DNA from: Epilithonimonas zeae
Lineage (GTDB): Bacteria; Bacteroidota; Bacteroidia; Flavobacteriales; Weeksellaceae
Direction of reading: 5' to 3'
Assembly: GCF_023278365.1 (NCBI RefSeq)
Contig: NZ_CP075338.1
Span: forward strand, 992,001 to 1,056,000
Length of the DNA stretch: 64,000 nt
Shown here: in pieces, positions 1 through 64,000 of the stretch
Position numbering within the stretch: the first letter of the stretch is position 1
Layout: every line of letters begins with the position of its first letter
The notes under the pieces: model-generated
The model's input: the letters and a program-made list of their open reading frames with translations, nothing else
Told to the model about the DNA's origin: nothing
Databases searched by the model: none
Translations under genes and position numbers: made by a program

Positions 1-207
1 ATTCCTGAGGATAAGAAAGACAAAGTTTTCGAACAATATTACAGAGTCAGTGGCAGTATGGAACACACCTTTCCGGGACTTGGATTGGGACTTTATATCT
101 CTTCTGAAATTATAAAACGAAGCGGTGGCAGGATTTTTGTAAACTCAATTGAAGGGAAGGGCTCGGATTTTTGTTTCGAGATTCCCAAAAAACACAAATC
201 AAATTAA
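1..207 (+). CDS. Sensor histidine kinase, C-terminal end (partial)
   Basis: Only the last 68 codons are present; the gene begins before the window. The sequence shows the end of a HATPase_c domain: an F-box like stretch (VFEQYYRVSG) followed by the G2 box (GLGLGLYIS) and the closing strand (GSDFCFEIP). This is the ATP-binding fold of a two-component histidine kinase. The stop lies 14 bases before the start of a receiver-domain gene on the same strand, so the two are probably one operon and a signalling pair. The sensed signal cannot be told from this fragment. Confidence 0.88.
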   Translation: MPEDKKDKVFEQYYRVSGSMEHTFPGLGLGLYISSEIIKRSGGRIFVNSIEGKGSDFCFEIPKKHKSN

Positions 208-221
208 TACTTAAAATTACA

Positions 222-605
222 ATGTCAAATTCTAAAAAAGTTATAGTCGTGGACGATAGTCCTGCAATTTTGGATTCAGTGAAACTGATGCTGAATATGG
301 AAGGATTCGAAGTCTCAAATTATGAAAGAGGAACCGATATGTTCAATTCCCTTTTGGAAACATCCACCAAACCAGACGTTATCCTGATGGATATGTGGCT
401 CTCCGGAGAAGACGGGAGAGACATCTGCAAAATGATAAAAGCACATCAGGACTTCAAAAACATTCCGGTTGTGATAATGTCTGCCAGCCGGGGATTGGGA
501 GATTCTGCGATAGAAAGCGGAGCCATAGATTTCATCCCAAAACCTTTTGATTTGGGCGAAATTGTAGAAAAAATCAGATATTATTCCAATAGTTCAGCTG
601 AGTAA
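222..605 (+). CDS. Single-domain response regulator (receiver only)
   Basis: A 127-residue CheY-like receiver. Visible are the acidic pair (VVDDS) near residues 9-11, the phosphoacceptor aspartate in DVILMDMW, the conserved serine in VVIMSAS and the lysine in FIPKPFD. There is no output domain, so it probably works by protein contact or in a phosphorelay with the kinase just upstream. The ATG at 222 is chosen because the receiver fold begins right after it; an in-frame start at 171 would overlap the kinase gene and add residues unlike a receiver. Confidence 0.88.
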   Translation: MSNSKKVIVVDDSPAILDSVKLMLNMEGFEVSNYERGTDMFNSLLETSTKPDVILMDMWLSGEDGRDICKMIKAHQDFKNIPVVIMSASRGLGDSAIESGAIDFIPKPFDLGEIVEKIRYYSNSSAE

Positions 606-613
606 TTTAATTG

Positions 614-693
614 GGGCAGCTTAATCCGCCCTCCGTTCTCGCTTTTTTCTTTTTAAATAAAAAGAAAAAGAGCTCCACTCAGGTCGGGCTGCG
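614..693 (+). repeat. Dispersed repeat family A, copy 1 (with internal hairpin)
   Basis: An 80-base element starting GGGCAGCTT and ending CTCAGGTCGGGCTGCG. Related elements occur at 56272-56356 (opposite strand) and 63002-63107. Its middle is a T-rich/A-rich hairpin (about 640-672, CTTTTTCTTTTTA-like arms) that could terminate transcription from the response regulator gene and from the opposite strand. Conserved ends with a variable hairpin centre suggest a REP/MITE-like intergenic element. Confidence 0.65.
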
Positions 694-791
694 TGCCATT
701 CAACTTTATAAGATTTATGAAAAAATAATACTCAATAAAAAAGCAGTTTAAAAATTTAAAATGCTTTTTCTTTTCTTTAACTATTCCTAAT

Positions 792-1625
792 TTAGAAATC
801 GACCGTTTCTGGATTCAGGCCGGAAAAGCCTGTTTCTTCCAGAGTTTTTAAAGCCTTCATATCACTCTCTTCAATTTTGAATCGTTCAAAATGCAAGTTG
901 TTTTTGATGTTTTCCGGATTTTCAGATTTAGGCAAAACAATCACGCCAGACTGCAGACAAAACTGAATACAAAGAATTGCCGGCGAAACATTGTACTTGT
1001 CCGCAATATCTTTCAAATTTCCATCTTTCAATAATCTTCCGGAGCCAATCGGACTCCACGCTTCTATCGCAATTCCCTTTTCTTTACAAAAATCAACAAC
1101 ACTTTGCTGAGTGTAACCCGGATGAAACTCTATCTGGTTAACAGCCGGAATCACATCTGCAGTTTCCAGCAACGCTTCCAGTTGACTTAGCATAAAATTG
1201 CTGACACCAATGGTTTTAACAACACCAGATTTGTACAACTCCTCCATTGCTTTCCACGTTTCCGCATTGATTTCTTTCCAATTCTTAAATTGTTTTTCAT
1301 TCGCAGGCCAGTGAATCAATAACAAATCCAGATAATTGGTCTTCAGTTTTTTAAGAGATTGCTCTACAGAAGTTTTCACACCTTGCGCGCTTCTGTTGCT
1401 ATTCCATATTTTAGTGGTGAGATACAGATCCTTTCTTGCAATTCCGGATTCTTCAATCGCCTCTCCTATTTCTGCCTCGTTTCCGTAGATATCCGCTGTA
1501 TCGATATGCCTGTAACCAGCTTCTAAAGCAGTCTTTACAGTCTTCTGAACACCTTCCGTTGTTTGCCAGGTTCCAAAACCGATTTCCGGAATTTCAGTTC
1601 CGTTATTTAGAATTATATTTTTCAT
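792..1625 (-). CDS. Aldo/keto reductase
   Basis: A 277-residue TIM-barrel NADPH-dependent carbonyl reductase of the AKR5-like bacterial group. The family catalytic tetrad is visible: Asp and Tyr in DTADIYGNE, Lys in LTTKIWNS and His in LLLIHWP. The C-terminal NADPH site appears as VLPKSENPENIKNN. Length is normal for the family. The probable substrates are small aldehydes or 2,5-diketo sugars, but the exact one cannot be read from sequence. A TAATTTTG -7 box lies at 1652-1659 on the same strand, giving a short leader. It is a single-gene unit facing away from aroE. Confidence 0.92.
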   Translation of the reverse strand: MKNIILNNGTEIPEIGFGTWQTTEGVQKTVKTALEAGYRHIDTADIYGNEAEIGEAIEESGIARKDLYLTTKIWNSNRSAQGVKTSVEQSLKKLKTNYLDLLLIHWPANEKQFKNWKEINAETWKAMEELYKSGVVKTIGVSNFMLSQLEALLETADVIPAVNQIEFHPGYTQQSVVDFCKEKGIAIEAWSPIGSGRLLKDGNLKDIADKYNVSPAILCIQFCLQSGVIVLPKSENPENIKNNLHFERFKIEESDMKALKTLEETGFSGLNPETVDF

Positions 1626-1751
1626 TTTAAAAAATTTGATTTTTCGAAAGCCAAAATTACGCCATCTAAAAGAGATTTTAAAATAATAAAACTGATAGAA
1701 GAATCTAAAAATTATAATTCAATTTTTGATGATATTTCATAAATTTGAACT

Positions 1752-2477
1752 ATGGAAAAACAGGAATTCGGATTGCTTGGGAAGAATATTTCTTACTCAT
1801 TTTCAAAAAAATATTTTGAGGAAAAATTCAAAAAATTATTTCTAAACAATCATTCATACAACTTCTTTGACATCTCTGAAATTGAAAACGTTTCGCCCTT
1901 TCTGGAAAACCCAAATCTCATCGGGATGAATGTCACAATCCCTTACAAACAAGCGATTATTCCCTTTCTTGATGAACTCAGTGAAGAAGCTTTGCAAATC
2001 GGAGCTGTCAATTGTGTCAGTTTCCAAAACGGTAAAAAAATCGGTTATAATACGGATGCTTTCGGATTCGAAAAAACACTTCTGATTAATAAAAAAGACC
2101 ATCATAAAAAAGCTTTGATATTAGGTGATGGAGGCGCCGCAAAAGCAGTGAGATATATTTTAGATAAACACAACATAACACATCAAACCGTTTCCAGAAA
2201 GTCCGAAATCAATTTTGAAAACCTGACTGAAGATTTGGTAAAAGATTCATTATTGATTATCCAGACAACACCAGTTGGAACTTTCCCGAATGTTGATGAT
2301 TCTGTTCAATTTCCTTTTGACGCAATTACCGATAAACATTATGTTATCGATTTGATCTACAATCCATCTGAAACTGCTTTTCTAAGGCATTGTGCAGAAA
2401 AAGGCGCAACAACGCTTAACGGATTTTATATGCTGGAACAGCAGGCTGAGAAGGCTTGGCAGATTTGGAATAGCTGA
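1752..2477 (+). CDS. aroE: Shikimate dehydrogenase
   Basis: A 241-residue shikimate 5-dehydrogenase, which reduces 3-dehydroshikimate with NADPH in aromatic amino acid synthesis. Seen: the substrate-binding serines in ISYSFS near residue 15, the catalytic lysine in NVTIPYK, the substrate Asp in YNTDAFGF and the nucleotide-binding loop LGDGGAAKA. The C-terminal GFYMLEQQAEKAW helix is typical. The protein is slightly shorter than E. coli AroE. A TAAATTTG -7-like box ends only four bases before the ATG, so the transcript may be almost leaderless. It ends one base from the convergent glycosylase gene. Confidence 0.93.
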   Translation: MEKQEFGLLGKNISYSFSKKYFEEKFKKLFLNNHSYNFFDISEIENVSPFLENPNLIGMNVTIPYKQAIIPFLDELSEEALQIGAVNCVSFQNGKKIGYNTDAFGFEKTLLINKKDHHKKALILGDGGAAKAVRYILDKHNITHQTVSRKSEINFENLTEDLVKDSLLIIQTTPVGTFPNVDDSVQFPFDAITDKHYVIDLIYNPSETAFLRHCAEKGATTLNGFYMLEQQAEKAWQIWNS

Positions 2478-2478
2478 T

Positions 2479-2964
2479 TTACAAATAATCTTTAATCACT
2501 TTCCAGCTCTCCAATTTCTCCTCAAACTTCACCGTATGAAGCGGACTTGTAGAAGGTAAAACTACAATCGGAATTTTGAAATTCTTACCCAAAATTTTAA
2601 TGAGATTCTTGTACGACTTTTGTCCGTTGCAGAAGATGATTTTGATATTCGGATGATTCTCGATGAGTTGTAGAATATTATTATCAATTTCATTTTTGAT
2701 TTCAGTATCCAGACTACCTTTTCGTTCACAACTTTCGATGACATCCCAAAGTGCGATTTTGTTTTCTTTCAATAAATCAATTCTTTGTTGATAATTCAAT
2801 GAAAATGCTACATCAAAAAGATGAAACAAGATTTTCCAGAATTGATTTTGAGGGTGTGCATAATATTGTTGCATCTGCAAAGACTTAACTCCAGGAACAG
2901 AACCAAGAATCAGAATTTGTGAATGTTCATCTACGATTGGTGGAAAAGAATTGATTCGGTTCAT
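2479..2964 (-). CDS. DNA-deoxyinosine glycosylase (UDG superfamily, HDG type)
   Basis: A 161-residue base-excision repair enzyme of the uracil-DNA glycosylase superfamily. Seen: motif A region ILGSVPGVKSLQMQQYYAHP followed by NQFWKILF, and the C-terminal LPSTSPLHT loop. This arrangement is typical of the family 6 hypoxanthine/deoxyinosine glycosylases, which remove deaminated adenine. A MUG-type mismatch uracil glycosylase is the alternative. It is convergent with aroE, with one base between the stops and no visible terminator. Confidence 0.82.
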   Translation of the reverse strand: MNRINSFPPIVDEHSQILILGSVPGVKSLQMQQYYAHPQNQFWKILFHLFDVAFSLNYQQRIDLLKENKIALWDVIESCERKGSLDTEIKNEIDNNILQLIENHPNIKIIFCNGQKSYKNLIKILGKNFKIPIVVLPSTSPLHTVKFEEKLESWKVIKDYL

Positions 2965-3071
2965 TTTGTTTTATCGCAAAATCGAAGATTCGACGTAGTC
3001 AAAGTCGCAAAACTTAATTTAAAATTAATTCAGTAAAAGTCGCAAATTAAAACTACGGTTTTAGAATTTAA

Positions 3072-3134
3072 CGAAGTTAAAACCTTTGTGTCTTAAAGCA
3101 TCATTCTTATTCAATTTTTGTGCCTTTGCGTTTA
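3072..3134 (-). repeat. Dispersed repeat family C (CAAAGGCACAAA type)
   Basis: Read on the minus strand this stretch contains ACGCAAAGGCACAAA followed about 40 bases on by ACACAAAGG. The same core recurs at 30048-30117, 41179-41272, 43349-43404, 45709-45820 and 50980-51172. It fills most of the gap between the glycosylase and dacB genes and has no reading frame. Confidence 0.5.
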
Positions 3135-3139
3135 AAATT

Positions 3140-4513
3140 CTACTTAAGATTATCTAGAATTTTGAACAAAGCATTGCTGATGCTTCCGCCCTGATAATTA
3201 TTAAGAATGATAGAAAACACATAGTTCTTACCACTTTTGGAAGTCTGATAACCTGCAAAAGACTTGCTGTCTTTGATCGTTCCGCTTTTCATTTTGATGC
3301 CATTCTGAGTGGGGAAACCTTCATAAAAAGCATCAAACCAATTTTGTTTTTTAGCGTAAAGTAAAGCCTGAACTTGGGCTTTTGCAGAAACATAATTCTG
3401 TGGCGAAAGTCCGCTTCCATCTGCAAAATTAATCATCATTGGGTTAATGCCTTTGGATTTCCAAAAGTCTTTTAAGAAGTCAACACCGGTTTCAAAACTC
3501 GGATTATTTCGTTTTTCTTTCGCCATTGTTTTGATGAGCGTTTCTCCATAAAGATTGATACTTTTTCTCAAAAACCAATAGACAATTTTGTCCAGCGTTG
3601 GCGATTTATATTCAAAGATTTGATTTTGAGTTGGTGCTTTTGAAACGGATTTTCCGGCAATCTTCTCATTATAATAAGTAGTTGTTTTCCCCAAAATAGA
3701 AATTCCGTTTTCTTCCAGTAGTTTCTTGATTTCGACAGCTAATTGCATTGGAGGATTAGGTGTTGCTCCGGAAACCGTAGTTACCTTTCCAGCAGGTAAG
3801 ATCCCATTGATCATTGCGGTTTCGGAATGTGGTGCTGTGAAGATTAAACTTTGGTCAGAACTTCCGCCGGTTTTCAGTTCATTGATCCAATTGACATTAT
3901 CCAAATCATATGAAAAACTTTTGAATTGATTTCCATTAATATTAATATCAAACTGATTTTCTCTCCAGTTTACCCCAAAAGTTCCTGCACCGTAATAGTT
4001 CCCCAAATCATTCCAGGGCCAGCCTCCAGGCGTACTTTGGAAATCAAAATAAGAATCATCGATAATCAGATTGCCTGATATTTTCTTGATTCCAGATTTC
4101 TTGATAGCTTCTAATAATTGCTGTTTGAAATTCTCCGGCTTGTAATTTTCATAACGCCAGCTTCCCAAAGTAGGATCGCCATTAGAAGTAATGTAAAAAT
4201 CTCCCTCCAGATTGCCATTTGATATTTTCCCAGAGTATGAAGCTGTAGTTTTGAACTGATAATTCTTTCCCAATGTTTCCAAAGCCGCAGCAGACGTAAA
4301 AATCTTTTGCGTGCTGGCTGTAGAAAGTCCTTTGTTCCCATTGTATTCATAAACCAAGTTTCCATTCTCGTCCGAAACATAGAAAGAAAGATTAGCTGAC
4401 AAAGCATTGGAAGTGGACAGCATTTCTTTCACTGATTTGTCCAGATTATCAGAAACTGATTGTGAAAAGTAAGTTTGCGAAATTAGTAATGGGACAATAA
4501 GAAGATTCTTCAT
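3140..4513 (-). CDS. dacB: D-alanyl-D-alanine carboxypeptidase/endopeptidase (PBP4 type)
   Basis: A 457-residue class C penicillin-binding protein that trims and opens peptidoglycan cross-links in the periplasm. A signal peptide occupies about the first 18 residues (ending near TYFSQS). The three active-site motifs are visible: SxxK as S67-T-Q-K70, the SGLSPQN segment after MINFADG, and the KSGT box near the C-terminus (KMKSGTIKDS). The long insert between the first two motifs is typical of PBP4. Monocistronic, minus strand. Confidence 0.92.
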   Translation of the reverse strand: MKNLLIVPLLISQTYFSQSVSDNLDKSVKEMLSTSNALSANLSFYVSDENGNLVYEYNGNKGLSTASTQKIFTSAAALETLGKNYQFKTTASYSGKISNGNLEGDFYITSNGDPTLGSWRYENYKPENFKQQLLEAIKKSGIKKISGNLIIDDSYFDFQSTPGGWPWNDLGNYYGAGTFGVNWRENQFDININGNQFKSFSYDLDNVNWINELKTGGSSDQSLIFTAPHSETAMINGILPAGKVTTVSGATPNPPMQLAVEIKKLLEENGISILGKTTTYYNEKIAGKSVSKAPTQNQIFEYKSPTLDKIVYWFLRKSINLYGETLIKTMAKEKRNNPSFETGVDFLKDFWKSKGINPMMINFADGSGLSPQNYVSAKAQVQALLYAKKQNWFDAFYEGFPTQNGIKMKSGTIKDSKSFAGYQTSKSGKNYVFSIILNNYQGGSISNALFKILDNLK

Positions 4514-4636
4514 TTCTGAATTTTTATCAAAACTAAGAATTTTATATGATGTAAATAACTTTTAAATTCTTGTTAAAAACATTATTTAGTCAACTTCAAA
4601 AAGGTTTAATAATTAACTTTGATAAAAATTGAAAAG

Positions 4637-5272
4637 ATGCCGAAGAAGAACCGCAAAAAAGAAGAATTATACAACGTCATCACGCACGGTCTTGGGGTTA
4701 TACTTTCTGTCGTCGCTTTGATTCTGATGATTTATTATTCCGTGATTAGCGGTAGTGGGATTGCGATTGCTTCTTCTTTGGTCTTCGGCATCAGTTTGAT
4801 ACTACTCTATTCTGCTTCTACCGTTTATCACGCGGTTTATAAACTAAAATGGAAAAAAATCTGTCAGAGAATCGACCATCTCAGTATCTATCTTCTCATC
4901 GCAGGAACCTACACACCCATCGCACTTCTAGGACTGAAAGGCGCATGGGGCTGGAGTATGTTTGGTGTGATTTGGGGAATGGCTTTGATTGGTTTTATTT
5001 TCAAATTTTCACCATTGAGGAACAACGAGAAAATCTCACTTTCACTTTATGCTCTGATGGGTTGGGCTGCCATTATCGCTATAAAACCAATGATAGAGAA
5101 TCTTTCCACAGGCGCATTAACATTGATTATTCTTGGTGGATTATGCTACACGTTCGGAATCTATTTTTATGCTAAAGACAGAAAACCATTTTACCATCCT
5201 ATCTGGCACCTATTTGTTTTAGGTGGTAGTATTATGCATTTTTGTGCGGTTTTCTTTTTTATCCTTCCTTAG
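4637..5272 (+). CDS. Hemolysin III / TrhA family membrane protein
   Basis: A 211-residue PAQR-superfamily protein with about seven membrane helices. Family landmarks are ITHGLGVILS near the N-terminus, SSTVYHAVYK-like SASTVYHAVY, the RIDHLSIYLLIAGTYTP stretch and the C-terminal HPIWHLFVLGGSIMH histidines. Members are implicated in membrane homeostasis; the haemolysin name is historical. The ATG at 4637 is chosen over an upstream in-frame TTG at 4619, which would lie on a TAACTTTG -7-like box. Confidence 0.9.
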   Translation: MPKKNRKKEELYNVITHGLGVILSVVALILMIYYSVISGSGIAIASSLVFGISLILLYSASTVYHAVYKLKWKKICQRIDHLSIYLLIAGTYTPIALLGLKGAWGWSMFGVIWGMALIGFIFKFSPLRNNEKISLSLYALMGWAAIIAIKPMIENLSTGALTLIILGGLCYTFGIYFYAKDRKPFYHPIWHLFVLGGSIMHFCAVFFFILP

Positions 5273-5344
5273 AATATTTCAGCGATATAAAATTTGTAAA
5301 ATTTGAAGCGTTAATTTATCAATAATTAATTACAGATTTTAGAA

Positions 5345-5375
5345 AATTTAACAAAACCACTCCATTTGTTAAATT
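5345..5375. promoter_or_regulatory. 11-bp inverted repeat upstream of P5C dehydrogenase
   Basis: AATTTAACAAA, nine bases, then TTTGTTAAATT: a perfect 11-bp inverted repeat about 70 bases upstream of the proposed promoter. There is no T-run after it, so an operator is more likely than a terminator, but it could also be a hairpin at the end of the upstream transcript. Confidence 0.45.
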
Positions 5376-5444
5376 CATAAAACTATACAATACAGCAATT
5401 TAAATCCAATTCCAAATCTCAGTCAATAAAACAAAGTCATTAGA

Positions 5445-5475
5445 TTGCGGTTATGAAATCCTTATCGTAAATTTG
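5445..5475 (+). promoter_or_regulatory. Promoter of P5C dehydrogenase gene
   Basis: TTG at 5445-5447, a 20-base spacer and TAAATTTG at 5468-5475. This fits the Bacteroidota sigma-ABfr consensus (TTTG about 20 bases from TAnnTTTG). The start codon follows about 20 bases later. Confidence 0.6.
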
Positions 5476-5496
5476 GGGAAATTAAAAATTAAATTT

Positions 5497-7122
5497 ATGT
5501 CTAAAGCCATTTCTCAAGTGCCTTTTGCACAAAACGAACCTGTAAATTCTTATGCTCCAGGTTCTGACGAGGTAAAAAGCCTTATTTCTACTTATAAAAA
5601 AATGTGGAAAGAAAAAACCGAAATCCCAATGGTAATCGGTGGAAAAGATATTAAAACAGATAAAAAAGTACAACTTAGTTCGCCTCAGGACCACAAACAT
5701 GATTTTGGTTTCTATTATGAAGGCGATATGTCTCATGTTGATCAAGCTATCGAAGCGGCTCTTGCTGCAAAGTCTAAGTGGAATGCATTGGGTTGGGAAC
5801 ACAGAGCAGCAATTTTCCTAAAAGCAGCTGATCTTTTGGCTGGACCTTACAGAGATGTTATCAATGCTGCAACAATGATTGGGCAATCTAAAAATGTGCA
5901 TCAGGCAGAGATTGATTCAGCTTGTGAGTTCATCGATTTCTTACGTTTCAATGTAGAATTTATGACTGAACTATACGCTGAGCAGCCGGTTTCTGATGCA
6001 GGAATCTGGAATCGTGTAGAATACAGACCGCTTGAAGGTTTTTGTTTTGCGGTGACGCCTTTCAACTTTACAGCCATCTCCGGAAACTTGCCTGCTTGTA
6101 TGGCAATGATGGGAAATGTTGTGGTTTGGAAACCTTCTGATAAGCAGGTTTATTCAGCAAAAGTTATTATGGATGTTCTGAAAGAAGCCGGACTTCCGGA
6201 TGGTGTTATCAATATGATTTTCACTGATGGGAAAGAAACAGCTGAGAAAGTTTTAGCTCACCCAGACTTTGCAGGTCTACATTTCACAGGTTCTACCAAG
6301 GTTTTCCAAGGAATGTGGAAAATGATTGGTGATAATATCCATAACTACAGATCTTACCCAAGAATCGTTGGAGAAACTGGCGGAAAAGACTTCGTGATGG
6401 TTCATCCTTCTGCGAATGTTGAAGCTGTTGCAACAGGTTTGGTAAGAGGTGCTTTTGAATATCAAGGACAAAAATGTTCTGCTGCATCCAGAGCTTACAT
6501 TCCGAAATCGCTTTGGAATGAAGTAAAAGCGGTGATGGAAGCTCAAATCAAAACGATTAAAATAGGTTCTCCTGAAGACCCTTCAAACTTCGTAAACGCA
6601 GTTATTGATAAAAATTCTTTCGAGAAATGTAAAGGTTACATCGAAAGAGCTGAAGCTTCAAACGACGCAAACGTGATCATCGGTGGAAAATATGACGATA
6701 AAAAAGGATGGTTCGTGCATCCAACTGTTATCGAAACCATCAATCCTTATTACGAAAGTATTGTTGAGGAAATCTTCGGTCCAATCCTGACGGTTTATGT
6801 TTATGAAGACGAAAACTGGGAAGACACTTTGAAACTGGTTGACACATCGACGCAATATTCTTTGACTGGATCTATTTTCGCACAAGACAGATATGCGATT
6901 GACGAGGCTTACAAAGCTTTGGAAAATGCTTCAGGAAACTTCTATATCAATGACAAACCAACCGGAGCAGTTGTAGGACAACAGCCTTTCGGAGGCTCCA
7001 GAGCGTCCGGAACCAATGATAAAGCAGGTTCTAAAATGAATTTGACTCGTTGGGTGTCTGTAAGAAGTATTAAGGAAACTTTTGTCTCTCCAAAAGATTA
7101 CAAATATCCATATTTAGGTTAA
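5497..7122 (+). CDS. pruA: L-glutamate gamma-semialdehyde (P5C) dehydrogenase
   Basis: A 541-residue aldehyde dehydrogenase that oxidises glutamate semialdehyde to glutamate with NAD+, the second step of proline degradation. Seen: the cofactor-site stretch CFAVTPFNFTAISGNLPA, the general base Glu in VGETGGKD (about residue 293) and the catalytic cysteine in GQKCSAASR (about residue 327). Length and the C-terminal PFGGSRASGTNDKAG match the stand-alone PruA type of Gram-positives and Bacteroidota. The ATG at 5497 is preferred to an upstream TTG at 5473, which lies inside the -7 box. The partner proline dehydrogenase lies at 20516-21679. Confidence 0.95.
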   Translation: MSKAISQVPFAQNEPVNSYAPGSDEVKSLISTYKKMWKEKTEIPMVIGGKDIKTDKKVQLSSPQDHKHDFGFYYEGDMSHVDQAIEAALAAKSKWNALGWEHRAAIFLKAADLLAGPYRDVINAATMIGQSKNVHQAEIDSACEFIDFLRFNVEFMTELYAEQPVSDAGIWNRVEYRPLEGFCFAVTPFNFTAISGNLPACMAMMGNVVVWKPSDKQVYSAKVIMDVLKEAGLPDGVINMIFTDGKETAEKVLAHPDFAGLHFTGSTKVFQGMWKMIGDNIHNYRSYPRIVGETGGKDFVMVHPSANVEAVATGLVRGAFEYQGQKCSAASRAYIPKSLWNEVKAVMEAQIKTIKIGSPEDPSNFVNAVIDKNSFEKCKGYIERAEASNDANVIIGGKYDDKKGWFVHPTVIETINPYYESIVEEIFGPILTVYVYEDENWEDTLKLVDTSTQYSLTGSIFAQDRYAIDEAYKALENASGNFYINDKPTGAVVGQQPFGGSRASGTNDKAGSKMNLTRWVSVRSIKETFVSPKDYKYPYLG

Positions 7123-7144
7123 TTCCTAGATTTTAATGTCAATA

Positions 7145-7196
7145 TGTCATTCCGAAAGAAGAAAATCAACATTGGTAAGATTCTTTCAGAATGACA
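7145..7196. repeat. Palindromic intergenic repeat (TGTCATTCYGAAAGAA arms)
   Basis: Arms of 16 bases (7145-7160 and 7181-7196) are inverted with one mismatch and enclose a 20-base loop. It separates pruA from pncA and can fold into a strong hairpin, so it may end the pruA transcript. The arm sequence is of a type often seen between genes in flavobacteria (from memory, not searched). Confidence 0.55.
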
Positions 7197-7227
7197 TTTT
7201 GTATTTTAATAACCCAAATCTCAGACA

Positions 7228-7833
7228 ATGAAAAAAGCGCTTATTATAGTTGATGTTCAAAATGATTTCTGTGAAGGTGGCGCTCTTGCCGTTCCGGGAG
7301 CTAACACCATCATTCCCTATATCAATCTTCTGATGGAAGAAAACGAATATGACCAAATCGTTTTGACACAAGACTGGCATCCCGCAGACCATAAAAGTTT
7401 CGCTTCCAACAATGGAAAAAATGTTGGAGAAACCATTTCTCTAAATGGCGTTCCTCAATTTATGTGGCCGGATCATTGTGTTCAGGGAACTTTTGGAGCT
7501 GAGTTTCATAAAGATTTGAATCGTGATAAAGTCACACACATCATTCAGAAAGGAAAAAATGTCGAGATTGACAGCTACAGTGGTTTTCAGGATAACAATC
7601 ATTTTATGAAAACAGGATTGGAGGATTTCCTGAAATATCACGATATTCAGTTGGTTGAGATTGTTGGATTGGCTTTGGATTATTGTGTGAAATTCACTGC
7701 GATTGATGCTTTTAATGCTGGATTTGTCACTTGCTTACATTTCAACGGAACAAAAGCTGTGAATGTAAAACCGGACAGCGCCAGAAACACGATTTATGAT
7801 TTAGCTGAGAAAGGAATTACTATTTTAGCGTAA
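7228..7833 (+). CDS. pncA: Nicotinamidase/pyrazinamidase
   Basis: A 201-residue isochorismatase-fold hydrolase that deamidates nicotinamide to nicotinate for NAD salvage. The catalytic triad can be placed: D9 in IIVDVQNDF, a lysine in the IIQKGKNVEIDSYSGF segment, and the nucleophile C153 in LALDYCVKFTAIDA. The metal-binding residues appear in TQDWHPADHKSF. Length is typical. It sits alone between two palindromic repeats. Confidence 0.94.
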   Translation: MKKALIIVDVQNDFCEGGALAVPGANTIIPYINLLMEENEYDQIVLTQDWHPADHKSFASNNGKNVGETISLNGVPQFMWPDHCVQGTFGAEFHKDLNRDKVTHIIQKGKNVEIDSYSGFQDNNHFMKTGLEDFLKYHDIQLVEIVGLALDYCVKFTAIDAFNAGFVTCLHFNGTKAVNVKPDSARNTIYDLAEKGITILA

Positions 7834-7853
7834 ATAAAACTTTACTTTAAAGT

Positions 7854-7914
7854 CTTCGACTCCGCTCAGACTGACATTGTTAATTAGACTTTGTCACACT
7901 GAGCGGAGTCGAAG
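7854..7914. repeat. Palindromic intergenic repeat family D
   Basis: CTTCGACTCCGCTCAG (7854-7869) is repeated in perfect inversion at 7899-7914 around a 29-base centre. It lies between the convergent pncA and DUF421 genes and is a likely two-way terminator. One arm of the same 16-mer recurs at 30032-30047. Confidence 0.7.
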
Positions 7915-7932
7915 TGTTTATATATTCTACTT

Positions 7933-8451
7933 TTACTGATTCCTAAACTTCCGCTTCATCTTAGTTTTATGTCTCGAATAATGTGTTTGTTCTGTACTTT
8001 TATCAGTTGAAATCACGCTAATATTTCCATCCACTTCCAGAATTGCTAATTTCACATCAGAAACATTTTCGATGCCGTGTTCGTGAACGGCTTCTTCCAG
8101 TTCGTCCTCGGAAATTGAAACTTTCTTTAAAACTTCCGGATAAACTATTCCATCTTTTACTAAAATATAAGGATGATCTTCTATCAACTCTTTTATTTTC
8201 TGATTCTTGAAGATAAATTTCTTCACAACAAAATTCGCAACAAACAGAACCAAAGCGGCGACAATTCCGCCTTCCAAACTGCTGTTGGAACCAACCATTG
8301 CATTCTGAACGGCATTACTTATCAACAGCAAAAGAATCACATCTCCCGCATTAAGCTGTGACAACTGATTTTTCCCAAAAACGCGCACAGCAATCACCAT
8401 GAAAAAGTAAACCGCCAGCGACCGAATAACGATGTCAAGAATTGGATTCAA
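7933..8451 (-). CDS. DUF421 (YetF/YcaP-type) membrane protein
   Basis: A 172-residue protein with about three N-terminal membrane helices (residues ~5-80) and a soluble C-terminal DUF421 domain. Family marks are the RVFGKNQLSQLNAGDVILLLLIS stretch with the GK.QLSQL..GD core, and ILVKDGIVYPEVLKK. The basic tail (HKTKMKRKFRNQ) is common. The cellular role of the family is not established; some members affect spore or membrane traits in Bacillus. It marks the left edge of the accessory array. Confidence 0.88.
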   Translation of the reverse strand: MNPILDIVIRSLAVYFFMVIAVRVFGKNQLSQLNAGDVILLLLISNAVQNAMVGSNSSLEGGIVAALVLFVANFVVKKFIFKNQKIKELIEDHPYILVKDGIVYPEVLKKVSISEDELEEAVHEHGIENVSDVKLAILEVDGNISVISTDKSTEQTHYSRHKTKMKRKFRNQ

Positions 8452-8588
8452 AGTTTGAAAAAATTTATATAAATAAAGATAGATAGTTTTCGGGATATTG
8501 CTTAAGTAAATTTTGCATATTTTTTGTATTGCAAAAGCTTTGTGAAAACAAACTATTTTTAAACTATATTTGAAATAAAAACTAAACG

Positions 8589-9575
8589 ATGAAAAAACAA
8601 CTTTTACTGTTCGCTGTTTCGTTATGCCTTTTATCTTGTCAAAAAGCGGTTAAAAAAGTCGCAACGGTTGATAGACAAGAAATCACTGTTGATACAATTT
8701 CTACTGACAAGAAAAACCTTTCCGATTTCCATATCTACGATTTGTATTCTATGGAAAATGCTGGCAAATATGATATATTCATTTCTTTGTCTGATATTTA
8801 TAATGATTCTTTAGCTGTTCCAAATGACATTATAGAGAATCAGAAATCTAAGACTTTTGCGGAACTTAAACATTTTGAATTGACCGGAATTTATCGGGAA
8901 AAATTACTAAAAGGAACTTCCCTATCTGAAGCTGATACGTTATTTCTTTACAATTACAAAGATGCTAAACTACAGAAATTTCCGATTAAGGATTTGAGAT
9001 CGGTTGCCAATCTTGATCTATATACCAGCGAAGGCGAAGAAATCTCTCATTACAATTATATGATTGGCTTTGAACTGAATCAGCCAGAAACTTCTCAGGA
9101 AACAGTTTATGACAAAACGGAATATACTTTGGCTTATTTCGGAAAAGAAAATCCGTTCTCTGGTGAAAAACTAACATTGGTTCCGTGGAAAAAAGCTTCA
9201 ATCAATCAATTTCCTTTATCTCTGAAAGACAAAAAAAATCTGGGCGATACCTATCACGCAAGATATCGAGATATGGACTACTATCTTCAGGACTTTAAAG
9301 ATCAATATGGCGTTGCTGAAAGACAATTAGCAGTAGTGAAAAACAAAAAAGTCTTTTTTATAAAAAACATTACAAAAGGCGAAGGTGCCGAATTCAAATC
9401 TCTTAATTTCATAGAAAACAATGATTATGATGATTTTCAATGGACCGGAAATCTTTTCAAAAACAAACCGCCTGTGGTTTTTGGTTTTGTTTCGGAATCG
9501 TTTGGTTGCCCTTTCATTACTTTTTTAGACACTTCTTATCAAGGTATTTATCTGAATTGCGACAATAGACATTAG
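8589..9575 (+). CDS. Hypothetical lipoprotein (328 aa)
   Basis: First gene of the rightward accessory array. It has a lipoprotein signal with lipobox LLSC at about residue 17, then an extracytoplasmic domain of about 310 residues without a family I recognise. The sequence is rich in Asp, Lys, Tyr and Phe and ends with a small cysteine pair (FGCPF and YLNCD) that could form a disulphide. Spacing to the next gene is about 60 bases. No function is proposed. Confidence 0.75.
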   Translation: MKKQLLLFAVSLCLLSCQKAVKKVATVDRQEITVDTISTDKKNLSDFHIYDLYSMENAGKYDIFISLSDIYNDSLAVPNDIIENQKSKTFAELKHFELTGIYREKLLKGTSLSEADTLFLYNYKDAKLQKFPIKDLRSVANLDLYTSEGEEISHYNYMIGFELNQPETSQETVYDKTEYTLAYFGKENPFSGEKLTLVPWKKASINQFPLSLKDKKNLGDTYHARYRDMDYYLQDFKDQYGVAERQLAVVKNKKVFFIKNITKGEGAEFKSLNFIENNDYDDFQWTGNLFKNKPPVVFGFVSESFGCPFITFLDTSYQGIYLNCDNRH

Positions 9576-9634
9576 TGAATAAAATTGTTCTCTACAATTA
9601 GGCTGGAGTATTTGGACTTGCAAACACATAGATT

Positions 9635-10336
9635 ATGAAAAACATCCCAATTGCTAATATTTTAGGTGTCATTATTTCGATAGGCGTATTATTGTCGGTT
9701 CCGCAGATTGTAAACTGGGTTTTTCAAAACCATTTTGAAAATAATATTTTGCCATATAGTCCAAGAGCAGAGTTTGAAATGTACTTCGATGAGTCCAGAA
9801 TCTCGTTTGACAAAAATTTTATGTTTGGAATTTGGATATTAATTCTAGTGATGTTTGTTTATCTCATTTTTTTAGACTTTCGATTGAAAAGCGTTAATGA
9901 AAGTAGATTGCCAAACAGAAAACTGCAACTAAGTATTTTCATGAAGAGGATTATTGCCTATATCATTATTTTCCTTGCACTCCCTATGAATTTATTGGTT
10001 TTTGATAAAGGTTCTTCCAGCGAAATGCTTTCTTTGTCTGACAAGATGATTTTGTCATCATTTATTTTGATGATGTTTAATTCCGTTTCACTTTTACCCT
10101 ATTTATCACAGCGAAATATTGCTACATTTTTTAAATTAAAGGATGTTTTGATTTTCAATGTAGGAATGATTATCTGTATGACTTTATTGTTTTATTTAGG
10201 CGTTAGTCAATATGTTGCACCTGCAATTTCTGGAATTTTATCGGGGTTTGCATTCGTCAAAAAAATGACAGAGACCTGGAATCACATTGAAAATTATTTT
10301 GATATCAAGGGAAAACGTTTTCACGAAATGATGTAA
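9635..10336 (+). CDS. Hypothetical multi-pass membrane protein (233 aa)
   Basis: Hydrophobic segments near residues 7-30, 65-85, 107-125, 138-155 and 170-195 suggest four or five membrane helices. The first loop (residues ~30-65) is polar and acidic. No recognised domain. It lies between a lipoprotein gene and two single-pass proteins on the same strand, with 30 bases to the next gene, so it may be cotranscribed with them. Confidence 0.7.
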   Translation: MKNIPIANILGVIISIGVLLSVPQIVNWVFQNHFENNILPYSPRAEFEMYFDESRISFDKNFMFGIWILILVMFVYLIFLDFRLKSVNESRLPNRKLQLSIFMKRIIAYIIIFLALPMNLLVFDKGSSSEMLSLSDKMILSSFILMMFNSVSLLPYLSQRNIATFFKLKDVLIFNVGMIICMTLLFYLGVSQYVAPAISGILSGFAFVKKMTETWNHIENYFDIKGKRFHEMM

Positions 10337-10365
10337 TTAATTGGATTAAATTCTAATATTAAACT

Positions 10366-10920
10366 ATGCCACTATCAAAATTCAACATAAAATTAATTCA
10401 GATTTTTTTGATACTTTCTATTCTGTTCTTTTGTGGGTTTGGCTTTGTGCTGATAACTAAAGAAGTAATTCCGGCATTTCAAAATGATGAAACAGAAAAT
10501 CTTGAAGGAAAAGGACTTTCGTACACCATTTCAGAAATCAGAATCTATAAAAACGAACATTTTGTAAAAAATGATCTGGATGTATCTCACCAATATTGGT
10601 TTTCTCTTGCTGCCAATGACGACAAAATTTCTTACGCAACTTCCCAAGCTTCGGATAGTATTTTGAAAGCTCCGTTTGTCTCAAAATTTGGAAGTGATGA
10701 AACCCCAAAAATTCCTCAGGAAAAAATGGATGCTCAGTTTTATCTGGTTTATTCACAAAATGATGAACGAGAATTATCGCGATTTCCCACATTTCGTTTT
10801 ACAGATTATCTTCCGAAAGAAACAAAAAACAATTCTTTTGGTAAACAAGTCGAAGTAAAGCAGACTTCTACCGATGGTAAAATGATGGTTTACTTAATAT
10901 TAAATGTTGAATACAACTAA
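10366..10920 (+). CDS. Hypothetical membrane-anchored protein (184 aa)
   Basis: One N-terminal membrane anchor (residues ~10-32) followed by an extracytoplasmic domain of about 150 residues. The layout (anchor, then a short acidic linker, then an I-x-IxKN segment: EIRIYKNEHFVKND) resembles the next gene (NIQILKNDYYSQVIVD), so the two may be diverged paralogues. The stop codon overlaps the next start by one base (TAATG), which supports an operon with translational coupling. Function unknown. Confidence 0.7.
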   Translation: MPLSKFNIKLIQIFLILSILFFCGFGFVLITKEVIPAFQNDETENLEGKGLSYTISEIRIYKNEHFVKNDLDVSHQYWFSLAANDDKISYATSQASDSILKAPFVSKFGSDETPKIPQEKMDAQFYLVYSQNDERELSRFPTFRFTDYLPKETKNNSFGKQVEVKQTSTDGKMMVYLILNVEYN

Positions 10921-11567
10921 TGGACAAGCTTACTCAAAAACTATTGAAAGGTTTTCTGATTTCCGGAATTGCACTTTTTGCACTTATTGGATTTACATTT
11001 ATTGCCGTTCAAATATGGCCGGTAATCTGGGATGAATGGAATGAATATAAAAAGGGAGACAATCTAAAATCTGTAAAAATCAAAAATATCCAAATACTGA
11101 AAAACGATTATTACAGTCAAGTTATCGTTGATTCTCTAGTAGAAAAGTCATTAAATTTATGGAGTGAGAAAAGAGCTAAAAACGATATGATTTCGCCCAA
11201 CGGAGCCGGAGATTATTATTTGGAAAATGCTGATGACGACTACAAACTACAATTCATCAACCAAAAAGACAGTCTAATTTATGCTGAATTCGAGCAGAGT
11301 TTTAATCCTTATACGAACAAACCTCTTTCATCAACTGGATATTATTATTCTACCGGAAATCCTTTTCCGAAAGACATTATCAACGATAAGTTGCAAGTGG
11401 TTCTGAAGAAAAAAGACAGTGTATTTGCAAATTTTAAACCTTTCATTTTAAAAGAAAGCTTAAATCTTGAAGAAGGCTTTGCTGGTCGAAAAAATAAAGA
11501 AATCAAAATCTACTCACAAAATAAAAAATTGGTTCTAATTGTTGAATTTGAATTAAGTAGTCAATGA
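10920..11567 (+). CDS. Hypothetical membrane-anchored protein (215 aa)
   Basis: An N-terminal anchor (residues ~9-32, LLKGFLISGIALFALIG) and an extracytoplasmic domain. Same layout as the preceding gene and possibly related to it. It overlaps the preceding stop by one base and its own TGA overlaps the next ATG (ATGA), so three genes are tightly coupled. No recognised domain. Confidence 0.7.
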   Translation: MDKLTQKLLKGFLISGIALFALIGFTFIAVQIWPVIWDEWNEYKKGDNLKSVKIKNIQILKNDYYSQVIVDSLVEKSLNLWSEKRAKNDMISPNGAGDYYLENADDDYKLQFINQKDSLIYAEFEQSFNPYTNKPLSSTGYYYSTGNPFPKDIINDKLQVVLKKKDSVFANFKPFILKESLNLEEGFAGRKNKEIKIYSQNKKLVLIVEFELSSQ

Positions 11568-12061
11568 AAAAAAGCATATTTACATTAATAATTGTAATCT
11601 TTTTTATGAGCTGCTCTGTCAACCGAAAAAACTATCCTATTCCTCTGCAAGGGCAAAAATGGACTTGGACAAAAAAAATTTCAGCTCAGGGAATGGGCTA
11701 CGGAAATGAATTTACATTTACAACTGATACAGATTTTATCGAAAAATCTTGGTATTCGGGCGGAGTTTATTGGATACATACTTATTCCGGTATTTATTAT
11801 TACGATGAAAAATCTAAAACTGTTTTTCTTAAGTACGATAAAAATCAACAATTGAAACTTAGCAAATCATCACCTAAAAAAGCCATTCAACTCATTGATA
11901 TAAATGACAGATTAATGCCAAAATTTTATGATAACTGGAAATTAGAAAATAAACAGTTAAAACCTTTAAATCCCAAAGAAATACCAAGTGACAGTTTGAT
12001 AATTACAGATTTGAAGAAAACTTTTAATTTTAAAATAGAAGATGAAGAAATGGGAAATTAA
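11564..12061 (+). CDS. Hypothetical lipoprotein (165 aa)
   Basis: Lipoprotein signal with lipobox MSCS (cysteine about residue 17). The mature part starts NRKNYPIPLQGQ and is rich in Tyr, Trp and Lys. It overlaps the upstream gene by four bases (ATGA). A decayed, internally deleted copy of this gene is visible at 13920-14048, matching both its start (NRKNYP versus NRKDYP) and its end (IITDLKKTFNFKI versus IITDFKNSFNFKI). This shows the unit has been duplicated. Function unknown. Confidence 0.72.
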   Translation: MKKSIFTLIIVIFFMSCSVNRKNYPIPLQGQKWTWTKKISAQGMGYGNEFTFTTDTDFIEKSWYSGGVYWIHTYSGIYYYDEKSKTVFLKYDKNQQLKLSKSSPKKAIQLIDINDRLMPKFYDNWKLENKQLKPLNPKEIPSDSLIITDLKKTFNFKIEDEEMGN

Positions 12062-12090
12062 TTTTCCGAAAGTTTTAAAAACACAAACCA

Positions 12091-12855
12091 ATGAAAAAAA
12101 TAATATTTTTCGCCTGCATGCTGTTTTCTTCGCTACAATTAATGGCACAAAAAACTCAGGAAGATCTTCTCATTGAAGCCATTTTAGAATTGAATTCCTT
12201 AGAAAACAGCGAAGATGAAATTGCTCTGAATCTCGCAGTTCAAAAATTTGACACGCAATTAATCTATATCCTTGAAAATGAAAACATTAATTCATTTAAA
12301 AAATTTGAAAACAGTTTAGACAGTTTATACACCGATTTTTCTTTTAAACGATCAGGAGATTACGAGCTTTTCTCTCTAAGGAAAGGATTAGATCGCTGGA
12401 ATTATATTCTTAAAAATAAAAAAGTAATCCTGAAAGATTTTAAAACCTTCGATTATTTCTATGATATTCACTCTTTAAATAACAAGGAATTTTTATTGAT
12501 AAAAAGAATGGACGAAATGTCTTTTACATGCTATAATGCTTTTGTGATGAAGGTTGAAAATAATTCTATCATCCGGCAAGATGCTTTTAAAGACAAGATG
12601 GATTTTTTGGAAGTGTGTAGCTGGACAAGTGTTGATACAACTTATTATAAAAAGGATCCAATAACAGGTACCAAAGCTTTAAAAGGTAGTTTAGCCCATT
12701 ACAAACCATTAGAAATTCAGTTCGATGAGAAAAGAAAAATAATTTCGTACCGTTTTTTAAATCAAATCAATGGAAAAACAATCACCAGAAAAGCAAAATA
12801 CAGAAATGGAACTTTCAAAATAAAAAGTTATAATGCAAGAACTTTTGAGGAATAA
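12091..12855 (+). CDS. Hypothetical secreted protein (254 aa)
   Basis: A clear signal peptide (MKKIIFFACMLFSSLQLMA, then QKTQED) suggests export by Sec and cleavage near residue 19. The mature part of about 235 residues is mixed alpha/beta, with no domain I recognise. It follows the 165-aa lipoprotein gene by 29 bases. The sequence around this start also seems to be echoed after the decayed copy at 13920-14048, suggesting the duplicated block once extended into this gene. Confidence 0.7.
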   Translation: MKKIIFFACMLFSSLQLMAQKTQEDLLIEAILELNSLENSEDEIALNLAVQKFDTQLIYILENENINSFKKFENSLDSLYTDFSFKRSGDYELFSLRKGLDRWNYILKNKKVILKDFKTFDYFYDIHSLNNKEFLLIKRMDEMSFTCYNAFVMKVENNSIIRQDAFKDKMDFLEVCSWTSVDTTYYKKDPITGTKALKGSLAHYKPLEIQFDEKRKIISYRFLNQINGKTITRKAKYRNGTFKIKSYNARTFEE

Positions 12856-12895
12856 TAGTTTCTAAATTAATTAAAAAACAAACAAATGAAAATAA

Positions 12896-13747
12896 ATGAA
12901 AAAAATTATCCTCATCTTAATACCAATAAGTATTGTTTCGATGCTACTTTTCTTTGTATTAATTAGTAGCAAAGGTTACGAAATAACTAAAAAAGACCAA
13001 CACCCGGAGATTCCTTATTTTCCAAAAATTTCCGATTCGGTTAATTTCAGCAATCGGGTTTTAGATTCTATGTACATTCTCAATTATTCTACGAACGGAA
13101 AAACAATATTCTTAAATTATACAAAGACCGATTGGAATGATGAGGTAAAATTTATTGCAATCTTAAATCAATCCTTTAAGAATATCTTTTTTCGCGAAAT
13201 AAAAAACAAAGACCATTTTGTAATCGATTCTACATCTCAATCGCTTTACCTCATAAACCGGGATTCTACAGATATAATTTCAAATATAGAAATCATAGAT
13301 TTAGAAAAAGGCAAGCTTAAAAATGTAAAAAAAATAGATGAGAAAACCTACCTTAGTGATAAGTCTGAGCTAATGCTATTTAAACATTCGACCAATGCCA
13401 GTAATGATACAGACTTGTTGTTTTTTAAAAATCTTAGAGACGATTTTTTTTTCTTGGAAGGAGAACAAGCTAATAAGATTGCTAAAACATTGATATTGAC
13501 CGAAAATTACAATTTTGATTCTGGAGTTACAATCAAAATCGGTGGTGACTCGGGTATTAAACATCAAAACATTAATTTGCTTGGGCACATTGTAACTAGC
13601 AACAAATTATCATCTTTTTCAGGATTCGGAACACCATCTTCCAGCTATACAGAAGAAAATGAAAGAGAAAAAAGATACCAACAAAATGAAGGCTACTCAT
13701 CCGACAAGGCTGGTTTGACAAGTCCAGAATATATTATTTTAAAATGA
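12896..13747 (+). CDS. Hypothetical membrane-anchored protein (283 aa)
   Basis: An N-terminal hydrophobic anchor (residues ~3-25) followed by a periplasmic or surface domain. No recognised family. The start at 12896 is chosen; another ATG at 12886 is in a different frame. The TGA stop overlaps an ATG that opens a 43-codon frame at 13744. The C-terminal 40 residues are polar and low in complexity (SSSYTEENEREKRYQQNE). Confidence 0.68.
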   Translation: MKKIILILIPISIVSMLLFFVLISSKGYEITKKDQHPEIPYFPKISDSVNFSNRVLDSMYILNYSTNGKTIFLNYTKTDWNDEVKFIAILNQSFKNIFFREIKNKDHFVIDSTSQSLYLINRDSTDIISNIEIIDLEKGKLKNVKKIDEKTYLSDKSELMLFKHSTNASNDTDLLFFKNLRDDFFFLEGEQANKIAKTLILTENYNFDSGVTIKIGGDSGIKHQNINLLGHIVTSNKLSSFSGFGTPSSSYTEENEREKRYQQNEGYSSDKAGLTSPEYIILK

Positions 13748-13875
13748 GATTGAAATCTGCCGAAGTCAAATTCAAAACAGATTCCTTCTTTTATTCTGAT
13801 GTTTATTTTGAGCAACTCAACACACCAAAATCTGATAGAGACAGCCTGTTTTACATCTCAAAAAATAGAGTTTAA
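13744..13875 (+). CDS. Short open frame, possible gene remnant (43 aa)
   Basis: Starts at an ATG overlapping the preceding stop (ATGA) and runs 43 codons to a TAA inside a perfect 30-base palindrome. The protein (DSFFYSDVYFEQLNTPKS in its middle) has no signal peptide or known motif. The coupling favours translation, but it may be what remains of a larger gene, since the next 200 bases hold other decayed coding sequence. Confidence 0.35.
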   Translation: MRLKSAEVKFKTDSFFYSDVYFEQLNTPKSDRDSLFYISKNRV

Positions 13876-13893
13876 AAATTTTTAAACTCTATT
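13864..13893. terminator. Perfect 30-base palindrome, probable terminator
   Basis: AATAGAGTTTAAAAA is followed directly by its inverse TTTTTAAACTCTATT. The hairpin with its T-rich arm could end the transcript of the first half of the array (from about 8589). It includes the stop of the 43-codon frame. Confidence 0.55.
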
Positions 13894-13919
13894 GATATTA
13901 TATTTTAAACTATATTATT

Positions 13920-14048
13920 AACCGAAAAGACTATCCAACATCTGTCAAAGCTTTAAAAAGCAAAGAAATAGCAGGTAATAATTGAATAATTACCGATTTT
14001 AAAAATTCTTTTAATTTTAAAATATGGAATGAAGCAGCAGGAAATTAA
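13920..14048 (+). pseudogene. Decayed, internally deleted copy of the 165-aa lipoprotein gene
   Basis: Reading from 13920 gives NRKDYPTSVKALKSKEI, then a TGA at 13983-13985, then IITDFKNSFNFKI...GN and a TAA at 14046. This matches the start (NRKNYP) and end (KEIPSDSLIITDLKKTFNFKI...GN) of the gene at 11564-12061, with about 110 codons missing between. The bases after the stop also match: GTTTTAAAAACACAA is shared by both loci before the next ATG. The signal peptide region is lost. It shows past duplication and decay in the array. Confidence 0.75.
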
Positions 14049-14076
14049 TTTTCTGAATGTTTTAAAAACACAATCG

Positions 14077-14118
14077 ATGAACAAAAGATACCTCTTAAAT
14101 CCTGATTTTTTTGTGTAG
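14077..14118 (+). pseudogene. Possible remnant of the start of the 254-aa gene
   Basis: A 13-codon frame from ATG at 14077 to TAG, at the position where the 254-aa secreted protein gene begins relative to the parent lipoprotein gene (12091 relative to 12061). Only the opening ATGAAnAAAA resembles it, so the link rests mainly on synteny with the decayed copy just upstream. Confidence 0.25.
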
Positions 14119-14155
14119 ATTTTTCTGCATAAGTATTAAAAACTAATTAAACAAA

Positions 14156-14575
14156 ATGAAAAAGCTTTTTTTATTAACAGTATCGATTTTCCTCTTCTCC
14201 TGCAAACCTACGAATAAGGATATTGTGAAAGTAGAGTTTAAGAGTATTTGCGGAGCTAAAGGCTGTAAAAGCCATAGTTCTGTTTTTACAAAAGATAGCA
14301 TTATAGAATCCGTTTTTGATTGGAGTCCAAAGCCTTTCGAAGAAACAAAGAGAACAAACACACCTGAAAACTGGAAAAAAATGTTGGCTAATGTAGATAT
14401 TGAAGCTTTTGAAAAAATAAAATCTGATTCCGGTAGATATCAATCTGACGGAACGGACGAAATCATCATTCTTTATTTTTCTAACCAAAAAAGACTCATA
14501 GTTTCCAACGGAGATCAGGATAGTTTGTATTATCCAAGAATCGAAAAGTTGTATCAATTTTATAGAAATCAATAA
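14156..14575 (+). CDS. Hypothetical lipoprotein (139 aa)
   Basis: Lipoprotein signal with lipobox LFSC (cysteine about residue 16). The mature part contains CGAKGCKSHSS near the N-terminus, giving two closely spaced cysteines, and an acidic C-terminal half. Its layout is like other short lipoproteins with a CGxxGC-type start found in this phylum. No function can be assigned. It opens the second block of the array, after the palindrome and the decayed copy. Confidence 0.7.
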   Translation: MKKLFLLTVSIFLFSCKPTNKDIVKVEFKSICGAKGCKSHSSVFTKDSIIESVFDWSPKPFEETKRTNTPENWKKMLANVDIEAFEKIKSDSGRYQSDGTDEIIILYFSNQKRLIVSNGDQDSLYYPRIEKLYQFYRNQ

Positions 14576-14628
14576 TAGACAACGATTTTAAATCTCTAAT
14601 AATCAATTTCAAACCTAAAATTCAAATA

Positions 14629-15735
14629 ATGAAAAAAATAAATTCCCTCCTTTTGCTGATTTTCTGTTTCACGATGGCTCTTGGACAAAAGAAAAAACAG
14701 AAACCACTTCCGCCTCCAAAAGTGGAAGCAATAAAGCCAAGTGTAGTTGAAGAAACGAATAAAGTAAGCGATATACAATATGTTTCACCTCCAGCTCTAC
14801 CAAATGACCATATCAACATCCAAAAGCCAAATGTTATAGAAAATCTAAACTTAGATTCTAATGCAAAAAAATGTGCTTGCGACAATGTTCTAATTATTTT
14901 AGGAGCTGATAAATTTGGAGAAGGATTTACTGCAAAAGATTTTGGTTTGAGGGGAAATGTGAAAAACATAAAAAATGTAGAAAAAAGAGACACTTTGGTA
15001 GGTTATAGCGAAACACTTTCCAAAGGAAATACTGTAGAAATGACATTTTCTAAACAAGGTTTTTTAGAAACATATGCGAGAGAGATGATAGATAAATTGA
15101 GTCAATCTCAAGGATTTAAAAGTTTTAGCCAAGCATTTTACAACGATAAAAATCAAATTATCAGCACTGAAATATATCTAGGTGATACAAAAAATCTAAT
15201 GGCTAAAAACCTGTTTCTGTATAATGAAATGGGATTTTATCAAATGCAGAGAACCGATAAAGATAACAAACCTAGTCAAACCAGAATCACGTTCGAATGT
15301 TTCAAAACCGATAAGACATTTTCTGTGATAAAAAAAGACGTTGATAAGGCAAGAAACCACGAAACTAACGAGATGTATGTTTTTAACAATCAAAATCAAT
15401 TGGTTAAAAAACAAGAAATCTTCAATAACGGCGGAAATACTACAAAAAATAAAACTTCGGCTTATGTTTACAATAATTTGGGGCAACTGACTGAAGAAAA
15501 TTTTCTAAACAAAGACGGAACGATTAGAAACTACCTTCATCATCAATACAATCCGCAAGGCGATGTATTAAAATCGATTTATAAAGATGGAGACTATATC
15601 CTTTATGATTACAAATATGACAATCAAAATAACTGGATTTGGAAACGAAAAACTTCTTACGAAAAAAGCCGTTACGGTAATGAAATGGAAATTGATGAAC
15701 GCCTGACTTGGGACAGAACCATCTTGTATTATTGA
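14629..15735 (+). CDS. Secreted protein with YD/RHS-like C-terminal repeats (368 aa)
   Basis: Signal peptide ending near residue 20 (MALGQ), a proline/lysine-rich linker (KKKQKPLPPPKVEAIKP), a short segment with CACDN, and a C-terminal half made of degenerate YD-like strands: YVYNNLGQLTEENFLNKDG, YNPQGDVLKSIYKDGDY and YDYKYDNQNNWIWK. Proteins of this type are common as single genes in Bacteroidota. It lacks the RHS core motif and any toxin domain, so it is not a polymorphic toxin. The binding partner is unknown. Confidence 0.72.
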   Translation: MKKINSLLLLIFCFTMALGQKKKQKPLPPPKVEAIKPSVVEETNKVSDIQYVSPPALPNDHINIQKPNVIENLNLDSNAKKCACDNVLIILGADKFGEGFTAKDFGLRGNVKNIKNVEKRDTLVGYSETLSKGNTVEMTFSKQGFLETYAREMIDKLSQSQGFKSFSQAFYNDKNQIISTEIYLGDTKNLMAKNLFLYNEMGFYQMQRTDKDNKPSQTRITFECFKTDKTFSVIKKDVDKARNHETNEMYVFNNQNQLVKKQEIFNNGGNTTKNKTSAYVYNNLGQLTEENFLNKDGTIRNYLHHQYNPQGDVLKSIYKDGDYILYDYKYDNQNNWIWKRKTSYEKSRYGNEMEIDERLTWDRTILYY

Positions 15736-15757
15736 TTTTAAATTAAAACTAAAAACT

Positions 15758-16480
15758 ATGAATAAACCAACTTTTTTTCTAATACTATTTTTATTGGTTT
15801 TCAGTTTGCAATCCTGCAAGAAGAAAGAGAATGAAACAACTAATGAAAATTCTATCCAAAAAGAATCTGAGCCAAAGAAAGATTCAACAACATTCAAAAG
15901 TGTGTTGAGACCCAACGAAAAACTTGAACTGGGGAAAATTTATACCGATACTGTTAAGTTTGTTAAGTTTGATGATAATGGCGATGATTGGTATTTTGTT
16001 GTAAAGAAAAACAAAGACACTATCAGCTTAATTTACAATACAGATGACCCGAAAATTATCCGTGGAACAGATTTAGAGATCCAATGGAAAATGGATAGTC
16101 TGCGACCTGCCGGAGATCCAGAATATTTGGATTTTACTGAGTATCTGATTTCTTGGAAAAAAATCAAAAATAAAAGTTCAGAAAGAGATTTTTCAAAACT
16201 TAAAAATCATGGTTTTGTATTAAGTTGCGGAACTGGTTGTGCAATGACTTATAATGTGAAAGAAATTAGATCAATCAACGAAGTTTCAATTAAAGTGACA
16301 TTTGAGGTAGATATGTATGTTGATGGAGAGCTGACTGAAACATTTGATGAAACTTATTTGTTTAATTATGGCAATAAAAACACTATAAAAAATATGAAAA
16401 CTAATGAAAATATCGAAAAAATTTTTACAGAAAGTGCACAGCGATCTTTTAAAGAATTTGGCACCAAATTGATGGAATAA
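15758..16480 (+). CDS. Hypothetical lipoprotein (240 aa)
   Basis: Lipobox LQSC (cysteine about residue 19) followed by a charged, disordered linker (KKKENETTNENS) and a folded domain from about residue 45. Two cysteines in LSCGTGCAMTYN may form a disulphide or metal site. No family is recognised. It lies 22 bases after the YD-repeat gene and 25 bases before the next lipoprotein gene, so these are probably cotranscribed. Confidence 0.72.
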   Translation: MNKPTFFLILFLLVFSLQSCKKKENETTNENSIQKESEPKKDSTTFKSVLRPNEKLELGKIYTDTVKFVKFDDNGDDWYFVVKKNKDTISLIYNTDDPKIIRGTDLEIQWKMDSLRPAGDPEYLDFTEYLISWKKIKNKSSERDFSKLKNHGFVLSCGTGCAMTYNVKEIRSINEVSIKVTFEVDMYVDGELTETFDETYLFNYGNKNTIKNMKTNENIEKIFTESAQRSFKEFGTKLME

Positions 16481-16505
16481 CAAATCATAAAGACATAACC
16501 TAAAA

Positions 16506-17279
16506 ATGAAAAGTAAATTCTTCCAAATTTTCTTAATAACGCTTTTTGCATTTCAATCTTGTAAAAAGGAAACGAAGCAAGAAAACCTCTCCAAAACCGA
16601 AGTTCAAAAACCAAAAGATAGTGTAGAATTAGTTTCAGTTGAAAATCCTGAAAAAAAACTTCAGTATTCTATTGAGGTTGAAAAAATTGATTCATTAGAA
16701 TATCATCATTTTGCAGTAAAGAAAAACATCAATAAGAAAAAGCTCACTAAAATCACAGACTTTAATCAAGCAAAGAAACTATTGAAAGGTATTGTAGAGT
16801 TTAATGACAATTCTGAAGATGGTGACCAATCTGCTGTCGAAAAAATACATTTCAGAAACGGAAAAGAATATGGCAATACCAATGAATATGATTACTACTT
16901 TTTCGTTGCCTATTATCCTGAAGAAGACATTTTACTCTGTGAAGGCGGACACACAACGGACATCAGTTTTAATTTAAAAAACGGAAAAGAAACAGAAGAA
17001 ACCGGAAATCCTGATTATATTAATTTCTCACCATCTGGAAAATTTAGATTGAATGGACATTTTGGAGGACAAGAATGTTCTTCGTATTTCATTCAAAAGA
17101 AAATTGAAGATTATGTGAAGATTGTTCAGTTGGATGAAGAATTTGAAAAGTTGACCAAAGTTTGGCTTTGCATTGTTGGAGAATCGTTTTGGGTAGATGA
17201 CAACACTTTGTTCCTCACAGAAGCAAGTAATTTTGGAAAAGCCAAGAAATTTTTCAAAGTAAAAATCATTGAAAAATAA
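16506..17279 (+). CDS. Hypothetical lipoprotein (257 aa)
   Basis: Lipobox FQSC (cysteine about residue 19), a charged linker to about residue 45, then a domain of about 210 residues with a GHTTDISFNLKNGKE segment and NPDYINFSPSGKFRLNG, which looks like one or two beta-propeller-like blades. The linker composition resembles the preceding lipoprotein, but the folded parts are not clearly related. No function is assigned. Confidence 0.72.
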   Translation: MKSKFFQIFLITLFAFQSCKKETKQENLSKTEVQKPKDSVELVSVENPEKKLQYSIEVEKIDSLEYHHFAVKKNINKKKLTKITDFNQAKKLLKGIVEFNDNSEDGDQSAVEKIHFRNGKEYGNTNEYDYYFFVAYYPEEDILLCEGGHTTDISFNLKNGKETEETGNPDYINFSPSGKFRLNGHFGGQECSSYFIQKKIEDYVKIVQLDEEFEKLTKVWLCIVGESFWVDDNTLFLTEASNFGKAKKFFKVKIIEK

Positions 17280-17286
17280 ACACAAA

Positions 17287-17883
17287 ATGATAATTTTAAA
17301 AACTAAAACCCTTCTACTTTTAACAATTTTTCTGGGCATTAATTCTATATTCTCTCAAGAAAAAAAGAGCAATTACGACTTAGTCGTCTATAAAATCTAT
17401 GGCGACCTAAACAAAGATAATCTTCCGGATATGGTGATTGTGAAAGAAGATACGAGCGATAAGCGACGACCTAATTTGTTAGAAATATTTTTTCAGACCA
17501 AAAACGGAGCTTATCAAAAAGTGCTTTCATCTACAAAAGCCGTGATGGAAAGGTTTCCGTATGGCGACAGCAGAACAGAAACGTTTCTGGAAGAATTGAA
17601 AATCAAAAATGGAGTTCTGATTTTCAGAAATCAATTAATCAAAGGAAGTCTTACGCATAAATTCCGTTATCAAAATGGCAAATTTGAGTTGATTGGTTTT
17701 ATTTCTTATACTGCTGGCGCCGGGTATTTGAATCATATAGATTACAATCTTTCAACTGGCGAAAAAATTGAAAAACACACCGATTACGAAACGGATAAAG
17801 TCCTGAAATTAATTAAGACAAAAGACAAATTATCGGTTCTTCCTAAGCTGAAAGATTTTTCACCTTTCGAATTCACCTATTAA
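17287..17883 (+). CDS. Secreted protein with D-x-N-x-D calcium-like motif (198 aa)
   Basis: Signal peptide (MIILKTKTLLLLTIFLGINSIFS) with cleavage before QEKK. After it comes YGDLNKDNLPDMVIV, which matches the GDLNGDGxxD loop of dockerin/FG-GAP-like repeats and may bind calcium. The later part (AGAGYLNHIDYNLSTGE) is closely matched in the gene at 18937 (MGAGSHQSLDYDVMKGE), so the two are paralogues. The ATG at 17287 is chosen; an upstream TTG at 17269 would overlap the previous gene. Confidence 0.72.
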   Translation: MIILKTKTLLLLTIFLGINSIFSQEKKSNYDLVVYKIYGDLNKDNLPDMVIVKEDTSDKRRPNLLEIFFQTKNGAYQKVLSSTKAVMERFPYGDSRTETFLEELKIKNGVLIFRNQLIKGSLTHKFRYQNGKFELIGFISYTAGAGYLNHIDYNLSTGEKIEKHTDYETDKVLKLIKTKDKLSVLPKLKDFSPFEFTY

Positions 17884-17892
17884 AATTAGACA

Positions 17893-18930
17893 ATGAAAAA
17901 AATATTTTTTCTCCTGCTTCTTTTTCCGCTCCTGATGTTTGGCAATATGGCAAAACCTTGGATGGAAGGTTCACAGCACTCGATATTGTTTGGTGGTGAT
18001 GCTTCTGTCAAAAAAGAATCTATTGTTATCCGTATCGTAAAAGATTCTCTTAACCATCATTATGCAAATTACTCTATCAGATACCAAATCTATTCTCCAC
18101 AGAAACAAACACTTCCGTTGTTATTTGTAGCGATTGATTTATCTGAAAAACAAGACATAAAAGTCAATAATCGGGTAGCAACAATTCAGCCTTTGGATTT
18201 CGAAAAAAAGGCTTATCCATTTATTAAGAAAAATGCCAATGAAACGTCTATCACTTTTGACGGAAAGCAGGAATTTTACATTAACGAAAATGATTTGATT
18301 TATTTTTCTGCTGATTTGGAAAAGGGCGATAATATTATCGAAGTCCAATATGACGGAAAAATGGAATATAATACAATGGGGTTTGTTACCAATTATAAAT
18401 TAGAATATTCGCTCTCGCCATCCAAGTATTGGAAGTCATTTGGACCGATTGATGTGACGTTGATATTAAATAATCAAACGGAATTTAAAGAATCAAATCT
18501 GGGCAATGAAAAAGAATCGGGTAATATTCTGAAATGGACAATCTCACCACAAAACCGCGAGAATATTGAAATAACAGTATCCGAAAAAATCTCTTTCATC
18601 TCAAAAGTTCTGGTAGCTATTGATCCTTTCGGAATTTCAGCAATCGCTCTTGTAGTAATGTTTCTCGTTCATATAAAATTAATGAAAAAAAATCCTAAAA
18701 TACTCGTGCTGATTCTTGGGATTATTTTGGTTCCTATTCTATTTTATGCGATTTTTTTATTATCGTACAGCCTTATCGATTTTAGTTTAGAAAAATCAAG
18801 CACCAAGCATGGTTACGTCTTTTTATATGTTGTGACCTATCCGGTTTTGCTGTTATTCTACGGAATCATAATGTGGCTGATTCACAAACGTATAAAAACA
18901 AAGCAATTGACAGAAAATACTGAAAAATAA
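17893..18930 (+). CDS. Membrane protein with exported N-terminal domain (345 aa)
   Basis: A signal peptide (residues 1-17), a periplasmic beta-rich domain of about 220 residues, then three hydrophobic segments (about residues 237-258, 272-298 and 307-328) and a short basic tail. The domain contains a membrane-proximal segment similar in style to archaeal/bacterial secreted Ig-like folds, but I do not recognise a family. It lies between the two paralogous D-x-N-x-D genes, with spacers of 9 and 6 bases, so all three are probably one operon. Confidence 0.7.
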   Translation: MKKIFFLLLLFPLLMFGNMAKPWMEGSQHSILFGGDASVKKESIVIRIVKDSLNHHYANYSIRYQIYSPQKQTLPLLFVAIDLSEKQDIKVNNRVATIQPLDFEKKAYPFIKKNANETSITFDGKQEFYINENDLIYFSADLEKGDNIIEVQYDGKMEYNTMGFVTNYKLEYSLSPSKYWKSFGPIDVTLILNNQTEFKESNLGNEKESGNILKWTISPQNRENIEITVSEKISFISKVLVAIDPFGISAIALVVMFLVHIKLMKKNPKILVLILGIILVPILFYAIFLLSYSLIDFSLEKSSTKHGYVFLYVVTYPVLLLFYGIIMWLIHKRIKTKQLTENTEK

Positions 18931-18936
18931 ACACTA

Positions 18937-19677
18937 ATGAAAAAGCTAATTACACTTTTATCTGCTTTGATAATCATCATCGGCTGTAATAAAAAAGAGG
19001 AAATCCCGGAAGAAAAAACCACTGTTCCGCAAACTAAAGAATCTGAAAACGAATATGATGAACCTGCTGAAGACCCAGCGTACGTTTTTCCGAAAACCGG
19101 AAAGAAAGCAGAAGATTTCATTACCGAACCGGATATTTTCGAAATTCAATATCAAGCAGAAGGCGATTTGAATGGCGATAAATTAGACGATATCGTTATC
19201 GTTAGAAAAGACAAGAAAAATAAAACGGCTCCTCGCTCTATGCTGGTTCTTTTCCAAAATCCAGACAAAACCTATCGTTTGGATAAAGTCTCGCATCTTG
19301 CAATGCCGGCAGAATATAACGACAGTGATTTCAAATTTTATGAGACAGAAGATGTTTCTATTGACAAAGGTGTTTTAACAATTCAGCTTTACGGGATTGG
19401 TCCGAGTGGTAATCTTTTCAATGATTTCAAATATTTCGGAAATGATTTGCTGTTAACCCATATCGAAACTTACAATATGGGCGCCGGAAGTCACCAATCT
19501 CTTGATTATGATGTGATGAAAGGAGAACTTTTTCAAGAACTTATCAATACAATGGAAGAAGAAATGCCTTCTACAGAAAAAACTTTTCAACTTAAACCAC
19601 AGAAAATCAAATTTGAAAATGCTTCGCCAGATGCAGTAATTGCGGATGCTTATAAAGTAATTGATGCGGAAACATAA
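18937..19677 (+). CDS. Lipoprotein with D-x-N-x-D calcium-like motif (246 aa)
   Basis: Lipobox IIGC (cysteine about residue 13), an acidic disordered linker (EEIPEEKTTVPQTKESENE), then GDLNGDKLDDIVIVRKD, a close match to the calcium-binding loop of dockerin/FG-GAP repeats. It is a paralogue of the protein at 17287, with the same order of the loop, a GxLF/FRN-type strand and an AGxxxxxDY segment, but this copy is a lipoprotein with an added linker. Likely a surface or periplasmic binding protein of unknown partner. Confidence 0.74.
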   Translation: MKKLITLLSALIIIIGCNKKEEIPEEKTTVPQTKESENEYDEPAEDPAYVFPKTGKKAEDFITEPDIFEIQYQAEGDLNGDKLDDIVIVRKDKKNKTAPRSMLVLFQNPDKTYRLDKVSHLAMPAEYNDSDFKFYETEDVSIDKGVLTIQLYGIGPSGNLFNDFKYFGNDLLLTHIETYNMGAGSHQSLDYDVMKGELFQELINTMEEEMPSTEKTFQLKPQKIKFENASPDAVIADAYKVIDAET

Positions 19678-19737
19678 GAGTTGACTAACAATAAAACGCG
19701 AATGTTGATTATCTTTGATTCAAATATTAAAATAATT

Positions 19738-20181
19738 ATGATAAAGAAATTATTATTGACATTAAGTTTAATAACAGTAACAATTGTATTTGCACAGAAA
19801 AACAATGACCAACAATCCGTTGCTGAAGCGTCAGAAAAACTAAGATTAGCAATGATTAGCGGAGACAAAGCTATTTTAGAATCCTTGATTCTTCCGGAAC
19901 TGACTTACGGACATTCGGGCGGACATATTGATGATGCGAAGGAATTTGTAGAAAAATTAGTCAGCAAAAGGTCAAATTTTTTATCTATTGAAAATACCAA
20001 TCAATCTATTCAAATTGTAGATAAAACAGCAATTGTTCGCAATCATTTGTATGCACAAACTCACGATTTAGGAAAAGAACAAGGAGAAGTGAGTCTGGAT
20101 ATTTTGTATGTCTGGCAGAAAACTAAAAATGGCTGGAAATTGTTGGCTAGACAGGCTGTGAAAGCGGAGAAGAAAAAGTAA
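19738..20181 (+). CDS. Secreted NTF2-like (DUF4440-type) protein (147 aa)
   Basis: Signal peptide MIKKLLLTLSLITVTIVFA, then an NTF2/SnoaL-like cone fold of about 125 residues: the N-terminal helix with LRLAMISGDKAILESLI, the strand LTYGHSGGHIDDAKEFV and the C-terminal LYVWQKTKNGWKLLARQAV. DUF4440-like proteins act as enzymes, binders or immunity proteins; none of these can be chosen here. The ATG at 19738 is preferred over an upstream TTG at 19681, since it gives a proper signal peptide. Confidence 0.82.
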   Translation: MIKKLLLTLSLITVTIVFAQKNNDQQSVAEASEKLRLAMISGDKAILESLILPELTYGHSGGHIDDAKEFVEKLVSKRSNFLSIENTNQSIQIVDKTAIVRNHLYAQTHDLGKEQGEVSLDILYVWQKTKNGWKLLARQAVKAEKKK

Positions 20182-20188
20182 TTAGCAA

Positions 20189-20455
20189 ATGATAAAAAGG
20201 ATAACTTTATTAGTTTTAAATTCAATAATTTTATTTTGTATCACTTCATTTCTAAGTGTATTATTCTCATTGCTATCAAGAAACGAAGGTGAGAATCCAA
20301 CTACTAATATAGGTTTTCCTTTTAATTTTTATCATCAATTTTGGTTGAAAAACAATGATTTACATTGGGGGTAGAGCTTTAAAAATTTAATTTTCAATTA
20401 GGTTATTTTATTAATTATAATTTTTGGGATTTACCTAATTAAAAATCGAAAGTAG
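20189..20455 (+). pseudogene. Small membrane protein gene with two in-frame stops
   Basis: Reading from ATG 20189 gives an N-terminal membrane helix and FPFNFYHQFWLKNNDLHWG, then a TAG at 20372-20374. In the same frame the sequence continues as SFKNLIFN, a second TAG at 20399-20401, then VILLIIIFGIYLIKNRK and a final TAG at 20453. The continuation is a normal second membrane helix with a basic end, so this looks like an 86-88 residue two-helix protein broken by two nonsense changes. Alternatively only the 61-residue first part is made. Confidence 0.5.
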
Positions 20456-20484
20456 AATTAAATATTCTGAATAAGTTATCAGAA

Positions 20485-20508
20485 AAAATCCGCCTCACAG
20501 CGGATTTT
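20485..20508. terminator. Bidirectional terminator at the right end of the array
   Basis: AAAATCCGC, six bases, GCGGATTTT. The hairpin has A-rich and T-rich flanks on both sides and lies between the rightward array and the leftward proline dehydrogenase gene. Confidence 0.8.
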
Positions 20509-20515
20509 CTAATTT

Positions 20516-21679
20516 CTATTTTCTTCTCTTCAATTCTTTCTGTATCAATCCTAATTCTCGTCCCGTTTGTCCGGCAACAGAAGTATTTTCCTGCGCACGT
20601 CTCGTAAGATAAGGAACCACGTCTTTTACTGGTCCATAAGGGAGGTATTTAGCAACGTTGTAATGTTGGTTTGCTAAATAATAAGTAATGTTATCACTCA
20701 TCCCGTAAAGCTGTCCAAAATAGATATGCGGATTATCGTGTTCTAATCCTTTGGTTTTCATTTTGTCCATTACCAATTCGGATGACTTTTCATTGTGTGT
20801 TCCGAAAAATGCAGAAACCTTGTCCAGATGTCCCATTACAAAATCGATTCCGGCATTGTAATTATCATCCGTTGCTTGTTTAGTTGGCTGGATTGGATCC
20901 GGATAATTTTGCTCTTCGGCTCTCTTTCTTTCCTTTTCCATATAAGCACCGCGAACAATCTTATAACCAATGAAATAACCTTTTTCTCTGGCTCTTTCCA
21001 GATGAGCATTCATATATTCCAGACGACCGGTTCTGTACATTTGGATGGTGTTCCAGACAATGGCTTTTTCCTTGTTGTATTTTTCCATCATTTCCTCACA
21101 AAGCTGGTCAGCCGCATCTTGCATCCAGGTTTCTTCCGCATCAACCATTACTTTTTTATCACTTTCATAACAAAGTTGACAAACTTCATCAAAACGCTGA
21201 ACTACTCTATTCCATTCTTCTTTTTGGCTGGTTGTCAATTCTTTTCCTTTTCCAACTTCTTCGTAGATATCAATTCTCCCAAAAGCCGTTGGCTTGAAAA
21301 CAATAAACGGAATCGCAGGATTTCCTACAGAAAATCTCACAATATCCTTAATTTCCTTACATACAGCATCAAAAACTTCTTCTTCTTCTTTTCCTTCAAT
21401 CGAGTAATCGAAAATACTTCCAACGCCGCGTTTGAACATCTGTTTTACCACTTTCATACTTTCTTCTCGGGTTTCGCCCCCGCAAAACTGTTCAAACAAA
21501 GTCTGCTTCACAATCCCGTCCACAAAGGGAAAATTGTTTCTAACGGTAAAATTGAGAAGAGAAACGCCAATATTGGTCAATGCAGGTTGTTCAATCGCCT
21601 TGAACATCCAATAGGCTTTTTTGAGCTGAGCATCCGTTTTATCGGCAAATGCAAGCTTTGTATCATTGAAAATACTCAT
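20516..21679 (-). CDS. Proline dehydrogenase
   Basis: A 387-residue FAD-dependent PRODH barrel that oxidises proline to P5C, feeding the dehydrogenase at 5497. Seen: MVDAEETWMQ for the active-site region, GYKIVRGAYMEKERKRA for the flavin/substrate lysine and arginine segment, GTHNEKSS, and the C-terminal YLPYGPVKDVVPYLTRRAQENTS with the paired arginines that hold the proline carboxylate. It is a stand-alone PRODH rather than a PutA fusion. The ATG at 21679 is preferred to a TTG at 21697, which lies within a TACTTTTG -7 box (21695-21702). Confidence 0.94.
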   Translation of the reverse strand: MSIFNDTKLAFADKTDAQLKKAYWMFKAIEQPALTNIGVSLLNFTVRNNFPFVDGIVKQTLFEQFCGGETREESMKVVKQMFKRGVGSIFDYSIEGKEEEEVFDAVCKEIKDIVRFSVGNPAIPFIVFKPTAFGRIDIYEEVGKGKELTTSQKEEWNRVVQRFDEVCQLCYESDKKVMVDAEETWMQDAADQLCEEMMEKYNKEKAIVWNTIQMYRTGRLEYMNAHLERAREKGYFIGYKIVRGAYMEKERKRAEEQNYPDPIQPTKQATDDNYNAGIDFVMGHLDKVSAFFGTHNEKSSELVMDKMKTKGLEHDNPHIYFGQLYGMSDNITYYLANQHYNVAKYLPYGPVKDVVPYLTRRAQENTSVAGQTGRELGLIQKELKRRK

Positions 21680-21903
21680 ATCCAGAATTTGTCCCAAAAG
21701 TAAATATTATTTCGATTTTTGAATGACTTTTGAAGCTAAATTTTGTCATTCTTTACTATTTTTAAATCAAGACTCATATCTATAAAATCCTAAAAATTAA
21801 ACATTAGCATCAACATTACTTCATAATTAATAAAAATATCACCAATCCATGATAAATAATTAGCGATTGTGACCTTATATTTGTAAATTATATCTTTACT
21901 GTA

Positions 21904-23499
21904 ATGATATTAAGGCGTATGTTTTTGAAACGAAAGATTTTCTGCACCAACCAATTGATTGTTCTTTTGATGTTGTTTTGTGCCAATCTCACTTTTTCTC
22001 AGAAACAGTCTGATGACAACGATATCTATAAAAACGCAGCAGAAAATCTGTATGCTCACCCGGAAAAAACCATAACTGTTTCCGAATATCTCTCTATCAA
22101 CGCAGCTTCCGATGAAGAACGTTCTAAAGCTTTGAATCTAAAAGCTGAAGCGCAAATCTTACAGGGGAATTACATTGTGGCCTTAAACGCCCTTCTGGAA
22201 TCACTACATTTAAATTCCGAAAATGATGATTCATCAGCAGTTTTGAGGACAAATCTTATCTTGAGCGAACTTTATAGGAAATTAGGAATCATTCCAAAAG
22301 CTGAAGAAAAACTAAATCTGATTGAAGAAAAAATTCAAAATAATCCAACTGAAAATCCTGATAAAACAAGTTTTTATATTGATTTTATTACCGCAAAATC
22401 TGCACTGCTTTGTGAACAAAAAAAATATGATGAAGCGATAAAAGTCATTGACGAGAGACTTCTTGAAAGATATTCTCACCAATTTCCCTATCAGATTTCA
22501 AAAGCTTACAATCAATTGGCAAAAACCTATGGAATCACAAAACAATGGGATGAGTCTGCTAAATATGCCGGGAAATCATTACAATTTTCTTTAGAATCTG
22601 GTCTAGGGGAAAATTATCTGGCTTATGCAGAGTTGGAACGCGCAAAAGCTAATTTTGGTAAGAAACATAGACAACAATATCTCAGCGAAGTTCCTCAACT
22701 TCTCGTATTATCGGAAAAAGTTAATGATGTGGTTTTGAAAAAGAATATCCATCAATTTTTGGCTGATTTTTATTTGTCAGAAGGTGATAACTCCAAATAT
22801 CAATTCCATAATTTAAAATATCTGGAACTGAATGATTCTATAACTTCGGCTCAGCAAAAAGCCAGTGATTTGATACTTTCGCTCACTGAAAATGACTTGA
22901 AAACCAAAGATAATCAGAGATATAAGACCAATTATATTTTAATTTGGATAATTGGCTTTGCTATAGTCATACTTGGCGTGGTATTTTGGTTGAGAATAAA
23001 GGCAAAACAGAATTATAACAATTATAAAGATTACATCAGCAAACTGAAAAAAACTCAGGCTGAAAAAGAAAAAACTATTCCTGACACCGAATCTGTTGAA
23101 GAGACTTCCAAAACTCCACAATTCATTCCTCAAAAAACCGAGCAAGTTATATTGGAAAAACTCATTGCCTTCGAAAATGGAAATGACTTCACCAAAAAAA
23201 GTCTAACATTACAATCTATGGCAAAAGAGCTTGATACCAACACAAGATATCTATCTGAGATCGTGAATAAACACAAACAAAAAAACTTCAACTCTTATAT
23301 TAATGAACTGAGAGTCAATTACATCATAAACAAACTGAGAAACGAACCAGCTTTTCTGAATTATAAAATCAGTTATCTTGCAGAGGAAAGCGGATTTACT
23401 TCCCATACTTCGTTTTCAACTGTTTTTAAAACTGTTACAGGAATTCCGCCTAAAGAATTTATCAACTTTATCAAGAAAGAACTTTCCTCAACCCATTGA
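21904..23499 (+). CDS. Membrane TPR protein with AraC-type DNA-binding domain (531 aa)
   Basis: Order of parts: N-terminal signal/anchor (about residues 12-32), several TPR-like helical repeats (residues ~40-310), one membrane helix (about 344-362, YILIWIIGFAIVILGVVFW), a linker and a C-terminal AraC/XylS helix-turn-helix (about 425-528, with KSLTLQSMAKELDTNTRYLSEIVN and ISYLAEESGFTSHTSFSTVFK). This one-protein layout of periplasmic TPR sensor plus cytoplasmic AraC domain is common in Flavobacteriia. The ligand is unknown. A TATATTTG -7 box lies at 21876-21883. A shorter paralogue follows directly. Confidence 0.88.
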   Translation: MILRRMFLKRKIFCTNQLIVLLMLFCANLTFSQKQSDDNDIYKNAAENLYAHPEKTITVSEYLSINAASDEERSKALNLKAEAQILQGNYIVALNALLESLHLNSENDDSSAVLRTNLILSELYRKLGIIPKAEEKLNLIEEKIQNNPTENPDKTSFYIDFITAKSALLCEQKKYDEAIKVIDERLLERYSHQFPYQISKAYNQLAKTYGITKQWDESAKYAGKSLQFSLESGLGENYLAYAELERAKANFGKKHRQQYLSEVPQLLVLSEKVNDVVLKKNIHQFLADFYLSEGDNSKYQFHNLKYLELNDSITSAQQKASDLILSLTENDLKTKDNQRYKTNYILIWIIGFAIVILGVVFWLRIKAKQNYNNYKDYISKLKKTQAEKEKTIPDTESVEETSKTPQFIPQKTEQVILEKLIAFENGNDFTKKSLTLQSMAKELDTNTRYLSEIVNKHKQKNFNSYINELRVNYIINKLRNEPAFLNYKISYLAEESGFTSHTSFSTVFKTVTGIPPKEFINFIKKELSSTH

Positions 23500-23501
23500 T
23501 T

Positions 23502-24641
23502 ATGAAAAGTTTTATTCAAAATATAAAAAATATAGCTATCGTTCTAAGTCTTCTTTTTGTAGTTGATTTACAGACTTTATCAGCGCAGAAGAACGCTGAT
23601 CCTCATTTAGATTCGCTTTTCCTGATGATGAATTCTAATCCTGACAAGGTGATAAAGTTGGGAACCGAACTCTATAAAAAATACAAGGGAAATCCCAAAA
23701 TGGAAATTTCTATTCTCACCATTATCGGTAGCAGCTATTCTATAAAAAAGGAATATGAAAAAGCTATTGAATACGCATTTAAAACAAGAGAAATTTCTCA
23801 AAAAATCAATGATTATCCTACGCAGATTCAGGTGGCGGGATTCATTGGTGAAAAATATCATAATCTTAATATCTACAGCAAAGCCAAATATTACGCAGAC
23901 GAAGCTTATGAACTGATAGAAAAACATCCTCTGCCCGACGATTTGAAGTTCTATAAAGGCAACATTTTGTATTTGAAAGCATTAATCTACCGAGATGAAT
24001 TGGGATGCGATTTTGCTGAAAGTTATTACAAAAAGGCTCTTGAAGTTTATATATCTGCGCTGAAAAATCGAGAAATGCTTCGGTTTTCGATAGCAGATCT
24101 GTATAACGAAATCGCTAGCTGCTTTTTGGAAGAAAATAAGCTGGCAGCCGCAAGAGAATCCTATGAGAAATCATTACATTATGCTGTGAATGGAGATTAT
24201 GATTTACTGAATGCAGAAAGCATTGCCGGACTTGGCAGGATTTATTATCTTCAAAAAAATCACGGAGCAGCCAAACGGGAATTTGATAAAGCCATCAGGA
24301 TTTTAAACTCAAAAAAAATAGAGAATGCGAATCCGGAAGTCTATAAATACATCTCTGAAAACTATTACGCACTTGGTGATATAGAAAATTACACATCTTA
24401 TCTCAACCTTTACAAGCAAAAAACCAATACAGATATCAGTGCCAAAAAAAAATCGGTAAACGGAATTATCGTAAAAAAAACTGCCGAGGAAAATTCTAGT
24501 GACGATAACAGCAGCAAATACTGGATCATCTCCATTCTTGCTATCCTGATTGTTTTAATTATTTACCAGATCATCCAGACCAAAGTCAAAATTGCAAAAC
24601 TGAAAAAGCAAATTTCAAAAGACGATAATACTTTTTCCTGA
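23502..24641 (+). CDS. TPR membrane protein without DNA-binding domain (379 aa)
   Basis: A signal peptide (ending near SAQKN), TPR-like repeats (residues ~50-310), and one C-terminal membrane helix (about 343-362) followed by a short basic tail. The layout copies the sensor half of the AraC-type protein just upstream, but it stops about 15 residues after the membrane helix and lacks the HTH domain. The ATG at 23502, two bases after the previous stop, is preferred to an overlapping TTG at 23496. It may modulate its neighbour, or be a truncated paralogue. Confidence 0.8.
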   Translation: MKSFIQNIKNIAIVLSLLFVVDLQTLSAQKNADPHLDSLFLMMNSNPDKVIKLGTELYKKYKGNPKMEISILTIIGSSYSIKKEYEKAIEYAFKTREISQKINDYPTQIQVAGFIGEKYHNLNIYSKAKYYADEAYELIEKHPLPDDLKFYKGNILYLKALIYRDELGCDFAESYYKKALEVYISALKNREMLRFSIADLYNEIASCFLEENKLAAARESYEKSLHYAVNGDYDLLNAESIAGLGRIYYLQKNHGAAKREFDKAIRILNSKKIENANPEVYKYISENYYALGDIENYTSYLNLYKQKTNTDISAKKKSVNGIIVKKTAEENSSDDNSSKYWIISILAILIVLIIYQIIQTKVKIAKLKKQISKDDNTFS

Positions 24642-24752
24642 TCACAATATCGCAAAGTTCTTTCAAAAACACTGAATATTTCTTCATTTTTAAAGCATAA
24701 CAATAGGAATCATCAGGCTTCTGTTCTATGTTTGTTGAAAAATGGAATATAT

Positions 24753-27638
24753 ATGAACAAAGCATTAACTTTTTTCTCTTTGTTGAGTTTTCTGTTCGCT
24801 TTTGGACAATCGGATCCGGTATCTCTTCCGTACTCCAACAGCTTTGAAACGGAAACGGAACAAAATTATTGGTACAAAATGATGTCAGGTCCTGGAACTC
24901 CCTGGGAATTTTCTGATGAAACCAGCACAGTTTATGGTCCCTCACAAGGCCAGTATTATGCAAGAGCCCAGAGCGATTTCGAAAATGGAGGATCAGCCTG
25001 GCTCATATCCAAAGGGATCAAGATCGAAGCCGGTCATACTATTGCACTGGATTTCGATTACCGATCCAGTCTTAATACTCTTTTTCCGGTTAAATTAAAA
25101 GTTGTACTGAAACAACAACCAATTCCTGTTCTTGACAATTCGACAGAATTATGGGCTAACGAGAACATTCAGATTAGTACTTATCAGAATGCACACAAAA
25201 CATTCGAAGTTTCTGAAACCGGCACATATTATCTGGCTTTTTATTTTTATCCTGATCCTAATTTTGGATACATTAGTTTGGATAATATTAATTTATACGA
25301 AGAGTTATGTCCAAAACCCGTAAATGTAAAAGCGACTCCAGGTCAGACCACTGCAAACATCTCTTGGGAAAGTACTTCAACGCCGGGTGAAGGATTTGAA
25401 TATGTAATTAAAACACCAGGATCAGGCATTCCTACTGAGTCAGGTACTCCGGTACAAGGTCTGTCAACAACTGCTGAAGATTTGCAGCCAGCGACCCAAT
25501 ATGAATTGTATGTAAGATCTGTCTGCACAGCAGGTTCGCTTTATGGAAAATGGTCCAGTCCTATTACTTTTAAAACCTATCCTGCCACAACAGCAGCTCC
25601 TGTGAATTTGCCATATAATGAAAGTTTTGAAGGCGATAGTCGTTGGACACTTCTTGAGCCAACAGTTGGAAAGCCTTGGGTAAAAGGTGACTTTGATTCA
25701 GGTCCCGGAGGACTATATGGTCCATCTGACGGGAAAAACTATTTAATGCACGATGACAGCGAAAATGTTTCCGACGCCTGGGTTATCTCCAGAGGAATTA
25801 ATCTTCCTGCGGGTAAGGAAATTACTTTACAGTTTGACTACAGATCCAGCCAGGACGAATATTATCCGCAAAAAATGAAAGTGGTTGTAAGCAAAGACCC
25901 GTTCCCTTCTGCAAACTCTGTCGAGATCTGGAATAATGATTTTATCCAAAGCACGACTTACAACACTGCTAATGTAACATTCACGGTTCCTGATAATGGC
26001 GTTTATTATTTAGGCTATCAGGCCTATTCCGACGCCAATTATGGATTTGTTATGTTTGACAATGTAAAAGTTTCTGATAAAGAATCTTCTCCTTGCGAAT
26101 ATATTCTTCGCCTGAAGGATGCGGAAGGTGACGGATGGAATAATAACACCATGAATCTTTACGTTAACGGAGATGCTGTTTTTACAGATCTTACATTACC
26201 GATCGGAGATGTATTGGATTTTCCTTTCAAAATCAATTCCGGCGATGCCATTACTACTGTCTGGAACGGTGGAAGCCACAGCGGGTTTGAAACAAGCTAT
26301 GAGATCTTGGATTCCAATGGCAATATTGTTGGAAGCGAAACCGAACAAAGCATCAGTACGCCAATCATTGCTTCCTGTCCAAACTGTGCAAAACCATCCA
26401 ACTTAACAGCTAACTATGGACAAACAACTGTAGATCTGACTTGGGATTTTCTTACACAATCCGCCACCAGTTACGAATATGTTGTACAACCAGCCGGTAC
26501 GGGTACACCATCTTCCGGAACTACCATCAATAATGTGCAGGCTCATGTAGAAGATCTGGCACCAGAAACGAATTATGAAGCTTATGTAAGATCAAGCTGC
26601 GCAGAAAATGAATTTAGCTCTTGGGCAGGACCTGTATATTTTAAGACTTTACCGAATCCTGGGACAGCGGTTAATTTACCTTATAAGTATGGCTTCGAGA
26701 CAGATGACCAATGGATCACTCAATCTATAACAAGGAATAATCAATGGGAGATTAATTCAACTTATCCTGTTGAAGGAGAATTTCACGCAATTCAAAATTT
26801 CAATTATTATTTTGATGCTAATTCTTGGTTCTTCTCAAGAGGTCTGAATTTACAAGGCGGAAAGGAGATTCTTATCAAATTCAAATACAGATCTTTAGGA
26901 AACAATGTTCCGTTGAGTTTCAGTATTGCGGATAAAGCTTATGCATTTGTTCAAAAAAACAATATCATCTGGAGCAAGAATGTAAGCAATGACAAGTATG
27001 ATGAGGCGATTTTATCATTCACACCACCTAGTTCAGGGGTTTATTATTTAGGATTTAATTCCTTGGCGACCAAAGGAACATCAGCCCTGATTGATGATGT
27101 TCAGGTTTACCTTGTCGGCTTGCCGGATCCACCGCAATGTGAATATACTTGTCCTGAAAATATGACAGTCTACACAAATCCAGGGAATATCGGTGCAGTT
27201 GTTGACTACAACCTGACTTTTGCTTGTGATGGTAATTCTAACGGCGTTTTTTCAGTATTAGCACAAGGTTTACCTTCAGGCGCCATTTTCCCTGTTGGAG
27301 AAACGACTGTCAAACATAACCTGATTTTCAACGGACAGGTGATTGATACTTGCAGCTTTGTGGTAAAGGTTGAAGAGAGGCTTGGAACTGCGGATAATAG
27401 CAAAGATCAAGAACTTCAATATTATCCAAATCCTGTTGTCGATAACCTGACAGTGAAGATGAATGGTGATACGATTGAGAATATTGCGGTATATAATTTT
27501 GCGGGAAGTATGGTTAAATCAGAACAACCTAAAGCAAAAACAGCTAATATCGATATGAGAAATTTACCTTCCGGAGTTTATATCGTGAACATCAGAACAG
27601 CGTCCAATGTAAAATCATTCAAGGTGATTAAAAAATAA
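24753..27638 (+). CDS. T9SS-secreted multidomain surface protein (961 aa)
   Basis: Order of parts: signal peptide (1-18), three choice-of-anchor J/MAM-like jelly-roll domains (about 20-185, 285-445 and 640-800, each opening NLPYxxxFE and containing a WxISRGINLxxGKE-like strand), two fibronectin type III domains (about 187-280 and 550-640), a segment with DAEGDGWNNNTMNLYVNG, a HYR-like domain (about 805-880, CPENMTVYTNPG) and a C-terminal type A T9SS sorting domain (YYPNPVVDNLTVKM to the final KVIKK). Probably a cell-surface adhesin or binding protein; no catalytic domain is seen. The ATG at 24753 gives a clean signal peptide; a start at 24732 does not. Confidence 0.9.
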   Translation: MNKALTFFSLLSFLFAFGQSDPVSLPYSNSFETETEQNYWYKMMSGPGTPWEFSDETSTVYGPSQGQYYARAQSDFENGGSAWLISKGIKIEAGHTIALDFDYRSSLNTLFPVKLKVVLKQQPIPVLDNSTELWANENIQISTYQNAHKTFEVSETGTYYLAFYFYPDPNFGYISLDNINLYEELCPKPVNVKATPGQTTANISWESTSTPGEGFEYVIKTPGSGIPTESGTPVQGLSTTAEDLQPATQYELYVRSVCTAGSLYGKWSSPITFKTYPATTAAPVNLPYNESFEGDSRWTLLEPTVGKPWVKGDFDSGPGGLYGPSDGKNYLMHDDSENVSDAWVISRGINLPAGKEITLQFDYRSSQDEYYPQKMKVVVSKDPFPSANSVEIWNNDFIQSTTYNTANVTFTVPDNGVYYLGYQAYSDANYGFVMFDNVKVSDKESSPCEYILRLKDAEGDGWNNNTMNLYVNGDAVFTDLTLPIGDVLDFPFKINSGDAITTVWNGGSHSGFETSYEILDSNGNIVGSETEQSISTPIIASCPNCAKPSNLTANYGQTTVDLTWDFLTQSATSYEYVVQPAGTGTPSSGTTINNVQAHVEDLAPETNYEAYVRSSCAENEFSSWAGPVYFKTLPNPGTAVNLPYKYGFETDDQWITQSITRNNQWEINSTYPVEGEFHAIQNFNYYFDANSWFFSRGLNLQGGKEILIKFKYRSLGNNVPLSFSIADKAYAFVQKNNIIWSKNVSNDKYDEAILSFTPPSSGVYYLGFNSLATKGTSALIDDVQVYLVGLPDPPQCEYTCPENMTVYTNPGNIGAVVDYNLTFACDGNSNGVFSVLAQGLPSGAIFPVGETTVKHNLIFNGQVIDTCSFVVKVEERLGTADNSKDQELQYYPNPVVDNLTVKMNGDTIENIAVYNFAGSMVKSEQPKAKTANIDMRNLPSGVYIVNIRTASNVKSFKVIKK

Positions 27639-27662
27639 GAAAGAACTAATAACCATAAAAAT

Positions 27663-27698
27663 AAACCCCAACTGAATTATAGTTGGGGTTATTTTTTA
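27663..27698. terminator. Bidirectional terminator
   Basis: ACCCCAACT, a seven-base loop GAATTAT, then AGTTGGGGT, followed by T-rich sequence. It lies between the T9SS protein gene and the convergent purH gene and fits both. Confidence 0.88.
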
Positions 27699-27725
27699 TA
27701 GATGAATTGAAAATTCAATAGTTTA

Positions 27726-29243
27726 TCAATGCAAGAAATGTCTCATTCCTGTAAATAACATTGGTATTTTGTGTTCGTTTGCCGCTTCGATAGAATCATT
27801 ATCTTTCATACTTCCACCCGGCTGAATAATCGCTTTGATACCTTCCTGTGCGCAGAAATCCACCACGTCTCTGAAAGGGAAGAACGCATCCGAAGCCAAA
27901 ACCAATTCACCATCGAATTTCGATTTTGCTCTTTCAATGGCTTGTTGCGTTGCCCAGATTCTGTTCACTTGTCCACCACCTATTCCGATGGCCTGAACGC
28001 CATTTGAAACCACGATTGCGTTGGATTTTACATATTTAACCACTCTTTGAGAGAACAGCAAAGCTTTTCTTTGTTCTTCCGTCGGAGCTGTTGCTGTCAT
28101 CAATTTGATATCTTCTGAGAATTGGTCGTCCGCATTCTGAACCAGCATTCCTCCATCGATTTTTACCCAAACCTGTTTGTCGGTAACATTGTTTTTGATT
28201 TTAATGATTCTAAGGTTTTTCTTTTTTCTCAGAATTTCCAAAGCATCTTCATCAAAATCTGTCGCCATTACAATCTCTAGGAATGTTTTGTTTAATTCCT
28301 CTGCTGTTGCTGCATCTACTTTATAATTCATTCCAATGATTCCTCCAAAGATAGAAATCGGATCACATTCGAAAGTTTTGGTGTAAGTTTCCAAAGCGGA
28401 AGTTCCAACGGCAACACCGCAAGGCGTAGAGTGTTTTACCGCACAACAAGCTAATTCTTCCTTAAACTCATTAACCACTTTCCAGCACAAATCCATATCA
28501 CGAAGATTATTGAAAGACAATTCTTTACCTCCCAAAATCTCAAAATCTTTCATCGCGCCGTTTTCGAAAGTCGAAGTGTAATAAGCTGCAGACTGATGAG
28601 GATTTTCGCCATATCTCAAGTCAGAAACCTTTTTGTAAGAAGCGTTTAAATAAGTTGGATATTCTTCGTCCAAAAGCATACTGGAAATCGCTGCATCGTA
28701 AGCAGAAGTCAGGTTGAACACTTTTCCGGCTAATTTCTTTCTTGTTTCGATGCTTGAATCTCCGTTTACTGACATTTCATTTTGAACAACTTCGTAATCA
28801 TTAACATCCGTCAAAACGGTCACAGAATTGAAATTCTTAGCTGCAGAACGCAACATAGAAGGCCCACCAATATCGATGAATTCTACTTTTTCATCAAGAG
28901 AAATATCTTTGTTTACGTTTTCAAAAAACGGATAAAGATTCACAATCACCATATCAATCAGTCCGATTTCGTACTCCTGAACTGTTTTCATATGTTCTTC
29001 GTTGGAACGAACTGCCAACAATCCGCCGTGAACTTTTGGATGAAGCGTTTTCACTCTACCGTCCAGCATCTCTGGAAAATCGGTTACTTCATCAATCTGA
29101 ATTGGATTAAGTCCGGCATCTTTCAGATGTTTGAAAGTGCCGCCTGTGGAAATCAATTCGTAATTGTTAGCTTCCAAAAATTTGGCAAAATTTACCAAAC
29201 CGCTTTTATCAGATACGCTGATAAGTGCTCTCTTTTTACTCAT
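27726..29243 (-). CDS. purH: Bifunctional AICAR transformylase / IMP cyclohydrolase
   Basis: A 505-residue enzyme for the last two steps of IMP synthesis. The N-terminal MGS-like IMP cyclohydrolase domain ([32 protein letters not shown]) is followed by the transformylase domain with [11 protein letters not shown], the [13 protein letters not shown] stretch, and the C-terminal [24 protein letters not shown]. Length is typical. The ATG at 29243 is the conserved start; a TTG at 29255 is unlikely. It is the third leftward pur gene here, after purM and purN, with about 190 bases of leader containing a small hairpin (29268-29286). Confidence 0.97.
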
Positions 29244-29267
29244 TTTTTCTTTCAAATTTTACTTTTT

Positions 29268-29286
29268 ACAGTTTTATTCAAACTGT
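29268..29286 (-). promoter_or_regulatory. Small hairpin in the purH leader
   Basis: ACAGTTT, five bases, AAACTGT, 25 bases ahead of the purH start, preceded on the minus strand by a purine-rich GGAGGTGAAAG. It is not followed by a T-run on the minus strand, so it is not a terminator for this strand. The role is unknown; it could be a chance structure. Confidence 0.3.
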
Positions 29287-29434
29287 GATTTACCGGTTCT
29301 TTCACCTCCGGATTTACTTTTTATTTACTTTAGATTTTATCTTTTATTAATTAAAGTTAACTTGAATTAAAATTCATAAAATATTATATTAAAACACTTT
29401 ACAAATTAAAAAAACAACTTATACTTTAACTAAA

Positions 29435-30004
29435 TCAATTCTGTTTATTAAGAACCAAATCAATGGCTTTTGGGAAAATATCATATTCAGTCTGATTAAC
29501 TTTTTGAGCTAATGTTTCAGCTGTATCATTTTCATCAACATCAAATCTTCCTTGCAGAATAATCTCGCCTTCATCGATTCCTGAAGTCACAAAATGAACG
29601 GTTGCCCCACTTTCTTTTTCGCCGGCTTCAATCACTGCATTATGAACGTGATGTCCCCACATTCCTTTTCCTCCAAATTTTGGCAACAGTGCAGGATGAA
29701 TATTGATAATTTTACCTTCCCATTTTTGGCAGAACTCAGGTTTCAAGATGGATAGAAAACCTGCCAGAACAATCAAATCTGTATTTTCTGGAATTGCTTT
29801 TTCTAAATTCTCGGAAAAGTCTTTTCCACGTTTGATTAATTGAGTCGGAATGTTATGTTTTTCTGCTCTTTCCAATCCGAAACATTCTCTGTCTGCAATG
29901 ACTAGATTCACTTTTGCATTTCGGATTTCGCCGTTATCGATGCAATCAATGATTCTTTGGAGATTGGTTCCTGAAGCTGAAATTAGTATGACTAAGTTTT
30001 TCAT
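29435..30004 (-). CDS. purN: Phosphoribosylglycinamide formyltransferase
   Basis: A 189-residue GART that transfers a formyl group from 10-formyl-THF to GAR in purine synthesis. Seen: the P-loop-like ILISASGTNLQ at the N-terminus (phosphate site), the catalytic set in NIHPALLPKFGGKGMWG (Asn, His) and TVHFVTSGIDEGEII with the catalytic Asp. Length is typical of the single-domain enzyme. It lies between purM and purH on the minus strand, with repeat-rich spacers on both sides. Confidence 0.95.
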   Translation of the reverse strand: MKNLVILISASGTNLQRIIDCIDNGEIRNAKVNLVIADRECFGLERAEKHNIPTQLIKRGKDFSENLEKAIPENTDLIVLAGFLSILKPEFCQKWEGKIINIHPALLPKFGGKGMWGHHVHNAVIEAGEKESGATVHFVTSGIDEGEIILQGRFDVDENDTAETLAQKVNQTEYDIFPKAIDLVLNKQN

Positions 30005-30031
30005 TTTAATGCTATGCTTTTTAAACGCATA

Positions 30032-30047
30032 CTTCGACTCCGCTCAG
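30032..30047 (+). repeat. Single arm of repeat family D
   Basis: CTTCGACTCCGCTCAG, identical to the arm of the palindrome at 7854-7914. Here only one arm remains, fused to a family C repeat (ACGCAAAGC at 30051). Confidence 0.55.
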
Positions 30048-30117
30048 TACACGCAAAGCTTTTCTTTAATACTCAATGTTTTTAAGTTCGCAAAGGCGTT
30101 TTACTTAGCAAAGAGTT
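30048..30117 (+). repeat. Dispersed repeat family C
   Basis: ACACGCAAAGC, then about 35 bases, then TTCGCAAAGGCG and AGCAAAGAG. Same core as the elements at 41179, 45709 and 50980. It lies in the purM-purN spacer and has no reading frame. Confidence 0.5.
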
Positions 30118-30136
30118 TTTGACCACAATATTTATC

Positions 30137-30220
30137 TAGCCCCGATAGTAGTGGAAATCCTTTTGCTTTTTTTTCATATGTGAAAAAGCAAAAGATTGCA
30201 ACGGATAGCGGGATTAAGCT
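30137..30220. repeat. Intergenic repeat family B with strong hairpin
   Basis: Begins TAGCCCCGATAGTAG and ends GCAACGGATAGCGGGATTA. Its centre is a long hairpin (about 30159-30194) with arms CTTTTGCTTTTTTTTCA and TGAAAAAGCAAAAG. It starts one base after the purM stop and could end or weaken the purM transcript before purN. The outer sequence is of a type I recall from other Chryseobacterium-group genomes (not searched). Confidence 0.6.
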
Positions 30221-30221
30221 C

Positions 30222-31214
30222 CTAAAATTTTAAATCGATTTTCTCGCTTCCTTCTGTTATTTCGCCTACAACATAAGCATCTTCCAAAAGGTCAAGGATT
30301 TTTTCAACGTGATTCTCATCAGTTACCAAAACCATTCCTACACCCATATTGAAAGTCCCGTGCATTTCTTTTCTATCGATATTTCCTCGTTTTTCTAATT
30401 CTAACATCACCGTCGGAACTTTAATTTTGGATTCATGAATGCTTGCGCAAAGTCCTTCCGGAATGATTCTCGGAACATTCTCGTATAACCCGCCTCCTGT
30501 GATATGTGCAATTCCGTATACAGGAACTTCTTCCAGTACTTTGTGAATGTCTTTGTAATATAATCTTGTCGGCACAAGCAAAGTCTCATACAAAGGTTTT
30601 CCTTCGAATTCTTCTTCGAAATCCGGGAAAATCTTTCTTACCAACGAAAAACCGTTGGAATGAAATCCAGAACTTGGAATGGCAATGATTTTATTTCCTT
30701 TTCTGATTTTGGAGCCATCAATAATTTGGTCTTTCTCTACAATTCCTACACAGAATCCAGCTACATCGTAATCGCCCGGCTGATACATCCCAGGCATCTC
30801 GGCAGTTTCACCTCCAATCAAAGCGCAGTTGTTATCCTTGCAGGCATTCACCATTCCAAGAACAATTTCCGCTGCAATATCAGAATCCAGCATTCCGCAA
30901 GCCAAATAATCTAGGAAAAACAATGGTTTTGCACCATGACAAAGGATATCGTTAGCACACATTGCAAAACAATCGATACCGATAGAATCGTATTTTTTGG
31001 AATCTAAAGCGACTTTTAGTTTGGTTCCTACGCCGTCTGTTCCGGAAACCAGAACAGGATTTTTATATCCAGCAATCTCATAGAACGCACCGAAGCTTCC
31101 AAGATTATTAAGAACATTTTTATTGTGGGTTTCAGCAACGGCAGATTTGATTTTGTCAACGGTTTTGTAACCTTCTTCCTTATCTACACCGGCTGATTTA
31201 TAGGTATTGCTCAT
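30222..31214 (-). CDS. purM: Phosphoribosylformylglycinamidine cyclo-ligase (AIR synthetase)
   Basis: A 330-residue ATP-dependent enzyme that closes the imidazole ring in purine synthesis. Seen: the N-terminal VLVSGTDGVGTKLKVA loop that binds ATP, the MCANDILCHGAKPLFFLDY segment, GGETAEMPGMY, and HITGGGLYENVPRIIP. Length is typical. It is the first of the three leftward pur genes; its leader holds a 12-bp hairpin (31242-31275). Confidence 0.97.
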   Translation of the reverse strand: MSNTYKSAGVDKEEGYKTVDKIKSAVAETHNKNVLNNLGSFGAFYEIAGYKNPVLVSGTDGVGTKLKVALDSKKYDSIGIDCFAMCANDILCHGAKPLFFLDYLACGMLDSDIAAEIVLGMVNACKDNNCALIGGETAEMPGMYQPGDYDVAGFCVGIVEKDQIIDGSKIRKGNKIIAIPSSGFHSNGFSLVRKIFPDFEEEFEGKPLYETLLVPTRLYYKDIHKVLEEVPVYGIAHITGGGLYENVPRIIPEGLCASIHESKIKVPTVMLELEKRGNIDRKEMHGTFNMGVGMVLVTDENHVEKILDLLEDAYVVGEITEGSEKIDLKF

Positions 31215-31241
31215 TTTTACTTTCAGAATTGGGATTCTTTC

Positions 31242-31275
31242 GATTCTTCCAGGCTTTTAAAAACCTGAAAGAATC
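31242..31275 (-). promoter_or_regulatory. Hairpin in the purM leader
   Basis: On the minus strand GATTCTTTCAGG, ten bases, CCTGGAAGAATC: a 12-bp stem with one G-U pair, about 28 bases before the purM ATG. It could be an attenuator or a protein-binding site controlling purM. The sequence does not match a known purine riboswitch core. Confidence 0.4.
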
Positions 31276-31325
31276 TTGGAATTCATTAGATTTATTTCAA
31301 ACTTTACTTTTCAATTTTATCAAAT

Positions 31326-31358
31326 AAAAAAGCCGACAATCTTAGAGATATGTCGGCC
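31326..31358 (-). terminator. Intrinsic terminator after the 32-aa frame
   Basis: On the minus strand the stem arms TGTCGGC/GCCGACA (31351-31357 and 31332-31338) with a 12-base loop are followed by TTTTTTATTTG. This is a classical intrinsic terminator seven bases beyond the stop of the small frame. Confidence 0.82.
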
Positions 31359-31364
31359 GTTATT

Positions 31365-31463
31365 TTAACTCACAAGTTCGGAGGTGTTTGTGTAATTCTC
31401 TTTGCAAGAATCAAAATACTGTTGGAAATGAACTTGTGGGATTTTCATCGGATTAAATTTCAT
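31365..31463 (-). CDS. Possible small peptide (32 aa) with its own transcription unit
   Basis: ATG at 31463 opens a 32-codon frame with PQVHFQQYFDSCKENYTN in its centre, ending in TAA at 31365. It is preceded by a good promoter (TTTG, 21 bases, TAACTTTG) and followed by a strong terminator, giving a transcript of about 140 bases. The peptide is soluble-looking, with one Cys and one His, and matches nothing I know. It could be a leader peptide, a small protein or simply part of a non-coding RNA. Confidence 0.45.
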   Translation of the reverse strand: MKFNPMKIPQVHFQQYFDSCKENYTNTSELVS

Positions 31464-31475
31464 TTTTCTTTGCTA

Positions 31476-31508
31476 CAAAGTTAAGCATTCTTAACATTAA
31501 TATCCAAA
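31476..31508 (-). promoter_or_regulatory. Promoter of the small leftward transcript
   Basis: On the minus strand TTTG (31505-31508), a 21-base spacer and TAACTTTG (31476-31483), matching the Bacteroidota promoter consensus. It lies just downstream of the FMN reductase stop and 13 bases before the ATG of the 32-aa frame. Confidence 0.6.
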
Positions 31509-31511
31509 ATG

Positions 31512-32048
31512 TTATCCAAAAAAGTTTTTAACAGCAGATAATTTCTCCTGAAACTCAGTATTCTTTTCTTCATCTACAATACCTTTCTCGATATCAAAAG
31601 TCTCTTTGAACTTAGGCAAATAGAAACTTTGAAGCACATTTGCACCACTGGATTTAGCTCTCGCTTCAAAAGCAGCGACCACGTGTCTTCCACCGCCAGG
31701 ACCAGTTGCTGTAGCTAAAACAAACACAGGTTTTTCACCAAAATGTTTTCTATCCTTGATTCTGGAAACCCAGTCGAAAATATTTTTAAAAGCGGTTGTA
31801 TAAGTACTGTTATGCTCAGCAAAAGAAATAATCAACAAATCTGATGCATCAATTTTCTCAGCAAATCTTAACGCCAAAGTTGGAATCCCGTCGTGTTTTT
31901 CTCTGTCAACACTGAAGATTGGCATTTCGTAATCGTTCAGGTCAAGAACTTCTACCTCAGCGCCATTAAATTGTTTCGCGGTATATTCTACTAATATTTT
32001 GTTGATGGATTCTCTGGAATTGCTTCCTGCAAAAGCTAATATTTTCAT
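31512..32048 (-). CDS. NADPH-dependent FMN reductase family protein
   Basis: A 178-residue flavodoxin-like oxidoreductase. Seen: the phosphate loop AFAGSNSRESINK at the N-terminus (FMN phosphate), EMPIFSVDRE, the SFAEHNSTYTTAFKNIFDW stretch of the flavin site, and ATATGPGGGRHV near residue 115. It probably reduces quinones, azo dyes or chromate with NAD(P)H, but the natural substrate is not clear. A TACATTTG -7 box lies at 32069-32076. Confidence 0.9.
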   Translation of the reverse strand: MKILAFAGSNSRESINKILVEYTAKQFNGAEVEVLDLNDYEMPIFSVDREKHDGIPTLALRFAEKIDASDLLIISFAEHNSTYTTAFKNIFDWVSRIKDRKHFGEKPVFVLATATGPGGGRHVVAAFEARAKSSGANVLQSFYLPKFKETFDIEKGIVDEEKNTEFQEKLSAVKNFFG

Positions 32049-32122
32049 TTGTTTAAAATTTAAAGTGCCAAATGTAAAGACTTTAAACCAGAAATAGATT
32101 GATGTAGGTTAGTTTTTAGAAT

Positions 32123-32152
32123 AAAAAAATTGAGCATTATATACTCAATTTT
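32123..32152 (-). terminator. Terminator of the DUF4142 gene
   Basis: On the minus strand AAAATTGAG, nine bases, CTCAATTTTTTT, located 25 bases after the stop of the gene at 32177. Confidence 0.75.
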
Positions 32153-32176
32153 CAACATAACTTTTGATAAGATATT

Positions 32177-32806
32177 CTATTTGACAGCAACTTTGGCTTT
32201 TTCAGACTCCATCAAGTGATGTTCCAATGTTGGAAGCGTTTTATTGGCAAAGGATTTAAGTGAAGACTCAGTTCCTTTAGAGGCTTCTTCTTTGAATTCT
32301 GCAATGTCTTTTTTATGATCGCTAACCATCAAATCTGCATAAGCCCGATCAAAGTCCGCTCCTTTTTTAGCTTTCAGATCATCATATTTTTTCTGTTTGT
32401 CAGCATCCAGACTTGTTGGTAATGTATAACCTGCTGTTGACGCCCATTGCATCAGCTCATCATTCGCTTTGCTGTGATCTTTTACCATCATTGCACCGAG
32501 AGACTTTACAGTAGCATTATTAGCATTTGTAGAAGCCAGCTGCCCCATCATGACTTCCATTAGTCCACCTCTAGCAGCAGCATCAGCAAATTTTTTGTCC
32601 TGTGCACTTAAATTAGCAGTCGCACTGCTATTAGCTCCTGCAGAAGCCGAATCCGCCGCCATCATTGCACTGTCATTACCGACTGTTGCAGAATCATGAG
32701 TTATCACTTCGGTGCTATCACCAGTGGTGTTCATTGTTGTCGTGTCAGTTTTCTTGCAGGCCATAAGAGCTGCAACAGCCAGAAGACTTAAAATTGAATT
32801 TTTCAT
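32177..32806 (-). CDS. DUF4142 lipoprotein
   Basis: A 209-residue lipoprotein: signal peptide with lipobox LMAC (cysteine about residue 17), a low-complexity linker rich in Thr, Ser, Asp and Ala (residues ~20-65) and a ferritin-like helical DUF4142 domain from about residue 70 (DKKFADAAARGGLMEVMMGQLA, VKSLGAMMVKDHSKANDELM, HLMESEKAKVA). Members are common in stress-exposed bacteria; their function is unproven. Confidence 0.9.
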   Translation of the reverse strand: MKNSILSLLAVAALMACKKTDTTTMNTTGDSTEVITHDSATVGNDSAMMAADSASAGANSSATANLSAQDKKFADAAARGGLMEVMMGQLASTNANNATVKSLGAMMVKDHSKANDELMQWASTAGYTLPTSLDADKQKKYDDLKAKKGADFDRAYADLMVSDHKKDIAEFKEEASKGTESSLKSFANKTLPTLEHHLMESEKAKVAVK

Positions 32807-33315
32807 AATAATATTTATTTAGTGAGAGTAATGACATTGACTTAACAATTTGTCTGCCAAATAATTACTTAGACTAAGTATTATGAATTGTATCTAACAT
32901 TCAATAAGTGATAACAAAAAGGGAGAGAAACAAATTTGAGCTGCTTCTCTCCCTATAAGTATAATTAATATATGGATTGCCAGGAAAGAGGACATTGCTG
33001 CCCTCCTTATCAAAAAATCTAATAAACTATGAACTAGATTCTTTGAAAATTTCACATCAAAGTATTTGCCAAATTATCAGATTTAGAATTGAAATTTTAA
33101 ATCAAATTTAATTGATATAGTTTATAATCAATACAATAAGGATTTACTAATGCTTATCGAAGATGAATTTTAATTATTTTGATCATCTTTATCAAATTGT
33201 TATTAAAGTAACTTTTAAATAAACGAATTGTTATCCAAATCTATTTATGGTCTTAAAATTGATATTAATTTTCAAATACAATTTACTATTTGATTTAATT
33301 AATACCTCTTGCATT
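32807..33315. other. 509-base stretch without a clear gene; possible small RNA
   Basis: AT-rich and mostly featureless. Two items stand out on the minus strand. One is a hairpin with arms AGGGAGAGAA and TTCTCTCCCT (about 32919-32957) followed by TTTTTG, which looks like a terminator. The other, about 60 bases before it, is AAGGAGGGCAGCAATG, an unusually strong Shine-Dalgarno-like sequence opening a 33-codon frame that runs through the hairpin. Together they suggest a short leftward RNA of about 100-150 bases, but no good promoter was found. Confidence 0.35.
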
Positions 33316-33687
33316 ATGATATTTGATAAAAACTACCTAAAACCGAGTAATGAGAATCCATACTTCGTTTATCAAGAAGAGCAGGAAAATACAAGTTTCA
33401 ACAATCCTTATAACGATAATCCTTATATGATAAGTTCTCTGCAGAAAATCAAAAGACATCTCAAATGTAAAAAGAAAAAGGCGGTTATAGATGAATGTCT
33501 TGATGATTACAAAGATCAAATCGTAGATAGACCTCAACTCAATCACGTGTTTGAACCTAATGATATACAAACACCCAAAGCGACTATCGCAGACTATGCA
33601 AAGGCTTCTTATCAAAAAGTGTTGAAAGATCTGGAAAATATTCAAAAACTATTAGATCAGCTGAATACCCATGAGGTTCGTTTGTAA
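33316..33687 (+). CDS. Hypothetical protein (123 aa)
   Basis: A soluble, charged protein with no signal peptide. It contains repeated NPY elements (NENPYFVY, NNPYNDNPYM), a basic KRHLKCKKKK patch and a C-terminal helix likely to form a coiled coil (YQKVLKDLENIQKLLDQLN). The ATG at 33316 is chosen over one at 33247 because the extra 23 residues are unlike a signal or domain. I do not recognise a family. A long opposite-strand frame also exists here but is less convincing. Confidence 0.5.
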   Translation: MIFDKNYLKPSNENPYFVYQEEQENTSFNNPYNDNPYMISSLQKIKRHLKCKKKKAVIDECLDDYKDQIVDRPQLNHVFEPNDIQTPKATIADYAKASYQKVLKDLENIQKLLDQLNTHEVRL

Positions 33688-33713
33688 ATAAAGTTGATTA
33701 GCAAATAATAAAA

Positions 33714-33743
33714 AACTCCTGAAGATTGATTCTTCGGGAGTTT
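33714..33743. terminator. Bidirectional terminator
   Basis: ACTCCTGAAGA, a short loop, then TTCTTCGGGAGT with A- and T-rich flanks, between the 123-aa gene and the convergent DJ-1 family gene. Confidence 0.8.
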
Positions 33744-33756
33744 TCTATTTTTAGGA

Positions 33757-34305
33757 TTAAAGATTTTGATCTTCGTGTTTTCCTTCTTTAATTTCTTCTA
33801 CCATTTTCGCATTGAAAGCCGGCAAATCTTCCGGAGTTCGACTGGTTACCAAACCATTATCTACCACTACTTCACTATATTCCCAAACAGCGCCCGCATT
33901 TTTAAGATCAGCACTTATAGAGTTTACCGAGGTCATCTTTCTGCCTTCTACGGCACCTGCATTGATTAGGATCTGCGGACCGTGGCAAATAGCAGCGACC
34001 GGTTTATGTTGTTTGAAGAAATCCTGTACAAACGATATAGCCTTTTCATCGGTTCTTAATTGATCCGGATTAATAACACCGCCCGGAAGAACTAACGCAT
34101 CGTAATCAGAAGCTGAAACCTCATTTAAGGTCTTATCCACTTCATAATCTCTTCCCCAATCTTTCTCAGCCCACGCTTTGATGGTTCCTGATTTTGGACT
34201 TACAATGTGGGTAATCCATCCAAACTGTTGTAAGTAATCTTTTGGAGATTTCAATTCGCTTTCTTCGAAGCCATCAGTTGCGAGTATTGCAATTTTCTTT
34301 GACAT
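33757..34305 (-). CDS. DJ-1/PfpI family protein
   Basis: A 182-residue class I glutamine amidotransferase-like protein. Seen: IAILATDGFEESEL at the N-terminus with the conserved Glu, the nucleophile cysteine in VAAICHGPQILI (about residue 107) and VLPGGVINPDQLR. It resembles the YhbO/PfpI group, described as proteases, chaperones or deglycases acting on glyoxal-damaged proteins; the true activity is debated. Single-gene unit on the minus strand. Confidence 0.9.
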   Translation of the reverse strand: MSKKIAILATDGFEESELKSPKDYLQQFGWITHIVSPKSGTIKAWAEKDWGRDYEVDKTLNEVSASDYDALVLPGGVINPDQLRTDEKAISFVQDFFKQHKPVAAICHGPQILINAGAVEGRKMTSVNSISADLKNAGAVWEYSEVVVDNGLVTSRTPEDLPAFNAKMVEEIKEGKHEDQNL

Positions 34306-34507
34306 AATAAATATTTTTTGTGATTAATATGGTCACAGTAAGGAAAATATTATGCCGATGAAGACCTTTATAATTATAAAACTTTGTTAAAGGTAAAGCG
34401 ATTCGTGTTACGGGTTTTGTCAGGTGCGAAAATTAAAGTTTTTTTTTGTAGAAATTAGTTTTAGAATAGAAACTAGAAATTGCAATATGGTTAAATTTGC
34501 AGCTTAA

Positions 34508-34873
<366 letters not shown>

Positions 34874-34974
34874 TCTGTTAATATGAGTGAAGGAAAGCAA
34901 CCTCACCGGTTCGAGTAGAGAAATGTATTAAGAATCTAAATAATCATTCATCATTTAAAATTTATAATTCATAA

Positions 34975-35607
34975 TTATATCAGCTTATTCTCCGCTGCTA
35001 TCTTTACTAATTCGATCATATTTTTAGCTTTGAACTTTTGAAGCAGGTTTCTGCGGTGGGTTTCTACGGTAATGACCGAGATAAAAAGTTTCTCTCCAAT
35101 CTCAATAGACGTATGACCATCCGCAATGGCTGAGAGAATCTGCTTTTCCCGCTTGGTTAATCTTGGTAATTCGAAGTTGTCTGATGAAGCACTGAGCACG
35201 ATTTCCTGAACTTCTTTACTCAAAGCTAAGTCACCATTGATGGCTTTATTGATACAATCTGTAATTTCTTTGGGATTGGCATTTTTGAGGATGTAACCAT
35301 TACCGCCATTTTCCAGAAAGCGAAAGATAATACTACGTTCTGCCTGATTGCTGATCCCAATAACAATGGTTTTGGGTAGTCTTTGCTTGATGCTTTTACA
35401 GAAGTCTAGACCGCTACCATCGTTTAGGACAATGTCCAGTAATACAACATCCACTTGGTTTTCCTGAATAAAATCCAAAATAGCAGACCCTTTGGTAAAG
35501 GAAAAGATTTGGAACTGATTATCCTGTTGCAAAAGTGATTTAAGACCTTCCAGAATCATTGGATGGTCATCTACAATAGCCAGATTGAGTCGGGGTTTGT
35601 TATACAT
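34975..35607 (-). CDS. NarL/LuxR-type response regulator
   Basis: A 210-residue regulator: receiver domain (residues ~8-125, with the acidic pair in IVDDHPM and the phosphoacceptor Asp in DVVLLDIVLNDG) and a C-terminal LuxR-type HTH (about 147-205, LTKREKQILSAIADGHTSIE, ISVITVETHRRNLL). It overlaps the upstream histidine kinase gene by eight bases, so they form one operon. Candidate binding palindromes lie ahead of the kinase gene at 37628-37708. Confidence 0.94.
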   Translation of the reverse strand: MYNKPRLNLAIVDDHPMILEGLKSLLQQDNQFQIFSFTKGSAILDFIQENQVDVVLLDIVLNDGSGLDFCKSIKQRLPKTIVIGISNQAERSIIFRFLENGGNGYILKNANPKEITDCINKAINGDLALSKEVQEIVLSASSDNFELPRLTKREKQILSAIADGHTSIEIGEKLFISVITVETHRRNLLQKFKAKNMIELVKIAAENKLI

Positions 35608-37564
35608 AGCATTCTACATTGATGGTTGTTCCTTCGCCTTTTACCGAATGGATCTCTACTTTTCCATTAATCAGGCGGACACGGTTTTCTATATTCTTTA
35701 AACCTAATCCATATGTGATCTGGGACTTATCGAAACCTACACCATCGTCTTCTACAGTTAAGGTAAGCGTATTACCGTCCTGACTGATTTGGACAATCAC
35801 ATTGTTGGCCTGCGCATATTTGATGACATTGCTTATGCTTTCTTGCGCAATACGATAAAATGCTAGTTGAATCTGGAAAGGAACTTTATCTGACACATCA
35901 AACGCCTCAAACTGAATCGAGAAATGTTTGTGTGTCATTGATTCGCAGAGTTCTTTCAGGGCTGTTTCCAATCCTAAATTCTTGAGCGTTTCTGGCATCA
36001 GGTTTCTGGAGATTCTTCTCATCTCCGAGATAGACTTATCTAATTTCTCAACTATATCGGTCGATTGGTAAAGCTCATTAGAAGAGATGGACATTCTGAT
36101 ATTAGCCAACATTCCGCCCATACTATCGTGGAGATCCTGAGCAATACGCTGTCTCTCCTGCTCTTCTCCCTGTAATACCGCTTGGGTTGCCTCATACTTT
36201 CTTTGGTTTTCTATGTAGAGCAAATCGTGCTGATGGCTAATGCTAATCTGCTGATTCAATTTTTGTTGTTTTCTATAGGTTAAATAAATCAAAATAGCGA
36301 TGATGAGACTTAGCCCTAATGCAATGGCCAAGATGGTAATACGCAGGTTTTTGTTTTTGGCAATCAACTCATTTCCCTTTTTCTCCTGTTCTAATTGATT
36401 AATCGTCTTTTGCTTTTCTATTGTCTTGTGCAGGATTTCGTATTCATTCAATTTCTGGAGAAGCTTTTGCTGATTAAGGCTATCACCCAAGTCATTGGAT
36501 TTCTTCATCCATTGGTAGGCTTCTTTAGAATTACCCAACACATCATTCACAGCTGCTAATTGTGTATAAGTGATTCTTCGGTTCAATGCTTCTTTACTTA
36601 ATATATTTTCTTTGAGGATTTGCTCCAACTGTTGCTTGGCTTTAACATAATTCTTTTGCATCAAATAGACATTATACATTCTGAAATACAAAAGATGCAA
36701 AAGCTTCAGCTGATTTTTAACTTTAGCCATCTTTACACCAGCATCCAGACTGCTAAGCGCTTTTGGATAATCCTGCTTGGTTGTATAGTACATCGCCTCC
36801 TGATAATAGTAATTGGTATAATGCTGAGACTGAGGATAATTCTGAAGCATCGCTTTGGCTTTATCCAAATAAACCTTTGCTGTTTTGCTGTCGGGTTTGT
36901 AGCAATAGTTACTTATAAGATTCAGATAGGTAATCAGGTGAACCGTCTTTGCTTTTGGGATCTGCTTCAGCACTTCCAAAGCCTTTTTATGATATTCTTC
37001 CGCTTTATCCAATTGTCCTACCGACATAAACGTCAATCCCAACTGGGTATAGCTGTATGCGAGCAATTCCTTGTTGTTGGTTTTCTCACTCAGCGGGATG
37101 CATTTCTCCGTTAGAGCCTTAACCAAGAAATCATAACTCTTGTCCTCTATCTGGACATAAGCCTCATTGTATAACGCTTTTATAAGAATACCTGAGTTTT
37201 TCTTATCATTCTGCAGGATTTTTATGGCCTGTTCATAATGTTTTTTAGCATCAGCCCTGCTCCCCTGATTGGTAGCGAATATCCCCTGGTAATATTCTAT
37301 CAGACCTTTTGAAAGGAGATTTTTCTTAGGGGAATTCAATACCGTGTTTAGAGCTTGAGCACTTTTCAGACTATCGGTAGTTGCCCAATATTCTGATAAC
37401 AGCAGGTAATTCTGCAAAACCACTCTATCATCCTTACTTGTTTTGATGGTATGATTAATCTGATCCAGATATCTGACCTCATCTATCGGAATCAGCTGTT
37501 GTGATCTGCAGAGTTCACTCAAAAGCAAAAACACCAGTAATAAAAATGTATTTCTGAACATCAT
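35600..37564 (-). CDS. TPR-containing sensor histidine kinase (HisKA_3 type)
   Basis: A 654-residue kinase: signal/anchor (1-21), a TPR-rich periplasmic region (about 40-395), a membrane helix (about 405-425, ITILAIALGLSLIIAILIY), the HisKA_3 dimerisation domain with the phosphorylated His in RIAQDLHDSMGGMLA, and a C-terminal HATPase_c domain (VEDDGVGFDKS, YGLGLKNIENRV). This NarX-like type pairs with LuxR-type regulators, and its partner gene follows with an eight-base overlap. Confidence 0.93.
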   Translation of the reverse strand: MMFRNTFLLLVFLLLSELCRSQQLIPIDEVRYLDQINHTIKTSKDDRVVLQNYLLLSEYWATTDSLKSAQALNTVLNSPKKNLLSKGLIEYYQGIFATNQGSRADAKKHYEQAIKILQNDKKNSGILIKALYNEAYVQIEDKSYDFLVKALTEKCIPLSEKTNNKELLAYSYTQLGLTFMSVGQLDKAEEYHKKALEVLKQIPKAKTVHLITYLNLISNYCYKPDSKTAKVYLDKAKAMLQNYPQSQHYTNYYYQEAMYYTTKQDYPKALSSLDAGVKMAKVKNQLKLLHLLYFRMYNVYLMQKNYVKAKQQLEQILKENILSKEALNRRITYTQLAAVNDVLGNSKEAYQWMKKSNDLGDSLNQQKLLQKLNEYEILHKTIEKQKTINQLEQEKKGNELIAKNKNLRITILAIALGLSLIIAILIYLTYRKQQKLNQQISISHQHDLLYIENQRKYEATQAVLQGEEQERQRIAQDLHDSMGGMLANIRMSISSNELYQSTDIVEKLDKSISEMRRISRNLMPETLKNLGLETALKELCESMTHKHFSIQFEAFDVSDKVPFQIQLAFYRIAQESISNVIKYAQANNVIVQISQDGNTLTLTVEDDGVGFDKSQITYGLGLKNIENRVRLINGKVEIHSVKGEGTTINVECYV

Positions 37565-37627
37565 TCCCTAATTATACTACAAATATCTAAATAAAAAAAA
37601 CGCAATGTCCGACCAACACTTAAAATC

Positions 37628-37708
37628 ATGGTAAACCATTAGAAATAAAATCATCGTTTCCGATGATTGCTTCCCCAAGCCATTCTGCGGAAATTTGTGA
37701 CTCACAAA
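37628..37708. promoter_or_regulatory. Three palindromes in the divergent kinase/lipoprotein region
   Basis: ATGGT-AA-ACCAT (37628-37639), ATCATCG-TTTC-CGATGAT (37650-37667... arms 37650-37656 and 37661-37667) and TTTGTGA-C-TCACAAA (37694-37708). They lie between the leftward sensor kinase gene and the rightward lipoprotein gene at 37726. LuxR-type regulators usually bind such short dyads, so one or more may be sites for the regulator at 34975. Confidence 0.4.
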
Positions 37709-37725
37709 CCTATAAAAATAATATT

Positions 37726-38208
37726 ATGAAAAAGATAAGCACCAGAATAGCTCTATATGGATTTTTATCTGTAATGACTTTCGGAACTGTTTTAACAAGC
37801 TGCAGCAAGGATAATGATGACATCGTGGATGAGGTTATCGGACAAAGCAGCCATTATAAAGTGACCGTAACGCTTGAAAATGTAAATCCTGATGATGATT
37901 TTGTCTCTGTAAGCTTAGCTGGAGGCACAGGCGGTACAAAGTCTGATATCTGGAAAGTAAACGGTGTGGTACGTACCGGAGAATCAGCAATTGGTCTAAA
38001 TGATAATGACTTTGCAGGCTCAACAAAAACCTATGTTATCGAAACTACCGAACCTATCAGAGCATTTGCCAATGGTGTACAGATTATTAATTACGGCGCA
38101 CCAATGACTGTGAAATACAAAATTGAAAAAGGCGGCAAAGTTGAAATTAACGAGAATTTAACCTTAACCGGAGATGGTTCTGACTTCACCAAGCAATATT
38201 CTTTCTAA
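37726..38208 (+). CDS. Hypothetical lipoprotein (160 aa)
   Basis: Lipoprotein signal with lipobox LTSC (cysteine about residue 24) and an acidic SKDNDDIVDE linker, typical of flavobacterial surface lipoproteins. The mature part is a small beta-sandwich-like domain (HYKVTVTLENVNPDDDFVS, GGKVEINENLTLTGDG). The ATG at 37726 is chosen because it opens the signal peptide; an upstream start at 37663 does not. It is divergent from the TPR histidine kinase operon and is a likely target of it. Function unknown. Confidence 0.75.
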   Translation: MKKISTRIALYGFLSVMTFGTVLTSCSKDNDDIVDEVIGQSSHYKVTVTLENVNPDDDFVSVSLAGGTGGTKSDIWKVNGVVRTGESAIGLNDNDFAGSTKTYVIETTEPIRAFANGVQIINYGAPMTVKYKIEKGGKVEINENLTLTGDGSDFTKQYSF

Positions 38209-38259
38209 ACACAAATCTCACATATAGCATTGGTTTAATACCAAAGGCTTATTTATAAA

Positions 38260-38287
38260 AATCCTGAGAATAGTCTCAGGATTTTTG
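38260..38287 (+). terminator. Terminator of the 160-aa lipoprotein gene
   Basis: AATCCTGAGA, a short loop, TCTCAGGATTTTTG. It lies about 50 bases after the stop. Confidence 0.85.
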
Positions 38288-38385
38288 TTGGTATTGCTCC
38301 TCTAATACACGTAAATTTCTGATGTCTTGAATGTTATATTATTTTATTTATACTAATAATTAAGAATACGCTTAATTAAAAATAA

Positions 38386-40131
38386 CTAACCCACCAACTC
38401 CGTCTTCACTCCTTCTTTCTCCAACTGATCCTGCAATTCTTTGATATAAACTTTAACCGTCTCTTTTGATTCGGAGAGTAAAGTGACTTTGGTAGAAAAG
38501 TGGGTATTAAAACTCTTTTTACCATTTTTCATCACGATCTGCATTCTGCCACTGTAACCGCTATTGGTTCGGTAATTGGATATGACTGAAAAAATGACTT
38601 TGTCAATCTTTGTGAGTTGGTATCTTTTAAAATTCATGTTGTTGAACATCAGATAACCGTCTTGCAATATAAAAGGTGAGATCTTTTTATTCCTTAAAAG
38701 GAAAGCGACTAAACCAACGATGCCACCTCCTCCCAAAATTAGTAAATAAGGCCAATACCATCCTCTATTATAAGAGACACTGGATGTCAAAATATTATCG
38801 CTTGGAGGAAACGACAGTGCCTCTGAACGTCTTAGCTTCTGGATATCATCATACCTCAAGTCGGATTTGGTAAGGATATCTCGTACTGTAGCTTCATCCT
38901 TAATTTCATAAACTGCTGATGACATCAAATTGGAGCTGCCAAAGTTGTCCAAATAAAAGTATTGCTTACCAGCCTGCCAAATATTAATGTAGGGATTCTC
39001 ACCATTGTCCAGCTTTTTAAAGTCTGATGCACCGACATCTTCCAGCGCCATCAAATGGGTAGATCGACTGCTCAAACCTGTTTTTCTGCCCCAATGTTCC
39101 GAAGCGGTCAGAAAATAAACCTTATTAGCACTGGCAAAAACATCCGGAGCCAAGTGAGTGAACTGATTATCTACAAAGGGATTGTCTCCAGCCCGCTTTA
39201 TTTTTTCAGATTCGGGGTCGTAAAAATAGAAACCTTCCCGGCAACTGAACAATGGCTGATTGGCGTGATTCAGATTTGAACTCAACATCTTGTAAGGTGC
39301 TTTGGAAAAATTAAAACTATGTCCATCGGCATACACCATCCCGTGTATGCTATCAATAAGATAAGCGCTTCTGGATGGGACATCACCTTCTATCCCTACC
39401 TCAAATAAACTGTTATTATAAACAAGAGGCAACAATTGGTTTTCGTAATATACATTCTTACCATCAGTAAAATAACTCGTACTTTCCCGCTCCTGTCTAT
39501 CTGCATACCGTATATTAAGTGGACGTATGGATTTAGGATCTGCTTTTGGCATCACTTGTCCTCTAAAAAAAGACTGATGGGCATTGCCACCAATATCAAA
39601 ACCCTTTTTTGAAGTGTAGAACTGATTCTTTGGAAGTTCAACAAATGGATACCAATAGGTCTGTGGTTTCTCGGCAGTCCCCATACTCTGCCTTACCAAT
39701 TGTAAGACTTCTTTTAAAGTGCCAAGCTCCTCATTACGCTCCGAGTTTCTGGCACAGAAGTAAGTTGTCTTGCCGTCGGTATAATAATTATTAGTGAGCG
39801 CTTTCAGATTATTGGGATTGAGTTCTTGAAGAATGATATTTCCAGCGTACACATGATTGCCATCCCAACCGATGTGCGCATCCTGATAATTATCTGTAAA
39901 AGTCTTAAAGGTCTTGGCATCGGCTCCTTTCACTTCATAATAGCCATTACTCGGTACTGCTGCATAGACTTTGCCTTTGTAAGTGCAAAACACACTATTG
40001 AGATCGGTGTTAGGTGTATTGTTAGTAATAGGTTCTGCTTTGTCTGACAAAGAGACATATAAAATACCAAAACAGGCAACAAAGATGAAAATCAATAAGC
40101 CACCAATGAAAATTCGGAATCTATAGAACAT
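38386..40131 (-). CDS. DKNYY domain membrane protein (581 aa)
   Basis: An N-terminal membrane helix (about residues 6-27), a large exported region of DKNYY-type repeats that each pair a display strand with a tyrosine-rich turn (TDGKTTYFCAR, TDGKNVYYENQLL, SANKVYFLTAS, AGKQYFYLDNFG), then a second membrane helix (about 467-487) and a C-terminal cytoplasmic domain (about 490-581) with PH-like strands. DKNYY proteins are described in fusobacteria and Bacteroidota; their function is unknown. Single-gene unit. Confidence 0.8.
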   Translation of the reverse strand: MFYRFRIFIGGLLIFIFVACFGILYVSLSDKAEPITNNTPNTDLNSVFCTYKGKVYAAVPSNGYYEVKGADAKTFKTFTDNYQDAHIGWDGNHVYAGNIILQELNPNNLKALTNNYYTDGKTTYFCARNSERNEELGTLKEVLQLVRQSMGTAEKPQTYWYPFVELPKNQFYTSKKGFDIGGNAHQSFFRGQVMPKADPKSIRPLNIRYADRQERESTSYFTDGKNVYYENQLLPLVYNNSLFEVGIEGDVPSRSAYLIDSIHGMVYADGHSFNFSKAPYKMLSSNLNHANQPLFSCREGFYFYDPESEKIKRAGDNPFVDNQFTHLAPDVFASANKVYFLTASEHWGRKTGLSSRSTHLMALEDVGASDFKKLDNGENPYINIWQAGKQYFYLDNFGSSNLMSSAVYEIKDEATVRDILTKSDLRYDDIQKLRRSEALSFPPSDNILTSSVSYNRGWYWPYLLILGGGGIVGLVAFLLRNKKISPFILQDGYLMFNNMNFKRYQLTKIDKVIFSVISNYRTNSGYSGRMQIVMKNGKKSFNTHFSTKVTLLSESKETVKVYIKELQDQLEKEGVKTELVG

Positions 40132-40205
40132 GAAGTGTTTTTATAGAGGTTGATTCTCAAATTTAATAAAAAGATTGGTTACTAATGGTTAATTATTAAT
40201 GATGA

Positions 40206-41162
40206 TTAAATTCCGAAGTTGATAAATAAGCTGAATCTGGATTTGGCTTCGATATCACCACCTGCCAATTGGGTATAAGCAGGCAACATCAGCTCGCTAC
40301 CGAGACTGAGCTTCTTGTAAGACACTTCGAATCCCAATCTACCATACAAGGCACTGCCAGCCGTCTTGGGCATTACCTCGCCAAACTGCTTGTTCCAGTC
40401 ATAGACTTCACCTTGCAAGCCCAATTTTCCAGAAAAGATACTAGTCTCATTACGCCATAATCTGTAAAATCCAGTTGCAGCATAATTCCATTGGTTACCA
40501 AAGCGGTAGTGTTTTTTATTTTCGGTTTTGATAGTGTAGTCGGTATTTATCATCAATGCAAAGAGGTTTTTCTGGAATTTATAACTCAATGCCAACTGGT
40601 AATCCCAGCTTCCTGTTCCCAATTGGAAACTTGGATTAACGCCTGTAATTCCTTTCTCATCAAATCTCCCCAACGGAATTTTTACACCTACACCACCATT
40701 CAGCTGATGGTAGTCGTTTTCGGATTTGAGGATTTCGTAAATTCCCATCACACTAGCATCTCCTATCCCACTGATGTTGATATCGCCCTGCAAAGTTTTC
40801 TTCTCGTGAAACTGAAACGGAATACTCCCATAAATACTTAGCTTCTGAGTTATCGGAATCTTACCCCAAACCTGAATGGTATTGAAATATTGATCCTGCG
40901 TCAAATCCTGCGTGAACAAGTTTTCTTTAGCCTTGTAATGTTGCGCAAAATATTTGACTCCGATGAATTGGGGATTCAATAACGATTCGAAGCCAGAAGA
41001 GCCATTGCCAGCAGCACAACCACAGGCGTCGCAGAATAATTTTTCGTATTTGGCTAAATACTGTAACTGGTTTTCATATTGAGGAATGTAAAGGCTGTCT
41101 CGGTTGGCTTTTATTTGCTGAGACAGGATGATTAGTATTAATATTATGATCGATTTTTTCAT
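40206..41162 (-). CDS. Outer-membrane beta-barrel protein of the MbnP/MbnH cluster (318 aa)
   Basis: A signal peptide (1-19), a segment with three close cysteines (C44, C47, C49 in LFCDACGCAAG) and then alternating amphipathic strands ending in an aromatic-type residue pattern (SRFSLFINFGI), as in outer-membrane barrels. It is the last gene of a leftward unit after MbnP-like and MbnH-like genes. The cysteine motif suggests metal binding, most likely copper, and the barrel could be a transporter. This is inference from context and motif only; no family name is certain. Confidence 0.72.
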   Translation of the reverse strand: MKKSIIILILIILSQQIKANRDSLYIPQYENQLQYLAKYEKLFCDACGCAAGNGSSGFESLLNPQFIGVKYFAQHYKAKENLFTQDLTQDQYFNTIQVWGKIPITQKLSIYGSIPFQFHEKKTLQGDINISGIGDASVMGIYEILKSENDYHQLNGGVGVKIPLGRFDEKGITGVNPSFQLGTGSWDYQLALSYKFQKNLFALMINTDYTIKTENKKHYRFGNQWNYAATGFYRLWRNETSIFSGKLGLQGEVYDWNKQFGEVMPKTAGSALYGRLGFEVSYKKLSLGSELMLPAYTQLAGGDIEAKSRFSLFINFGI

Positions 41163-41178
41163 TGTTGATTTTTATTTA

Positions 41179-41272
41179 ACCACAAAAGGCACAAAAGTTT
41201 TGGTTTTGAACACAAAGGGCACTAGGTTTTTGTTTCAAATGCTGTTGGTAGTCTCACAAAGGCGCTTCACTT
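41179..41272 (+). repeat. Dispersed repeat family C
   Basis: ACCACAAAAGGCACAAAAG, then ACACAAAGGGCAC and CTCACAAAGGCGCTTCAC. It matches the elements at 45709 and 50980 in core and order. It lies between the outer-membrane protein gene and the diheme protein gene. Confidence 0.55.
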
Positions 41273-41293
41273 TGATGAGATTTATATTTATTT

Positions 41294-41353
41294 CTCGCAG
41301 ATTTTTAGGATTTTACAGATTATTAAATCTGCTTGATCTGTAAAATCTGCGAG
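41294..41353. repeat. Palindromic repeat (CTCGCAGATTTT arms)
   Basis: CTCGCAGATTTT and, 36 bases on, AAAATCTGCGAG in perfect inversion, with inner matching ACAGAT/ATCTGT. A strong hairpin of a type often seen in flavobacterial intergenic DNA (from memory, not searched). Confidence 0.6.
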
Positions 41354-41368
41354 TTAATTATTATTGGA

Positions 41369-41392
41369 CATTGCTTCACTTCGTTCGCAATG
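41369..41392. repeat. Palindromic repeat (CATTGCGAACGAAGTGAAGCAATG)
   Basis: On the minus strand CATTGCGAACGAAGTGAAGCAATG is a near-palindrome with arms CATTGC and GCAATG. A third kind of repeat within one 257-base spacer. Confidence 0.55.
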
Positions 41393-41419
41393 ACAATAGC
41401 AGTTTCGTATTAATAGCTA

Positions 41420-42496
41420 CTATTCTGCAAATTGCTTGTTAGTAATAAATTGTTGGTCGGTGAGGGTTTTCAGGAAAGCGATGATGTACTGTTTTTCTAA
41501 AGTAGTCATTGGGAGACCAATATATCCGTTCTGTTTCAGAATCGGGTCCAGATTGGCTTGATTCTCTACATTATCCGAATAGAAATTGAGCACAGCATCC
41601 AAAGAATAGAAACGTCCGTCGTGCATATAAGGTGCAGTGTATTCTACATTTCGGAGGCTTGGCACACGGAATTTCATATTATCATTCCAATCCAATGTCA
41701 CACGGTATCTACCACGGTCGTCGTGCTGTGCATTGTAATACATTCCAGTATTTCGATAACTTTCATCGGTAAACAACTCTCCTGAATGACAGCTTGCACA
41801 TTTATTTTGAAATAATGCCATCCCTTGAGATTCTTCATTTGTGAAAGAAGCTTTTCCTTTCTTCATTCTGTCATATTTGGAATCGGCGGAAATCATTGTG
41901 ACCATAAACTGGGTCAACGCTTTCAATACTCTTTCGCCGGTAATATTCTCGTCGCCATAAGCTGCTTTGAATAGCTTTTTATAATTGGCATCTTGACTTT
42001 GTTTTGAAACGACTTCGGGCAGAGAACTGTCCATTTCAAAATCTGTAGTAATAGGAACCAAAGACCGCTCATCCAGATTATGGCTCACGCCATCCCAAGT
42101 GTAGTTTTTGAGAAATGCCATATTCTGAATTGGCGGTGCATTGCGGATGCCTAATTTATCATCAATACCGTGGCTCACAGGATGTCCGTGATGAGTGAAC
42201 GCATACTCCTGAATATGACAGAAACCACAAGAAATGGTATTGTTACGCGATAGTTTGCCTTCATAAAATAATTTCTTACCCAAGGCTACACCATTTACAG
42301 TTACAGGATTTTTTTCAATATCAAATGCCAACGCTGGAAAATTTGTCGGAACCTCCAGATTGTACGTTTTGTCTTCTTCAAAAGCTTCGCCTTCATATTC
42401 GTTGGAGCAAGACATTGATATTCCTGAAATTACAATGAATAAAATCCAAAGAGAACATAATCGCCCTCTTTGGAATTGTTGAATTGACTTAATCAT
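41420..42496 (-). CDS. MbnH-like diheme cytochrome c peroxidase family protein
   Basis: A 358-residue lipoprotein (lipobox MSC, C30) with two haem c motifs: CGFCH at 90-94 and CASCH at 233-237, as in the bacterial CcpA/MauG family. Its gene overlaps that of an MbnP-like protein by eight bases. In methanotrophs MbnH is a MauG relative that oxidises a tryptophan of its partner MbnP, which then binds copper. By this pairing I infer the same kind of modification here. A plain hydrogen peroxide-reducing cytochrome c peroxidase is the alternative. Confidence 0.85.
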   Translation of the reverse strand: MIKSIQQFQRGRLCSLWILFIVISGISMSCSNEYEGEAFEEDKTYNLEVPTNFPALAFDIEKNPVTVNGVALGKKLFYEGKLSRNNTISCGFCHIQEYAFTHHGHPVSHGIDDKLGIRNAPPIQNMAFLKNYTWDGVSHNLDERSLVPITTDFEMDSSLPEVVSKQSQDANYKKLFKAAYGDENITGERVLKALTQFMVTMISADSKYDRMKKGKASFTNEESQGMALFQNKCASCHSGELFTDESYRNTGMYYNAQHDDRGRYRVTLDWNDNMKFRVPSLRNVEYTAPYMHDGRFYSLDAVLNFYSDNVENQANLDPILKQNGYIGLPMTTLEKQYIIAFLKTLTDQQFITNKQFAE

Positions 42497-43310
42497 TATG
42501 AACGTGGTCTACTTTGAACATATTGATGAGGTTGTTGCTGACATTTACTAAATGTGCGCTGCTGCCCATCGCCATATTATTGTAAGTATCCAATGACAAC
42601 GTCGTTTTCCCACTCAAGTATTGGTTGAAATCTGCAAGAATATGAACAGAAGGTGTAATATCCTTATTCACTCTGGCTGTAGTCGGTAAATCCAAAACCA
42701 CTTCTCTATAAAGATCTGCGGTTCCGTTTGAGGAAACATCTCCCATATTGCCGCAATGGTTCATAAACTCGGTGTCAGGTGTTGATGTTCCATACTTGCC
42801 TTCAAGTTTTGTGAATATGTAACCTGCAGACCAAGACCAAGCCATTCCTTCTTGTTTGGCTTTGTCCCAAAACAAACCTTGTCCGTCCTGACCAATAAGA
42901 TAAGCCGCAGGGCTGATCCCCAAGCCTAATTTAATTTTTTTATAATTTCCTTTCGGGACTTCGCTGAGGTTAATGAAGACTATTCCAGCTTTGGCTTCTT
43001 CCTGATTGATAATGAAAGCACCTTTGTCAGGATTGTTGTAATGGTATCTAAATTCCGATCCGTTTTCATCGGTTAGTGAGATGTTGCTGATGATGTATTT
43101 AAGCGTTGAGAACTGGTGTTTTTGTCCTTTGACTGAGGTTTGTATGGTCTGATTCAAAACAATATCGCCGAGATTATAGAAGCCGTTCTCGAATTTGACT
43201 TGAAGATTTCCAGTTGTATTATCTTGGATATCGTCATCATCGTTGTTACTGCAAGATGAAAGAGTTATTATTGAGATTAATAGTAATGATAATAGTTTAT
43301 AGATTTTCAT
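42489..43310 (-). CDS. MbnP-like lipoprotein
   Basis: A 273-residue lipoprotein (lipobox SSC, C20) with an acidic NNDDDDIQD linker. The domain shows features of the MbnP family: LQVKFENGFYNLGD at the start, FSTLKYIISNISL, the core GMAWSWSAGYIFTKLEGKY with its tryptophans, and a C-terminal FKVDHVHND with histidines. MbnP proteins bind copper after a tryptophan is changed by MbnH. Its gene comes just before the MbnH-like gene with an eight-base overlap. Probably a periplasmic or outer-membrane copper-binding protein. Confidence 0.85.
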   Translation of the reverse strand: MKIYKLLSLLLISIITLSSCSNNDDDDIQDNTTGNLQVKFENGFYNLGDIVLNQTIQTSVKGQKHQFSTLKYIISNISLTDENGSEFRYHYNNPDKGAFIINQEEAKAGIVFINLSEVPKGNYKKIKLGLGISPAAYLIGQDGQGLFWDKAKQEGMAWSWSAGYIFTKLEGKYGTSTPDTEFMNHCGNMGDVSSNGTADLYREVVLDLPTTARVNKDITPSVHILADFNQYLSGKTTLSLDTYNNMAMGSSAHLVNVSNNLINMFKVDHVHND

Positions 43311-43348
43311 TTGTTAGATGTTATGATTGATAATTTTTAAAGGTTTTT

Positions 43349-43404
43349 ATCACAAAGGCAAAAGATTTTTTAAACAATTCTTCGTTTCTAAGGCACAAAG
43401 GCTT
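43349..43404 (+). repeat. Dispersed repeat family C (short copy)
   Basis: ATCACAAAGGCAAAAG and GGCACAAAGGC within about 55 bases. It lies between the MbnP-like gene and the GC-rich element at 43458-43593. Confidence 0.45.
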
Positions 43405-43457
43405 GACTTCGTCAATATTGATAAAGACTGTTATTTTTTGCTGAAATGTGAGTTTTT

Positions 43458-43593
43458 GTGCGCTGCTGCGATAGGGATAGCAGCGGTTACCCCGCAGGGC
43501 AGCGGCGGAGCGAAGCGGAGCCGTTGACCGAGGAGTATGAGCGGATAGCCCGACCCGAGTGGCTGCCTTAGCGTCGGAGAGGGAATCGCCCTA
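43458..43593. repeat. GC-rich palindromic intergenic element
   Basis: About 130 bases that are far richer in G and C than everything around, with inverted pieces (GCTGCGATAGGGATAGCAGC, GCGGCGGAGCGAAGCGGAGCCG) and GATAGCCCGACCCGAG. The rest of this window is AT-rich, so the composition marks it as a REP-like or mobile element. It has no reading frame. Confidence 0.5.
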
Positions 43594-43607
43594 ATTACCT
43601 ATATTAT

Positions 43608-43964
43608 CTAAACAATTGGAGGTCTGAAAATGTGTTTCAGATACAGATAAGAATAATCTGTGGTGTATGGGAAAGTAAGGCTGGTAAAGAATCTTTGCCC
43701 TACTGTTTTGACTGCAGCAATCTCAACCGGAATATAGCAGTCGATGATTTTCTGGGTCGGATTTTTGGATTTGGAATCTTCTGAGCTGTTTTTGGCGAGC
43801 TCTTTTCCGAGGTAACATTTACCGTTGCAATGCAGCTCCGGTTTTTTCTTGTTGATACACAAAACGTTTGAAATATAATCATAATTAACCGCATACTCTA
43901 CCAATGGCAGCATTGGTTTGAGCACCAAATAAAAGACTAGTAAAAGGTTAAAGATGAGTTTCAA
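43608..43964 (-). CDS. Small exported Cys-motif protein, paralogue 1 (118 aa)
   Basis: An N-terminal hydrophobic stretch (about residues 1-20) with the rare end LKPMLPLVEYAVNYDYI, then cysteines C36, C46 and C50 in LCINKKKPELHCNGKCYLGKEL-like order (C-x9-C-x-G-K-C-Y-L), a fourth Cys near residue 77 and a conserved end FRPPIV. The protein at 45911-46276 has the same pattern, with cysteines at identical positions. Short proteins of this type are found near copper and haem genes in this phylum. Probably a periplasmic metal- or thiol-active protein; no tested function is known to me. Confidence 0.78.
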   Translation of the reverse strand: MKLIFNLLLVFYLVLKPMLPLVEYAVNYDYISNVLCINKKKPELHCNGKCYLGKELAKNSSEDSKSKNPTQKIIDCYIPVEIAAVKTVGQRFFTSLTFPYTTDYSYLYLKHIFRPPIV

Positions 43965-43984
43965 GACTTTTTTTTGAGGTTTTT

Positions 43985-44014
43985 AAAAAGCACAGGCTAG
44001 CTGTGCTTTTTTTT
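43985..44014. terminator. Strong bidirectional terminator after the SOD gene
   Basis: AAAAAGCACAG, five bases, CTGTGCTTTTTTTT. It separates the SOD gene from the small Cys-motif gene, so the two are probably different transcripts or linked by readthrough only. Confidence 0.88.
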
Positions 44015-44029
44015 GATATATTGAGGCTG

Positions 44030-44698
44030 TTACTTAATAGCTTCCTCATATCTTCTGCTGATTTCTTTCCAGTTGGTCACGTTCCAAAGTGCAGCCAGAT
44101 AATCGGCTCTTTTGTTCTGATATTTAAGATAATAAGCATGCTCCCAAACATCGATTCCGAAAATTGGCGTTCCCTTTACCTCGGCGATATCCATCAAAGG
44201 ATTATCCTGATTTCCGGATGAAGTCACCGCCAATTTTTTGTCAGCCGTTACTACCAGCCAAGCCCAACCTGAGCCGAAACGATCAGCACCGGCTTTGCTC
44301 AGCTTTTCCTTCAAAGCATCCAAACTCCCAAAAGAATCGTTGATGGCTTTGGCTAATTTAGCGGAAGGCTGTGTATTTTTCTCAGGTGTCAACACTGTCC
44401 AGAACAACTCGTGGTTGTAGTGTCCGCCAGCGTTGTTTCTAACGGCAGGACTTTCTTTGGAAATGTGGGAAAGAATCTTTTCCAAACTTTCTTTTTCTAG
44501 TGGTGTTCCTGCAATGGCTTTGTTTAAATTTGCAACATAAGCTGCTGCGTGTTTTGTGTAATGGATTTCCATTGTCTGTGCATCAACAGATCCTTCCAAA
44601 GCATTGTAAGCATATGGAAGCGGCGTTTGTTTGAACTGTGCCGTCGCAAAAGTTGCTGCAGATATAGCACTTGCGAGGAATATTTTCTTGATTTTCAT
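44030..44698 (-). CDS. Exported Fe/Mn superoxide dismutase
   Basis: A 222-residue SOD with a signal peptide (MKIKKIFLASAISAATFATA). The four metal ligands are visible: the His in MEIHYTKHAAAYV, the His in NNAGGHYNHELFW, and Asp and His in IFGIDVWEHAYYLKYQ. An exported Fe/Mn-SOD is uncommon; most are cytoplasmic. It shares the leftward unit with SCO and YHS genes. Copper catalyses radical formation in the periplasm, so a protective role beside copper genes is plausible (inference). Confidence 0.9.
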   Translation of the reverse strand: MKIKKIFLASAISAATFATAQFKQTPLPYAYNALEGSVDAQTMEIHYTKHAAAYVANLNKAIAGTPLEKESLEKILSHISKESPAVRNNAGGHYNHELFWTVLTPEKNTQPSAKLAKAINDSFGSLDALKEKLSKAGADRFGSGWAWLVVTADKKLAVTSSGNQDNPLMDIAEVKGTPIFGIDVWEHAYYLKYQNKRADYLAALWNVTNWKEISRRYEEAIK

Positions 44699-44726
44699 AA
44701 TAACTTTTTTAGTGGTTAGACATTTA

Positions 44727-45410
44727 TTATTTTAATAATTTTCTGATATCTTCTATTAATTTTTCTCTATCCGCATGGTACTTCCCTCTCAGGCTGGTTT
44801 TAGTTCCAGCTTCATCTTCGTAATTCAAACCTGAATAATAAAGAACCGGCATATTGTTCTCATCGAACCGGCAACGGAGATTTCCTTCTTTATCCACCAA
44901 AGCAATCATCCCGCTATGATTGAGACTCTCCGAATCATCTTCCTTATCTCCAACATAAATGTCAAACATATCCGCTAAGTTACCGATATAATCCCGGTCT
45001 CCCGATAGAAAATGCCAATTGGACGACTTGGCTCCAATCATTTTAGCGTGGTTTTTCAGCACTTCCGGTGTATCATTGGTTGGGTCTATGCTGATGGAAA
45101 TGATTCCGAAATCCGGATTGTTGATTTGCTCATCGATGTATTTCATATTGGAATTCATCACAGGGCAAATCGTAGGGCAACGGCTGTAAAAGAACTCTAC
45201 GAGATAAACTTTTCCGAGCATATCTTTATCGGTAATCTTCTTGGAATTCTGGTCTGTGAGTGCAAATTCCGGAACTTTCATTACCGTGTAAAGACTCTTT
45301 TTGAAATAGCTCATCCCAATTCCTATCACCAAAAATAGTACCGCAAAAACTATTATCGGCAGAATCAGTTTGCTTTTCTGGAAAGACTTCTGTTTCTTTC
45401 TGTTTATCAT
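44727..45410 (-). CDS. SCO1/SenC-type copper chaperone
   Basis: A 227-residue membrane-anchored thioredoxin-fold protein. The anchor is about residues 14-34. The copper site residues are visible: C78 and C82 in SRCPTICPVMN and H165 in SLNHSGMIA. SCO proteins deliver copper to cytochrome oxidase CuA or other sites. The ATG at 45410 overlaps the YHS gene stop by four bases (ATGA), which supports translational coupling. A longer frame from 45467 would overlap the YHS gene by 61 bases and is rejected. Confidence 0.92.
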   Translation of the reverse strand: MINRKKQKSFQKSKLILPIIVFAVLFLVIGIGMSYFKKSLYTVMKVPEFALTDQNSKKITDKDMLGKVYLVEFFYSRCPTICPVMNSNMKYIDEQINNPDFGIISISIDPTNDTPEVLKNHAKMIGAKSSNWHFLSGDRDYIGNLADMFDIYVGDKEDDSESLNHSGMIALVDKEGNLRCRFDENNMPVLYYSGLNYEDEAGTKTSLRGKYHADREKLIEDIRKLLK

Positions 45411-45676
45411 TTCAAAGCATATTTGGCTGGAGTTTTCTTGAATTCTTTTTTGCAATGATCGCTGCAAAAACCATAAGTTTTGCCTTTATAAATGACAGTA
45501 TCTTTTAGGAATTCGGCTGTTTTCATATGGCAAATCGGATCATCTGAGTTCACGACCTTTACACCTTTGAGGTCGGTCTTGGGCTTCATTTTGGAAACCT
45601 GTTTTACTTTGGGTGTCTCCTGTGCACAAGACAGTGCCGACACCGAAAGTAGTATCATCAAAATATTGAATTTCAT
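45407..45676 (-). CDS. YHS-domain lipoprotein (89 aa)
   Basis: A small lipoprotein (lipobox LSC, C17) with a YHS domain: DPICHMKTAEF with C49-H50-M51 and FCSDHCKKEF with C71 and C75. YHS domains bind metals and are common in copper-handling proteins. It starts the unit that continues with SCO and SOD; its stop overlaps the SCO start by four bases. Confidence 0.9.
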   Translation of the reverse strand: MKFNILMILLSVSALSCAQETPKVKQVSKMKPKTDLKGVKVVNSDDPICHMKTAEFLKDTVIYKGKTYGFCSDHCKKEFKKTPAKYALK

Positions 45677-45708
45677 TTTTTTGAAGTTGATTTAATAATA
45701 AATTTTAA

Positions 45709-45820
45709 ACACAAAGTTCACAAGGATTTTTTTCTTAATGTTTATTAAGGTTCACAAAGGCGCTTCGCTTAAAAAAGTTTTGTTTATTATTTTAACGCAA
45801 AGGCACAAAGTTTTTTTTAA
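45709..45820 (+). repeat. Dispersed repeat family C
   Basis: Three related parts: ACACAAAGTTCACAAGG, TTCACAAAGGCGCTTCGC and ACGCAAAGGCACAAAG, ending in a run of eight T. This is the clearest copy of the family in the window and lies upstream of the YHS-SCO-SOD unit. Confidence 0.6.
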
Positions 45821-45910
45821 CATCTACTGTTATTGAAAAACAAAGACGATTCGCTAAGTCCGAGAGTCTAAAATAGCTTTCGACAAAATGAGCCTTACAG
45901 TATAAAGTTA

Positions 45911-46276
45911 TTAAACCACCGGTGGATGGAATATCCTTGATTCTATGGAAAAATTATAGAATTGAGACAGAAAAGAATTCTGTTTTTGATTGTCCAGATT
46001 GAAATTAAAATCACTTAAAACTGTGAAAATATCTTTAACAGTAAATAATTCTGAGAATACGGAAAGTTTCAGTTGGTCTTGCTTTGCTGAGTTTTGAGAG
46101 GATTTGGAAAGTTCTTTGGCTAAGTAACACTTGCCTTTACAATCCATTTCTTTTTTTGCTCTGTTCTCACAAAGATTTTTGGTGATGTAGTTGTAATTCA
46201 CCGTATAATCTACCAATGGCAAAACGGGACGCAATGCGATTGTGAAAATGATGAATATGGAAATGAATGCTTTCAA
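45911..46276 (-). CDS. Small exported Cys-motif protein, paralogue 2 (121 aa)
   Basis: Paralogue of the 118-aa protein at 43608: the same hydrophobic start ending in LRPVLPLVDYTVNYNYI, the same cysteine positions C36, C46 and C50 (LCENRAKKEMDCKGKCYL), the KEL-K-S segment and a proline-rich end (HPPVV). It lies upstream of the YHS-SCO-SOD unit on the same strand, separated by a family C repeat. The pair therefore brackets the copper-related genes. Function unproven. Confidence 0.78.
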   Translation of the reverse strand: MKAFISIFIIFTIALRPVLPLVDYTVNYNYITKNLCENRAKKEMDCKGKCYLAKELSKSSQNSAKQDQLKLSVFSELFTVKDIFTVLSDFNFNLDNQKQNSFLSQFYNFSIESRIFHPPVV

Positions 46277-46350
46277 TACAACAAAAATAACGTATTAGTC
46301 TCAGATATCAAATGATATTTTACAGTAGATTCTTAAATATAACTTATTTT

Positions 46351-46420
46351 AAGGTAGTACCTACGGCACTTTTGTCTATCATTAATTTTTTTACTATTAA
46401 CAGGTCGCTCGTACCGAGGT
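46351..46420. repeat. Possible dispersed repeat (GGTAGTACCTACGGCAC type)
   Basis: Starts AAGGTAGTACCTACGGCAC and ends AGGTCGCTCGTACCGAGG, with a T-rich middle. GC-rich ends around an AT-rich core stand out from the flanks. I recall similar stretches in other flavobacteria but have not searched, and there is no second copy in this window. Confidence 0.4.
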
Positions 46421-46440
46421 TCTAATAATCAAAATTAAAA

Positions 46441-46479
46441 AACAAAAAAGGTCAGAAGAAAACTCCTGACCTTTTTGTT
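46441..46479. terminator. Terminator of the endonuclease I gene
   Basis: AACAAAAAAGGTCAG, ten bases, CTGACCTTTTTGTT: a long inverted repeat with A- and T-runs, 16 bases after the endonuclease stop on the minus strand. Confidence 0.87.
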
Positions 46480-46494
46480 ATGATTTGAATTGGA

Positions 46495-48252
46495 TTAATC
46501 AACAATTACTTTCGTGCTGCTAGATTTTGTTTTCACAAAATAAACACCTTTAGAAAGCTTTTTCAAGTTAATCTTTTCGTTGTTGTTAACGTTATTGATT
46601 GTTTGAACCAATTGCCCGTTGGTACTGTAAATCTGAACTGTTTCGTTCTTAGAAATTCCACTGATGAACAATTCGCTGTTTTTAACTGGATTTGGATAAA
46701 CTGTTAATTTTTGGTTTTTAGCACCAGATTCTGAAACAGCTAATTTTTCGTAGCAAGTCCAAGAAAGATCATCAAAAGATACTCTGTTGTTTGTTGTAGT
46801 ATCCACCAATTCTATTATTACATTATCTTCCACATTAATCTCAGAAATTGTAGTCGTAGTAGGTATTTTAGAATAAGGAATTTGTCCTTTTACAACACCA
46901 TTAACTTTCAAAGTATAGTTACCCGCAGAATCAGCAAAAGGCAAATAAGTTTTAACCGTTAAAGAACCAACACCTCCAGAGATCGTAGAAGATTTCAACG
47001 AACCTTTTCTCAAACAGATTGCTCTGTTATTATCTCCATCGATATGAATTTGCTTATCCGTTCTAGCATAGGTTGCAGTCCATGTAATGCCTTTATTAAC
47101 CCATTGTCTATCAAGGTAAGATGAGTTAGTAGCTGGTATAGTTTCAAAATCCTCAGTTCCACAAGTTGTCTCTGGCTCACCTGGATTTCCGTGTCCTGAT
47201 GTTGTGCTCTCTACTGTATCACTATTATTAGATTTATTACCCGCCGCATCTTTTGCTACAACATATAAAATATAAGTTGTAGCAGAGTTAAGTCCTGAGA
47301 CTGTTCCGCTCGTTGTTGTAACCGTAGTTTTATATGTATTGTTCGCATAGATATCATATCCACTAACCGCAACATTATCGGTAGAAGCTGTCCAGGATAA
47401 TGAAATGCTAGAAGAAGTAGTTCCTGTAACACTAAGATTTGTTGGGACAGTTGGAGCCTCTGTATCAATAGTACTTCCACCATTGAAGGTATCTGGCCAA
47501 GTATTCTGAGCAGCAGGACCTCCCCAAATTACAGTTGCTAAGTAAGCATTGTCAATAAATGGATTTCTGTTATGCTGAATTCCAAAAACTACATTATTTC
47601 TTTGTCTTTCAAAGTCTGAAACCGGATCTTCAGCATTCCATTTCAAAAGAATATCCGGGAAATCAGAAGAATAAGTAGAAGGATTCATTGTGATGTTCAA
47701 AGGAAGACATCTCGTGTTGTATCTTACATACATATACATCAAGATTCTAGCAACATCTCCTTTCCATTCGTCTCCAGGATACCATCCACCACGACTTGTT
47801 TTGTAAGCTGTAGCTCCCGTTCCATCATCAAACAACAAACTTCCTCTTGTACTGTTCAAAGTGTTGTCTGCCGGACGAAGGTGGTGACCATCTGAACCAG
47901 GACCGGAAGTTCCCAAGTTAGGTGTTCCTTTAGATTTTGCATAGACGTGCTCTCTATTCCAGCTTCCACTGTAAGGACGGCTTCTCTGATGTGTACCAGA
48001 ACTCTGAGATCCATACATCAATAAAATGTTGTTTGGATTAGCCGGATCTGCGTCACTAGTTTTGAAAAGCGATGCCAACCCTGCAGAATATGCAATTGTC
48101 TGCGTATGGGTTGTTGTAATTAATGTTGCAAGATCAGCTTTTAATTCATTTTTAGTTTTGTTGAAGTTAACTCCAGAATAATAAGATGGAGCTGACTGTG
48201 CAAAACCAATAAATGAAATCATACTTGCTAAAAAAGAAACTTTTAACTTCAT
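46495..48252 (-). CDS. T9SS-secreted endonuclease I family nuclease (585 aa)
   Basis: Parts in order: signal peptide (1-18), an endonuclease I/NucM-type nuclease domain (about 20-255) with SWNREHVYAKSKG and the GPGSDGHHLRPADNTLNSTRG core that holds catalytic His and Asn residues, a fibronectin type III domain (about 265-350), a beta-sandwich domain (about 370-500) and a C-terminal type A T9SS sorting domain (YPNPVKNSELFISG to the end). Likely degrades extracellular DNA and RNA for nutrition or biofilm turnover. Confidence 0.92.
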   Translation of the reverse strand: MKLKVSFLASMISFIGFAQSAPSYYSGVNFNKTKNELKADLATLITTTHTQTIAYSAGLASLFKTSDADPANPNNILLMYGSQSSGTHQRSRPYSGSWNREHVYAKSKGTPNLGTSGPGSDGHHLRPADNTLNSTRGSLLFDDGTGATAYKTSRGGWYPGDEWKGDVARILMYMYVRYNTRCLPLNITMNPSTYSSDFPDILLKWNAEDPVSDFERQRNNVVFGIQHNRNPFIDNAYLATVIWGGPAAQNTWPDTFNGGSTIDTEAPTVPTNLSVTGTTSSSISLSWTASTDNVAVSGYDIYANNTYKTTVTTTSGTVSGLNSATTYILYVVAKDAAGNKSNNSDTVESTTSGHGNPGEPETTCGTEDFETIPATNSSYLDRQWVNKGITWTATYARTDKQIHIDGDNNRAICLRKGSLKSSTISGGVGSLTVKTYLPFADSAGNYTLKVNGVVKGQIPYSKIPTTTTISEINVEDNVIIELVDTTTNNRVSFDDLSWTCYEKLAVSESGAKNQKLTVYPNPVKNSELFISGISKNETVQIYSTNGQLVQTINNVNNNEKINLKKLSKGVYFVKTKSSSTKVIVD

Positions 48253-48269
48253 TTCGAAAATATATTTAA

Positions 48270-48803
48270 TTAGGTTGTTTTAATAATTTTATTTTGATAA
48301 ATGATATCCAATGGATGTTCCCCAATAATTACTGAGACTTTGTTTTCAAACTCCAGAAAAAAGCTGTTGTCAAACCTATAAAGCTTAGAATGAATTTTAT
48401 TTTCATTAATCTGGGTCGAAACTTCAACATCAATTCCATTTTCTAATTCTTCCTTAGAAAAATTAATATCACTTAATTCTAAATTTTCTCCAAGACGAAT
48501 AACACTCGTCAAAAGTCCCGGATGAGAATCTCCTGCTCCCACAAAAAGCCTGTTCTCTTTTTCATCAATCCAGATGACGTACAAAGGCTCTTTTTTTCCA
48601 CCAACATTGATTCCTTTTCTTTGTCCAATCTTGAAATTTCCCACACCCTGATGTTCTCCAACCAAAAAACCATCAAATAGTGAGTACTCTTTTTTCTGGG
48701 ATTTCCAGATGAGTTCATCTTTCTTTGAATGAAATCTCGGCAATTCTCTCCTATAGATTGGAGAGCTTGCAGGTATTTCAACTATTTGTCCTTTTTTGGT
48801 CAT
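48270..48803 (-). CDS. Orphan MnmA C-terminal-half protein (PRC-barrel-like, 177 aa)
   Basis: Matches only the middle and C-terminal domains of the tRNA 2-thiouridylase MnmA: KKGQIVEIPASSPIY, VGEHQGVGNFKIGQRKGIN and the VGAGDSHPGLLTSV segment follow the family in order. The N-terminal PP-loop ATPase with the SGGVDSS motif and the catalytic cysteines is missing, and nothing in the 168 bases upstream encodes it. It therefore cannot thiolate tRNA alone. It may bind tRNA or MnmA, or have a new role; decay of an old duplicate is the alternative. It is intact and has a poly-G tract upstream (48830-48837). Confidence 0.78.
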   Translation of the reverse strand: MTKKGQIVEIPASSPIYRRELPRFHSKKDELIWKSQKKEYSLFDGFLVGEHQGVGNFKIGQRKGINVGGKKEPLYVIWIDEKENRLFVGAGDSHPGLLTSVIRLGENLELSDINFSKEELENGIDVEVSTQINENKIHSKLYRFDNSFFLEFENKVSVIIGEHPLDIIYQNKIIKTT

Positions 48804-48829
48804 TAAAATTAAATAAGTAATGATTATTA

Positions 48830-48850
48830 CCCCCCCCTTTTTGATTGGGG
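48830..48850 (-). promoter_or_regulatory. Poly-G tract and hairpin ahead of the MnmA-like gene
   Basis: On the minus strand a run of eight G (48830-48837) preceded by CCCCC (48846-48850) with an eight-base loop. It lies about 27 bases before the start of the MnmA-like gene. Such homopolymers can change length by slippage, and the GC stem could also end the upstream two-component transcript. Length change has not been tested. Confidence 0.4.
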
Positions 48851-48971
48851 GCGCTAATATAGAAATTTATATTTAAACAAGGTGTATCTGATTATTAATT
48901 TACAATTATTAATAAAAAATTAACTTTTACAGAATATTTGATAATAATATTTTAGAATTTAATATCAAAAA

Positions 48972-49652
48972 CTAAAATTCCGGAAACTCAACCTTGAAAC
49001 CTATTCCACGAACAGAATCAAATTTAATTCTTTCATCTTTCTGAAAATACTTGCGCAATCTGGTCATAAAAACATCCAAACTTCTTCCCAGAAAATAATC
49101 ATTTTCTCCCCACAGTGTCTCAAGAATTTCTTTTCTGTTGATGATTTTTTGATTGTTTTTAGAAAGCAAAAGCAACAATTCGGATTCTTTCTCCGTCAAC
49201 TGAATGGTTTCATCTTGAAAAAGCAACTGAAACTGCGAAGGAATGAATGAATAATTTCCGAGTTTAATTATTGCTTTTGTAGCATTCTGTTGTCTTTTGA
49301 GTATATTTTTGATTCTTAATATCAGTTCTTCCGGTTCACAAGGTTTTGTGATATAATCGTCCGCACCAAGCTTCAAACCTAAAATTCTGTCGATACTTTG
49401 ACCTTTCGCCGTTAAAAACAAAAATGGAATATTCGAAGTTTTTCTGATTTCCTTAGACAATTCGAAACCGTCGATCACAGGCAACATTACGTCGAGAATT
49501 GCTAATTGATATTGGTCAATCTGCTTTTTGTTTTTCAGAATTTCTTCAGGATTCGGGATCCAATTCACATCGAAATCAGAAAATTCCAAATACTGCTTCA
49601 GAACCATTCCCAAGTCCTGGTCGTCTTCAACTAGTAAAATTTTAGGCTTCAT
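48972..49652 (-). CDS. OmpR/PhoB-type response regulator
   Basis: A 226-residue regulator: receiver (residues ~1-118, acidic pair in LVEDDQD, phosphoacceptor Asp in LAILDVMLPVIDG, Lys in YITKPCEP) and a C-terminal winged helix (about 128-224, QLTEKESELLLLLSKN, RSLDVFMTRLRKYF, RGIGFKVEFP). It overlaps the end of the kinase gene by 11 bases. Three 11-base-spaced repeats upstream of 51290 are likely binding sites (inference). Confidence 0.95.
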   Translation of the reverse strand: MKPKILLVEDDQDLGMVLKQYLEFSDFDVNWIPNPEEILKNKKQIDQYQLAILDVMLPVIDGFELSKEIRKTSNIPFLFLTAKGQSIDRILGLKLGADDYITKPCEPEELILRIKNILKRQQNATKAIIKLGNYSFIPSQFQLLFQDETIQLTEKESELLLLLSKNNQKIINRKEILETLWGENDYFLGRSLDVFMTRLRKYFQKDERIKFDSVRGIGFKVEFPEF

Positions 49653-50946
49653 TTGGAATCGTTATTTTAAATGAAACACCTTTCTTTTTTGGATTCACTT
49701 CGATATCTCCTTTGTATTTGTCAACGATTGTCTTAACCAGAAAAAGACCTACTCCAAGACCATTGACGTGAAGATTTTCGTCTCTCGTAATTCGGTAATA
49801 TTTATCAAAAATATTTTGTTTTTCATCTTTTGGAATTCCTATTCCGTCGTCAGAAACTTCCATTTCAATCAGCTTATTTACTTTAATGAAAACCTCGATT
49901 TCTTTCGCTCCGTATTTTGATGAATTATCGATGAGATTATCCATAATTTGCTTGAAATCGTTTTGAAGCAACAACTTATTTTCAATAAATTCAATTTTAA
50001 TTTTAAAATCGATTTTATTAAAAGACTTTTTAACCTCAGAAAAATAATTCTCAATCTCTTTTTTCTCAATCAAAACATCATCAGAATCGCTGTTATGAAT
50101 GGACGAAACAATATTCTCCAAACGTTTGATCTGGCGCTCCAGCAAAGCTTTGGTTTCAGAATCAGAAGATTGAGCGACTGAAAATTTCAAAGTTGTAATT
50201 GGCGTATTCAGTTCGTGAGCGATGGAATCGATTGTTGTATGGAGCTGTGAGATCTTTTTTTCCTGACGACTTAGATTTTTGATACTGTTTCTGAATAAGA
50301 TGATAATCAGAATTATAATCAATAGACTAATGATAATCAGAGGAATGATTTTTTTTAAAACTAAAAATTTGACATTCAGAAGCTGAAAAGTTGATTTAGA
50401 TTTTACCAAATAATAATTTTTCTCATCCAGCTTCAAATCTGTATTTTGTTTGGATTGACGACTCGACCATTTCCCTTCGTTAATAACTAAAGGTTTTGAC
50501 ATTTTTTTTACCGTTTGATATAAAACAAGTGAGCGACCGGCCGGCAAAAGCTCCATTTTCTGAACTTCATCCAATATCGAATAGATTTCACTTTTCATTG
50601 CAATTTCAAAACCTGTGTTACCAATATTTTCTTTAAGGATTTTCTCTAATTTCTTGTTGTACAGCTTTTCCGAGTTATAAATTCTTTCAGGATTTGTAAT
50701 CTTTTCTTTTTGAATCGTAATGCCAGTTTTTAATCTTTCAAAATCACCAACTAATTTTTCCTCATTGGTATCGGTTTCATATTTTTCCATTGTCTCCAGC
50801 GTTTTGTCCGCAATGGCTCTTGCTTGTACGGTAAGATCTCTTTCTTGAAGACGATAAGAATTATAAATATAATAGCCTTGTAGAACAACCAAAATAATAA
50901 GGCTGAACGTGAACAAAGTAATTGTGATGTTTCTCTTCCGATTCAT
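49642..50946 (-). CDS. Two-helix sensor histidine kinase
   Basis: A 434-residue kinase: first membrane helix (about 8-30), a periplasmic domain of about 165 residues, second membrane helix (about 199-219), HisKA with the phosphorylated H244 in SIAHELNTPITTLK, and HATPase_c (N box QIMDNLIDNSSKYGA, G boxes SDDGIGIPKD and NGLGVGLFLVKTI). The signal is unknown. It is transcribed before its regulator, which starts 11 bases before the kinase stop. Confidence 0.95.
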   Translation of the reverse strand: MNRKRNITITLFTFSLIILVVLQGYYIYNSYRLQERDLTVQARAIADKTLETMEKYETDTNEEKLVGDFERLKTGITIQKEKITNPERIYNSEKLYNKKLEKILKENIGNTGFEIAMKSEIYSILDEVQKMELLPAGRSLVLYQTVKKMSKPLVINEGKWSSRQSKQNTDLKLDEKNYYLVKSKSTFQLLNVKFLVLKKIIPLIIISLLIIILIIILFRNSIKNLSRQEKKISQLHTTIDSIAHELNTPITTLKFSVAQSSDSETKALLERQIKRLENIVSSIHNSDSDDVLIEKKEIENYFSEVKKSFNKIDFKIKIEFIENKLLLQNDFKQIMDNLIDNSSKYGAKEIEVFIKVNKLIEMEVSDDGIGIPKDEKQNIFDKYYRITRDENLHVNGLGVGLFLVKTIVDKYKGDIEVNPKKKGVSFKITIPNEA

Positions 50947-51216
50947 ATTGATTCTTCTAAAACCATAAAGAATAATTTAAACGCAAAGTCCGCAAAGTTT
51001 TTTGAATCTTATTGAAAATATTTTTAAGATTCGCAATTCGCCTTTGGCGTAATCATCGATTCCTTTAAAAACAATAATCATATTGAGATAAAGGCGCTTC
51101 GCTCAGCAAAAATTAATCTTGAAATATTCAAATTCGTGTTCTTGGTGAAAATCTTTGTGCCTTTGTGTTTAACTTTTTGAACATCAAAAATACAATCAAA
51201 TTTCTTTCAAAAAAGA
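50947..51216. other. Repeat-rich spacer between kinase and barrel genes
   Basis: The divergent spacer of about 343 bases. It holds a family C repeat (50980-51172) and then the regulatory repeats described separately (51217-51245). No reading frame of note. Confidence 0.5.
50980..51172 (-). repeat. Dispersed repeat family C (extended copy)
   Basis: The minus strand shows ACACAAAGGCACAAAG at its right end and the plus strand ACGCAAAGTCCGCAAAG at its left end. Between them are AAAGGCGCTTCGCTCAGCAAAA and ATTCGCCTTTGGCG. The ends are thus inverted relative to each other, giving a roughly 190-base composite element. Confidence 0.5.
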
Positions 51217-51245
51217 CATTAACCTTCCATTAACCGTTCATTAAC
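51217..51245 (+). promoter_or_regulatory. Three CATTAAC direct repeats at 11-base spacing (OmpR-type sites)
   Basis: CATTAAC at 51217, 51228 and 51239: exact 7-base repeats separated by four bases, so one helical turn apart. This is the layout bound by dimers of OmpR/PhoB-type regulators. The last repeat ends 23 bases before a CAATTTTG -7-like box (51269-51276) of the barrel gene, so it lies over the -33 region, where an activator would bind. The likely regulator is encoded at 48972. Confidence 0.6.
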
Positions 51246-51289
51246 AAAACTTTTCTGTGTTTCGTCTCAATTTTGTCAAAATTATTGAA

Positions 51290-53641
51290 ATGAAAATATA
51301 TAACGCAATTGTACTTCTGTTTCCAGTTTTTGTCTGGAGCCAGAATGTCAAAGGACATATCGAGAACGAAAATCAGGAATCTATCTCTGAATCAAGCATT
51401 GAAATTAATGAAAACAAATCGATATTCTATTCCGATAAAGATGGAAATTTCAGTCTTGAAGGTATTTCGAAATTTCCTATCTCAATTGTCATCAAAAAAC
51501 AAGATTACCAGGATTATGAAATTATTTTGGAAGATAACCAATCACTGAATATTATTCTTAAAAAGGATACTGTAAAATCAATTGCTGGTGTCACGATAAA
51601 AGCTAACAAACCTTTACTGAAAAGGAAAATTGACCGATTGGAATTCAATATCGATAAAACACCACTTCAAAATCTGAATGCCTGGGATATCTTGAAAAGT
51701 ACACCCAATATTTTAGTGAAAAATGAAGAATTAAGTGTCAGAGGAAACTCTCAAATTATTGTAACCATTAATGATAAAAAAACTTTGATGACGCAGGAAC
51801 AACTCAAACAACTCCTTGAAAATACGGATGGAAATAATGTTTCATCTGTGGAAGTCATCACCAATCCGCCTGCAAAATACGAAGCGCAAGGAAGCGCCAT
51901 TATCAATATCAAAATGAAGCAAAATGTTCTTTCCGGCTACAAAGGAAGAATCTCGACAAGATATACTCAGGCAACTTATGCCAAGGGATTGATTGGGACT
52001 TCGCAATCTTACAATACTGATAAATGGCAATTGACCGGGAATTACAATTTTGTAACCGGAGATTATGTCCGGAAAAACTTTGATGTAGTAGTTTTTGACA
52101 AAGATAAAACCCGTTGGGAAAGCGACATGGAGAGAAAAACACACGCTCACGAACAGCACGTTTACAATTTTTCCGGACAATATACTTTGGATAGTTTATC
52201 AACAGTTCAGTTTGGTTTTGACGGTTATAATGCGCCTAACAACACAGGTCATTACAATGTTCCGACGAATATTTACAACACGGAAAATAATCAGTTGCAA
52301 TCGTATTACTTAACATCCAACAAGAAAAAGCAATATGATAACAGTTTTAATTCTTATTTGGTTTATGATAAAAAATTTGGAAACAACAACCTGACTTGGA
52401 CAAATAACTCGAGCACAAAACGCTTTAAGGAAAATCAGGATGTAGCAACTTTATTGAATTTTGACGGTCAACCTGCAAATAATAACAGATTTGCAAATAA
52501 TAGTGTTCAGGATATTTCGCTTTATGCTACGCAGTTGGATCATCGATTTTCTAATGACAAATTCACATTGGAAAGTGGTTTGAAATACAGTTTTGTAAAC
52601 AATAAAAATGACCTCGATTTCTTTGATGGAACCAGCGGAACTTTGATTCAGGATTTAACAAAAAGCAACCTATTTAATTATAAAGAGAATATTTTTGCTG
52701 GTTATATTTCCTCAGAATACAAATGGAAACAATGGGAAATGAAAGCTGGTTTGCGTTCGGAAACTACTTTAATTAAAACCAATTCTGATAATCCGGTTGT
52801 AGAAAATAAGACGACAAGAACCGGACTCTTCCCTACTTTTTACCTGATGTATAACCTGACAGAAGACCAGCAATTAGGATTCTCGTACGGAAAAAGAATC
52901 GACCGGCCGAATTATGATTTCCTGAATCCTTCCAAATCTTATTATAATCTATATTCTTACTTCCAAGGTGATGCTTATCTGAAATCAACCATCATTCATA
53001 ATCTGAGTTTGACTTACACGGTAAAAGACTGGAATTTCGAGGCATATTATAGCTATATCAAAGACCCTTCGATGGAAATTTCTATACAAAATCCGCAGAC
53101 TTTTGAAACAGTTTATAATTACACCAATATTGACCACGGACAAAATCTAGGCATGAATTTCTCCAAAAACTTTTCTATCAAGCCATTCTGGAAACTGAAT
53201 CTCTTTGCAATGGGAGAATATCAGGAGAATTATTTTATGGGAACGGACCAAGTTTTATACAAAAATGATGTCTTCTTTTACAATGCGAACATTTCTACAC
53301 AAATCACTTTGGACAAAGCAAAAACCTGGGATTTGAATGTGTCTTATGTTTATAATTCTAAGACGATCCAGGGTTCGTTTGACATCAGTTCCTCTCAGAA
53401 CACCAATATCATTATCAATAAGAAAATGTTTGATAAAAGATTGGAAACAGGTTTGGTTTTCAATGATATTTTCCGAACGAATAAGAATACGATCTCGACA
53501 AGATATGCAGATCAAAATCAATATTTCAAAGATTATCGCGATACGCAGTATTTTATGATCAATCTGAAATATAACTTCGGAAATCAGAAAGTGAAAGATG
53601 CGAAGACTGGGCGTAAGACGGATGAGCAGAATAGACTTTAA
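51290..53641 (+). CDS. Outer-membrane beta-barrel receptor-like protein (783 aa)
   Basis: Signal peptide (MKIYNAIVLLFPVFVWSQ), an N-terminal carboxypeptidase-regulatory-like beta domain (about 20-95, NVKGHIENENQ to IILKKD), a plug-like domain (about 105-210, with NILVKNEELSVRGNSQIIV and SSVEVITNPPAKYEAQG) and a large C-terminal barrel (about 215-783) with many aromatic strands, as in the outer-membrane beta-barrel family near TonB-dependent receptors. No TonB box is obvious. It is divergent from and probably controlled by the two-component system at 48972-50946. The GTG at 51257 is passed over because ATG 51290 opens the signal peptide. Confidence 0.88.
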   Translation: MKIYNAIVLLFPVFVWSQNVKGHIENENQESISESSIEINENKSIFYSDKDGNFSLEGISKFPISIVIKKQDYQDYEIILEDNQSLNIILKKDTVKSIAGVTIKANKPLLKRKIDRLEFNIDKTPLQNLNAWDILKSTPNILVKNEELSVRGNSQIIVTINDKKTLMTQEQLKQLLENTDGNNVSSVEVITNPPAKYEAQGSAIINIKMKQNVLSGYKGRISTRYTQATYAKGLIGTSQSYNTDKWQLTGNYNFVTGDYVRKNFDVVVFDKDKTRWESDMERKTHAHEQHVYNFSGQYTLDSLSTVQFGFDGYNAPNNTGHYNVPTNIYNTENNQLQSYYLTSNKKKQYDNSFNSYLVYDKKFGNNNLTWTNNSSTKRFKENQDVATLLNFDGQPANNNRFANNSVQDISLYATQLDHRFSNDKFTLESGLKYSFVNNKNDLDFFDGTSGTLIQDLTKSNLFNYKENIFAGYISSEYKWKQWEMKAGLRSETTLIKTNSDNPVVENKTTRTGLFPTFYLMYNLTEDQQLGFSYGKRIDRPNYDFLNPSKSYYNLYSYFQGDAYLKSTIIHNLSLTYTVKDWNFEAYYSYIKDPSMEISIQNPQTFETVYNYTNIDHGQNLGMNFSKNFSIKPFWKLNLFAMGEYQENYFMGTDQVLYKNDVFFYNANISTQITLDKAKTWDLNVSYVYNSKTIQGSFDISSSQNTNIIINKKMFDKRLETGLVFNDIFRTNKNTISTRYADQNQYFKDYRDTQYFMINLKYNFGNQKVKDAKTGRKTDEQNRL

Positions 53642-53710
53642 TTTTAATTATAAATTATAAATGATGAATGATGAATGATTTTAATTAAGAACTTAGCACT
53701 TTAATTAAAA

Positions 53711-53741
53711 AAACGGTTGTTTCAAATATGAACAACCGTTT
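53711..53741. terminator. Bidirectional terminator
   Basis: AAACGGTTGTT, nine bases, AACAACCGTTT with A- and T-runs outside, between the barrel gene and the convergent M1 peptidase gene. Confidence 0.88.
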
Positions 53742-53763
53742 TTGATTTTATTTTAATTTAAGA

Positions 53764-56136
53764 TTATTTCTTTCCTGCAGCCTGCATTGGATTTACTTTT
53801 CCATTGGAAGCACCTCTTGCAGCATCTTTTTGTTTTTGTTTGAAAACCTGGAATTTGCTTGGTGTTTCTGCTGAAGTTGAAGCAGCCCAGAAATTATTAG
53901 AAGTATCAATATCTGCTGTTTCTCTCATTGGGTCGACCTGGACAGACTTCAGTTTCTTATCAAAATAATATGTTTTGGAAGCCCTTTGCTCGTTATGTCT
54001 CCAGATTTGGACACTGATTTTATCATTCAGTTTTGAACCATCTTCAAATGTGAATTCTAAAATAATTGGCATTACCAATCCGCCTTTGTTAGAAAAATCG
54101 ATTTGATAAGCGGTCACATTATTTTCTTTTTTGATGTCTTTTGCATCTAATTTCTCTAGGTTTCCAGTCGTCAGATTATATTCTTTAGATGTATCTACTT
54201 TCTCCTGTCCACGGTCGTATCTGTAATAGAAATCCTGAACATCTTTGTCAGATTCTACATAAAACTTGATATTCTTATCATCTTTATTTCTGATTTTAGA
54301 AATATCTTCAAACTCGTTCAAACCAGGTTTATCCACTTTATATGTCACGGTTTCAGTTTTCGGAACAGCTTCGAAATCTGGCGTTGCAATGGTCACTTTG
54401 TCCAAAGAAATATCTACAGGATCTGTTCCATAAAACCATCCTCTCCAAAACCAATCCAGGTCTTCCCCACTCGCATCTTCCATTGTTCTGAAAAAATCTG
54501 CAGGTTCAGGATGACGAAAAGCCCACCTTTTAGCATAAGTCTTGAACGCTTTATCAAACAATTCTCTGCCCATAATGGTTTCACGAAGAATGTTAAGTCC
54601 CGTTGCCGGTTTTGAATAAGCATTTGGTCCAAACTTTTCGATATTTTCAGAATTGGTCATAATCGGTTCCAATTCGTCTTTCGGCAATTTCATATAATCA
54701 ACGATTGTCCAAGCTGGCCCACGTTTTGAAGGGAATTTGTTGTCCCATTTTTCTTCCGTCAGATATTCTGTAAACGTGTTCAGACCTTCATCCATCCAGC
54801 TCCATTGTCTTTCGTCTGAATTGATAATCATTGGGAAAAAGTTATGTCCCACTTCGTGAATAATCACGCCTAACATTCCGTTTTTGATGGCTTCAGAATA
54901 AGTTCCATCTTTTTCAGTTCTTCCATAGTTGAAACAAATCATCGGATACTCCATTCCGTTGGCCGCTTCTACAGATTGCGCTACAGGATATGGATAAGGA
55001 ATCGTAAATTCTGAATAAGTTTTAATGGTATGAGCTACAGCTTTTGTAGAGAATTTTCTGTAAAGTCCGTAAGCCTCTTTTCCATAAAAACTCATCGCCA
55101 TTACTTTATTGTTGTTTTCAGGAATCGTCACGCGCATGCCGTCCCAAATAAATTTTCTTGAAGAAGTCCAGGCAAAATCACGAACGTCATTCGCTTCAAA
55201 AATCCAGGTTTTTCTTTGTTTGGAGTGATTTTTTTCTGCTTTTTTGGCTTCGTCTAATGTTACAATTTCTACCGGTTCATTAGAGTTTTCAGCCTTTCTA
55301 TATCTCGCTAATTGTTCTGATGACAAAACTTGATCGTAGTTTTTACATTCGCCTGTTCCACCAACAACGTGATCGGCAGGAACATTCATTTTGACTTTAT
55401 AATTTCCGAAAACCAAGGCAAACTCACCACGTCCTGTGAACTGATGATTCTGCCAGCCGTGAAAATCACTGTAAACACACATTCTCGGGAACCATTGTGT
55501 GATGGTGTAAAGGTCGTTGCCATCTTCAGCAAAATATTCGTAACCACCTCTTCCACCTTTTTCGATACGATTCGGGATGTTGTAATTCCAATTAATTTTA
55601 AAAACGAATTTCTCTCCTTTTTTCAAAGCTTTTGGAAGGTCGATACGCATCATTGTTTTGTTGACAACATAATTTAATGGATTTCCGGAAACGTCGGTTA
55701 CTTTTTCCAGATTTACCCCATAACCATTATCTGCAACAGGGAGTTCGGAAGCTTTTACTTTATCGATAACTACTTTTTTCGGAAGCGTAGAAGAAACTGC
55801 ATAATCTGCATTTTTCACAGAAGACTGCTCATTTTCGTCCAACTGAAGCCAAAGATAATCCAGATCGTCCGGTGAATTGTTGTAATAAGTGATGGTTTCC
55901 GAACCCTTCAGATTTCTTTTATCTTCGTCCAAATAAGCTTCGATATCGTAATCTGCACGTTGTTGCCAGTAAGCGTGACCAGCCGAGCCAGAAGCGGTTC
56001 TGTAAACATTGGGAGTTGGGAGAATGGTTCCGAGCTGTTCAAATTTGTTCCCGTGATTGCTTCCCGGATTATTTTGGATATTCTGCGCCGAAACAACAGC
56101 AGAACAGAATACAAGTCCTAAAACTTTTAACTTCAT
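53764..56136 (-). CDS. Exported M1 family metallopeptidase (790 aa)
   Basis: Signal peptide (MKLKVLGLVFCSAVVSA). The zinc site is visible as H427-E-V-G-H431 in IIHEVGHNFFP with the third ligand E450 in WMDEGLNTFTEYL, the gluzincin pattern with 18 residues between. The N-terminal beta domain precedes it (residues ~50-270) and a helical and beta C-terminal part follows. The usual GAMEN motif appears as ANGMEYPM. Probably a periplasmic or surface aminopeptidase. The ATG at 56136 opens the signal peptide; a start at 56175 does not. Neighbour genes (HupE/UreJ and DUF6702) are often found beside such peptidases in this phylum (recalled, not searched). Confidence 0.9.
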   Translation of the reverse strand: MKLKVLGLVFCSAVVSAQNIQNNPGSNHGNKFEQLGTILPTPNVYRTASGSAGHAYWQQRADYDIEAYLDEDKRNLKGSETITYYNNSPDDLDYLWLQLDENEQSSVKNADYAVSSTLPKKVVIDKVKASELPVADNGYGVNLEKVTDVSGNPLNYVVNKTMMRIDLPKALKKGEKFVFKINWNYNIPNRIEKGGRGGYEYFAEDGNDLYTITQWFPRMCVYSDFHGWQNHQFTGRGEFALVFGNYKVKMNVPADHVVGGTGECKNYDQVLSSEQLARYRKAENSNEPVEIVTLDEAKKAEKNHSKQRKTWIFEANDVRDFAWTSSRKFIWDGMRVTIPENNNKVMAMSFYGKEAYGLYRKFSTKAVAHTIKTYSEFTIPYPYPVAQSVEAANGMEYPMICFNYGRTEKDGTYSEAIKNGMLGVIIHEVGHNFFPMIINSDERQWSWMDEGLNTFTEYLTEEKWDNKFPSKRGPAWTIVDYMKLPKDELEPIMTNSENIEKFGPNAYSKPATGLNILRETIMGRELFDKAFKTYAKRWAFRHPEPADFFRTMEDASGEDLDWFWRGWFYGTDPVDISLDKVTIATPDFEAVPKTETVTYKVDKPGLNEFEDISKIRNKDDKNIKFYVESDKDVQDFYYRYDRGQEKVDTSKEYNLTTGNLEKLDAKDIKKENNVTAYQIDFSNKGGLVMPIILEFTFEDGSKLNDKISVQIWRHNEQRASKTYYFDKKLKSVQVDPMRETADIDTSNNFWAASTSAETPSKFQVFKQKQKDAARGASNGKVNPMQAAGKK

Positions 56137-56271
56137 TTTTTCAAAACAATTAGATAATTCTTTACAAGTAATCAAATTTAGGGAATTGTTACGAATGAAA
56201 TAAAGATTCGTATTTATTTTTACCAGTAAAGATTAATTCTAAATAGCATAGTCTTAATACACTGAATCACT

Positions 56272-56356
56272 CGCAGCCCGAGCTGAGTGGAGCTCATTTT
56301 TTGGATGGACTTTGGGGAGGTAAAAATAGCGGGAACGGAGCGCGGAAAAGCTGCCC
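56272..56356 (-). repeat. Dispersed repeat family A, copy 2
   Basis: On the minus strand it starts GGGCAGCTTTTCCGCG and ends CTCAGCTCGGGCTGCG, matching copies at 614-693 and 63002-63107. It lies between the M1 peptidase gene and the HupE/UreJ gene. The centre differs from the other copies. Confidence 0.65.
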
Positions 56357-56411
56357 AAATTGAAATAATTGTGGTTTCCAATAATTGATTTTGATAAAAT
56401 TAAATCGAGAT

Positions 56412-56990
56412 TTAAAAAGGCAATCGTTCCAAAGTCATTTTGAGCGCCAATGCGAAAACTCCCGATGAAACGAATAAAATCCAGTCTTTTCTATTCACCC
56501 GGAAAAGTTTGAGCAGAATGAAAAGCAGGATTAAAATCACAATGACCAAGACAATCTGACCCAACTCCAAACCAATATTGAAGCCCAAAAGTGGAACGAA
56601 GATACTTTGTTCTTTAGCTAGCATCATTCTCGCAGTATTCGCAAATCCCATCCCGTGAATCAAACCAAAAATCAAAGCTAAATAGTAGTTGAGACTCATC
56701 AGCTTTTTCTGATTACTTTTCATCAAAATATTGCCTAAAGCGGTGATGACAATAGTCAAAGGAATCAGAAACTCGACCCAATTTCCGGGAACTCGAAGAA
56801 CATTAAGTGTACTCAACGCCAAAGTGATGGAATGTCCGATGGTAAAAGCGGTTACGAGAATCAGGATTTTTTTGAAATCGTTGTAGGAATAAACTGCAAT
56901 CAGTGCCAAAATAAAAAGCTGATGATCCAGCGCATCCAGAGAAATAATGTGTTCCCAACCGAGTTTCAAGTAAAAAATAAAATCCTGCAT
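56412..56990 (-). CDS. HupE/UreJ family membrane protein (192 aa)
   Basis: Six or so hydrophobic segments with the family marks GWEHIISLDALDHQLFILAL near the N-terminus (His and Asp residues), TIGHSITLALS and LIHGMGFANTA with a membrane His. Classical members are nickel transporters of hydrogenase or urease clusters, but no such genes are here. The divergent neighbour is a DUF6702 protein, so this copy probably serves a different, unknown task. Confidence 0.85.
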   Translation of the reverse strand: MQDFIFYLKLGWEHIISLDALDHQLFILALIAVYSYNDFKKILILVTAFTIGHSITLALSTLNVLRVPGNWVEFLIPLTIVITALGNILMKSNQKKLMSLNYYLALIFGLIHGMGFANTARMMLAKEQSIFVPLLGFNIGLELGQIVLVIVILILLFILLKLFRVNRKDWILFVSSGVFALALKMTLERLPF

Positions 56991-57052
56991 CCTGTCATTT
57001 TAAAAAAGAATTACGAAAATAATGATTAATTTCGACTTAAATTTTGGGTCTG

Positions 57053-57556
57053 ATGAAGAACTTTTTCTTTGCAATTGCTATTTTTTCTTTGGCTTTGGCG
57101 CTTTTCTCTTTCAAATTTCATCCTTATCACGTTGGCTCTATGGAATTTAATTACAGCCAAAAATCAAAAACCTTTGAAGTTTCCGGACGATTTTTCATGG
57201 ATGATTTGGAGAATGCTATTAATAAAAAATATGGAAAAAATCTTCATTTCCTGAATCCAAAATCTGAAAAGGAAATGAATGAAGCGCTAAAAAACTATGC
57301 CTCAGAATATGTGAAATTGAAAGTGAACAATCAATTTGTGAAAGTTAATTTTGTTGGTTACGAGGAAGATAAGGAAAGTGTTGACATTTTTCTGGAATCT
57401 GAAACTGTTTCTAATCCTAAAAAAATTGAAACTGCAGTCAGTTTTCTTTATAACCTTTTTGATGACCAGATGAATATCATTCACATTGTCATAAAAGGTC
57501 AACGTAAAAGTGAAAAACTGAATTATCCTGACCGTTATCTTTTTCAGGAATTTTGA
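57053..57556 (+). CDS. DUF6702 family protein (167 aa)
   Basis: A signal anchor (MKNFFFAIAIFSLALALFSF), then the DUF6702 pattern: KFHPYHVGSMEFNY with a His-x-x-His near the start of the mature part, FEVSGRFFMDDLENAINKKYG, and the C-terminal YNLFDDQMNIIHIVIKGQRKS. Function unknown. It is divergent from the HupE/UreJ gene, 60 bases away. The ATG at 57053 is preferred over a TTG at 57044. Confidence 0.88.
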   Translation: MKNFFFAIAIFSLALALFSFKFHPYHVGSMEFNYSQKSKTFEVSGRFFMDDLENAINKKYGKNLHFLNPKSEKEMNEALKNYASEYVKLKVNNQFVKVNFVGYEEDKESVDIFLESETVSNPKKIETAVSFLYNLFDDQMNIIHIVIKGQRKSEKLNYPDRYLFQEF

Positions 57557-57659
57557 TTGAAAATAGTTATCGTTTTTATCAATAATCAAATCAAAGTGCG
57601 ATTAAGAAAAGGTTTAAAGACTCATCAATTGCAATTTTAAATTAATTACGTTGAAATAA

Positions 57660-57692
57660 TTTGGTACTAAAGAATAAAATGTTCTAATTTTG
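57660..57692 (+). promoter_or_regulatory. Promoter of the TetR gene
   Basis: TTTG (57660-57663), a 21-base spacer and TAATTTTG (57685-57692): a near-perfect Bacteroidota promoter. An operator palindrome starts directly after the -7 box, so the regulator probably controls its own gene. Confidence 0.72.
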
Positions 57693-57705
57693 CTAACGCT
57701 GTTAG
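57693..57705. promoter_or_regulatory. TetR operator, site 1
   Basis: CTAACGCTGTTAG: arms CTAAC and GTTAG around a three-base centre, right after the -7 box of the TetR gene and so over its transcription start. Three similar sites lie at 58334, 58422 and 58531. Confidence 0.65.
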
Positions 57706-57717
57706 AAATAATACAAA

Positions 57718-58314
57718 ATGGGAGTTCACGAACGTCGTCAAAGAGAAAAAGAATCTATACGCGCCAATATTTTGGACGCTTCTTTTAATTTGGCTAAAAC
57801 AGAGGGTTGGGCTTCGCTTTCCATTAGAAAGATTGCGGATGCGATAGAATACAGTGCACCAGTTGTTTACGATTATTTTGAAAATAAAGAAGCTATTCTT
57901 TATGAAATTTCATTAAACGGGTTTCATCAATTACATATCGAATTATTGAAAGCACAGAAAAAACACGATGAGCCAGAAGATCAATTGACTGCTATTGTGG
58001 ATGCTTACTGGAAATTTGCTTTCAAGAATAAAGAATATTATCAATTGATGTTTGGGCTGGGAATGCAGTGTAGCGGAAAAGGAATGATGAAGGAAGAGTT
58101 TTCTTCGTTTCAGGATATGCTTTATGAACGCACTTTGGAAATCATCAATAAAAAAGGATCGAATCCCGATAATGCTTGTCATTCTTCTCATGCTTTATTT
58201 TCAGCCGTTCACGGGTTGATATCTATTATGATGATGAGAAATGCGGATATTCCTTCTACAATGAACAAAACAACATTAGACGAAACTGTTTCAGCTTTTA
58301 TTAAGTCATTGTAA
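57718..58314 (+). CDS. TetR/AcrR family regulator of the RND efflux operon
   Basis: A 198-residue repressor. The N-terminal HTH (residues ~14-60) shows the family pattern: SIRANILDASFNLAKTEG, LSIRKIADAIEYSAPVVYDYFENKEAIL. The C-terminal domain (about 75-195) would bind a ligand, possibly a pump substrate. It precedes the efflux operon on the same strand by 290 bases. Four operator-like sites around it suggest it represses itself and the pump genes. Confidence 0.92.
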   Translation: MGVHERRQREKESIRANILDASFNLAKTEGWASLSIRKIADAIEYSAPVVYDYFENKEAILYEISLNGFHQLHIELLKAQKKHDEPEDQLTAIVDAYWKFAFKNKEYYQLMFGLGMQCSGKGMMKEEFSSFQDMLYERTLEIINKKGSNPDNACHSSHALFSAVHGLISIMMMRNADIPSTMNKTTLDETVSAFIKSL

Positions 58315-58333
58315 TTTTTTTTTGATTTACAAA

Positions 58334-58346
58334 TTAACACCGTTAG
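58334..58346. promoter_or_regulatory. TetR operator, site 2
   Basis: TTAACACCGTTAG, matching site 1 in eight of its ten arm and most centre positions. It is the first of three sites between the TetR gene and the efflux operon. Confidence 0.6.
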
Positions 58347-58421
58347 GAAAATTAACATTAAATTAATGTAGTATTTGGTTCAAAGTTCAAAATTTGAAGA
58401 AATCAAATTTGTCTTAAAACA

Positions 58422-58434
58422 TTAACACTGTTAG
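58422..58434. promoter_or_regulatory. TetR operator, site 3 (with extra half-site)
   Basis: TTAACACTGTTAG, followed six bases later by a further CTAAC half-site (58440-58444) in TATACTAACGT. Confidence 0.6.
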
Positions 58435-58530
58435 TTATACTAACGTATTATTATCAATTTTAATAGATTAAATCATTATGAAAACCACAATATAAACCCA
58501 ATCCAATATTATATTTTTTTAAACAAATTA

Positions 58531-58543
58531 TTAACACTGTTAG
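58531..58543. promoter_or_regulatory. TetR operator, site 4
   Basis: TTAACACTGTTAG, identical to site 3, 60 bases before the adaptor gene start. The repeated block TTAACACTGTTAGGAAA is also shared in part with site 2 (TTAACACCGTTAGGAAA). Confidence 0.62.
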
Positions 58544-58602
58544 GAAATATAACTATAAAACTATTAAGAACATATTTAACTAAACTTAATTCATATCTCA
58601 AA

Positions 58603-59763
58603 ATGAAAACTATTACTCAACTAAAATTTATTGTACTTCTATCAAGTATTATACTTTTACAAAATTGTACCAAAGCGGCAGAAGGTGCAGGTGCGCCACC
58701 ACCAGCTCCGGAATTACCTGTCTACACCGTAATCACTTCCAATACTTCGACTTTTCAGGAATTCCCGACTGCATTGGAAGGTAAAAATAATGTGGAAATC
58801 AGATCTCAGGTGGATGGTTATCTGGACAAAATTTATGTGGAAGAAGGTGCATTCGTGAGAGCGGGACAACCTCTTTTCAAAATAGATTCCAGATCTTACG
58901 GCGAGCAGGTAAATATGGCAAGTGCCAACCTTCAGGCTGCCAACGCGAATATCCAAAAAATGAAAGTCGAAGTAGACCGGTTAACAACTTTGGTTGCTGA
59001 AAAAGTAGTTTCTGATGTTCAATTGAAAACAGCGAAAGCGAATTACGCAGTTGCAGTTGCAACAGCAGCACAGGCAAAAGCTGCTTTGGGAGGTTCTAGA
59101 ATCACCAATGGATTTACTACAATCACAGCACCTGTTAGCGGTTATCTTGGTAGAATTCCTTACAAAAAAGGAAGCCTGATCTCCAAAACTGATCCTACTC
59201 CATTGACTTTCGTTTCTGACATCAGCGAGATTTATGCTTATTTCTCCATAAGTGAAATCGATTTTATTGCTTTCCAAAAGAAATATGTCGGCGCAACGCT
59301 GGAAGAAAAAATGAGAAATATGCCTTTGGTAGATTTGGTAATTGCAGACAACTCCACTTATTCTGAAAAAGGAAAAATGAAAATGATTGATGGGCAATTT
59401 GATAAAAGTACTGGTGCAATCACGGTTCGTGCAACGTTCCCCAATCCAAACGGAACTTTGAGAAGCGGAAACACAGGAAAAGTGAGAATGCCTCAATTAT
59501 TGTCAGATGCAGTTGTTATTCCGCAAGAATCGACATTCGAAATTCAGGATAAAACTTACGTTTACGTTCTTGGAAAAGACAAAACGGTTACTAGCAAACC
59601 AATTACAATTTCAGGAAAAACTGAGCATTATTATTTCATTTCCGAAGGACTTAAAAAAGGCGACCAAATCGTATTTACAGGTTTAGGCAGCTTGAAAGAT
59701 GGCGCACCAATCAAACCAAAAATGATTTCTTCTGACAGCCTATTAACAGCGACGCCTTTGTAA
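58603..59763 (+). CDS. RND efflux periplasmic adaptor subunit
   Basis: A 386-residue lipoprotein (lipobox QNC, C22) of the AcrA/MexA family that links the inner-membrane pump to the outer-membrane channel. Seen: the lipoyl-like half-motifs VEIRSQVDGYLDKIYVEEGAFVRAGQ-type and TAPVSGYLGRIPYKKGSLI, an alpha-hairpin (about 105-155, LQAANANIQKMKVEVDRL) and the beta-barrel and membrane-proximal domains (TGAITVRATFPNPNGTLRSG). First gene of the efflux operon, 37 bases before the pump gene. Confidence 0.95.
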   Translation: MKTITQLKFIVLLSSIILLQNCTKAAEGAGAPPPAPELPVYTVITSNTSTFQEFPTALEGKNNVEIRSQVDGYLDKIYVEEGAFVRAGQPLFKIDSRSYGEQVNMASANLQAANANIQKMKVEVDRLTTLVAEKVVSDVQLKTAKANYAVAVATAAQAKAALGGSRITNGFTTITAPVSGYLGRIPYKKGSLISKTDPTPLTFVSDISEIYAYFSISEIDFIAFQKKYVGATLEEKMRNMPLVDLVIADNSTYSEKGKMKMIDGQFDKSTGAITVRATFPNPNGTLRSGNTGKVRMPQLLSDAVVIPQESTFEIQDKTYVYVLGKDKTVTSKPITISGKTEHYYFISEGLKKGDQIVFTGLGSLKDGAPIKPKMISSDSLLTATPL

Positions 59764-59800
59764 ATCACTCATTAACAGAAGACTTAAAACTATACTTCTT

Positions 59801-62800
59801 ATGCTAAAACAATTTATAGAAAGACCCGTACTTTCAACGGTTATTTCGATCATCTTATTATTATTGGGATTGCTTTCGGTCTTCCAACTGCCGATCACAT
59901 TGTTCCCAGACATTGCGCCACCAAGCGTTCAGGTAACGGCATCTTATCCTGGTGCAAACGCCGAAGTTGTTGCCCGTTCTGTTGCGAATCCCATTGAGGA
60001 AGCTGTAAACGGTGTGGAAAATATGACTTACATGACATCCAATTCCAGCAACGATGGATCATTGACTTTAAATATCTATTTCAAACAAGGCTCAGATCCG
60101 GATAATGCCGCAGTTAACGTTCAAAACAGGGTTTCCAAAGCGATGAGCCAGCTTCCGCAAGAGGTTGTTCAGGCTGGGATTTCTACTCAGAAAGTTCAGA
60201 ACAGTTTCATTATGTTTATGGGAATCACGAGTGATGATCCTAAACAATATGACGAGCTTTTTCTTCAGAATTATATGAAGATCAATATCATCCCACAATT
60301 GCAACGTATTCCGGGAGTTGCTCAGGCTCAGGTTTTTGGTTCAAAAGATTATTCGATGAGAATCTGGCTGAAACCCGATCGTTTGGCAGATAACAATCTC
60401 TCGCCTCAGGAAGTTCTAGCCGCTGTCAAAAACAGTAATCTTGAAGCAGCGCCCGGACGTTTCGGACAGGGCAGCAAGGAAACTTATGAATATATTCTTA
60501 AATATAAAGGAAAATTAAACAAAAACGAAGACTACGAAAACATTGTTGTAAAAGCCAATAGTGACGGTTCTTTCCTAAGACTGAAAGATGTGGCAAGAGT
60601 GGAATTTGGCTCTTACAGTTACACCGCAGCGAACAGAGTGGATGGGAAACCGGTTGCAGGTTTTGCGATTCTTCAGACAGCTGGATCTAATGCCAACGAG
60701 ATTTTAACGGAAGTTGAAAGACAGGTTGAAGAGTTCAAAACAACGTTGCCAAAAGGTGTGAAACCAATCATTATGTACAATTCCAAAGACTTTTTGGATG
60801 CGTCTATCCATCAGGTGGTGGAAACTTTGGTGATTGCATTTATTTTGGTTTTCATCGTGGTATATATTTTCCTTCAGGATTTCAGATCGACTTTAATTCC
60901 GGCGATTGCTGTTCCTGTTGCGATTATCGGTACATTTTTCTTCCTGAATTTATTCGGATTCAGTATCAATATGTTGACTTTGTTTGCTTTGGTTCTCGCA
61001 ATTGGAATCGTCGTCGATGATGCGATTGTAGTTGTGGAGGCTGTCCATTCCAAGATGGAACATACTGGACTTCCAGTCGATCAAGCAACAAGAGAATCGA
61101 TGAGCGAAATTTCAGGTGCGATTATTTCGATTACTTTGGTGATGTCTGCGGTTTTCGTTCCGGTTGGCTTTATGCAAGGTCCTGCGGGTGTTTTCTACAG
61201 ACAGTTTGCTTTCACATTAGCGATTGCGATTTTGATTTCTGCTATTAATGCATTGACATTGAGCCCCGCTTTATGTGCACTTTTACTGAATGATCCACAA
61301 GGAGAACACGGCGAACACGGTCACAAAACTGGATTTGGAGCCAGATTTTTCAACGCTTTTAATACAAGTTTTAATAATCTGACCAAAAAATATATTTACA
61401 GTCTCAAATTCTTAATCAAAAACAAATGGGTAAGTGTTGGCGGACTGGTTTTGATTACGGCTATTACTGTATTTTTGGTAAATAAAGCACCTTCTGGATT
61501 TATCCCGACAGAAGATCAGGGTTTCGTTTTATATGCTGTGAACACGCCTCCGGGAAGTTCATTGGAAAGAACCAACAAAGCAACAGAACAAATCGATAAA
61601 ATTGTAAATGGCGAAAAAGCGACCAACCATCTTTGGGTTGCAGATGGACTGAATTTCATCAGTAATGCCAACGCATCGCCCTACTCTGCCGGTTTCATCA
61701 AGCTGAAAGATTATGAAGATCGTGGCGATGTAAAAGATCCTGATCAGATTGCAGCGGGATTGACAGGAAAAGTAGCACAAGTAAAAGATGCGAGCGCTTT
61801 CTTCTTCAACTTCCCTACTGTTCAGGGTTTTGGTAACGTTTCCGGTTTCGAATTTATGTTGCAGGACAAAACCAACGGTTCTTTTGAACAATTGGGAACC
61901 ACAACGCAGGCTTTCATCGGTGAATTGATGAAACGTCCGGAAATTGCTTTTGCATTCACAACTTATGCAGCAGGAAATCCTCAATACACGATTGAAGTTG
62001 ATGCCGACAAAGCCAATCAGTTAGGCGTTTCTGTAACCGATTTGATGCAGACAATGCAGATTTATTATGGAAGTAGTTTCGTTTCAGATTTCAACAGATT
62101 TGGAAAATACTACAGGGTGATGGCTCAGGCTGATGTTCCTTACAGAACCGATGCTAACTCGTTGGAAGGAATTTATGTTAAAAATAATCAAAGTGAAATG
62201 GTTCCTGTAAAAACGTTGGTGACTTTGAAAAGATCTTTCGGACCAGAAACCGTGACTCGTAATAACCTGTTCAATGCTGTCACCATCAACGGAACTCCGA
62301 AACCTGGCTACAGTACAGGTGACGCCATCAAAGCAGTTGAAGAAACTGCGAAAATGTCTTTGCCAAGAGGTTACGGATACGAATGGACGGGAATCACGCG
62401 TGAAGAGCGACAAACTGGTGGACAAACCGCTTTCATTTTTATGTTGAGTATTTTGTTTGTTTACTTTTTATTAGCTGCACAGTACGAGAGTTACATCCTG
62501 CCTTTCGCTATTATTTTAACTATTCCTACAGGTATTTTCGGGGTTTATGCTTTCACAGGATTGGCTGGAATTGATAATAATATTTACGTTCAGGTTGGAT
62601 TGATTATGCTTGTCGGATTATTGGCAAAAAATGCGATTCTGATTGTGGAATTCGCTGTTCAAAGAAGACACGCAGGTAAAACTTTGATTGAGTCTGCACT
62701 CCAAGCTTCGAGGCTGAGATTGAGACCAATTTTGATGACATCGTTTGCGTTCATCATTGGAATGTTGCCGTTGGTTTGGTCACAAGGTGCGGCTGCGAAA

Positions 62801-62971
62801 GGAAATCACTCCATTGGAATCAGTACAGTTGGTGGGATGTTGACAGGTGTAGTTTTTGGGATTTTCATCATTCCTGTGATGTATGTGATTTTCCAATACT
62901 TGCACGAAAAAATGCCTAGCAGAAAGAAACGCAGACTAAAAAAAGAAAAAGCGGCTTTGAATTATATTTAA
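59801..62971 (+). CDS. RND efflux pump, AcrB/HAE1-type inner-membrane transporter
   Basis: A 1056-residue proton-driven multidrug pump with 12 membrane helices and two large periplasmic loops. Seen: the N-terminal FIERPVLSTVISIIL helix, the paired aspartates of the proton relay in GIVVDDAIVVVEAVHSK (TM4), the TM10-12 region ending in LRPILMTSFAFIIGMLPLVW and the GxxxGG helix TVGGMLTGVVFGIF. Length and the two-fold repeat are typical of the hydrophobic/amphiphilic efflux group, which exports drugs, dyes and detergents. Substrates cannot be read from sequence. Confidence 0.97.
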   Translation: MLKQFIERPVLSTVISIILLLLGLLSVFQLPITLFPDIAPPSVQVTASYPGANAEVVARSVANPIEEAVNGVENMTYMTSNSSNDGSLTLNIYFKQGSDPDNAAVNVQNRVSKAMSQLPQEVVQAGISTQKVQNSFIMFMGITSDDPKQYDELFLQNYMKINIIPQLQRIPGVAQAQVFGSKDYSMRIWLKPDRLADNNLSPQEVLAAVKNSNLEAAPGRFGQGSKETYEYILKYKGKLNKNEDYENIVVKANSDGSFLRLKDVARVEFGSYSYTAANRVDGKPVAGFAILQTAGSNANEILTEVERQVEEFKTTLPKGVKPIIMYNSKDFLDASIHQVVETLVIAFILVFIVVYIFLQDFRSTLIPAIAVPVAIIGTFFFLNLFGFSINMLTLFALVLAIGIVVDDAIVVVEAVHSKMEHTGLPVDQATRESMSEISGAIISITLVMSAVFVPVGFMQGPAGVFYRQFAFTLAIAILISAINALTLSPALCALLLNDPQGEHGEHGHKTGFGARFFNAFNTSFNNLTKKYIYSLKFLIKNKWVSVGGLVLITAITVFLVNKAPSGFIPTEDQGFVLYAVNTPPGSSLERTNKATEQIDKIVNGEKATNHLWVADGLNFISNANASPYSAGFIKLKDYEDRGDVKDPDQIAAGLTGKVAQVKDASAFFFNFPTVQGFGNVSGFEFMLQDKTNGSFEQLGTTTQAFIGELMKRPEIAFAFTTYAAGNPQYTIEVDADKANQLGVSVTDLMQTMQIYYGSSFVSDFNRFGKYYRVMAQADVPYRTDANSLEGIYVKNNQSEMVPVKTLVTLKRSFGPETVTRNNLFNAVTINGTPKPGYSTGDAIKAVEETAKMSLPRGYGYEWTGITREERQTGGQTAFIFMLSILFVYFLLAAQYESYILPFAIILTIPTGIFGVYAFTGLAGIDNNIYVQVGLIMLVGLLAKNAILIVEFAVQRRHAGKTLIESALQASRLRLRPILMTSFAFIIGMLPLVWSQGAAAKGNHSIGISTVGGMLTGVVFGIFIIPVMYVIFQYLHEKMPSRKKRRLKKEKAALNYI

Positions 62972-63001
62972 AAACGTGAATCAAAATTATGGTATTGTTT
63001 T

Positions 63002-63107
63002 GGGCAGCTTTTCCGCCTTCCGCTCCCAATCTTTTTTGCAAGACGTTTTCTCATTAATTAGAAATTGAGAACAAGCAAAAAAGGATTTCCGCTCAAGTCG
63101 GGCTGCG
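63002..63107 (+). repeat. Dispersed repeat family A, copy 3, inside the efflux operon
   Basis: Starts GGGCAGCTTTTCCGCC and ends CTCAAGTCGGGCTGCG, with a strong central hairpin: outer arms CTTTTTTGC/GCAAAAAAG and inner arms GTTTTCTCA/TTGAGAAC. It lies between the pump gene and the outer-membrane factor gene. It may lower expression of the downstream gene by terminating some transcripts, or protect the upstream part of the message. Confidence 0.65.
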
Positions 63108-63161
63108 AAAGATTGAATGTCCAAAACAATTCATAAATAAAATTTATAAGAAAGAAAATCT

Positions 63162-64000
63162 ATGAACATCATATCAAAAATAAAAGAAATTTTGGTTTCG
63201 ACAGCAGTTGTGGCGAGCGCCGTTTCCTGTATGCCAAAATTAGCGTTGGACAAAGTGAGTCCAGATGTGCCGGAGAAATTCCAATATACGGCAACGGCCG
63301 ATACAGCGAGCGTTGCGAATCTGGAATGGCGACAGTTTTTCAACGACCCTATTTTACAAGGTTTAATAGAAAAGGGGATCAAAAATAATTATGATTTACA
63401 AATTGCCTTGAAGCAAGTTGCCTCTTCGCAGGAACGTTTGAAACAAGCGAAATATATGCAATATCCGGATGTGGGTTTCGGAGTTTCTGCCCAGATTTCC
63501 AAACCTTCCAAGAATAGTATGAACGGACAAAGTCTGAACTTATTTTTAGGACAAAGTCACGTTGAGGATTATAATGCGGCGTTCAATCTGTCGTGGGAAG
63601 CTGATATTTGGGGAAAAATCAAAAACCAACAAGAGGTTTCTAAAATGCAATATCTGCAAACTTATGAAGCGACAAAAGCGATTCAGACCCAAGTGGTGGC
63701 AGCTATTGCACAAGGTTACTACAACCTTCTCATGCTGGATAAACAACTACAAATTGCAAAATCGAATTTGGAATTGAGTACCAATACGCTTTCTATCACA
63801 GAAAAAATCTGGAAAAGTGGCGATGCTACTTCTTTGGGGATTCAACAATCTAAAGCTCAAAAAGAATATACAGAACTTTTGATTACACAACTGGAGCAAA
63901 ATATTGCCATTCAGGAAAATGCGTTGAGTATTTTGGTAGGCGAAAATCCGACAAAAATCAACAGAACGATTGAAATGTCGGACACTTCCCTACCTCAAAA
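63162..64000 (+). CDS. Outer-membrane efflux factor, NodT/OprM type (partial)
   Basis: The gene starts at ATG 63162 and is cut by the window end after 279 codons. It is a lipoprotein (lipobox AVSC, then MPKL) of the TolC/OprM family: FNDPILQGLIEKGIKNNYDLQIA near residue 60-80 and LSWEADIWGKIKNQ near residue 145, followed by helical hairpin sequence (NLLMLDKQLQIAKSNLELS). It forms the trimeric outer-membrane channel of the efflux system encoded just upstream. Confidence 0.93.
   Translation, partial: MNIISKIKEILVSTAVVASAVSCMPKLALDKVSPDVPEKFQYTATADTASVANLEWRQFFNDPILQGLIEKGIKNNYDLQIALKQVASSQERLKQAKYMQYPDVGFGVSAQISKPSKNSMNGQSLNLFLGQSHVEDYNAAFNLSWEADIWGKIKNQQEVSKMQYLQTYEATKAIQTQVVAAIAQGYYNLLMLDKQLQIAKSNLELSTNTLSITEKIWKSGDATSLGIQQSKAQKEYTELLITQLEQNIAIQENALSILVGENPTKINRTIEMSDTSLPQ

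Follow-up and report, generated by a model that had tools for sequence, protein, structure and literature searches.

What does an MbnP/MbnH pair do in a bacterium without methanobactin, and with which neighbouring proteins would it work? We addressed this question in Epilithonimonas zeae, in a stretch of 64,000 nucleotides referred to here as the window (contig NZ_CP075338.1, positions 992,001 to 1,056,000; all coordinates below are positions within it), taken from a genome of 3.94 Mb on a single contig and 99.99% complete. The conservation of the pair far beyond methanobactin producers has already been published (PMC3621798, partial text). The gene block at 40206..46276 comprises eight genes on the minus strand, transcribed in the order CYL2, YHS, SCO, SOD, CYL1, MbnP, MbnH and outer-membrane barrel, and a T9SS sorting domain is encoded near it, in keeping with Bacteroidota. 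Our reading, which we regard as an even bet, is that this cluster encodes a module that captures and relays copper without a chalkophore.

Table. Features of the cluster (window positions; residue numbers refer to the encoded proteins)
Feature	Position	Strand	Remarks
Outer-membrane beta-barrel channel (PF13557), N-terminal CDACGC	40206..41162	-	Pfam 36.2 bits, cut-off 22
CDACGC motif of the barrel, residues 44-49	41016..41033	-	in low-confidence segment 16-57 preceding the barrel
MbnH-type di-heme enzyme	41420..42496	-	lipoprotein-like Cys30; Tyr306 at axial-ligand column
MbnP lipoprotein	42489..43310	-	acidic stretch after Cys20 (CSNNDDDD); M156-x-W158-x-W160, H185
C-terminal DHVHND tail of MbnP, residues 268-273	42492..42509	-	His-x-His in last 16 residues
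M-x-W-x-W motif of MbnP, residues 156-160	42831..42845	-	predicted kynurenine and Met site
Small membrane protein CYL1	43608..43964	-	C36-x9-C46-x-G48-x-C50, C-terminal PP, TTG start
Fe/Mn-type superoxide dismutase (SOD), signal-peptide-like start (accessory)	44030..44698	-	Sod_Fe_N + Sod_Fe_C
SCO1/SenC family protein	44727..45410	-	PF02630, 99 bits; ATG at 45410 overlaps YHS stop
YHS-domain lipoprotein	45407..45676	-	PF04945, 51.2 bits
Small membrane protein CYL2, paralogue of CYL1	45911..46276	-	TTG start
Promoter-like stretch before CYL2, TTTG-N19-TATTTTTG	46282..46318	-	conserved in 7 same-genus loci aligned, window included

The MbnP-like lipoprotein of the original prediction was recovered by Pfam family PF20243 with 124.1 bits against a cut-off of 27. 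It belongs to a subfamily other than that of the NCBIfam MbnP equivalog TIGR04052, since it scored 29.8 bits against that model, far under the cut-off of 140. Compared with solved structures as a single sequence using phmmer it gave no match at E 1, and its profile gave a weak one (E 0.0049); its fold matches that of the solved MbnP 7l6g. The M-x-W-x-W motif aligns to MAWNW of 7l6g, with W158 and W160 kept in all 52 family copies and M156 in 51 of them, and we take the columns of M156, W158/W160 and H185 to be ligands of the copper site. The solved relative was deposited as a 'four-Cys motif protein'; the only cysteines of the window's MbnP are the lipid Cys20 and Cys186. The alignment of these proteins used 25 of 26 picked rows, leaving out L086, which carries a short MbnP.

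The adjoining gene, which overlaps mbnP by eight bases (42489-42496) as originally described, encodes the expected di-heme protein, with CxxCH at 90-94 and 233-237 and a CCP_MauG domain scoring 171 bits; both haem motifs, the domain and the adjacency to mbnP were thus found together. Its best NCBIfam model is TIGR04039 (225.1 bits, below the curated cut-off of 362.85) and among solved structures it comes closest to 6e1c (E 2.4e-41), presumably the MbnH of Methylosinus trichosporium, while the solved relatives also include many plain peroxidases. Tyr306 aligns with a Tyr of 6e1c and with a Met of the peroxidase 3o5c, in a column that we take to be the axial haem ligand position, Tyr in MauG-type enzymes and Met in cytochrome c peroxidases; by alignment coordinates it would correspond to residue 294 of MauG, provided that the stretch is ungapped there. 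Across the family Y306 is conserved in 48 of 51 copies and C30 in 49, and MbnH adjoins MbnP in 51 of 52 loci, the exception having a short MbnP. No second PF03150 (CCP_MauG) protein was found in the window's genome. By homology and conservation, MbnP and MbnH are predicted to be of the kynurenine type. The absence of methanobactin also held, in that MbnB (PF05114) had no match at E 0.001 in the window's genome, two control genomes being positive.

The comparison of gene order in relatives suggested by the original prediction indicated that the cluster is more than a chance assembly, because MbnP occurs in at least 20 of 23 same-genus genomes and the eight genes keep an identical order in 16 of the 20 loci compared, window included; they are split into two blocks in two loci, and some are missing in the other two. 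The barrel also occurs in 24 of 32 further family loci. A sample of 148 genomes of the family contained the barrel in at least 61 and MbnP in at least 69, all 62 barrel places lying on the same strand as an MbnP place at a distance of 1,132-1,520 bases, and among the candidates scored no barrel was detected in the 79 genomes without MbnP. Genome counts given here are lower bounds, because the whole-genome searches score part of the first-look candidates (e.g. up to 7, 14 or 15 per genome) and the barrel profile was applied at a threshold of E 1e-10.

The remaining neighbours named in the original prediction are also on the same strand: YHS adjoins SCO, whose CPTIC motif and His are conserved (C97, C101 and H184 in 33/33, numbered on the longer ORF starting at 45467), and the exported SOD is of the Fe/Mn type with a signal-peptide-like start. 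Over 52 family loci there were 33 matches to SCO, 33 to YHS and 25 to SOD, so that these three genes are optional in the cluster, and the proposal that SCO delivers the metal and SOD handles radicals does not describe a general feature. We likewise rejected them as the core, since relatives without them keep the small protein, MbnP, MbnH and the barrel. The stretch upstream of CYL2, which we liken to a promoter consensus, overlaps an inverted repeat (ATATCA-TT-TGATAT), for which chance alone predicts 0.43 matches when one mismatch is allowed; as the repeat is exact in the window only and could be chance, it was discarded as a copper operator. A two-component system at 48972-50946 was set aside as a regulator, relatives of both genes being present in four of 51 other family loci, whose regions may end short, and no known RNA element reached the gathering score in 40000-46600.

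The outer-membrane protein with CxxCxC was identified as a barrel of the PF13557 type carrying CDACGC at 44-49. Its AlphaFold2 model (pLDDT 79.3) has about twelve long strands and matched best FapF (5o67, E 6.9e-12, TM 0.62/0.67), followed by the COG4313 channel 4rl8; on this model the protein is predicted to have the fold of FapF and COG4313 channels. C44, C47 and C49 are kept in all 44 family-level copies. At class level CxxCxC is found in 50 of 78 barrels, and of the other 28, 22 by visual count have CDxC close to where a signal-peptide-like stretch ends.

Two paralogous small proteins (43608-43964 and 45911-46276), absent from the original prediction, are steady members of the cluster. We coined the label CYL from their CxGKCYL motif. 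They consist of one N-terminal hydrophobic stretch followed by C-x9-C-x-G-x-C and a Pro-Pro end, and C36, C46, G48, C50, P115 and P116 are invariant in 82 family copies; at class level the Cys motif, with looser spacing, is found in 69/69 and Pro-Pro near the end in 63/69. They matched no family in Pfam or NCBIfam, and a Pfam name was rejected because 34 members gave only single-member matches at E 0.0094 or worse. Twenty class-level regions in which the small protein lies away from a detected barrel were picked. Nine of them do hold MbnP, MbnH or a diverged barrel. In five regions the best NCBIfam model of a neighbour was the TonB-dependent copper receptor, which was the second-best model in a sixth, all of these matches being below the curated cut-off; a YtkA-like lipoprotein was found above cut-off in three and below it in one. 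Elsewhere siderophore- or haem-type TonB receptors adjoin the small protein, and in one region a T9SS protein. The proposed copper pathway is favoured by homology, by the SCO and YHS neighbours and by the copper-type TonB receptors that adjoin some relatives of the small protein; from sequence, its role may be acquisition, storage or efflux.

In a class sample of 295 genomes, MbnP was found in at least 218, the small protein in at least 160 and the barrel, by this profile, in at least 81; a phylum sample contained the barrel in at least 28 of 247 genomes, seven of which do not belong to the class. Each of the 78 class-level barrel places beyond the family was inspected, some loci stopping at contig ends; the neighbourhood included within 4 kb the small protein in 67, MbnP in 53, both in 50 and neither in 8, with an MbnH-like gene within 5 kb in 38. 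Because the barrel and the small Cys protein are also found away from MbnP (25 of the 78 barrel loci lack it within 4 kb, some near contig ends), the MbnP/MbnH pair, real and with the expected residues, is not by itself the centre that had been proposed. When 15 such loci were compared, nine had a lipoprotein of ~131 residues directly after the barrel; most of these are His-rich, five of the nine end in FHCH, and most show a weak likeness to DUF4625, below cut-off. In 21 MbnP-rich loci, 16 of 25 MbnP copies lack a barrel within 4 kb, and at the class-level barrel loci 18 of 56 MbnP copies lack an MbnH-like gene over the same distance. MbnP thus occurs in other settings too, and since it is also much commoner in the class than the barrel, it works elsewhere without it. 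These copies speak against a fixed four-part system, and in some genomes the MbnP Trp would depend on an MbnH encoded elsewhere, or on none.

A His-x-His in the last 16 residues of MbnP was found in 68 of 75 copies beside a CxxCxC barrel and in 4 of 57 others (132 copies with surroundings: both features in 68, barrel without tail in 7, tail alone in 4, neither in 53; MbnP matches shorter than 190 residues or above E 1e-12 were dropped). In a tree built from MbnP minus its tail (117 rows, left once identical rows and roughly three in four of the L021-L039 rows had been removed), at least 7 changes are required for the tail and 14 for the barrel state. Across five independent pairs differing in the tail, the barrel on average followed the tail in 4.3 and ran against it in 0.1 (median p 0.125). 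Corrected for descent, the association between the tail and the barrel Cys is suggestive and not significant; with strong raw counts and five independent pairs, co-evolution of the tail and the third barrel Cys was rejected as proven.

MbnP is probably exposed on the outer face of the cell, because its lipid Cys is followed by SNNDDDD, and SDDDD and SDDFE are reported as surface-export signals of Bacteroides and Flavobacterium (PMC5080379, partial text). Acidic residues average 3.44 of the nine positions after the lipid Cys of family MbnP (45 of 52 copies with a recognised lipobox) and 3.13 in class-level MbnP (46 of 58 copies), against 1.27 in family YHS (26 of 33 copies with a lipobox). The corresponding figure for MbnH was not used, the lipobox pattern having matched an internal CxxCH in the window's copy.

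In the module that we propose, MbnP, and perhaps MbnH too, would be displayed as lipoproteins on the outer surface, where the MauG-like MbnH would oxidize Trp158 of MbnP to kynurenine and MbnP would then coordinate Cu(I) through Met156 and His185, steps suggested by homology, as is copper as the metal. Linkage and the tail point to a subsequent hand-over, in which the His-x-His tail would pass copper to the CDxCGC of the FapF/COG4313-like barrel, a putative outer-membrane channel for it. In the periplasm, the three-Cys protein with its membrane anchor would receive the copper and pass it through YHS and SCO to cytochrome oxidase, a step drawn only from gene neighbourhood. The optional SOD may provide MbnH with peroxide or shield the site. 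We advance tentatively, as a possibility, the more specific reading that Bacteroidota have a TonB-independent, chalkophore-free outer-membrane copper port, composed of the CDxCGC barrel, a small three-Cys membrane relay and exchangeable surface lipoproteins (kynurenine MbnP with MbnH, or His-rich), in which the His-x-His tail of MbnP would be the docking or transfer site.

The same genes might serve copper tolerance, with surface MbnP binding excess Cu(I) and the barrel and Cys protein exporting copper. FapF, the closest solved relative of the barrel, is an exporter, the neighbouring SOD would fit oxidative stress from copper, and no inner-membrane copper importer was seen among the ORFs of 36000-52000. 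SCO proteins, however, serve oxidase assembly, and the other neighbours of the small protein are often TonB receptors, that is, importers. As copper moreover represses CorA and MopE (PMC3912023, partial text), we consider sequestration or efflux unlikely.

A module for another metal, or for several (e.g. zinc or iron), in which MbnP would be just one of several exchangeable binding lipoproteins, would accommodate the mostly His-rich lipoprotein that follows the barrel in nine of 15 MbnP-less loci and the several adjoining TonB receptors whose best scores are to siderophore or haem types, but SCO, YHS, MbnP and the TonB-copper-type neighbours all indicate copper, and Cys-rich soft sites favour Cu(I), so that this explanation appears clearly unlikely. 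A reading in which the di-heme protein simply removes peroxide as a common cytochrome c peroxidase, with MbnP a structural lipoprotein unrelated to it, seems highly improbable to us: the shared CCP_MauG superfamily with its many plain peroxidases, the hint of oxidative stress from SOD and the MbnP copies without an adjoining MbnH would fit, whereas the near-constant pairing of both genes in the family, the Tyr rather than Met at the axial column and the fold match of MbnP argue against it.

The proposed copper module finds its nearest counterpart in MbnP and MbnH of M. trichosporium (7l6g; 6e1c), which have in common with it the MbnP fold, M-x-W-x-W plus His, a MauG-like MbnH and adjacent genes. 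In contrast, the E. zeae genome has no MbnB-type gene, its eight-gene cluster no TonB receptor and its MbnP no four-Cys motif; an acidic surface-type lipoprotein signal and the His-x-His tail are present instead, and the partners are the barrel and the small Cys protein. CorA/CorB and MopE/SACCP of methanotrophs also combine a copper protein at the cell surface, a Trp converted to kynurenine and a co-transcribed di-heme peroxidase (PMC3912023, partial text); the portion of that account drawn on here mentions neither a barrel nor a small Cys protein, both present in our cluster, and the sequence of MbnP is described as having no marked similarity to MopE or CorA (PMC3621798, partial text). FapF and COG4313 channels share the barrel fold, but in our protein CDxCGC precedes the barrel and the gene context is copper-like, not that of functional amyloid. 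The BtuG-BtuB type of Bacteroides, as portrayed in a partial source, follows the same concept, a lipoprotein at the surface that supplies a transporter in the outer membrane, with the difference that here the partner is a small barrel, not a TonB-dependent transporter, and the substrate would be copper, not vitamin B12. CrtA/OprC are likewise devoted to outer-membrane copper uptake, CrtA supplying copper for respiratory oxidases, and the outer-membrane copper importers named in the part of PMC12914433 consulted are TonB-dependent transporters; our cluster has no TonB receptor, although relatives of the small Cys protein do adjoin such receptors.

Our literature search retrieved no report of the barrel or the small protein as partners of MbnP/MbnH, and nothing pairing MbnP with Bacteroidetes or DUF4625 with copper; neighbourhood analyses within the papers on the MbnP structure and MbnH may already name some of the partners. 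Outer-membrane copper acquisition is poorly characterised. With MbnP in at least 218 of the 295 class genomes, the partner set (barrel, three-Cys protein and alternative His-rich lipoprotein) gives the 'mysterious pair' named parts, and it offers a copper-linked guess for an unclassified family of small proteins present in at least 160 of them.

The gap between CYL1 and MbnP, which encode a small three-Cys membrane protein and a lipoprotein of the cluster, contains a G+C-rich stretch that, in the alignment, is shared with a close relative (locus L029) and absent from the other four aligned relatives. Because portions of it are found again at 8 further genome sites, the stretch looks like a dispersed intergenic repeat. 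Degenerate CTTTGTG-type sequences gave 4 matches at ≤2 mismatches against 0.88 expected, and 4 matches were reached in 0/100 shuffles.

Intergenic sequences and lipoproteins of loci without MbnP
Feature	Position	Remark
G+C-rich stretch	43467-43592	126 bases; CYL1-MbnP gap
CTTTGTG-type sequences, degenerate, tandem	41181-41226, 45710-45725, 50982-50997	intergenic
Lipoprotein	L165:7076-7471	~131 residues; eight similar loci

In the window, both CYL1 (43964) and its paralog CYL2 (46276) start with TTG. The 3' end of a promoter-like -7 element upstream of CYL2 lies only a few bases from the start codon, hinting at a putatively leaderless mRNA.

Among relatives, two adjacent MbnP copies adjoin a single outer-membrane barrel gene and a single small protein gene at L200, L207 and L211. 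In one genome, MbnP and the di-heme enzyme MbnH appear to be broken into several reading-frame fragments (L164:6902-8662), through gene decay or sequencing error. At nine loci without MbnP (L165 and the eight similar ones), the lipoprotein gene directly follows the barrel gene; the majority of these lipoproteins are His-rich, and they possibly represent an alternative copper binder.
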